A model generated the notes under the pieces. It searched no databases. It saw nothing but the letters and a program-made list of their open reading frames with translations, and was not told the origin of the DNA. From the IMG/VR virus record IMGVR_UViG_3300045743_000610, positions 1 through 24,433 of that record: a stretch of DNA of 24,433 nt, one strand, 5' to 3'. Position 1 is the first letter of the stretch. Every line of letters begins with the position of its first letter. Positions 1 through 24,433 of this stretch are shown here, piece by piece. The DNA comes from a virus. The translations under genes were made by a program, and so were the position numbers.

Positions 1-393
1 CTTGGCCGCCGAGCTGGAGATGAACCCGCCGTACACGATCGAGTCGATAGTCGAAACGAACTCGGCCGGTGTGGCGACGTTGCTGAGCGTGCCGGTGGTT
101 GCAGCTGTGTTGCTGAACGCCACGCGCGTCGCGGCATCGTAGTAGATCAGTTCGGTCGCGACTGCGTTGAGCGTGGCTGCGGTGATCGACTGGGTCGGCG
201 TGTAGTCGCCCGAGTACAGCCCGATGTACCAGGTGCTGCTCTGCGCCGCGCCGCGGAACGAGGCGTTGAGGATGTAGTTCTCGCCTTCGAGCGGGACCAG
301 GTTGTCGGTCAGTTCTTCGCTCAGGATGATGCCGGCGCGAAGGTGCTGGACAAGGTATTTGAAGCCGGGCTTCATGCGTTCGGAGTAGTTCAT
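1..393 (-). CDS. Phage virion-associated protein, cut by window edge
   Basis: The first 131 codons of a minus-strand gene are visible; it runs off the left edge with no stop. The product begins MNYSERMKPGFKYLVQHLR and continues with a segment containing WYIGLYSGDYTPT, a style of sequence I associate with small conserved proteins in tail or head-completion regions of phages with N4-gp56-type capsids. No signal peptide or membrane segment is seen. Its ATG overlaps the stop of the preceding gene as ATGA, so translation is probably coupled. The function is unknown; a virion role is inferred from operon position only. Confidence 0.7.
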   Translation of the reverse strand, partial: MNYSERMKPGFKYLVQHLRAGIILSEELTDNLVPLEGENYILNASFRGAAQSSTWYIGLYSGDYTPTQSITAATLNAVATELIYYDAATRVAFSNTAATTGTLSNVATPAEFVSTIDSIVYGGFISSSAAK

Positions 394-1658
394 GGGGTTC
401 CTCGGTGGACGATCTCGGCTTCCATATAGGAGCTGGCGTTGGCGAGCGACAAGGGCCGCGAACCGAACAAGCTGACGATGGCCTGCTTGACGCCGTTGGC
501 ATCGCGCAGAAGACTCGCGGCGGTGGCTGACGGTGTGATGGCGACGTGCTCTTCTTGGAGGTTCTTCACGGCCCCGCCGGAGTTGCCTTCGACCAGCCCC
601 CGCACACTCATCCAGTTGACGAGGGCGATGTCGGGGCGGCTCACATTCGAGCCAGCGATGGCGCCGTACGGCAGCACAGCACGCAACGCGCAGTCGGGGA
701 ACGCGGCATCGAGCCAGTAGGTCTGGTCGGCCGCGAGGAACAGGCCGTTGTCCGCCGGGCTCGCGCCCGTCATGACTTCGAGGATCGTGACGGGCTCGGG
801 GAACTGAATGAACCCGCTCGTCGGGTTGTAGAGTCCTGGCATGAAGGGCTCGCTGTAGAACAGCGTCGAGCCGTTGGCGACGAGCAGACGGCCGCCGAAG
901 CTGCGCACGATCTGCCCGGCCGGCATGGGCTGCAGACCGACGGTCTGGCACTGCGGCCCCGTCGGCGGGCTGACGACGGTGATAGCGCCAGGCCCGGTGA
1001 TCTGCGCCGCGCGGTACATGGTCTCGCCGCCGACCGTGCTCATGTAGACGTTGATCCTGACGCCCGTGCTGAGCAAGTCCAGGTACGGGAAAGCGATGCC
1101 GCCGTTTGCAGGCAGCGTGAACGCGGCCGGGTGACTCGCGGCGGACTCGTGCCCTGCTGCGTCGAGGCTGGTAAAGCAGACGAGGTAGTTGCCTGCGGGC
1201 AGCAGCCCGGCGGCTCCGGTGTCGAGCCCCGGCACGGTGGCGAGCGTAGGCACCAGCGGCTTCGATGCCCCGCTGATGATCTGTTCGAGACGGCGCCCGT
1301 CGGACCAGTAGACGCCGCCGTTCGGGGCGGTCCAGAACGACACCGGTTGCCCAGAACTCAGCCCGGTCGTCACGAGCGTCGAGGTGAGCACGCCGGCCGG
1401 CTTCGCCAGGCTGTAGAGGTTCTCGCCCTCGACGTAGAACGCATCGTCACCGTCAGACCAGATTGACCGGCTGTCGATCCCGGCCACCTTGAGCGTGTAC
1501 CCCCGGCGGCGCTTGATGCTGCCGCTGGCGGTCAGGTCGATGTTCACCGCGTCACGTTGAAGGTAGCCCTCCTTCGTGCGCAGCGAGAAGTCCGGCCGAC
1601 GGTTGTCCATGCCGGGCGCGAACGTCCCGATGGTTACCGTTTTGGGGCTGGTCGACAT
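390..1658 (-). CDS. Tail nozzle / beta-propeller-like phage tail protein
   Basis: A 422-residue protein without signal peptide or membrane segment. Its N-terminal part has the pattern AVNIDLTASGSIKRRRGYT (about residues 37-55), a signature I associate with nozzle or head-tail stabilisation proteins (P22 gp10-like or T7 gp12-like) in which repeated blades form a propeller around the tail channel. Later segments such as SFGGRLLVANGSTLFYSEP (about residues 253-271) fit a repeated-blade fold. It lies between a fibre-tail adaptor-like gene and another virion gene, which suits a tail role. The ATG has no Shine-Dalgarno sequence; instead an A+T-rich palindromic motif lies 14 nt upstream. The assignment rests on remembered family patterns, so the exact tail component is uncertain. 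Confidence 0.6.
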   Translation of the reverse strand: MSTSPKTVTIGTFAPGMDNRRPDFSLRTKEGYLQRDAVNIDLTASGSIKRRRGYTLKVAGIDSRSIWSDGDDAFYVEGENLYSLAKPAGVLTSTLVTTGLSSGQPVSFWTAPNGGVYWSDGRRLEQIISGASKPLVPTLATVPGLDTGAAGLLPAGNYLVCFTSLDAAGHESAASHPAAFTLPANGGIAFPYLDLLSTGVRINVYMSTVGGETMYRAAQITGPGAITVVSPPTGPQCQTVGLQPMPAGQIVRSFGGRLLVANGSTLFYSEPFMPGLYNPTSGFIQFPEPVTILEVMTGASPADNGLFLAADQTYWLDAAFPDCALRAVLPYGAIAGSNVSRPDIALVNWMSVRGLVEGNSGGAVKNLQEEHVAITPSATAASLLRDANGVKQAIVSLFGSRPLSLANASSYMEAEIVHRGTP

Positions 1659-1671
1659 TCGTCGATTCTAT

Positions 1672-1691
1672 GTTAGATCGAACTTCGATTA
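1672..1691 (-). promoter_or_regulatory. Palindromic A+T-rich upstream motif (site A)
   Basis: On the plus strand this 20-mer reads GTTAGATCGAACTTCGATTA. It contains the dyad ATCGAA-C-TTCGAT and overlaps the TAA stop of the upstream gene. The same 20-mer, differing only at the central base of the dyad, occurs at 9949-9968 before the capsid gene. It is either a late promoter element or an operator for a dimeric regulator; the sequence alone cannot decide. Confidence 0.55.
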
Positions 1692-1997
1692 CCGCTCGAC
1701 GATCTGCAGGAAGATCGTGCGGTCTTCGGTGCGCCCGCCGGCCGTGGTGATGCGGCAGGTCAACGACTCCAACGCGCCAAGCACGCCCCCGGAGATGAAC
1801 GCCGTGGCCGACGTGCCGGTGAACGACTGCGACACGATCGTGAGCCCTACGCTCTTGACCCAGGTGACCGAAGCGATGGTGTCGGTCACGATCGCAAGCC
1901 AGGGAGCCCAGTTGAACGAGTAGTCGAGCGTCGCGTTCGGGTCTTTCTTGATCTTCGCCTTGCCGGCGCTGACGACATAAGTCTCGGTGGTGGCCAT
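1689..1997 (-). CDS. Phage fibre-tail adaptor-like small protein
   Basis: A 102-residue protein with the layout AKIKKDPNATLDYSFNWAPWL, then a DTIAS.TW segment, a glycine turn (ISGG) and a closing CRITTAGGRTEDRTIFLQIVER. The pattern KDP-N-x-L-D-Y-x-F-x-W followed by an immunoglobulin-like strand series and a C-terminal TxxGRTxxRT matches a family of about 100 residues commonly labelled phage fibre-tail adaptor. The ATG has an SD (AGGA) that overlaps the stop of the repeat-protein gene upstream. It sits between that large repeat protein and the nozzle-like protein, consistent with joining fibres to the tail. The family recognition is from memory. Confidence 0.65.
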   Translation of the reverse strand: MATTETYVVSAGKAKIKKDPNATLDYSFNWAPWLAIVTDTIASVTWVKSVGLTIVSQSFTGTSATAFISGGVLGALESLTCRITTAGGRTEDRTIFLQIVER

Positions 1998-2005
1998 GGT
2001 GGTTC

Positions 2006-3850
2006 CTAGTTCACGAAGTTGGTGTGGTTGACGGCCGGCGTGAGATGACGCCGGTCTTCGGCGTTAGGCATCGCGCGCCGGCTCTCAGCGTCAGGTGCGA
2101 ACGAGCGCTGCTCGGCGCCGAGCGTGTAGGTGCGCTCGTTGGCGACGAAGAACAGCGCCGCGCCGTTTTGCATCGACGCGAATTGTGTGAACGCCGGCAT
2201 CGCCTGCACGGCGCTCAGGACGATCTTCGAGACAGCCGAAGCAGTTTGGCCAAATGCGGGCAGCGTCTGGCTGGCCGTGGCGACACGCGCAGCCACGGCG
2301 GGCACAGTAGCCGTGGCTGTCTGGCCGAATGCTGGCAGGGTCTGCGCGGCCGTGGCGGCCACACGCGCCGCCGCTGTGGCAGTCTGACCAAAAGCCGGCA
2401 GTGTTTGTGCGCCGGTCACCGTGACCCTGACCGTCGCGGTGGCGGTCTGACTGAACGCCGGCAGCGTCTGCGCGGCATTGATCACAGCGCTGCCCGCCGC
2501 GATCAGGGCGGCGTTGGCTGTCTGTCCGAACGCCGGCAATGTCTGCGCGGCGTTGAGCGAAGCGATGGCGGCGGCCGTAGCGGTTTGGCTGAAGGTCGGC
2601 AGTGTCTGTGCCGCGGTCAACCCCGCGCGCGAGACGACCGTAGCAGCCTGACTGAAGGCCGGCAGGGTCTGCGCGGCGGTGATCGCCGCGGGTGCGGCCG
2701 CCGCGCTGGCCGTGGCGGTTTGACCAAACGCCGGCAGCGTCTGGGCAGCATTGAGCTTGCCGATCAAGGCGCCCGTGCTCGCGACTGTCGCACCAGCCAG
2801 CGTGCTCGCAACTGTTGCGGCGATGTTGAGCTTTGCAGCGCTCGTCACCGTCGCGTCGGCCAGCGTTGCGCTCAGCGTGCCGCTGGCCGATGCTGAGCCG
2901 GCAAATGGCGTCTGGTACGTGACAACCAGGGCCGGGCCGTAGCCGTTGCCGGGGGCGCCCTCAACTGCAAAGATTGCGCGGTCGCCGGGCGTGTCGTTCT
3001 CAACACGCAGCATCAAGCCGTAGTTGGCGAACGTGCCGTTGATCCAGCCTTCGACCGTCTTGTTCAGGTTCGAGTTGCCGAGCAACCACTCGACTCCGAA
3101 GGCCAAGTGCGGGATGTCGGCGACGAACACGGGCTCGGGGTCGATGTCGCCGGAGCCGAGCGCTCCCGGCGTCGTCCAGGCGTTCGTGCCGTCGTAGGTG
3201 TCCCAGGTCAGTCCGCCCTGAGTCCAGTTACGCAGCAGACGATAGGCCGACACGCGTTGGGTGCCCGCCGTGTCGTTGGTGTATCCGGTCAGGCGCAGTT
3301 CGGTCGTGACAACATCCCGGCCGACAGGCAGGTTGCTGAGGCCGGCGAAACGGAGGAAGTAATTCCCGAAGTAGCCCGCGACTGAGTCGTTCGAGAAGTA
3401 CAGCTCAAAGTTCGCGCCGAAGTTCGTCGTCGGGCTGCTGCTGAAGGCCGTCGTGTCGATGACGCCGACGAAGCCGCCGATGTAGCCGCCCTGGGTGTTC
3501 TCAGAGATGATGGCAGTGGTCGGGCTGACGCTCTGGTGGATCGCTTTCGCGCTCAGGGTGGCATCGGCCAGCGTGGCGGTCACCGTGCCGGAGATCGGCG
3601 TCAGCGGGAGCGTTCCGGTCGCCGCTACCGTCGCGCCAGCCAGCGTAGCGGTGACGGTGCCCTTGATGTTGAGCGCGCCGGTCGCCGCTACCGTCGCGCC
3701 TGCGAGCGCGACGTTGAGCGTGCCGATGCGGGTTGGTGTCGTTGCGGCTGGCCAGAACTCCGCACCCGCGATCACACTCGCTGCCGAGCCGCGGCTCGAC
3801 CTGACGATCTCGGTCGTCTGGAGACCGCGGCGCCGGAACGCTTTGCCCAC
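2006..3850 (-). CDS. Repeat-rich virion protein with DNRLRE-like domain (putative fibre/adhesin)
   Basis: A 614-residue protein starting at GTG (3848-3850), 5 nt after the upstream stop. Its layout is: residues 1-35 basic; about 43-102 three copies of an alanine-rich repeat (TATLAGATVAATG type); about 135-313 a domain with TTELRLTGYT, NWTQGGLTWDTY, NGTFANYGLML and a closing GYGPALVVTYQ, which matches the DNRLRE/carbohydrate-binding beta-sandwich pattern; about 320-362 two further alanine repeats; 368-560 nine repeats with core AAQTLPAFGQTATA; and 571-606 four 9-residue repeats (NERTYTLGA, EQRSFAPDA, ESRRAMPNA, EDRRHLTPA). No signal peptide or membrane segment. The DNRLRE-like domain suggests surface or sugar contact, and the repeats suggest an extended shaft. 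Its place among virion genes makes a tail-fibre or adhesin role likely but unproven. Confidence 0.7.
   Translation of the reverse strand: MGKAFRRRGLQTTEIVRSSRGSAASVIAGAEFWPAATTPTRIGTLNVALAGATVAATGALNIKGTVTATLAGATVAATGTLPLTPISGTVTATLADATLSAKAIHQSVSPTTAIISENTQGGYIGGFVGVIDTTAFSSSPTTNFGANFELYFSNDSVAGYFGNYFLRFAGLSNLPVGRDVVTTELRLTGYTNDTAGTQRVSAYRLLRNWTQGGLTWDTYDGTNAWTTPGALGSGDIDPEPVFVADIPHLAFGVEWLLGNSNLNKTVEGWINGTFANYGLMLRVENDTPGDRAIFAVEGAPGNGYGPALVVTYQTPFAGSASASGTLSATLADATVTSAAKLNIAATVASTLAGATVASTGALIGKLNAAQTLPAFGQTATASAAAAPAAITAAQTLPAFSQAATVVSRAGLTAAQTLPTFSQTATAAAIASLNAAQTLPAFGQTANAALIAAGSAVINAAQTLPAFSQTATATVRVTVTGAQTLPAFGQTATAAARVAATAAQTLPAFGQTATATVPAVAARVATASQTLPAFGQTASAVSKIVLSAVQAMPAFTQFASMQNGAALFFVANERTYTLGAEQRSFAPDAESRRAMPNAEDRRHLTPAVNHTNFVN
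2171..2749 (-). repeat. Nine coding tandem repeats (AAQTLPAFGQTATA cores)
   Basis: Nine units of about 62-75 bp each encode a conserved core near AAQTLPAFGQTATA followed by a variable 7-11 residue linker. The last unit (AVQAMPAFTQFAS) is the most diverged. Unit length varies by whole codons and linkers differ between copies, so this is a protein-level repeat, not a CRISPR or satellite. Expansion and contraction by recombination would change protein length. Confidence 0.85.
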
Positions 3851-3855
3851 GCGCG

Positions 3856-4653
3856 CTACCCGTTAACGACTTCGCACACCAGCTCGAAGATGCCTGTCGC
3901 CGCGGCGTCCGGCTGCACGAGCGCCATCAGGGCGCTGCTGGTATAGATTTCCGGCATGCCGGTCTTCAGGAAGTCGTGCGTGTCGCCGAAGTTCGCGATG
4001 GGCACGCGGCCGCTCCACAAGCGGCGCAGCACCAGCACGTTGAACGTGCCGACCGTCGCGACCGTGCTGGTCACCGACTCGATCTTCTGCACGCCCGTGT
4101 CGCCGGCCTGCAGCGGCAGCTGCAGCATGCGGCCGACGATGGGCGCGACGCCGGTGGCGATCACGCCCGTGGTGCGCGCCGCGACGCCGCTCTGGTTCGT
4201 GTACGTGACGGCGATGGACTGATTGCCCGTGAACGCCGTGACGGCTTCGATCCAGATTTCCGTGTTCGTGAAGTCAGTGCCGCCGATCACACGCGTGCTG
4301 TAGCTCGGCTGCGTGGCGAGCGTGGTCGCGGCGTTGAAGGCGTAAGCCCCGGCTTTGAACAGGCAGTCGAAGAGCGCGATGCGACACGCCACCGTGGATC
4401 CAAAAGAGATGCCGGCGATGTAGCCGGTAGCGGCGCCGCCGAAGGCGTTGATGACTGGGAAGCCGGCGTCCGCGTCCGTGGGTACGAGACCGTTGGCCGT
4501 GTTCGTGCCGGCGAGCACACCCGCGCCGGGGTTGCCAGCGGCTTGCAGCACCTGCGTGACCGCCAGGGCAACAGCCGTCACGCTCGCGGTCTTGATGATC
4601 TGCACGCGTTGGCTGGGCGCCGCGATCAGACCGTCGAGCGTGATGATGGCCAT
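3856..4653 (-). CDS. Conserved phage virion protein of unknown function
   Basis: A 265-residue alanine/threonine-rich soluble protein. Notable segments are the N-terminal LDGLIAAPSQRVQI, a middle FPVINAFGGAATGYIAG, IWIEAVTAFTGNQSIAVTY, and a C-terminal RRLWSGRVPIANFGDTHDFLKTGMP. The overall look (beta-rich, no charged clusters, glycine turns) is that of a virion protein, and I recall similar proteins in tailed phages without an assigned role. It follows two tandem paralogous 133-residue genes; its ATG overlaps the TAA of the preceding gene by one base (TAATG), so it is probably translated by coupling. Confidence 0.65.
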   Translation of the reverse strand: MAIITLDGLIAAPSQRVQIIKTASVTAVALAVTQVLQAAGNPGAGVLAGTNTANGLVPTDADAGFPVINAFGGAATGYIAGISFGSTVACRIALFDCLFKAGAYAFNAATTLATQPSYSTRVIGGTDFTNTEIWIEAVTAFTGNQSIAVTYTNQSGVAARTTGVIATGVAPIVGRMLQLPLQAGDTGVQKIESVTSTVATVGTFNVLVLRRLWSGRVPIANFGDTHDFLKTGMPEIYTSSALMALVQPDAAATGIFELVCEVVNG

Positions 4654-5054
4654 TACGCGTTCCCTTCCGTCAGCGTCAGCGCGGTCACGTTAAAGATCTG
4701 AGCGACGGCAAACACGGCGTTGTCGACGATCATGTCGGTGCCGGTCGTGCCGACCGTGCCCTGCCAGTGACACGTGGTGCCGGCCGAGTCGTAGATGCGG
4801 AAGTGCGCGGCGGTGCCGGCGGCGTCGGCAGATGGGTCGGTCCAGGTGCCTGCGAGTGTTTTCGTACCGCCCGAGGCTGCAGCCAGCCAGTCCGACGGCA
4901 GGGTCAGCGTGGCGAGCACGGTGCCTGTATCGGCCGCGGCGCAGTTGGCCGGCGCGGCGCCGGTGCGGATGCGCATGATCGGCGTGACGCCAACGGCCGA
5001 CTCGGTGGCGTCGAGGCGGGCGTTTCGGACAGCGACGGAGAACTGCAGCGCCAT
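4653..5054 (-). CDS. Virion-region protein, tandem paralogue 2
   Basis: 133 residues, the same length as its upstream neighbour (5056-5457), with which it aligns end to end without gaps. Shared blocks are QFSxAVRN near the start, APANCAxAxTGT near residue 35, and a long C-terminal block beginning DSAGTTCH and continuing QGTVGTTGTDMI. Divergence is concentrated between about residues 45 and 90. Two cysteines (in APANCA and TTCH) are conserved in both copies. It has no signal peptide or membrane segment. Position within the tail/adaptor operon suggests a virion component; the function is unknown. Confidence 0.7.
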   Translation of the reverse strand: MALQFSVAVRNARLDATESAVGVTPIMRIRTGAAPANCAAADTGTVLATLTLPSDWLAAASGGTKTLAGTWTDPSADAAGTAAHFRIYDSAGTTCHWQGTVGTTGTDMIVDNAVFAVAQIFNVTALTLTEGNA

Positions 5055-5055
5055 A

Positions 5056-5457
5056 TCAGGCTCCCGGTGCGGTCTTGCTGAAGGCCGTGACCTGCACGGT
5101 CTGCGACAGGGCGATCACCGCGTTGTCGATGATCATGTCGGTGCCCGTCGTGCCCACGGTGCCCTGCTCGTGGCACGTGGTGCCAGCGCTGTCGACGAAG
5201 CGGTAGTAGCCCGCTGTGCCGGCCGCAAGCCCGGTCGAGCTGAGCGGCAGAGAACTCAGCGCCTTTGCTCCTGCGGACGCGGCTGCGGCCCAGTCGGCGG
5301 CCAAGGTGTACTCGACCAGCAGCGTGCCGGTCTGCGCCGTGGCGCAGTTGGCCGGCGGCGCACCGCTCAGGATGCGGAGCTTGGCCGAGGCGCCCATGGT
5401 GGTCTCGATGGAATCGAGCATGCCGTTGCGGACGGCGGCCGAGAATTGGACAGTCAT
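5056..5457 (-). CDS. Virion-region protein, tandem paralogue 1
   Basis: 133 residues, paralogous to the gene immediately downstream (1-bp gap). It keeps the same N-terminal QFSxAVRN pattern and the conserved C-terminal block (DSAGTTCH, TGTDMI), but its middle region differs (LSSLPLSSTGLAAGTAGYYRF). The ATG is preceded by an SD-like GAAGGA and, overlapping that, an A+T-rich motif at 5469-5485 related to those before the terminase and capsid genes. It may therefore be the first gene of a transcription sub-unit. The biochemical role is unknown. Confidence 0.7.
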   Translation of the reverse strand: MTVQFSAAVRNGMLDSIETTMGASAKLRILSGAPPANCATAQTGTLLVEYTLAADWAAAASAGAKALSSLPLSSTGLAAGTAGYYRFVDSAGTTCHEQGTVGTTGTDMIIDNAVIALSQTVQVTAFSKTAPGA

Positions 5458-5468
5458 TTAGTTCTTCC

Positions 5469-5485
5469 TTCGACCTAAGTTAGAG
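5469..5485. promoter_or_regulatory. A+T-rich motif variant (site E)
   Basis: The plus strand reads TTCGACCTAAGTTAGAG in the 22-bp gap before the gene starting at 5457, overlapping the stop of the adaptor gene. It matches the minus strand of the site before the small terminase gene (TTCGATCTAAGTTAGAC) at 15 of 17 positions. The inverted orientation relative to that site suits an operator or dyad element better than a strictly directional promoter. Confidence 0.4.
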
Positions 5486-6139
5486 CCCGCCGTACGCGGT
5501 AACGCCGCGAGCGCGACGCGCACGTTCCTGTTCGAGCTTGGCTCTGTCGCAGTACGCTACGAACCGTGCCGCGAAGTCGTCGGACTTGCGACGGTCGAAG
5601 GTCTCGGCGTCTTGCTTGTCGTAGGCGCGGTGCTTCATCCACAGCAGCAGGCCGAGGTGATGCATCGCGTCGATCTCGAAGGCCTGCTCGCCCGCATCCG
5701 TGATCGGCAGCAGCGGCAGGCGGCAGACCGACAGGTTCAGCGTCACGGTCTCGTTGGGCATCGGGTGGATGCGCACGGCGTGGGGCTCGAGCCCCAGCAC
5801 CACGTGCTTGACCAGGCCGAGCTGCGTGGCCAGAAAGTACAGCCCGCGCCTGTCGGCCTGCTCAGCGGTGAGCAGCTCGACTTCGCGGCCAGTGTCGGCG
5901 CGCGTGGCCTTGCGGATGTTCAGGATCGACGCATGAGTCGTGTACCAGTCGGTGCCGGGCACGATGGCGAGCTGAGTCACCACCGCGGTGCGCGCGTCGA
6001 TGATGCCGTTCGTCTTGCGGCAGAACTGTTGCTGCGCGTCGTCCTGGAAGCCGAAGACTTCCTCGTCGCTCCACAGGAACGGCGCTACGGTGTCGCTCAT
6101 CTCGCTGCGGAAGACGGCGAGCAATTCGCTGGAGTTCAT
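5480..6139 (-). CDS. Phage head-tail adaptor protein
   Basis: A 219-residue helical protein. The N-terminus (LLAVFRSEMSDTVAPFLWSDEEVFGFQDDAQQQFCR is the region, about residues 6-41) has the pattern R-x(3)-D-x(3)-P-x-LWSDEE followed by a helix, typical of the phage adaptor family (DUF6682-like) that forms a ring under the portal. The middle part is beta-rich and the last 50 residues are a charged helix (KLEQERARRARG). There are no membrane segments. The ATG overlaps the Rz stop as ATGA. The gene is separated from portal and capsid by the lysis cassette, an unusual placement. Family-level confidence is fair; the precise ring position is inferred. Confidence 0.65.
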   Translation of the reverse strand: MNSSELLAVFRSEMSDTVAPFLWSDEEVFGFQDDAQQQFCRKTNGIIDARTAVVTQLAIVPGTDWYTTHASILNIRKATRADTGREVELLTAEQADRRGLYFLATQLGLVKHVVLGLEPHAVRIHPMPNETVTLNLSVCRLPLLPITDAGEQAFEIDAMHHLGLLLWMKHRAYDKQDAETFDRRKSDDFAARFVAYCDRAKLEQERARRARGVTAYGGL

Positions 6140-6750
6140 GGTGGGGCCACCCCGCCGGAGTTTGCGATGCGAGGCCCCGTGGCGGTTTGGGAAACGAGGT
6201 CGATGATCCCCGCACGAGAGCCCTCAGCCGCCAGAGGAACACCGCTCTCGATCTGGTCGGGCTGCAGGCACGAAGCTCGCACGTACCCCTGCAAGCCAAT
6301 CACTTGGTTGGCGAGGCGTCCTGCATCTCCCGCCACGCTTTCATATCGCTCTGCGCACGCGCCGAGTAGTTGACGATCGTCGGGGCGAGCATCAATGACG
6401 GGTCCGGCTTGGGGTTGCGTGCGGGGGGCTGGGGCACGAGGACTTTGCAGTCGTGTGCGCAGCCGATCAAGCTCGCTGCGAGCGTCAAGCTCAGCAGCAT
6501 GTTGAGCTTCTGTGCGGGCAATGTCTTCAACATGGGACTTCTCCGTGGCGGCAATTTTCTTGGCGAACTCGGCGTCGGCCAGCTTCTTCGCTTCGGCCAT
6601 GCCCTCGTCGTAGCCGCGTTGCAGCTCGGCTGTGGCCTTGGCCGCGCCGATGTCGCGCTCGTGCTTGACGAACGCAGCAAACGCTCCGAGCGCGCCGGCA
6701 ACGACGAGCGCGTAGATCAAGGGCTTGACCCACCAGAGCGTGAGGTTCAC
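6136..6750 (-). CDS. Rz: Inner-membrane spanin subunit (Rz-like)
   Basis: 204 residues from a GTG start that overlaps the endolysin stop as GTGA. Residues about 7-28 (WVKPLIYALVVAGALGAFAA) form a single N-terminal membrane anchor, followed by a long Ala/Glu/Lys-rich coiled coil (about 30-100) expected to span the periplasm, the standard layout of i-spanins. The C-terminal about 100 residues are proline-rich then helical, making it longer than lambda Rz (153 aa). A lipoprotein ORF (Rz1) lies wholly inside it in another frame, which strongly supports the call. With the o-spanin it would fuse inner and outer membranes at the end of lysis, implying a Gram-negative host. Confidence 0.85.
   Translation of the reverse strand: MNLTLWWVKPLIYALVVAGALGAFAAFVKHERDIGAAKATAELQRGYDEGMAEAKKLADAEFAKKIAATEKSHVEDIARTEAQHAAELDARSELDRLRTRLQSPRAPAPRTQPQAGPVIDARPDDRQLLGACAERYESVAGDAGRLANQVIGLQGYVRASCLQPDQIESGVPLAAEGSRAGIIDLVSQTATGPRIANSGGVAPP
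6300..6533 (-). CDS. Rz1: Outer-membrane spanin lipoprotein (Rz1-like), embedded in Rz
   Basis: 77 residues in an alternative frame entirely within Rz. The ATG at 6533 is chosen because GGAGAAG lies 6 nt upstream; the frame is open further upstream but encodes only Arg/Pro/Ser-rich shadow sequence. The product has Lys residues, then NMLLSLTLAASLIGC: a lipoprotein signal peptide with lipobox LIGC and Cys25 as the acylation site. The mature 53-residue part is proline-containing (VPQPPARNPKPDP), typical of Rz1. It should sit in the outer membrane and bind the Rz C-terminus across the periplasm. Confidence 0.85.
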   Translation of the reverse strand: MLKTLPAQKLNMLLSLTLAASLIGCAHDCKVLVPQPPARNPKPDPSLMLAPTIVNYSARAQSDMKAWREMQDASPTK

Positions 6751-7358
6751 GAGAAAGCCTCCAGCGCCATGGCGGTGCGCCGCTTGCGGTCGTCGATGCC
6801 CAGCAGCTTCGAGTTGATGGCCCGCGTGACCGACTCGACGCTGCCGGTGTCGGCCAGCGAGTTGATGTGCTTGTCTTTCCAGTACCAGCCGGCCGTGATG
6901 CAGGCGTCACCGGGCAGCGCCACCAGCTCGGGCTGCTCGGCGTACGGCAGGCCGCAGTCGGTGCCGCAGCGTGCGTAGTTGTCGCGGAACGTGAGCTGAA
7001 TCAGGCCGCGGCCGCGGTACTTCCAACCGTCGCCGCTCATGGTGTCGCCGTTGCCGAAGCGGTTTGCGTAGACCGTGTTGGCCAGGGCTTGCGGCTTGCC
7101 GACCAGGCTCTGCGCCATGGCCAGGTTGATCACGCGCGTAGGCCAGTTGGCGCGGATGCCTTCAGGCCGGCTGTACCAGAGCGACTCTTCCAGGCGCGCG
7201 AAACCGCCCGACTCGTGGCCGCACTGCCCAACGAAGTGGGCGACCCGCAGCGGCGTGTTGATCTCGTAGAGGGCACACACCTTCGCCAGCGGCTCTGCGA
7301 AGAGCCGGGCTTGCGTCGGATTGATTCCCGCCGCGATCAAAGTGGCGACGGTGATCAT
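6747..7358 (-). CDS. Endolysin, glycoside hydrolase family 19 (chitinase-like)
   Basis: 203 residues with the GH19 layout used by phage lysozymes: CGHESGGF at 47-54 with Glu49 as the likely catalytic acid, a second acidic position at Glu58 in LEESLWYS, NRFGNGD at 99-105, and the substrate-groove motif YRGRGLIQLTFRDNY at 114-128. It cleaves the glycan strand of peptidoglycan. There is no signal peptide or SAR segment, so export through a holin is expected; a holin-like gene starts 215 bp upstream in the same operon. Length is normal for a single-domain GH19 endolysin. The downstream Rz start overlaps its stop. Confidence 0.92.
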   Translation of the reverse strand: MITVATLIAAGINPTQARLFAEPLAKVCALYEINTPLRVAHFVGQCGHESGGFARLEESLWYSRPEGIRANWPTRVINLAMAQSLVGKPQALANTVYANRFGNGDTMSGDGWKYRGRGLIQLTFRDNYARCGTDCGLPYAEQPELVALPGDACITAGWYWKDKHINSLADTGSVESVTRAINSKLLGIDDRKRRTAMALEAFS

Positions 7359-7363
7359 GTCGC

Positions 7364-7573
7364 TTACTCTTTCGGACCTTGGGGCAAGCCGCGGGCGACC
7401 ATGAAGGTCAGGAAGCCGATGGCCGGGCCGGCGATCTTGAGCAGCGGGTAGGCTTCGAGCACGGCCTGCTGGTCGGCGATCGGCAGCTGCAGCCAGTACG
7501 CGGCCGCGCCGGACGCGAAGAACACCACGTAGGTGCTGTAGCGCGTGAAGAGCATCTTGAGGGTGGCGTTCAT
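7364..7573 (-). CDS. Holin (small two-segment membrane protein)
   Basis: 69 residues with two predicted membrane segments, about 11-28 (RYSTYVVFFASGAAAYWL) and about 43-60 (PLLKIAGPAIGFLTFMVA), and a short charged C-terminus (GLPQGPKE). Size, topology and its place directly before the endolysin gene fit a class II-like holin. The ATG overlaps the stop of the upstream membrane coiled-coil gene (ATGA). The sequence alone does not exclude that the neighbour at 7570-7887 is the actual holin and this an accessory. Confidence 0.75.
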   Translation of the reverse strand: MNATLKMLFTRYSTYVVFFASGAAAYWLQLPIADQQAVLEAYPLLKIAGPAIGFLTFMVARGLPQGPKE

Positions 7574-7887
7574 TTTGTGGTCCGTTGTTCGATCAGTCGG
7601 TCGCCGATGCGCTCGACCCGCAGGTCGATCTTGTTCAGCAGCGAGTTGATGCCGCTGATGTGGTCACGCAGCACCGAGTCCTGCTGCGCGTCGCGCTCGA
7701 CCTGAACCTTGCGAGCGTCTTCGAGCGAAGCCACCCGCTTGTCCATGGCGTTCCAGGCCGTGAGGCCTGCACCCAGACAGGCGATCAGCGTGATGATGTG
7801 GCCAAGGTTGACGGTGCCGTCAAACTTCACGCCGTGGCGGAAACGAACTTCTTCCAACGTGCCGGGGCGTGTCTCCACGGGATTCAC
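7570..7887 (-). CDS. Membrane-anchored coiled-coil protein of the lysis cassette
   Basis: 105 residues from a GTG start at 7885-7887 that overlaps the upstream stop as GTGA; a longer open frame upstream of this GTG is Arg-rich shadow sequence and was not used. Residues about 28-46 (LGHIITLIACLGAGLTAW) form one membrane segment, followed by a charged heptad-like region (RVASLEDARKVQVERDAQQD and on to residue 100) that should form a coiled coil. Such proteins often accompany phage holins; it could be a holin, antiholin or spanin-like accessory. Nothing in the sequence separates these roles. Confidence 0.7.
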   Translation of the reverse strand: MNPVETRPGTLEEVRFRHGVKFDGTVNLGHIITLIACLGAGLTAWNAMDKRVASLEDARKVQVERDAQQDSVLRDHISGINSLLNKIDLRVERIGDRLIEQRTTK

Positions 7888-8243
7888 TCGGCTTCGGTCT
7901 GAGCCAGCGCCCAGGCCGCGTCGCGCTCTTTGGCGTCGACCGGGAAGCCGGCCATGGCCGACAGCGCGGCTGCGTGCGGCGCGCCGGCGGCGGTGAAGTC
8001 TTCGCGTGCGCCGCGCAGCACCATCGCCTTGATGGCGGCCACGATGGCTTCCGTACGGGCGACGCCTTGAGGCGTGGTGTCGGTGATCTCGGGCTCGGGC
8101 AGATCGTCTTCCGGCACGCCGCCGGCGGCCATGACTTCCTCGTAGCACATCTCGGGCACGTGGGTGGCGACGCCCTTCTCGAACTCGATGGCTCGGCCGA
8201 ACTTGGACACGACCGTGCGGTCACGACTCATGGTGAATTTCAT
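7884..8243 (-). CDS. Conserved phage protein downstream of capsid genes
   Basis: 119 residues, soluble and acidic. The N-terminus (MKFTMSRDRTVVSKFGRAIEF) is followed by EKGVATHVPEMCYEEVMAAGGVPEDD and a C-terminal DFTAAGAPHAAALSAMAGF with an ER..AW ending. I recall similar small proteins next to N4-gp56-type capsid genes, but no function is established. Met1 is chosen over the internal Met5 because GGAG lies 5 nt upstream of it. A UUCG-loop hairpin lies just before the gene. Confidence 0.65.
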   Translation of the reverse strand: MKFTMSRDRTVVSKFGRAIEFEKGVATHVPEMCYEEVMAAGGVPEDDLPEPEITDTTPQGVARTEAIVAAIKAMVLRGAREDFTAAGAPHAAALSAMAGFPVDAKERDAAWALAQTEAE

Positions 8244-8264
8244 GTGTTCTCCGAAAGATGAAGG

Positions 8265-8284
8265 AACGGGGCCGAAGCCCCGTT
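8265..8284 (-). terminator. Stable C(UUCG)G hairpin between capsid-accessory gene and downstream gene
   Basis: The perfect 8-bp inverted repeat AACGGGGC / GCCCCGTT has a 4-nt loop that reads TTCG on the transcribed (minus) strand with a closing C-G pair, the classic extra-stable tetraloop. It is followed by TCCTTCATCTTT rather than a clean U-run. It could be a leaky terminator or a 3' stabiliser that keeps capsid transcripts above lysis transcripts. It lies 12 nt after the stop of 8297-8794. Confidence 0.6.
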
Positions 8285-8296
8285 TTCAGGTCAGGC

Positions 8297-8794
8297 TCAG
8301 ACCGCGGCCTGGACTTCGCTGACGCGACCACCGATGGTGTAGAGCACCCGCACGGTGACTTTGCCGGCCGTCGCAGCCGCCACGGTGTTGGCCACCGTGA
8401 TGCGGATGTTCTTGCCCGAGGTCGAGCCGGCGCGGAAGCCGGTCGGGACCAGCGCGGTGCGGCCAGCGGCCAGCATCGACGTGGCGCCGAGGTAGCGCGT
8501 GGCGTTGGCTGCGTCGCCGACCGAGATGGTCGAAGCGGTCGGGCCGACCACGGCGGTCTCGACGGCCACATCACCGCCGACGACCACGGCACCGACCGGC
8601 AAGCCGGCGATCTCGAAGACGTTGGTGGCGACGCCGCCGATGGCGACACCGGTTGCGTTGTAGGCCGGCGCGGCGCCGGCGATCACGTTACCGACGGTCG
8701 TCGGCATCGTGTCTGCGACCGCCGTGCTCACGTCGAACGTGAACTCGGCCATGAGCGGCCACTGGGCGCCGCGAGTTGCTTTGAGAGCGGACAT
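8297..8794 (-). CDS. Putative capsid decoration/accessory protein
   Basis: 165 residues, almost entirely hydrophobic/small beta-strand residues without charge clusters, with segments AEFTFDVSTAVADT, VGAVVVGGDVAVETAV, ISVGDAANATRYLGATS, GRTALVPTGF and a final KVTVRVLYTIGGRVSE. This arrangement resembles small beta-barrel proteins encoded directly after phage capsid genes that coat or stabilise the head. It has a strong SD (AAGGAG) overlapping the capsid gene's stop. The function is inferred from position and composition. Confidence 0.6.
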   Translation of the reverse strand: MSALKATRGAQWPLMAEFTFDVSTAVADTMPTTVGNVIAGAAPAYNATGVAIGGVATNVFEIAGLPVGAVVVGGDVAVETAVVGPTASTISVGDAANATRYLGATSMLAAGRTALVPTGFRAGSTSGKNIRITVANTVAAATAGKVTVRVLYTIGGRVSEVQAAV

Positions 8795-8806
8795 GTTCAG
8801 GGCTCC

Positions 8807-9925
8807 TTAGTTGGCCACGTACGTCGAGACCACGCCGAAGTCTTCGGCCGTGTTCGCTTCGTAGATCGAGTTGAAGACCGGCTTCTTGAAACCGAGGATC
8901 TTGCCGATGGCGATGCCCTGCGAGTTGCCGAAGTCGAAGTCCTTCTCGTTCCACTCGGGCGACTTGATGTCGGCCATGCCGAGCGCTTGGGCGCCGCAGA
9001 ACAGAACCTGCGAACCTTCCACCGTGCCGCCGGCGCCGTACTTCGAGCCCGACGAGGCGCCCGAGGTGTTCGGCACGTGGCGGAACTCGTGCAGGTAGAT
9101 GCCGTCGATCTTGACGCTGGAGCCGGTGAACAGGTTGTTGTTCTTGTCGGCCTGGCCGCTGTGGCGCAGGTTCAACATGTAGTTGTTGTCCATCTTCAGC
9201 TTGGCCATCGCGGTCGGGGTCAGGAACGCGTGGTAGGTCTCTTCGCCGCCGGCTTCCTTGATGCCGCGGATGTAGCGGTCTTTGGCGTAGGCCTTGAGCT
9301 GCACGAACATTTCCCAGGTCGGCAGGTCGGTCGCGGCCACGGCGCTCGAAGCCGCACTGGCGATCAGCGTCTTGGTGGCCGAGGTGCCGTCCCAACGCAG
9401 CCGGCGCTTGGCCGACGGGGCGGTCACGTCCTGAGCGAACTCCAGGTACTGCAGGTCGGAGCCGACGCGCAGCGAGCCGTTCGGCTTCAGCGAGTAGCTG
9501 ATGCCGGCCAAGGTCAGGAACGCCATCTGGTCGATGCGGTCCGACAGCCAGTAGGCGAGCAAGTCACGGCTGTTGCCGCGGAACTCGACGATCGACTTTT
9601 GGTCGGCCATGCGGCCTTCGTGGCGGTTCGCGTGACGCAGCTGGTCGATGCGGATCACCTGGTCGAAGGTTTGCATGCCTTCTTCGTTGTTCTCCAGCGT
9701 GCGGTCACCCGCGACGCCGTCACCGGTCAGGTCGGCCAGCAGCGTGATGACTGCGCGTGCGCCCTTTTCCGACTGCTTGAGTTCGGTGATGTGCTGGATC
9801 AGCGAGTTCGGGCCGGTGCCCAGGAACTTGTTGACGAACGACATGTTGCGTGCGTTCTTCCACAGGTCCATCGCCCAGATGGTCTTTTGCTCGTTCGTGA
9901 GCAAGCCGAAGTTCGTGAGAGACAT
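8807..9925 (-). CDS. Major capsid protein, N4-gp56 family
   Basis: 372 residues. The start (MSLTNFGLLTNEQKTIWAMDLWKNAR), GTGPNSLIQHITELKQSEKG, a flexible loop region (LLADLTGDGVAGDRTLENNEEGMQTFDQVIRIDQLRH, about 62-98) and RGNSRDLLAYWLSDRIDQMAFL (about 113-134) match the N4-gp56/DUF4043 capsid family with an HK97-type fold. No long N-terminal scaffold domain is present; a separate scaffold gene lies upstream. The SD is AAAGGGA. It forms its own transcription unit start: a terminator and two A+T-rich motifs lie between it and the upstream Tad2-like gene. Confidence 0.9.
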   Translation of the reverse strand: MSLTNFGLLTNEQKTIWAMDLWKNARNMSFVNKFLGTGPNSLIQHITELKQSEKGARAVITLLADLTGDGVAGDRTLENNEEGMQTFDQVIRIDQLRHANRHEGRMADQKSIVEFRGNSRDLLAYWLSDRIDQMAFLTLAGISYSLKPNGSLRVGSDLQYLEFAQDVTAPSAKRRLRWDGTSATKTLIASAASSAVAATDLPTWEMFVQLKAYAKDRYIRGIKEAGGEETYHAFLTPTAMAKLKMDNNYMLNLRHSGQADKNNNLFTGSSVKIDGIYLHEFRHVPNTSGASSGSKYGAGGTVEGSQVLFCGAQALGMADIKSPEWNEKDFDFGNSQGIAIGKILGFKKPVFNSIYEANTAEDFGVVSTYVAN

Positions 9926-9948
9926 GGCGTCCCTTTCATACGGTCGAA

Positions 9949-9968
9949 GTTAGATCGAAGTTCGATTA
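9949..9968 (-). promoter_or_regulatory. Palindromic A+T-rich upstream motif (site B) before capsid gene
   Basis: The plus strand reads GTTAGATCGAAGTTCGATTA, identical to site A at 1672-1691 except for the central base of the dyad ATCGAA-G-TTCGAT. On the minus strand it is part of a direct repeat of AACTTCGAYC with 11-bp spacing. It ends 24 nt before the capsid ATG, the right place for a promoter or operator driving the most highly expressed late gene. Confidence 0.6.
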
Positions 9969-10030
9969 AGAACCAAGTGCTTCGCCGAATGTCGCTTCGT
10001 GCCTGCGGGTGGGTCTGCTGTCGTTGAGAC

Positions 10031-10053
10031 CCGATCTACGTTGGATCGAACTG
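10031..10053. promoter_or_regulatory. Weaker A+T-rich motif copy (site D)
   Basis: The plus strand holds GATCTACG followed by TTGGATCGAACTG, matching the TTAGATCGAAC core of sites A and B with one change. It lies between the terminator at 10059-10085 and site B, inside the 179-bp gap before the capsid gene. Two sites in one gap suggest a compound control region. Confidence 0.35.
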
Positions 10054-10058
10054 TACTC

Positions 10059-10085
10059 GAAAAAAGAGCCGCGTGTGCGGCTCTT
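10059..10085 (-). terminator. Rho-independent terminator after the Tad2-like gene
   Basis: A 9-bp perfect stem (AAGAGCCGC / GCGGCTCTT at 10064-10072 and 10077-10085) with a 4-nt loop, followed in the minus direction by a run of T (10061-10065). It lies 20 nt after the stop of 10105-10329. A second inverted repeat, AGAAAG / CTTTCT (10089-10106), overlaps that stop. It ends the terminase-portal-scaffold transcript, so capsid expression needs its own promoter or readthrough. Confidence 0.85.
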
Positions 10086-10104
10086 CTTAGAAAGTTGAAA
10101 CTTT

Positions 10105-10329
10105 CTAGTCGACGACCGTCCAGTCGTCGGCGAGCACGTCGGTCTGGCTGGCCAGCCAGGGCACTTGCTGCCCGTCTGCCGTCTTCATGTAGATGTACGG
10201 CAGGGTCATCTTGCTGTTGGCGTCGGGCACCTGCAGCTTGAGCCACATGCCCTTCCCGTTCCAGCCGCTGCGGGCGACTTTCTCGCCTGCCTTGAGCAGC
10301 GCGATGGCGTGTCCAAAGTTCAGAATCAT
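10105..10329 (-). CDS. tad2: Tad2-family Thoeris anti-defence protein (DUF2829)
   Basis: 74 residues that carry the whole DUF2829/Tad2 signature: MILNFGHAIALLKAGEKVAR, then GWNGKGMWLKL (about 22-32), PYIYMKTADGQQVPWL (about 44-59) and a closing ASQTDVLADDW (about 60-70). Characterised Tad2 proteins bind and sequester 1''-3' gcADPR, the signal made by Thoeris ThsB TIR enzymes, and so block the effector ThsA. SD GGAG lies 6 nt before the ATG. It is the last gene of the packaging/portal/scaffold transcript, immediately before a strong terminator. Family identity is clear; activity against Thoeris is inferred from the family. Confidence 0.88.
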   Translation of the reverse strand: MILNFGHAIALLKAGEKVARSGWNGKGMWLKLQVPDANSKMTLPYIYMKTADGQQVPWLASQTDVLADDWTVVD

Positions 10330-10346
10330 CTCGTTCTCCAGTGGTT

Positions 10347-10610
10347 TCAGGAATTCGCCGCCCAGTAGGCGACGCGGTGTTTCGTGCCTGCCGCTACGGC
10401 CAGGTCACGGGTGTCGTACAGGTGCACGGCGGTCTGCGTCTGCGGGTCGCCGCCCCCGTCGGGGAACAGCACCGCGTTGACCACGACCGGGCCATCGACG
10501 GTGTCGGCGTCACGGTCGCCCATCAGGCGCGTGATCAGCGCCGGGTGCTCGGTCGTGCCGTTGTAGATCGGCCCCATCACGACGATGGGGAAGCTGATGC
10601 GGGCCTTCAT
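10347..10610 (-). CDS. Hypothetical small phage protein
   Basis: 87 residues with no membrane segment. It contains PIVVMGPIYNGTTEHPALITRLM, an Asp-rich stretch DRDADTVDGPVVVNAVLF and a C-terminal AVHLYDTRDLAVAAGTKHRVAYW. I recognise no domain. The ATG overlaps the scaffold stop (ATGA), and the Tad2-like gene follows 17 bp later. Position between scaffold and Tad2 allows either a small head factor or another host-interaction protein. Confidence 0.7.
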   Translation of the reverse strand: MKARISFPIVVMGPIYNGTTEHPALITRLMGDRDADTVDGPVVVNAVLFPDGGGDPQTQTAVHLYDTRDLAVAAGTKHRVAYWAANS

Positions 10611-11620
10611 ACCAGGTCTCCGCGCATGACGGCCAGCGAGGCTTCGTTCAGCTCGCTGAAGGCCTTGTGGCTCATCTTCATGGCGTCTTTGGCCGTGATG
10701 GCACCGCCGCCCGACTTGTCGCTGTCCATGCCGGTCTTGGCCACGTTCGCGGGTGTCTTGCCGATGGTCTCGGCGGTCTTCGCCACCGCGGCCGCTTTGC
10801 GGGCAGCTTCGACGGCCTTGGGGTCAACTCGAGCCTCGGTTTCGAGGGCCTTCTCCTGCGCCTTCGTCTCCGGCGGCATCACGTAGCCGACGGCCTTCTG
10901 CAGCGCGGCGCTCGGGGTGTAGCCCTTGAGCTGGTACGCCTCTTTCAGCTCCAGCACTTCGGCGACCTTTTCCTTGTCGAAGTCGACGTGGCCGGGCTGC
11001 AGCGCAGGGTACTGGGCTTCCAGGCGATCGACCGTGGTGTCGAAGCGCACGGTCTCGACGGCGCGCGCTTCCGCGGCCGCTTCGCGCATCTGCGCGTTCT
11101 TCTCGTTGATGCCGCGCTCGGTGCGGCGGATCGTGGCCATCGTGGCAGCGGCCTTGGCGGCTTCGCCGTCGGTGATCTGCTTGGCGTACTGCTCTTCGAG
11201 CGTGAGCAGGGTCTTCTCGGCCTCGGTGATCTCGGCGTTCACCTCGGTGATCTGCTTGCCCTGCTTGTACTGGGCCAGCTCGGTTTCGACAGCCGTGCGG
11301 CGCTCGCGCTCGCGGTCGAGCATCTCCTTGTGGCGCGCCAGCGGGATCGGGCCGTCCTTCTTGCTCTTGGCGGCTTCAGCTGCAGCTGCGGCCGTGGCAT
11401 CTTCGTCCACGACCACGTCGGCCTTGAGGCCCTTCTTCTCGACATCCGGCAGGTCTTCGATCTTGGCGGTCTCGACCTTCTCCACCGGGTCGAGGCGCTT
11501 TTCCACCACGCTCTCGTCGTCGGTCGGCGTCCAGTTGTCGCCGCGGTCTTCGCTGCCGCCGCCGCCGCCCGTACCGTCATCTGCGGGCTTCATGTATCGG
11601 TGATTCTTGCGGAAGAACAT
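10607..11620 (-). CDS. Capsid scaffolding protein
   Basis: 337 residues, highly charged and Ala/Glu/Lys-rich with no hydrophobic core. After a Gly-rich acidic N-terminus (DDGTGGGGGSEDRGDNW) come a long coiled coil (about 95-200: ARHKEMLDRERERR, EAEKTLLTLEEQYAK, INEKNAQMREAAAEARA) and a compact segment YPALQPGHVDFDKEKVAEVLELKEAY (about 205-230), as seen in scaffolds of phages with P22-type portals. It acts as an internal assembly core for procapsids and leaves before DNA packaging. SD AAGGAGA lies 7 nt before ATG. Position before the capsid gene, separated by two small genes, supports the call. Confidence 0.8.
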   Translation of the reverse strand: MFFRKNHRYMKPADDGTGGGGGSEDRGDNWTPTDDESVVEKRLDPVEKVETAKIEDLPDVEKKGLKADVVVDEDATAAAAAEAAKSKKDGPIPLARHKEMLDRERERRTAVETELAQYKQGKQITEVNAEITEAEKTLLTLEEQYAKQITDGEAAKAAATMATIRRTERGINEKNAQMREAAAEARAVETVRFDTTVDRLEAQYPALQPGHVDFDKEKVAEVLELKEAYQLKGYTPSAALQKAVGYVMPPETKAQEKALETEARVDPKAVEAARKAAAVAKTAETIGKTPANVAKTGMDSDKSGGGAITAKDAMKMSHKAFSELNEASLAVMRGDLV

Positions 11621-11694
11621 CGTCTATCTCCTTGGGGTTGGTCTAGCGGTGGGCACACAAAACAAAGGTCGGCAAGCTGCGTCTTCCATGTTCT

Positions 11695-13389
11695 TTACAG
11701 CACAGCCAGCGCGGCGCGCAGGGCTTGGGCGAACTTGGAGGCGAGCAGATCGGCGCCGAGTTCGTAGTCGGGCAAGAACACACGCGAACCGGCAACCAAA
11801 GTTCCTGCCGGGTAGCCGTTGACACCCGTTAGGTTGTTGGTCGTTGCAGGCCGCGCCGTGTAGGTGCATCGCACGTCGGCGGCGTAGTCGATCTTTTCGC
11901 CGGGCGGCTGAATGCTGAGCGGGACCGTCGTGTCGGGTGCCACAGGGTTCGGGAACCCCACCGCACTCGTCAGAGGGATCGTGTCGTTCGTGCCCGTCAT
12001 GGTGGTGTTGATGGCGACGGTGGCAACAACGTACCCGCTTGGGTGCGCGCCGCTGTAGTGGTAGCGCCGAGCATTCGTCCCGACCGGGCCAAGCGAGCCA
12101 TCGGCGGCCCCCGCGCTTCCGCCTGCGGTGCTTTGCCCGGTGATCCACTGGCCTGTGCCGGTCGATCCGCTGAACGTGCTTCCGTCGCCGCGCTTGCCGC
12201 GCCATGTCGAGTCGTAGGTGTTGACCTCGATCCACGGGCCGGAGATGCCGTCCATGACACCGGACAGGGCGGCCCGGAGGGCTGGGTACTTGCTGCCGGT
12301 GCCTCCGTCTGTCAGCGTTCCATCGTCGCCAACGAACGGCTGACAGACTGCCAGCACAGCGCCTGGGGCACCGGCCCGCAAGCGCGACCAGACCGCTTGC
12401 ATTGCGCTGACCGTCGGCCACCCGGCGCCGCCCGACGGGACAGCCTCGTTGATGCCCTGCATGCCGACAATCAGGTCAGGGGCCGATGCGAGCAGATCAT
12501 CCGTTCGCGTGGTGCTGACGTTCTCGGCGGCGCCGGTTGTGTAGGTGCCCGCGTTGCCTGACATGCTGGTCAAGCTCGATGCCACGTTCGGCTGTCCGTA
12601 GCCTGTTCCGCCGTCACCCTGCGCGACCATCGCGTAGCAACCGACCAAACGCAGCGCCAACGCGGCAACACTCGTGTTCGGGTTCCGGTTGGACAGGTAG
12701 CCGGAGATCGAGTCTCCGAACTGTGCGCCGATGAACTGCGTCTTCTTCAGGTCAACCGGGACGCATACCGCAGTCGATGGCAGCGCAAGCCCACAGAAGG
12801 CTGCGCTCAGGCGCACGACGAAGTGCCGTGACACGGATGTCGGGAACACGAAATACAGCACGCCTCCGAGCGGATCTGTTGCTGGCGCAGGCGGAAGCGG
12901 CGTTGCCTCACGAAGCCCGCTGCCCTCGTCCACCAGCATGTGAACGGTCACGCCGGCCGCGCCGTACCCGCCGCAGATACCGATGACTGTCGAGTCCGTG
13001 CGGAAGCTGATCGTTGCCCCACCCGCCCCTCCAGAACGGCCGGAATACTTGAGCGATGCGCCACCGATGGTTCCGGTGACGCCAGCGACGATTCCCCACA
13101 GCGCCGCATCGAGCCCCCATGCGACCGAGCTGAACGGCGTTGCGCTGATTCCTGTCGAGCCAGCGAAGCCGTAGATCACCATGCCCGCAACGTTGCCGGG
13201 GTTGGCGGCTCCGCGAAGCAAAACCCCACCAACCAGCGTGCCCGCAGCGGCACCCTGCGCTCCCCGAACCACGACGGGCGGGGATGCCAACGCCGGCCAG
13301 CTTTGCGCCGCGACACTGGCGGCCTGTTTGACCTTGCGCGTCGGGTTGCGCGCGGAGAACGGCGCAGCCCCGATGAGAGCGGGGTTCAA
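11695..13389 (-). CDS. SGNH/GDSL-hydrolase-like tail protein
   Basis: 564 residues if started at TTG 13387-13389, which overlaps the upstream stop as TTGA; sequence upstream of this TTG in the same frame is shadow of the preceding gene. The N-terminal about 210 residues are Gly/Ala/Val-rich beta-like sequence. From about 216 an SGNH-type hydrolase is visible: block I FIGAQFGDSISG with nucleophile Ser227, block III-like VGMQGINEAV with Asn314, and block V AHPSGYVVA with His449. The Asp normally three residues before this His is Ser446 here. Related enzymes deacetylate or de-esterify surface polysaccharides. Third codon positions are less G/C-biased than in portal or capsid genes. Confidence 0.7.
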   Translation of the reverse strand: MNPALIGAAPFSARNPTRKVKQAASVAAQSWPALASPPVVVRGAQGAAAGTLVGGVLLRGAANPGNVAGMVIYGFAGSTGISATPFSSVAWGLDAALWGIVAGVTGTIGGASLKYSGRSGGAGGATISFRTDSTVIGICGGYGAAGVTVHMLVDEGSGLREATPLPPAPATDPLGGVLYFVFPTSVSRHFVVRLSAAFCGLALPSTAVCVPVDLKKTQFIGAQFGDSISGYLSNRNPNTSVAALALRLVGCYAMVAQGDGGTGYGQPNVASSLTSMSGNAGTYTTGAAENVSTTRTDDLLASAPDLIVGMQGINEAVPSGGAGWPTVSAMQAVWSRLRAGAPGAVLAVCQPFVGDDGTLTDGGTGSKYPALRAALSGVMDGISGPWIEVNTYDSTWRGKRGDGSTFSGSTGTGQWITGQSTAGGSAGAADGSLGPVGTNARRYHYSGAHPSGYVVATVAINTTMTGTNDTIPLTSAVGFPNPVAPDTTVPLSIQPPGEKIDYAADVRCTYTARPATTNNLTGVNGYPAGTLVAGSRVFLPDYELGADLLASKFAQALRAALAVL

Positions 13390-14969
13390 GCCGTGCCCCA
13401 GTGAGCGCGCTGGTTTGCTGCCAGCGTGTCTCTGTTGCCGTTCGTGAGTGCATCGGCGAACCAGATCATTTCCGCGAAGCGGCCATCCCACTGTGCGTTC
13501 GCGCTGCCGCCGTTGTCTTGGAACAGGGAGACAGTAGCCGGGGTGGTCACTCCAGCGTACTGGTTGCCGACGCCAGTTGTGATTGCCGCGAGTGCGGCAC
13601 CGTCGACACGAGCATTCTGGTTCGCGCCGTTACGGATACGGTCTACCTGACGAAGAACCGTCAGGCTTGAGAATGCGGCCGACGCGTAGTTCGGCTCGAC
13701 GTTCGTGAAGGCCGCGTTAAGCGTGAAGTTTCCTGCGATGCCGAGGATTCGCATGGTGCCGGCTGCCGTGTTGAGCAGGCTTCGACCCTGACCCGATCCG
13801 CCCGCTCCATCAACGACGCAGAAGACACCCGCGAAGCTTGACCCACTTGCGGCAGAGATAAGCCCGCCCTCCGGTGGCATTGATGCCGTGAACAAGGAAT
13901 TGCTGGGCATCACCGAGTAGCGAGTGAATGCCCCGACTGTGATGGCCGTCAGCAGAGGCCTTGATGTGCCGCCAATGAAGGTGAAGTCGCGGGCGAAGCC
14001 GGATTGGTCGTACAGGCGGTCGAGATAGACCGAGCCGCCCGGCAGGCCCGTGATAGTGCCGTCCGGGCCTGCGGAAATGTCCGTTGTCGTGCCGCCCGTC
14101 GCTGACGTGCTGACACGAATGATCGGGCCGACGTACCCGGTGCGAAGCCGGCGATTGACGGAAAGCGCGAAGGATGAGGTTTGACCGAAGCCGTCCAGAA
14201 TGCCGATGAACGACTGCACCGCAACACTCATGTTGCTCCAGGCGAACAGGAGATTGCCGGCCACGTCCACCATTCGCTGCGCGAGCAAGCCCCGAGTCGG
14301 GTCGTAGCTGACAGAGGTTACGTCCCCAGGCGTCGCGGCCCGATTGGTCACAAGGCGAACGGTGGTGCTGTTGGGCAACGAGACACCAGTGACGGTATCC
14401 ACCTGTGCGCCGCCGTTGGCCGTCACAAGGGCGAACTTGGAAGCCTCAGGTACGGCGCCAGTGTTGATGGCGGCGGTCAGGGTGATGTCGAGCTGGCTCG
14501 GTGCAACCGTGCCCGACTTCACTGCGGCAGAAGGCACCGGCACCGTGATGGGGGCGTTGGAGTTTTGCGTGATGGCGTAGTACGTCGTCCAGCCATCGAA
14601 CCAGAAGACGATTGTGTTGATCGCCCCGGCTGTTGCGTTCCAGCCTGCGCTGCCGCCCCACTCCGTCATGCCGGTAAACGTCGGGGTGATGACGCCGTTC
14701 GCTGCGAGCTTGACGGTGCATTGGCCCCCGATTACAGGCGTGCCAGAGACAGAGAACGCCGTCGCAGAAACGATGTCCTGCGGCGTGGGCGTCATGTACT
14801 TGTTGCCGTCCAGAGGTATGGCGGCGCTGAACGCAACCGCAACGCCGGCGCCACCCCCGCCTGGAGAGAACCCGTCAAAGTAGACCTTTTCGGCTCCGTT
14901 CGACAGCCCGATCACTCGACCCGTGCCGGCTTCTCGGATGAAATCTGCTGTGCTGCACTCGCCTGCCAT
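13386..14969 (-). CDS. Tail fibre/receptor-binding protein with Ig-like and LamG-like domains
   Basis: 527 residues, no signal peptide. The N-terminal part (1-147) has a glycine linker SPGGGGAG and a strand-rich region. Residues about 148-224 (QLDITLTAAINTGAVPEASKF, then a turn and TSVSYDP) match a SwmB-type Ig-like repeat. Residues about 266-527 hold SVNRRLRTGYVGPIIRV, LDRLYDQSGFARDF and a C-terminal GRFAEMIWFADALT, the pattern of concanavalin-like lectin domains related to the arabinofuranosidase B beta-sandwich. These suggest carbohydrate binding at the host surface. SD AAGGAC precedes the ATG. It is followed by the hydrolase gene with a 4-nt overlap, and both lie oddly between portal and scaffold. 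Codon usage is less G/C-biased than its neighbours. Confidence 0.75.
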   Translation of the reverse strand: MAGECSTADFIREAGTGRVIGLSNGAEKVYFDGFSPGGGGAGVAVAFSAAIPLDGNKYMTPTPQDIVSATAFSVSGTPVIGGQCTVKLAANGVITPTFTGMTEWGGSAGWNATAGAINTIVFWFDGWTTYYAITQNSNAPITVPVPSAAVKSGTVAPSQLDITLTAAINTGAVPEASKFALVTANGGAQVDTVTGVSLPNSTTVRLVTNRAATPGDVTSVSYDPTRGLLAQRMVDVAGNLLFAWSNMSVAVQSFIGILDGFGQTSSFALSVNRRLRTGYVGPIIRVSTSATGGTTTDISAGPDGTITGLPGGSVYLDRLYDQSGFARDFTFIGGTSRPLLTAITVGAFTRYSVMPSNSLFTASMPPEGGLISAASGSSFAGVFCVVDGAGGSGQGRSLLNTAAGTMRILGIAGNFTLNAAFTNVEPNYASAAFSSLTVLRQVDRIRNGANQNARVDGAALAAITTGVGNQYAGVTTPATVSLFQDNGGSANAQWDGRFAEMIWFADALTNGNRDTLAANQRAHWGTA

Positions 14970-14981
14970 GATGTTTGTCCT

Positions 14982-17111
14982 TTAGGGTTGAGCGAAGGAA
15001 ACTTTGCCGGCGGCGGCTGTCTTGGCGGCCATCGCGCGATCCGTGACCGCCTTGTCGGCGGCGGCCTTCGCGGCCTGCTGCTGCTTGACCTCTTGGTCCT
15101 GCGCCTTCAGGCGCAAGCCAGCAACGTCGAGCTGCTTCTTGTGGTCGAACTCACGTTCTTTCAGGTCCATGCCGTGCTGGGCCTCAGCGACCTTGACGGC
15201 GCTGTCGGCGCCGTCGTCAGCCGGCTCGCCCTGCAGCTCGGTCTGCGTCTTGGCGAGGGTTTCTTGCGTCTTGGCCTGCTTGAGCCCGGCGTCGGCGTGC
15301 TTGACCATGCCCTCGCCCTGCACCTTGACGACTTCGGCGTCGAGCAACGCCTGCTGGCTGGCGGCTTGCGCCTGAGCGGCTTCGCTGCTTGCTTCGGCGG
15401 TCATCTGCTCGAGAATTTCGGCCTTGTCGAGCAGGCGGCTGTTCTTGATGAGCACGCTGTCAGGGATCTTGACGCCGAGTTCGCGCAGCGCGACCGCCTG
15501 GTCGAACTGACTGTCTTCGAGCGTCTCTTTGTGCGGCACCGACGTGATGACGACACCGAACTCGCCGAGCATGAGGTCGTTGATGACTTCGCCGGTGTCG
15601 GGATCGACCTGGTTGATGGCCACGTCTTCCGTCTCGCCGGTCATGGAGTCCTTCAGCACCGTCAGGATGCGCGCTTCGGTGTAGTGCTCTTGCACCAGGT
15701 CGAGCGTGTTGCGGGCGATGAAGAAGTCGGTGCGCACGAGGTTGTCGAGCGGCTTGACGAGGTTCGTCGAACCTGACTTCTTCTTTTCCTGGATCGCTTT
15801 GGCCGCCACGTCTTCGCGGTCGAAGCCCTGCATGGAGTCGGAGACGCCGGAGATGCTCTTGATCGACTCTTCGGCCTTGAAGCTCATGCGGTCGAGGCCT
15901 TGCGGCGTCGCGTTCGGCGTGAGCTTCTCGATGCCTTCGAGTTCAGACACTTCGAGCACGATGCCGGTCTCGGAGCCGCGCTGTTCCAGCTCTTCGATCG
16001 TCATGTTCGTGAGCACGCCGGCCTTGACCTTCCAGCCGGAGTTCGCGGTCGTGTTGAGCACGTGCAGCTCTTGGCTGGTGACCTTGTTCAGCAGCTCCTG
16101 CGGGCCGGTGAGGTTCTCAACCAGGCCGATGGTCGTACCGCGGCGGAAGTGCGGGAAGTACGGCACCGGCGTGAAGTGCTTGTACGGGCTCCACTCGTCG
16201 TGCAGCACCACGTCGTCGGCGATCACGGTCCACTTGATGCGGCGGACGAGCTTCTTGACGACCTTGAAGCCGAACTTGTCGACGAAGAACGCGATGCGGT
16301 TGCGGTCGAAGTCCTTCGGGATCGGGCGCATGTCGCCGGTCTCGGTCTCGACGAAGTGCTTCTGCACGTCGAGTTCGCGGTACTGGCGCTCGATCAGCCG
16401 GATGCTGCGCTGGACGTTGCTCTGATCCCAGCCGTTCGCGCCCCAGCCGTTGTTCATGCGGGTGCCGAAGCGGTCGCGGTTCGCCTCGATGGAGTCGTAG
16501 CCGTACATGAAGGCGCTGGACCCGCGGTTGCGCAGGTAGTCGGCGTCTTCCTTGTTGTAGAGGATCGCGATGTCGTCGGCGGTGACCCACTTCGTCACGA
16601 AGACCTCGGACCACGTGTCGGGGTCGTACTGGTCGCCGTCGGGGTCAGGGATGACGTTCTTCGGGTTCAGCAGCTCGTAGCGCACCTCGCCCTGCATCTG
16701 GTCGTTGTAGTCGAGTCGGATGTCGAGGTAGCCGCGCGAGCCGATGATGCCGTCGGCGAACATGTCGCTGCGCTTCCAGTCGAGCTGGTTCGCGTCGGCG
16801 ATCTGCTTGAACACCTTGTTGAGCACGTCGGCGGTGCCGGCCTTCGAGCCGTTGCGTGGCCGGAACGCGATCTCGCTGCGGTTGGCGATCTGCTCGCCGA
16901 GCACGTTGCCCACGGTGCCGAGGATCTTGTTGATCGTCAGCGCCGGGCGGCGGATCAGCGCGAGCTTGGCCTTGTCGACGATGTCCCACTGGTCGCCCGC
17001 GAAGTGGCGCTCGCAGAGGTCGGCCTTGAGCACGTAACGGCTGTGGCCGTTGTCGCGCGCCCAGCTGTAGCGATTCCAGACCTTTGTGGCGACGGCGGTG
17101 TTAACGGGCAT
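14982..17111 (-). CDS. Portal protein, P22-like
   Basis: 709 residues. The N-terminal half has RYVLKADLCERHFAGDQWD, RPALTINKILGTVGNVLGEQ and DGIIGSRGYLDIRLDY, then ELLNPKNVIPDPDG and YFPHFRRGTTIGLVENL, which are typical of P22-type portals; the dodecameric ring forms the DNA entry channel and tail attachment site. The last about 170 residues are Ala/Gln/Lys/Glu-rich coiled coil (EASSEAAQAQAASQQALL onward), comparable to the long C-terminal helical barrel of P22 portal. Length is close to P22 gp1 (725 aa). It is followed by the fibre gene and preceded by the Dps-like gene. Codon usage is strongly G/C-biased. Confidence 0.9.
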   Translation of the reverse strand: MPVNTAVATKVWNRYSWARDNGHSRYVLKADLCERHFAGDQWDIVDKAKLALIRRPALTINKILGTVGNVLGEQIANRSEIAFRPRNGSKAGTADVLNKVFKQIADANQLDWKRSDMFADGIIGSRGYLDIRLDYNDQMQGEVRYELLNPKNVIPDPDGDQYDPDTWSEVFVTKWVTADDIAILYNKEDADYLRNRGSSAFMYGYDSIEANRDRFGTRMNNGWGANGWDQSNVQRSIRLIERQYRELDVQKHFVETETGDMRPIPKDFDRNRIAFFVDKFGFKVVKKLVRRIKWTVIADDVVLHDEWSPYKHFTPVPYFPHFRRGTTIGLVENLTGPQELLNKVTSQELHVLNTTANSGWKVKAGVLTNMTIEELEQRGSETGIVLEVSELEGIEKLTPNATPQGLDRMSFKAEESIKSISGVSDSMQGFDREDVAAKAIQEKKKSGSTNLVKPLDNLVRTDFFIARNTLDLVQEHYTEARILTVLKDSMTGETEDVAINQVDPDTGEVINDLMLGEFGVVITSVPHKETLEDSQFDQAVALRELGVKIPDSVLIKNSRLLDKAEILEQMTAEASSEAAQAQAASQQALLDAEVVKVQGEGMVKHADAGLKQAKTQETLAKTQTELQGEPADDGADSAVKVAEAQHGMDLKEREFDHKKQLDVAGLRLKAQDQEVKQQQAAKAAADKAVTDRAMAAKTAAAGKVSFAQP

Positions 17112-17120
17112 GGTGCGGCC

Positions 17121-17489
17121 TCACTTCAGGAACTTGAGCTTGTAGAACGTGCGGTCGATCGTCGAGAGAATCTCGTCGATCAGGTTCGCCAGCTCTGTGT
17201 CATCACCCGCGCACTCGGCGCGGTGGGCAACGACCCACTTGTGCAGCTCCGGGAGGCATTCGAGGGGGCTGCACCCCGCCTCGGGTTTGATGGATGGGTA
17301 GGAAGCGATGTGGCCGTTCACGCCCTGGTAGCACTCGATGAAAGCGTCGGCCTTGGCCGCGATCTCGTCGTAGAACTCACCGAGCGCGACGTGCTGCGCG
17401 TAGCTGCGCGTCGCGAGGTGGGCGAAGTGCGTCGTGGTCCGTGCGTCGAAGCAGCGGGCCACGAGTTCAGCGGCGAGTTTTGCGGTCAT
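17121..17489 (-). CDS. Dps/ferritin-like phage protein (DUF5856-like)
   Basis: 122 residues, mostly helical. The segment from His21 to Glu52 (HFAHLATRSYAQHVALGEFY, then DEIAAKADAFIE) places His21, His33, Asp48 and Glu52 with spacings of 12, 15 and 4 residues. These equal the spacings of E. coli Dps ferroxidase ligands His51, His63, Asp78 and Glu82. The HxxLGEFYDxI..AD..IE text also fits the phage DUF5856 family. Unlike Dps (167 aa) it is short, with probably one four-helix core and little tail, and ends in a Lys-containing helix (RTFYKLKFLK). It may bind iron or protect DNA, or be a structural relative. It lies between a lectin-like gene and portal. Confidence 0.65.
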   Translation of the reverse strand: MTAKLAAELVARCFDARTTTHFAHLATRSYAQHVALGEFYDEIAAKADAFIECYQGVNGHIASYPSIKPEAGCSPLECLPELHKWVVAHRAECAGDDTELANLIDEILSTIDRTFYKLKFLK

Positions 17490-17504
17490 GGCGTGCTTTC
17501 AAGA

Positions 17505-18203
17505 TCAAACCGTCTCGTAGGCGTCAAGGAAGCCAGTCCAGAAGGCGGCGGCGGGCGGCGTCACAAGTCCTTCGTCGATCTGAACCGACGAGATGCCGCA
17601 CTTGGCGGCCAGCACGATCGCAAAGGTGTCGAAGAGGGAGCCGCCCAGCGACTGCGAACGGACGCCGACGCTGACGCCGTTAATGAAGACTTCGTACTGC
17701 GTGGCGGAAAACTCAAAGCGCAAGTCGAACGGATCACCCGTGACCGGGTACAAGACTTCGGAGTAGGCCGGGAAGTCGACTTCGGCCCAGATGTTGCGGC
17801 CGATGGGTCGGCTGGTGTAAGTGGGGTTGTCCTTGGACTTGACGTTTACGTAGCCACCGTGGAAGAACTGCCCAGTGTTTGATGCGGTGACCTGCATCTC
17901 AGCTACGAAGCCGCCGTTACACACTGTGCCGGTCGAGCTGGCAATCGCGCCCCCCGCGTCACGCTGAGAGACGCCAGTTATCGAGATCGACCCAAACGCC
18001 ATCGGCGGGACAGTGACCTGGAAGGTGCAAACGGTGTTGGTGGCGTCGTTGTTGTAAACGAACCCTGTGCCGCTGAGCGACAAGCCTGCACAGCTGCCCA
18101 ACGCCGTGGGGCCGGTAACCGGCGCGACGGCCGGGCTGAACACCGCGAGGCCGGCGTTGACGGCGCTGGCCCCCGAAAACAACTCCTGGTAGACGATCGT
18201 CAT
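17505..18203 (-). CDS. Lectin-like (concanavalin-type) virion protein
   Basis: 232 residues, Gly/Ser/Val-rich and beta-predicted. Segments WAEVDFPAYSEVLYPVTGDPFDLRF and EVFINGVSVGVRSQSLGG followed by KCGISSVQIDEG resemble the back sheet of LamG/galectin-like sandwiches, where an EVxINGxxV strand pair is common. There is no export signal. It starts 1 bp after the large terminase stop, so it is co-transcribed with packaging genes. It might be a head-surface or tail sugar-binding protein; the function is inferred and no catalytic motif is seen. Confidence 0.55.
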   Translation of the reverse strand: MTIVYQELFSGASAVNAGLAVFSPAVAPVTGPTALGSCAGLSLSGTGFVYNNDATNTVCTFQVTVPPMAFGSISITGVSQRDAGGAIASSTGTVCNGGFVAEMQVTASNTGQFFHGGYVNVKSKDNPTYTSRPIGRNIWAEVDFPAYSEVLYPVTGDPFDLRFEFSATQYEVFINGVSVGVRSQSLGGSLFDTFAIVLAAKCGISSVQIDEGLVTPPAAAFWTGFLDAYETV

Positions 18204-18204
18204 G

Positions 18205-19791
18205 TCAGGCCGCCATGTGGCTCGCGCCGTTGCTACCGACTTTGATCTGGTCTTTCCACGATTTCATCTTCGGCGGTTCCTGTTTGCGTGGCGGCTCTTT
18301 GCCGAGCGCCAGGTGTGCGGCCCATGCCAGGCTGTCGACGCAGTCGTCGTGCAGACCTGCCGGGAAGCGGAGCATTTCTGCCCGCACCACGTCGTACCAA
18401 TCACCCGTGTCGTTGAAACTCACCATGCCCTGCTGCATGCGGCCCTGAAGTGGCCGTGCCCGCACCAGCTTGTCGGTCAGAGGTTTGAGCGTCGTGACCG
18501 ACGGGTAGAACTTCTTTTCACGCATGCGCTTCTTGAGAAGCACCTCCAGCGTGCGGAAGATCTGACCGTCTTCAAACCCCAGCTGCATCCCAGCGTTTGC
18601 CCACCTCTGACTTAGACCTAAGATAGATTCTACGATGAATGAGGCATCGTTAGATTTGAAGCGCACGACTTCGGCCACATGGAGCGTGTCGTTCTGGTCC
18701 TGCAGCACCACGGTGCCGACGGTGTAGTCGTTCTGCTGCTTGATGCTGATCGCGAAGTCCCACGCGATGTAGACGTGGGCGTTTCGGAGCGGCGGGAGCC
18801 CGCCGCGACGGAATTGGTCCTTCGTGAAGTAGTCGCCGTCGTCAGGCACCGGGTTCTGCTGGTACAGGGCGCTCCAGAAGCGCGGCGGCAGCGTCTTCTT
18901 GATCCGATTCAGCTTGAGGGAGTCGTAGCGCTCTTCGTGGAGCGGCGCGCCCTTCGCGCGCAGGAACTGCAGGTGCTGGAGGTGCGGCTGCGTAGCGATG
19001 AACACGTCGCGCTGCATGTCAGTCCAGCCGAGCTGCATGCCGGCATCGAGTCGGACGATCTCGTCGGTGCTCGGGTCGACCCATTCGTCGTGCTCGGCGA
19101 TCGCCGGGTACTTCACGATCTCGAACTGGTCCGACTCGGGGTCTTCCTTCATCGCTTCCTGCAGCCGGCCGGCCAGGTCGTCGTCGTTCCACCACGTTTC
19201 GATGACCAGCACGCCGCCGCCGGGCGCGAGACGCGTGTAGGCGGTCGAGCCGTACCAGTTCCAGAGCTTTTCGCGCACGTCGGCGCTGTCCGCTTCCTCT
19301 GCGTTCTTGATCGGGTCGTCGATCAGCAAGATGTTGCAGCCCTTGCCCGTGATACCGCCGCCGACACCCGCTGCGACGTAGCCGCCGCGCGAGTTTTCGA
19401 TGCCCCATTCCTCGCTGGACTGGTGATTCGGGTTCAGGCGCGTGCCGAAGACCGACTGGTAGTTCGGATCTTCGAGAACTTCCTTGACCTTGCGCGAGAA
19501 CGTCATCGCCAAGCTCACGTTGTACGAGCAGGCGATGATTTCGTGGTCGCTGTGGCGCCCGAGGTGCCACGCGGGGAACATCCGGCTGGCCAGCTCGGAC
19601 TTTCCGTGCCGCGGCGGCATCAGGATCATGAGCCGGGGGCTCAAGCCCTTCGCTACGTCGTCGCTGAAGCGCTCCAGGCGGCGCGCGATGTCGTTGTGGA
19701 CCCAGCCAGCGTGGTACCGGGGGTTAATCCGCTGCGTGAAAGGGATCAAACGCCGCTTGCAGATCACGCGCTGCGCCAGCTCGCGCTGCAT
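18205..19791 (-). CDS. terL: Terminase large subunit (packaging ATPase/nuclease)
   Basis: 528 residues from the ATG at 19791. Walker A is MPPRHGKS (58-65), Walker B ILLIDDP (154-160), and a coupling-type segment VIETWWNDDDLAG follows at about 196-208 (many relatives have TRWH here). The RNase H-like nuclease domain shows AWDFAIS (Asp345), GFEDGQ (Glu407) and HDDCVDSLAWA (Asp482/483). It pumps DNA through the portal and cuts concatemers. A longer frame to 20037 exists, but the extra 82 residues are Ser/Thr/Pro/Ala-rich with weak third-position bias, while another frame there looks coding. The chosen ATG lacks an SD and probably relies on coupling, so the start is less certain than the gene. 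Confidence 0.9.
   Translation of the reverse strand: MQRELAQRVICKRRLIPFTQRINPRYHAGWVHNDIARRLERFSDDVAKGLSPRLMILMPPRHGKSELASRMFPAWHLGRHSDHEIIACSYNVSLAMTFSRKVKEVLEDPNYQSVFGTRLNPNHQSSEEWGIENSRGGYVAAGVGGGITGKGCNILLIDDPIKNAEEADSADVREKLWNWYGSTAYTRLAPGGGVLVIETWWNDDDLAGRLQEAMKEDPESDQFEIVKYPAIAEHDEWVDPSTDEIVRLDAGMQLGWTDMQRDVFIATQPHLQHLQFLRAKGAPLHEERYDSLKLNRIKKTLPPRFWSALYQQNPVPDDGDYFTKDQFRRGGLPPLRNAHVYIAWDFAISIKQQNDYTVGTVVLQDQNDTLHVAEVVRFKSNDASFIVESILGLSQRWANAGMQLGFEDGQIFRTLEVLLKKRMREKKFYPSVTTLKPLTDKLVRARPLQGRMQQGMVSFNDTGDWYDVVRAEMLRFPAGLHDDCVDSLAWAAHLALGKEPPRKQEPPKMKSWKDQIKVGSNGASHMAA
18611..18657. promoter_or_regulatory. A+T-rich motif cluster inside terL (site F)
   Basis: The plus strand carries CTTAGACCTAAGATAGATTC and, 19 nt later, GTTAGATTT. 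Both resemble the TTAGAYC/CTAAG motif found before capsid, small terminase and tail genes. Over the same stretch terL abandons its usual codons and uses TCT, TTA, CTA, AGT, AGG and GTA within about 20 codons (around SNDASFIVESILGLSQR). This local change suggests selection on the DNA rather than the protein. Confidence 0.4.
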
Positions 19792-20083
19792 GGCGAGTTT
19801 CGGCGACACGGCGGACGGCGGCGTGGTAGCGGAGGGCGTTGTCGAATCGGGGGTCGGTGCCGTCGTAGGCCCTGACCCACGCGCGGATGTCTGCTTCGGG
19901 CGTGCCTTCGCGGCGCCACTCGGCGATGCGGGCGTTGCGCCAGCAGTTTTTCGGGCGGTCGAGGATTTTGTCGGCAAGGCACTCGTACTCGAGCCCGTCG
20001 CTGCCGGTGAACGGGGCTTGCGGGTCGAAGTGGCCATCAGGCGAGCACGATGCTGCTGAAGGGCTGGAGCTTGGGCTCGACAT
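19724..20083 (-). CDS. Hypothetical protein overlapping the terL start
   Basis: 119 residues from ATG 20081-20083, with GGAG 9 nt upstream inside the previous gene. Residues 1-19 are Ser/Pro-rich and are read from the overlap with the 58-residue gene. From about residue 20 the text looks natural (FTGSDGLEYECLADKILDR, NARIAEWRREGTPEADIRAW, VRAYDGTDPRFDNALRYHAA). In this stretch roughly 12 of 83 codons end in A or T, against about twice as many or more in the terL frame. The end overlaps terL by 68 bp in another frame. No known domain was recognised; it is soluble with mixed charge. Position suggests a packaging or regulatory role. Confidence 0.6.
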   Translation of the reverse strand: MSSPSSSPSAASCSPDGHFDPQAPFTGSDGLEYECLADKILDRPKNCWRNARIAEWRREGTPEADIRAWVRAYDGTDPRFDNALRYHAAVRRVAETRHAARAGAARDLQAAFDPFHAAD

Positions 20084-20213
20084 AGTGTTCAACTCCGTTC
20101 TTGTCTTTGAACCAATTTGGGCGACCGGCGACCGGCGTCATGCCGGGCTTCGGCAGCGGCCGGTTGATGGGCACGCCAAAGGGAAACGGTTCAACGGGGT
20201 CGATGGGGTTCAT
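20037..20213 (-). CDS. Hypothetical proline-rich small protein
   Basis: 58 residues beginning MNPIDPVEPFPFGVPINRPL, then PGMTPVAGRPNWFKDKNGVEHY and a hydrophobic tail (PFSSIVLA). The ATG overlaps the stop of the 25-residue membrane peptide gene (ATGA). No SD is visible, which suggests coupled translation. A longer frame to 20294 is shadow of two other genes. No recognised domain; possibly a short adaptor or linker protein. Confidence 0.6.
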   Translation of the reverse strand: MNPIDPVEPFPFGVPINRPLPKPGMTPVAGRPNWFKDKNGVEHYVEPKLQPFSSIVLA

Positions 20214-20287
20214 TGGAAGTACAACTTCGCAGCGATGTAGACGAGCGCGCCGATGAAGGCCCAGTCGAACAGGGTGAAGTTCTTCAC
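20210..20287 (-). CDS. 25-residue single-span membrane peptide
   Basis: A GTG start (20285-20287) overlaps the upstream stop as GTGA, and its TGA stop overlaps the downstream ATG as ATGA, so it fits exactly between two genes. The peptide is VKNFTLFDWAFIGALVYIAA followed by KLYFQ (first residue read as Met). Residues about 7-23 are hydrophobic with aromatic residues at both ends, as in a small transmembrane peptide. It is too short for most gene finders. The function is unknown. Confidence 0.6.
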   Translation of the reverse strand: MKNFTLFDWAFIGALVYIAAKLYFQ

Positions 20288-20508
20288 AGGTCACCCACCA
20301 GCGTGTCGGGCAGCTCGATGTCGATCTGGCGCATCAGCGAGTGCCGCCAAGCGATCACGATTGCCATGCCCATACCGTGCGCAACCGCTGAGCGCCCTGC
20401 TTCGATGTACTTCAGCCGACGCGACATGAGGTCGGTCAGCATGAGCACCGCCTGTGGTGACAAGTCAGTGCTCGCCAGGTCGATGTCGTTGAGATTTGCC
20501 ACGATCAC
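20284..20508 (-). CDS. Hypothetical small phage protein
   Basis: 74 residues from a GTG start overlapping the upstream stop (GTGA). The sequence has an amphipathic N-terminal half (DLSPQAVLMLTDLMSRRLKYIEAG), a short hydrophobic stretch (HGMGMAIVIAWRH) and an acidic end (DIELPDTLVGDL). The hydrophobic stretch is too short and polar for a confident membrane segment. No recognised domain. It is co-transcribed with the terminase genes. Confidence 0.65.
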   Translation of the reverse strand: MIVANLNDIDLASTDLSPQAVLMLTDLMSRRLKYIEAGRSAVAHGMGMAIVIAWRHSLMRQIDIELPDTLVGDL

Positions 20509-20795
20509 AACGCGGCTGAAAGGTAGACGATGAGCGCGCCGGCGAACGTAGCCACGGCGTCGAGCGGATCGACGCTGTGCGTCGGCGTGAGGCCCGCTTC
20601 GAGGGCCTCAGCTTCACGGTCGCCGTCCCAGAGTTCCTTCAGCACCCCGACGGCCAGGGCCGCCAGCAGCGCAGCTTCACGGTAGCCGTGCACGCTGATG
20701 GCTTGCCCGAGCCCGGCCACCACGAGGTAGACGAGCGCGCCGTAAATGACGTGGTTGGCCTTGTCTTGTGGGATCAACAGGTCTGAGAGTTTCAT
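20505..20795 (-). CDS. Small phage membrane protein
   Basis: 96 residues with DKANHVIYGALVYLVVAGLG (about 11-30), AALLAALAVGVLKELWDGDRE (about 41-61) and a last segment DPLDAVATFAGALIVYLSAAL (about 76-96), so two to three membrane spans. The pattern DKxNH...G..KE..D......D..D..AT..G is one I recall from phage and bacterial membrane proteins of unknown function. The conserved His/Asp/Glu/Lys residues next to spans could be functional. The ATG overlaps the small terminase stop (ATGA). It might be a second holin-like protein, though it is far from the lysis cassette. Confidence 0.65.
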   Translation of the reverse strand: MKLSDLLIPQDKANHVIYGALVYLVVAGLGQAISVHGYREAALLAALAVGVLKELWDGDREAEALEAGLTPTHSVDPLDAVATFAGALIVYLSAAL

Positions 20796-21379
20796 TCGTC
20801 GTTCTCCAGTTGAAGGGCATCACCCTTGGTGATGAAGTCCAGGATTTCGGCGTCACTCATGCGGTTCAGGCGGTCGTTGATGACGTTGCCGTTCACGGTG
20901 ATGTCGAGCTTCCGGGTGACGGGCTCGTAGTAGCCGCACATCTTTCCGATCTCGCGCGCTGCGCTGACCATCGAGGCGGGCTCGGAGACCATCTTTGCGG
21001 CCTCGTAGCTTTCCAGCAGCATGTCCATGACCTTCTTGCGGGTCATCTGCGCGGCTTCCTCGTACTTGAGCTTCTCGTCGTTGTAGATCGCCAGGATGTT
21101 GGGCTGGCGGACCAGGCGGTAGCCGTAGGTCGCGCAGCCCTCGTAGCCGGCACGCGCTGCGGCCGTGACGATGGACTCGCCTTGCGCCCAGAGCTTCGCG
21201 AAGAGCTTCTGCTTCTCGGTGGGCGGCTTGTTTGGGTCAATCGCTTCTGCGTTGCCTTCGAGCGAAGTGTCTCGGCCGATGGCGCGGACTTCGCTGACTT
21301 GCAGCGGACGGATCGGGTCAGCCGCCTTGCGCTTGCGGGGGTTTTCAGTCAGGACGATTGGCTTGGCGGCGCGTGGCAT
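20792..21379 (-). CDS. terS: Terminase small subunit
   Basis: 195 residues. A basic N-terminal arm (PRKRKAADPIR) is followed by a helix-turn-helix region PTEKQKLFAKLWAQGESIVTAA through YGYRLVRQPNI (about 53-95), then a helical oligomerisation region EEAAQMTRKKVMDMLLESYEAA and MVSAAREIGKMCGYYEP (about 107-152), the usual Terminase_2 arrangement. It recognises the packaging site and feeds DNA to TerL. It is the first gene of the minus-strand block; the ATG lacks an SD and has an A+T-rich motif 16 nt upstream. A packaging site may lie in or next to this gene. Confidence 0.82.
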   Translation of the reverse strand: MPRAAKPIVLTENPRKRKAADPIRPLQVSEVRAIGRDTSLEGNAEAIDPNKPPTEKQKLFAKLWAQGESIVTAAARAGYEGCATYGYRLVRQPNILAIYNDEKLKYEEAAQMTRKKVMDMLLESYEAAKMVSEPASMVSAAREIGKMCGYYEPVTRKLDITVNGNVINDRLNRMSDAEILDFITKGDALQLENDE

Positions 21380-21390
21380 GCGCGCAAGTC

Positions 21391-21407
21391 TAACTTAGAT
21401 CGAAGTT
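21391..21407 (-). promoter_or_regulatory. A+T-rich motif before small terminase gene (site C)
   Basis: The plus strand reads TAACTTAGATCGAAGTT. The TTAGATCGAAGTT core is shared with site B, and the TAACTTAG part forms a short dyad (CTAA-G-TTAG on the minus strand). It lies 12-16 nt before the terS ATG. This is the most likely control element for the whole late/packaging operon, by position and similarity to sites A and B. Confidence 0.5.
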
Positions 21408-21413
21408 TTGGCC

Positions 21414-21443
21414 GTGACGGAGCGGGGGAACGGGGTGACGGAG
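21414..21443. repeat. Direct repeats GTGACGGAG in divergent region
   Basis: Two exact copies of GTGACGGAG at 21414-21422 and 21435-21443 start 21 bp apart, about two helical turns, so a protein could bind both on one DNA face. They lie between the terS start and the first plus-strand gene. They are candidate operators, or a terminase-binding site given terS next door. Confidence 0.4.
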
Positions 21444-21464
21444 TAGCTGGGTGATTTCGCCGCG

Positions 21465-21485
21465 GAAATTTTTCTTGAAATTTTT
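21465..21485. promoter_or_regulatory. Tandem GAAATTTTT A+T-rich element
   Basis: Two copies of GAAATTTTT (21465-21473 and 21477-21485) with a 12-bp period, in an otherwise very GC-rich region. This is the most A+T-rich spot in the divergent gap and could be an UP-like element or a melting region for the plus-strand promoter. I could not place convincing -35 and -10 boxes around it. Confidence 0.3.
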
Positions 21486-21590
21486 AGGAATACGTCGGCG
21501 TGAGTCTCTTCCCCCCGGTCTCCCGATCCGACCCCCCGGTTCGGATTCGGATCTCGCACCGGAGGGAAAGGAGTCTCTTGCCCCAGGGCA

Positions 21591-21643
21591 GGAGCGTTCG
21601 TTCCGAACGCTCCGTCTCTCCGCGGTTGTGTTCTTCGTCTCTC
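21591..21643 (+). promoter_or_regulatory. Leader hairpin with conserved 3' tail (module 1)
   Basis: A perfect 10-bp stem (GGAGCGTTCG / CGAACGCTCC) has loop TTC, then GTCTCTCCGCGG and TTGTGTTCTTC, then a second GTCTCTC before AACCCTTTAGGAG. The tail after the stem is 21 of 23 identical to module 2 at 22467-22512, where the stem has a different sequence but the same length and loop. There is no U-run, so it is not a typical terminator. It lies 52 nt before the ATG at 21666, within its likely 5' UTR. Confidence 0.6.
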
Positions 21644-21665
21644 AACCCTTTAGGAGTTCACCATC

Positions 21666-21962
21666 ATGAACGCAGCTTCGATCAAGGCTTCCCTCGTCGA
21701 CGAGTCCACACAGCGCCAGGTGTGCGGCTTCATCGGTGCTTTCGTCACCACCTTCGTGGCCATGTCACTCAGCTACGCAGTGCTCAGCCTCCTGCTCTGG
21801 AGCTGGCTCGCGTGGCTCATCAGCGCCATCGGCGCCATGGTGCTCGGCCACCACGCTGGCACGTTCATGGCCACCAGTGGCTACGACCACGCCGTCAACG
21901 GCTGCGCGTCCGTGCTCACGTTCTTCCGTGCGGTGAAGGCCAAGGCCGCTCCCGCGCGCTGA
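21666..21962 (+). CDS. Two-span membrane protein, first plus-strand gene
   Basis: 98 residues. Two hydrophobic segments lie at about 20-44 (CGFIGAFVTTFVAMSLSYAV) and 46-66 (SWLAWLISAIGAMVLGHHAG), with a short hydrophilic N-terminus and a basic C-terminus (FFRAVKAKAAPAR). A perfect SD (AGGAG) and TTCACC precede the ATG, a start context reused by several genes in this block. No known family was recognised. As first gene after the divergent region it is probably expressed early; it could act at the host membrane, for example in superinfection exclusion, but that is a guess. Confidence 0.75.
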   Translation: MNAASIKASLVDESTQRQVCGFIGAFVTTFVAMSLSYAVLSLLLWSWLAWLISAIGAMVLGHHAGTFMATSGYDHAVNGCASVLTFFRAVKAKAAPAR

Positions 21963-21965
21963 ACC

Positions 21966-22046
21966 ATGTTCGCCCTGCTCACCCTCGCATGCGCCCTTGT
22001 GGGCGCATGGCTCGGCCACCGCATCTGCGTGTGGCTCGGTATCTAA
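21966..22046 (+). CDS. 26-residue single-span membrane peptide
   Basis: The ATG follows the previous stop by 3 nt (TGAACCATG) and the frame closes at TAA 22044-22046. The peptide begins MFALLTLACALVGAWLGHRI and ends CVWLGI: one hydrophobic span with two cysteines. There is no SD, so translation likely depends on the upstream gene. It fills the space exactly between two genes, which supports it being real despite its size. Confidence 0.5.
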   Translation: MFALLTLACALVGAWLGHRICVWLGI

Positions 22047-22078
22047 GCCTTCTCTCACACCAATCTAAGGAGCCCACC

Positions 22079-22360
22079 ATGGCCGCACTCACCAAAGCCC
22101 AGCTCGTCGCCCAACTCGAAGCCTCGCACGTGTCGTACGAGAAGCTTGTCGCTGAACGCGACTCGCTTCGCGGCGAACTCGCGCTTGCGCAGCACACCAT
22201 CGCGGCTCACGCCGCCGGGGCCAAGCCCCTGCCTGCGAAGTTCCTTCGCTACCAGCCCAGCCCCGAGGCTGTGTCGGCACACGACGCCTACGTGGCGCGT
22301 TGCGCAGCAGCTCGTGCCCTGGCCATGCGCGGTGGCATCAGCGTGCGGGTGGCAGCGTGA
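22079..22360 (+). CDS. Coiled-coil small protein
   Basis: 93 residues. The first half (TKAQLVAQLEASHVSYEKLV and ERDSLRGELALAQHTI) has heptad-like spacing of leucines and should form a coiled coil; the second half (LPAKFLRYQPSPEAVSAHDAY, then CAAARALAMRGG) is mixed. The SD is AAGGAG, 8 nt before the ATG at 22079. It is the only clearly soluble protein between membrane-peptide genes and could be a cytoplasmic partner of them. No recognised domain. Confidence 0.7.
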   Translation: MAALTKAQLVAQLEASHVSYEKLVAERDSLRGELALAQHTIAAHAAGAKPLPAKFLRYQPSPEAVSAHDAYVARCAAARALAMRGGISVRVAA

Positions 22361-22455
22361 GCGAGTTCATCTTCGCCCACTTCGTCGAGTGCGTTGCACT
22401 CGTCGACCTGCTGCTCATCGCCATCGTGGCTTGGGTCGTCGTCTATCGCGACTGA
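22357..22455 (+). CDS. 32-residue single-span membrane peptide
   Basis: A GTG start overlaps the previous stop as GTGA and the frame ends at TGA 22453-22455. The peptide is MSEFIFAHFVECVALVDLLL followed by IAIVAWVVVYRD: a strong hydrophobic span (about 10-29) with a charged end. Composition and the exact 4-nt overlap support translation. Unknown function; it resembles the 26- and 25-residue peptides elsewhere in the window in layout, not in sequence. Confidence 0.55.
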   Translation: MSEFIFAHFVECVALVDLLLIAIVAWVVVYRD

Positions 22456-22466
22456 GCCACTGTGTT

Positions 22467-22520
22467 CGAGCCGGCGTTCCGCCGGCTCGGTCTCTCTGCG
22501 TTTGTGTTCTTCAACCCTAG
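22467..22520 (+). promoter_or_regulatory. Leader hairpin with conserved 3' tail (module 2)
   Basis: A perfect 10-bp stem (CGAGCCGGCG / CGCCGGCTCG) with TTC loop, then GTCTCTCTGCGT and TTGTGTTCTTC, then AACCCTAGGAG. Against module 1 the stem bases differ at most positions yet stay paired, while loop and tail are kept. This is compensatory change expected of a structured RNA leader. It lies 39 nt before the ATG at 22529. Confidence 0.65.
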
Positions 22521-22528
22521 GAGATGCC

Positions 22529-22720
22529 ATGGCTTCGTGCCTTGACAACCTGTACGCGGCTCAACGCCGCATCGACGCCAAGTCTGCGCAGTACGACGTA
22601 CTGCGCAAGCCGCTCAACGCGGCCTTCATCGCTGGCCGCCTCGACTACGACGCCTACATGGCTCGCAGTCAGCGGCTCAACGAGCGGTTCCGGCGCGAGC
22701 TGAGCCGCATCCACCTCTGA
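22529..22720 (+). CDS. Small basic helical protein
   Basis: 63 residues from ATG 22529-22531, with AGGAG 6 nt upstream; a frame extending upstream to 22394 would cross the previous gene and hairpin and was rejected. The product is helical and basic (YAAQRRIDAKSAQYDVLRKP, then YMARSQRLNERFRRELSRIHL). It could bind nucleic acid or protein; no domain recognised. It is the first gene after leader module 2. Confidence 0.7.
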   Translation: MASCLDNLYAAQRRIDAKSAQYDVLRKPLNAAFIAGRLDYDAYMARSQRLNERFRRELSRIHL

Positions 22721-22729
22721 ACTCAGCGT

Positions 22730-22752
22730 TATGCCCGGCGTGTCTGGGCATA
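22730..22752 (+). promoter_or_regulatory. Leader hairpin 3
   Basis: A 9-bp stem (TATGCCCGG / CTGGGCATA with one G-T pair) and a 5-nt loop, 10 nt after the previous stop and 40 nt before the ATG at 22793. There is no U-run. It lacks the conserved tail of modules 1 and 2 but occupies the same position relative to the start codon. A short GGCG/CGCC inverted repeat follows. Confidence 0.45.
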
Positions 22753-22792
22753 CCGGCGCGTTCGCCACCAACCACACCACTAGGAGTTCACC

Positions 22793-23320
22793 ATGTCTGC
22801 ATTCGCTTCCAAGTTCGCTGCCAAGTCCTCGACCACTGCGGCTCGTGCCGCCAAGCAACCGCGTGCCAAGCGCGTGGTAGCTGAGCGCGACGAGGCCACG
22901 CCCGTCGAGCCCATCAACGTGGACGCGATGCGCATGCACGCGGAGCACGTGGCTCAGGCGCAAGACGAGTTCACGTTCGTCACGGCCACGCCGTCTGGCA
23001 CTCGCCAGCTCATCGGCACGTTGGCTTGGATGCTCACGTACGCGTCCAGCTTCTACTGGGGGTTGGTGCTCACCGACATGCTGCTCGTGGCGGCTGCGGC
23101 GTTCACCAGCAGCGGCTTCTTGCTGTTCCTCGTGGCCTTCGTCGGTCTGATGATGGCCGTCGTCGGCGGCATCTCGCTCGCGAGTTCCGCCTACAAGTTC
23201 GTGATCGAGTTCAACCCCGGCACGTTCGCCGCCATCGGCCACGACATCAAGGCCTCGACCAAGTCGAAGGTCTCGCTCGTGCGTGGCTGGTTCACCAACA
23301 CGAACGAGGTGGCAGCATGA
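22793..23320 (+). CDS. Membrane protein with basic N-terminal domain
   Basis: 175 residues. Residues 1-70 are hydrophilic and basic (AARAAKQPRAKRVVAERDEA), then two membrane segments at about 73-103 (including YWGLVLTDMLLVAAAAF) and about 108-133 (GFLLFLVAFVGLMMAVVGG), then a C-terminal cytoplasmic-like tail with Lys/Arg (DIKASTKSKVSLVRGWF). The SD context is AGGAGTTCACCATG. Its stop overlaps the next gene's ATG (ATGA), so it is coupled to another membrane protein, suggesting a two-component membrane complex. No family recognised with confidence. Confidence 0.75.
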   Translation: MSAFASKFAAKSSTTAARAAKQPRAKRVVAERDEATPVEPINVDAMRMHAEHVAQAQDEFTFVTATPSGTRQLIGTLAWMLTYASSFYWGLVLTDMLLVAAAAFTSSGFLLFLVAFVGLMMAVVGGISLASSAYKFVIEFNPGTFAAIGHDIKASTKSKVSLVRGWFTNTNEVAA

Positions 23321-23595
23321 TCGAAATGGGTCTCGTCGTAGCCCTCGGGCTCATCGTCACGTTCTGCAAGCTGAGCTGGCGGAACAAGCTGCGGATGCTC
23401 AGTCATCCACTGCTCATGGACGTTGCGATCTTCGCGCTCCTGTGCTTCCTGCACTGGGGCACGTACAGCGGCGTCATGGTCGCCACCGTCGGTGCGCTCA
23501 CATGCAGCTTGCTGCTCGCGGCTGGCCGTTGGGCATTCGGCTACATGAAGGCTGGCAAGTATGTGCCAGGCAAGTGGATCGTGAAAGGCGTGTAG
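23317..23595 (+). CDS. Multi-span membrane protein
   Basis: 92 residues. Hydrophobic segments lie at about 3-17 (EMGLVVALGLIVTFC), 31-47 (PLLMDVAIFALLCFLHW) and 52-70 (GVMVATVGALTCSLLLAAG), with a basic loop (SWRNKLRML) after the first and a positively charged end (YMKAGKYVPGKWIVKGV). The HPLLMDVAIFALLCFLHWGT-like middle and the aromatic/basic end are reminiscent of small membrane proteins I recall in other tailed phages, function unknown. The ATG overlaps the previous stop. It is probably a partner of the 175-residue protein. Confidence 0.7.
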   Translation: MIEMGLVVALGLIVTFCKLSWRNKLRMLSHPLLMDVAIFALLCFLHWGTYSGVMVATVGALTCSLLLAAGRWAFGYMKAGKYVPGKWIVKGV

Positions 23596-23778
23596 ATGAA
23601 CACTCTCTCAACCCGCACTCGGCTGCTCATGGATGAGCAGACCAAGCAAGCCAATCAGTGCCGTGAACTCGGCGCTGACCTCTACGTCGACGACGAGGAT
23701 TACGAGGCCGACTCCGACATGTTCGGTGCCGACCCGTTCGACATCCTCGCCTTCAAGCAGGAACAAGGAGACCACTGA
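23596..23778 (+). CDS. Small acidic protein
   Basis: 60 residues starting directly after the previous stop (TAGATG). The second half is very acidic (LYVDDEDYEADSDMFGADPF). Small acidic early phage proteins often mimic DNA or bind host enzymes, but nothing here shows a target. The end (FKQEQGDH) runs into GGAGACCACTGATG, where a second ATG overlaps the stop but is followed after one codon by TAG. Confidence 0.65.
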   Translation: MNTLSTRTRLLMDEQTKQANQCRELGADLYVDDEDYEADSDMFGADPFDILAFKQEQGDH

Positions 23779-24412
23779 TGACGTAGACCGTCGCGACTCT
23801 CAGGTTCGTCAGCATCACATAGCTGTCAGGTGAGCCTCGGCTGCAATGCCGTTTGCCTCTGCGTGCCTCACACGCAGCGTGTCCGGGTTGGGTCCGGCTC
23901 GTGAACATCAACACGCACTACGCGGAGCGACCCACTAGCTCGCTGGACAACGTCACCAGCAACCTACCCGACCGCTGCTCAGGGATGAGCGGCTACAACC
24001 AAGGAGTTCACACATGGGCAACCTGTGCGCGTAAGGAACATCGCGCCCTCGCTCCCGCTTCAACTCCACCCTGCCTGACATGGCGATGCAACACATCGCA
24101 GCCTTGGGCATGACAGTTGAGCGGATCAACTACTGCATCGCATTGCGCGAGCACAGAGCCTCACATCGGCTCCAGTGTCAACGGCCGTTACGTGTCTCAC
24201 GTCGAGCCCAACGACCTGCAACACACCACCCGAAGCGCGCATCGTAGACACGAGCGCCCGGCCCGGCTGAGCTGCCGAGTCACCAACCCATCCGTAGTGA
24301 ATGCCTCCACGTCACGGCATCTCGTTCCCGCAGGCTGTCGCTACAGCCGCCGCATGAGCACCCCGTCAAGGGCTCACTTCAACCTCAACCCGAAACCACT
24401 AGGAGTTACACC
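23779..24412 (+). pseudogene. 634-bp stretch without an intact gene; probable broken coding sequence
   Basis: No frame gives a convincing intact protein. Two well-placed starts abort at once: ATG ACG TAG at 23778-23786, overlapping the upstream stop, and ATG 24014 behind AAGGAGTTCACAC, which stops after six codons (MGNLCA). Natural-looking peptide fragments appear in different frames, for example DMAMQHIAALGMTVERINYC (about 24080-24139) and, shifted, IGSSVNGRYVSHVEPNDL (about 24159-24212). A 7-bp hairpin CTGCGTG/CACGCAG lies at 23859-23877 and a GGCTGT/ACAGCC hairpin at 24333-24348. It may be one or two genes with frameshifts, or sequencing indels. No tRNA was recognised. Confidence 0.35.
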
Positions 24413-24433
24413 ATGTCCCGTACCCACACCATC
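24413..24433 (+). CDS. Start of next plus-strand gene, cut by window edge
   Basis: ATG at 24413 preceded by CTAGGAGTTACACC, the same SD context used by the other early genes. Only seven codons (MSRTHTI) are visible, too few for any identification. Confidence 0.55.

Follow-up and report, generated by a model that had tools for sequence, protein, structure and literature searches.

A membrane-focused gene set heading the non-structural operon in a KPP25-like podovirus shares its core protein with PICI-like chromosomal islands

Our results support a reading of eight consecutive small open reading frames (ORFs) of a viral contig, here termed g1 to g8, as a membrane-focused gene set that opens the non-structural arm, is kept in synteny, and belongs to no named family. 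We place these ORFs at the promoter-proximal end of the non-structural operon in a KPP25-like podovirus, a lytic-type phage, and one of the encoded proteins, g7, is also found in chromosomal islands that resemble satellites. Most phage early genes are uncharacterised, and the occurrence of g7, with its invariant residues, in lytic-type phages and in satellite-like islands points to a shared and important step at the inner membrane.

The window, i.e., the whole stretch of DNA that was analysed, is the complete 24,433-base virus record, a single contig that is probably a fragment of a larger genome. Its TerL is 43% identical to those of KPP25, phiR18, and relatives, and on this measure the window phage is a distant relative of Pseudomonas phage KPP25 (Kochitakasuvirus); a nucleotide search of the whole window against a phage collection gave no match. 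Structural and lysis genes occupy positions 1–21379 on the minus strand, with terL and terS at the end of this arm. The eight ORFs (21666–23778) open the plus-strand arm, which runs away from terS and the structural genes, and the window ends within this arm, such that the operon is read as far as position 24,433. The features concerned are as follows:

20792 to 21379, minus strand: terS, the start of the divergent structural arm and the reference for island homologues (PF03592, E 1.1e-6; phrog_51, E 2.9e-11)
21502 to 21583, plus strand: conserved cis element of ~80 bp, consisting of a CT-rich block, the core CCCCCCGGTTCGGATTCGGATC, and then AAAGGAGTCTCTT, with inverted-repeat arms in the window phage
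21591 to 21636, plus strand: leader before g1, a perfect 10-bp hairpin plus TTGTGTTCTTC, repeated at 22468–22512 before g5 (80% of 45 nt)
21666 to 21962, plus strand: g1, 98 aa, two predicted membrane helices, a distant relative and possible paralogue of g6
21966 to 22046, plus strand: g2, 26 aa, a single-helix ORF with positional equivalents in some relatives
22079 to 22360, plus strand: g3, 93 aa, coiled-coil-type, 74% identical to its counterpart in relative L005 and 45% to that in L002
22357 to 22455, plus strand: g4, 32 aa, single-helix, with a GTG start and a 4-nt overlap with g3; equivalents in relatives are ~29–37 aa
22529 to 22720, plus strand: g5, 63 aa, basic (+5) and helical, with a weak match to phrog_17754 (E 0.006, unknown function)
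22793 to 23320, plus strand: g6, 175 aa, with a basic disordered N-terminus, a hairpin (69–104/108–138), and a C-terminal helix (142–168)
23317 to 23595, plus strand: g7, 92 aa, three predicted membrane helices and a C-terminal beta hairpin, the core family (phrog_29412, unknown function)
23596 to 23778, plus strand: g8, 60 aa, acidic (charge -10), with a DPxDI-type C-terminus, similar in L005 and L002

The first-pass annotation, made from the sequence alone, had described eight consecutive genes, five of them encoding membrane proteins (98, 26, 32, 175, and 92 aa) and interleaved with a coiled-coil, a basic helical, and a very acidic protein. All eight were recovered at these lengths, with g3, g5, and g8 as the interleaved proteins, and Kyte-Doolittle scans agreed in placing membrane segments in g1, g2, g4, g6, and g7. 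The 4-nt overlaps it had reported for the 93/32 and 175/92 pairs are present as GTGA (g3/g4) and ATGA (g6/g7), and good Shine-Dalgarno sites precede g1, g3, g5, and g6. All transmembrane assignments are hydropathy-based, and the same crude predictor identified membrane ORFs at 5/8 in the module vs 7/23 in the structural arm (Fisher p = 0.12). Enrichment within the window alone is hence weak and not significant, and the case for the module therefore rests on conservation.

The claim that the module belongs to no nameable family held, as searches of Pfam, NCBIfam, PADLOC, and named PHROGs returned sub-threshold matches only. For example, PF04226 matched g1 at E 0.0025 and PF25323 matched g7 at E 0.04, both below the cut-off and not used. 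A direct search with g6 gave no matches. Hits to structural or lysis proteins had been named beforehand as the outcome that would speak against such a module. None of the eight ORFs matched structural families (head, tail, or connector) in PHROG or Pfam, and among lysis families (holin, endolysin, and spanin) there was only a match of g2 to a holin PHROG at E 0.09. The lysis genes of the window, an endolysin (phrog_181, E 1.4e-67) and an Rz-like spanin, lie elsewhere (6136–7358), in the structural arm and outside the g1–g8 operon. Likewise, no module protein matched a superinfection-exclusion family in PHROG or Pfam, or a defence model, for which PADLOC was the resource used.

To assess conservation, relatives were fetched via TerL (28 loci) and via the g7 profile (50 viral loci), with gene starts assigned by a simple Shine-Dalgarno caller. 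Four of the proteins (g3, g6, g7, and g8) are kept in both L005 and L002, and g1 is also kept in L005. The pattern of the terS–g7 stretch recurs, with variations, in 23 further KPP25-like loci that were inspected: a coiled-coil ORF, at least one tiny one-helix ORF, and often a ~105-aa two-helix ORF are followed by a two-helix protein of 131–244 aa with a charged N-terminus and then by g7, with a 4-nt overlap in many cases. The synteny across related phages that the first-pass annotation had proposed as a check is thus borne out for the membrane and coiled-coil set. Because small membrane ORFs recur between terS and g7 in these relatives, the 26- and 32-aa ORFs (g2 and g4) are probably real. 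The 175/92 pair stays together in its own clade; in the other g7 clade (L007, L009, L011, L012, L017, L024, and L027) the partner of g7 is smaller or more distant. The 93/32 pair recurs within the KPP25-like phages, the group to which this observation applies. Overall, sequence comparison indicates an operon conserved across dozens of KPP25-like contigs, with a core of g7 and, in the clade of the window, g6.

The g6 family has 26 members, and the AlphaFold2 model of g6 (pLDDT 80 overall) shows a low-confidence basic tail and a membrane hairpin. Comparison of the g1 and g6 profiles with hhalign gave 90% and a score of 41.2 (best control 25.7), and g1 is probably a distant relative of g6, i.e., a paralogue, although hhalign values here and below are single comparisons of membrane proteins and are suggestive only.

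The protein g7 is the most widely traceable part of the operon, with 50 viral loci from the profile search and 36 loci from a scan of bacterial genomes. Its match to phrog_29412 covers the membrane region (E 7.9e-7), and all 14 members tested match this profile. In an alignment of 73 members, residues H46, G48, T49, G52, M54, A56, G75, and G85 are invariant, and the motif reads H-x-G-T-F-x-G-x-M-x-A. The structural model of g7 (pLDDT 86) consists of helices and a beta hairpin at the C-terminus, and three membrane helices are predicted from the model and hydropathy combined. Its nearest predicted viral structures are that of phiR18 (TM 0.86) and uncharacterised Rhizobium and Agrobacterium phage proteins (TM 0.70 and 0.69). 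A search of PDB sequences with the g7 profile found none, and when folds were compared with the PDB, the best matches, such as PomA at Z 5.7, stayed below the level that helical bundles attain fortuitously and were treated as chance.

Across the 50 viral loci, g7 and terS are divergently oriented in every case where the fetched stretch included the two genes. KPP25 and its Kochitakasuvirus relatives share this arrangement, with a g7 homologue (ORF031 in KPP25) divergent from the structural arm, as well as TerL, TerS, and the cis element; they differ in that identity to KPP25 is ~30% for g7 and 43% for TerL, and that g1, g6, and g8 were not detected there by sequence. Further profile matches were found in Stappia phage SI01, a member of the Autographiviridae (E 2.7e-10), and Agrobacterium phage Atu_ph02 (E 1.6e-9), where small ORFs surround the g7 homologues on the strand that carries the replication genes. 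The Atu_ph02 homologue is followed by an overlapping 59-aa two-helix ORF, such that the overlapping three-helix/two-helix pair is found again. In KPP25, the strand carrying the g7 homologue runs on to helicase, polymerase, and exonuclease genes, and from this position on the replication-gene strand the g7 operon would be expected to be expressed at an early or middle stage. No sigma-70-like promoter consensus was found in 20800–24433.

The operon is headed by a conserved DNA element. Its phage consensus in the divergent region is a CT-rich stretch, the core ACCCCACTTCGGATTCGG, and then a AAGGAGTCTC- or AAGGGGACCC-like stretch. Allowing 4/20 mismatches, the core was found in 32/42 KPP25-like loci vs 1/210 shuffled sequences, and upstream of g7 in 11/23 island loci vs 0/256 control windows, in these 11 islands always in the orientation of the g7 operon. 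The exact two-part pattern occurred in 46 of 2.9 million viral contigs, and in 45 of these a TerS homologue is encoded upstream in the reverse orientation (the sequence of the 46th begins just before the element), and KPP25 carries the element with 3 mismatches. This shared element links the phage and island operons. A packaging (pac) site is one possible explanation of the element. We prefer to interpret it as a predicted promoter or leader of the early operon, because in KPP25 and the islands it stays near g7 or the early operon even where terS is 1.5–8 kb away. Folding of single sequences of the element gave good structures in some of the phages, with z at about -2 to -4, and weak ones in islands, and it is therefore treated as a sequence element; a consensus RNA structure was rejected, having only two pairs, and an Rfam search gave nothing usable.

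Of the 36 bacterial g7 loci, three (L082–L084) lie in KPP25-like phage regions that also contain portal, terL, and terS, and 33 are non-phage. In 27/33 of the latter, g7 is followed by the anti-restriction gene ArdC, usually together with RadC, a Sak-type annealing protein, and a YqaJ nuclease, the usual order being g7-(2TM protein)-ArdC-RadC-Sak-YqaJ. In the g7 tree, phage and island sequences are almost cleanly apart, and the best split leaves a single island sequence with the phages, which we take to be L099, from a phage-type start. A subset of islands encodes a 113- to 120-aa two-helix protein between g7 and ArdC. Its profile resembles that of g6 by hhalign (83%, score 37.5, whereas 30 column-shuffled controls reached 25.2 at most and the reversed control 16) and does not match g7, and a relationship between it and g1 found no support.

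Read outward, the islands carry an integrase, an AlpA-like helix-turn-helix (HTH) regulator, a primase, TerS (on the opposite strand), the g7 operon, and a tRNA gene. Exact 48- to 49-nt repeats of the tRNA 3' end bound the islands of Acidovorax sp. 210-6 (G001, ~18.5 kb), Rhodoferax sp. KJN.1 (G006, ~14.3 kb), and Ottowia thiooxydans (G012, ~7.4 kb), and were not found in G002 and G003. The smallest of the three bounded islands contains an integrase, an HTH regulator, a primase, TerS, and g7, and is without ArdC. Pfam assignments for integrase, HTH, and primase come from N-terminal pieces in two islands only, namely the integrase arm-binding domain PF13356 in G006, and HTH_17 (below cut-off) and PriCT_1 in G012. 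Five island TerS proteins (L119, L122, L126, L130, and L101) scored 78–114 bits against the KPP25-like TerS profile, compared with 103 for KPP25 and 38 for phiA008. No capsid, portal, or large terminase gene was seen among the island ORFs read, and there was no portal match. Among 300 Burkholderiales genomes, five have a clear g7 and five have strong TerS matches; four of the latter are also g7-positive (G004 and G196 on other contigs), and in the g7-positive G002 no TerS was seen. A plasmid or integrative-element (ICE) leading region was considered as the origin of these loci, and dropped after a plasmid search with island g7 gave nothing; a relaxase search did not single out the g7 islands.

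From their gene content, we therefore regard the islands as candidate PICI-like satellites, with an integrase, an AlpA-like regulator, a primase, att repeats, their own TerS, and no capsid genes. We know of no description of this g7-bearing island group, and our literature search found none. With PICIs (PMC6092414) the islands share an integrase, an AlpA-like HTH, a primase, TerS, tRNA integration, and the lack of a capsid or terL gene among the ORFs read; they differ in being found in Burkholderiales and relatives and in carrying g7, ArdC-RadC-Sak-YqaJ, and the KPP25-like element, and the text of that paper on PICIs makes no mention of Acidovorax, Burkholderia, or betaproteobacteria. PICMIs, which are satellites of virulent phages (PMC10803314), resemble the islands here in being small and in the possible dependence on virulent phages, but integrate beside fis, lack terS, and are known from Vibrionaceae. 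We infer that the islands are satellites of the KPP25-like phage lineage. It is a realistic, although tentative, possibility that KPP25-like podoviruses are the helper and the PICI-like islands of Betaproteobacteria the satellite, with the islands copying TerS, the operon-heading element, and g7 for hijack or mutual exclusion. If true, this would be an undescribed membrane-level step of satellite-helper conflict. One protein, one partner, and one DNA element provide a handle on satellite-helper interplay in Burkholderiales, for which the literature search returned no such system.

As to what the module does, we commit to ranking superinfection exclusion or establishment ahead of anti-defence, followed by replication anchoring. 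T4 Imm, P22 SieA, and HK97 gp15 are small inner-membrane phage proteins directed against later infection, and the module can be likened to these, although its proteins have no PHROG or Pfam match to such families. The core would be an inner-membrane unit, presumably a complex, of g7, with its three helices, and g6, whose two-helix hairpin bears a basic tail on the cytoplasmic side. Its partners would be g1, probably a paralogue of g6, and the other tiny membrane and coiled-coil proteins. This unit would act at the inner membrane soon after DNA entry, where it would shut or modify the site of entry and leave competing phages unable to inject. The same core protein is encoded by islands with a KPP25-like TerS, often with the same element ahead of it and often with ArdC behind it. 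An entry-stage role would fit because phage and island share arrival in a new cell and competition there, and the presence of g7 and the element in islands, often beside ArdC, makes an entry or conflict role more plausible without being proof. Against exclusion stand the lack of a match to any superinfection-exclusion family and of a clear likeness of g7 to a solved structure (Z 5.7). Exclusion or establishment at the entry stage is possible, and we hold it with limited confidence.

Two further considerations speak against exclusion. Strong conservation is unusual for an exclusion protein in an arms race, and could just as well reflect an invariant target in the host or a different role. Moreover, a satellite gains little by excluding its own helper.

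A somewhat less probable explanation is anti-defence or anti-restriction, with the unit neutralising a membrane-linked or entry-stage defence and, alongside ArdC-type proteins, shielding the DNA of an arriving phage or island. It draws on the 27/33 bacterial loci in which ArdC comes after g7, in most cases with RadC and recombination genes further on, since PMC5512222 counts ArdC and RadC among conflict genes. However, this ArdC linkage was not seen in KPP25-like phages, the 7.4-kb island has g7 without ArdC, and searches of PADLOC, which holds defence models only, gave no matches.

Alternatively, g6, through its basic cytoplasmic tail, and g7 might hold the DNA of the phage or island, along with replication proteins, at the inner membrane. 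The basic disordered N-terminus and membrane hairpin of g6 would suit such an anchor, as would the location of g7 on the replication-gene strand in KPP25, SI01, and Atu_ph02 and near Sak and YqaJ in islands. We consider it unlikely, given that the two-helix proteins of the islands lack a long basic N-terminus and that the soluble part of g7 is a short beta hairpin only.

It is more doubtful still that the small membrane ORFs are unrelated passengers of a variable region with no joint function. The proteins g1, g3, g6, and g8 do diverge fast, with clear sequence matches in few close relatives only, and membrane enrichment inside the window is not significant, but g7 has residues invariant over 73 sequences and positional equivalents recur in dozens of loci. 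Least probable of all is a role in lysis timing or membrane-energy control, for which the model would be LidI of the Vibrio cholerae PLE, a small transmembrane satellite protein without recognisable family or domains that alters phage lysis (PMC7182436) and to which g7 is comparable by this description, whereas LidI is late, g7 heads a non-structural operon, and the endolysin and spanin genes of the window are in the structural arm.

A 45-nt repeat, with copies 80% alike, precedes two of the eight small genes (g1–g8) in the window, and a very short ORF lies downstream of the last of them:

21592–21636: 45-nt repeat, copy before g1
22468–22512: 45-nt repeat, copy before g5
ATG at 24014 (within 23779–24413): 6-codon ORF, M-G-N-L-C-A-stop; a Shine-Dalgarno site lies in the same stretch

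Each copy of the repeat comprises a strong hairpin followed by GTCTCTCxGCGxTTGTGTTCTTC, and TTGTGTTCTTC-like stretches are also present 3′ of the cis element, the conserved DNA element heading the g7 operon, in several relatives. Directly after g8, approximately 630 bp (23779–24413) lack a convincing ORF and returned no Rfam match. This stretch is conserved in the close relative L005 (80% across 90 nt and 78.5% across 135 nt), where the counterpart of the 6-codon ORF reads M-P-N-V-C-A; a leader peptide or an RNA may be encoded here.

A second viral contig (L029, 24,228 b) was 99.99% identical to positions 8208–18312 of the window over 10.1 kb and is nearly the same phage from a different record. 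In several KPP25-like contigs (L040, L044, L046, L048, L049, L054, L063, and L075), matches to the large terminase gene (terL) came in separate segments with gaps of hundreds of bases between them, a pattern that introns or inteins would leave. Integration is possible for some members of the lineage, since a KPP25-like phage region lies mid-contig in Herminiimonas sp. CN (L084, bacterial contig of 136,613 b) and the same g7 occurs in a 67.8-kb IMG/VR virus record (L054).

In the PICI-like island of Acidovorax sp. 210-6 (L119, genome G001), a type I restriction-like set (HsdS-, HsdM-, and HsdR-like ORFs, recognized by eye) sits between the small terminase gene (TerS) and g7, which suggests that the TerS–g7 interval is a cargo or defense hotspot in g7-bearing islands.
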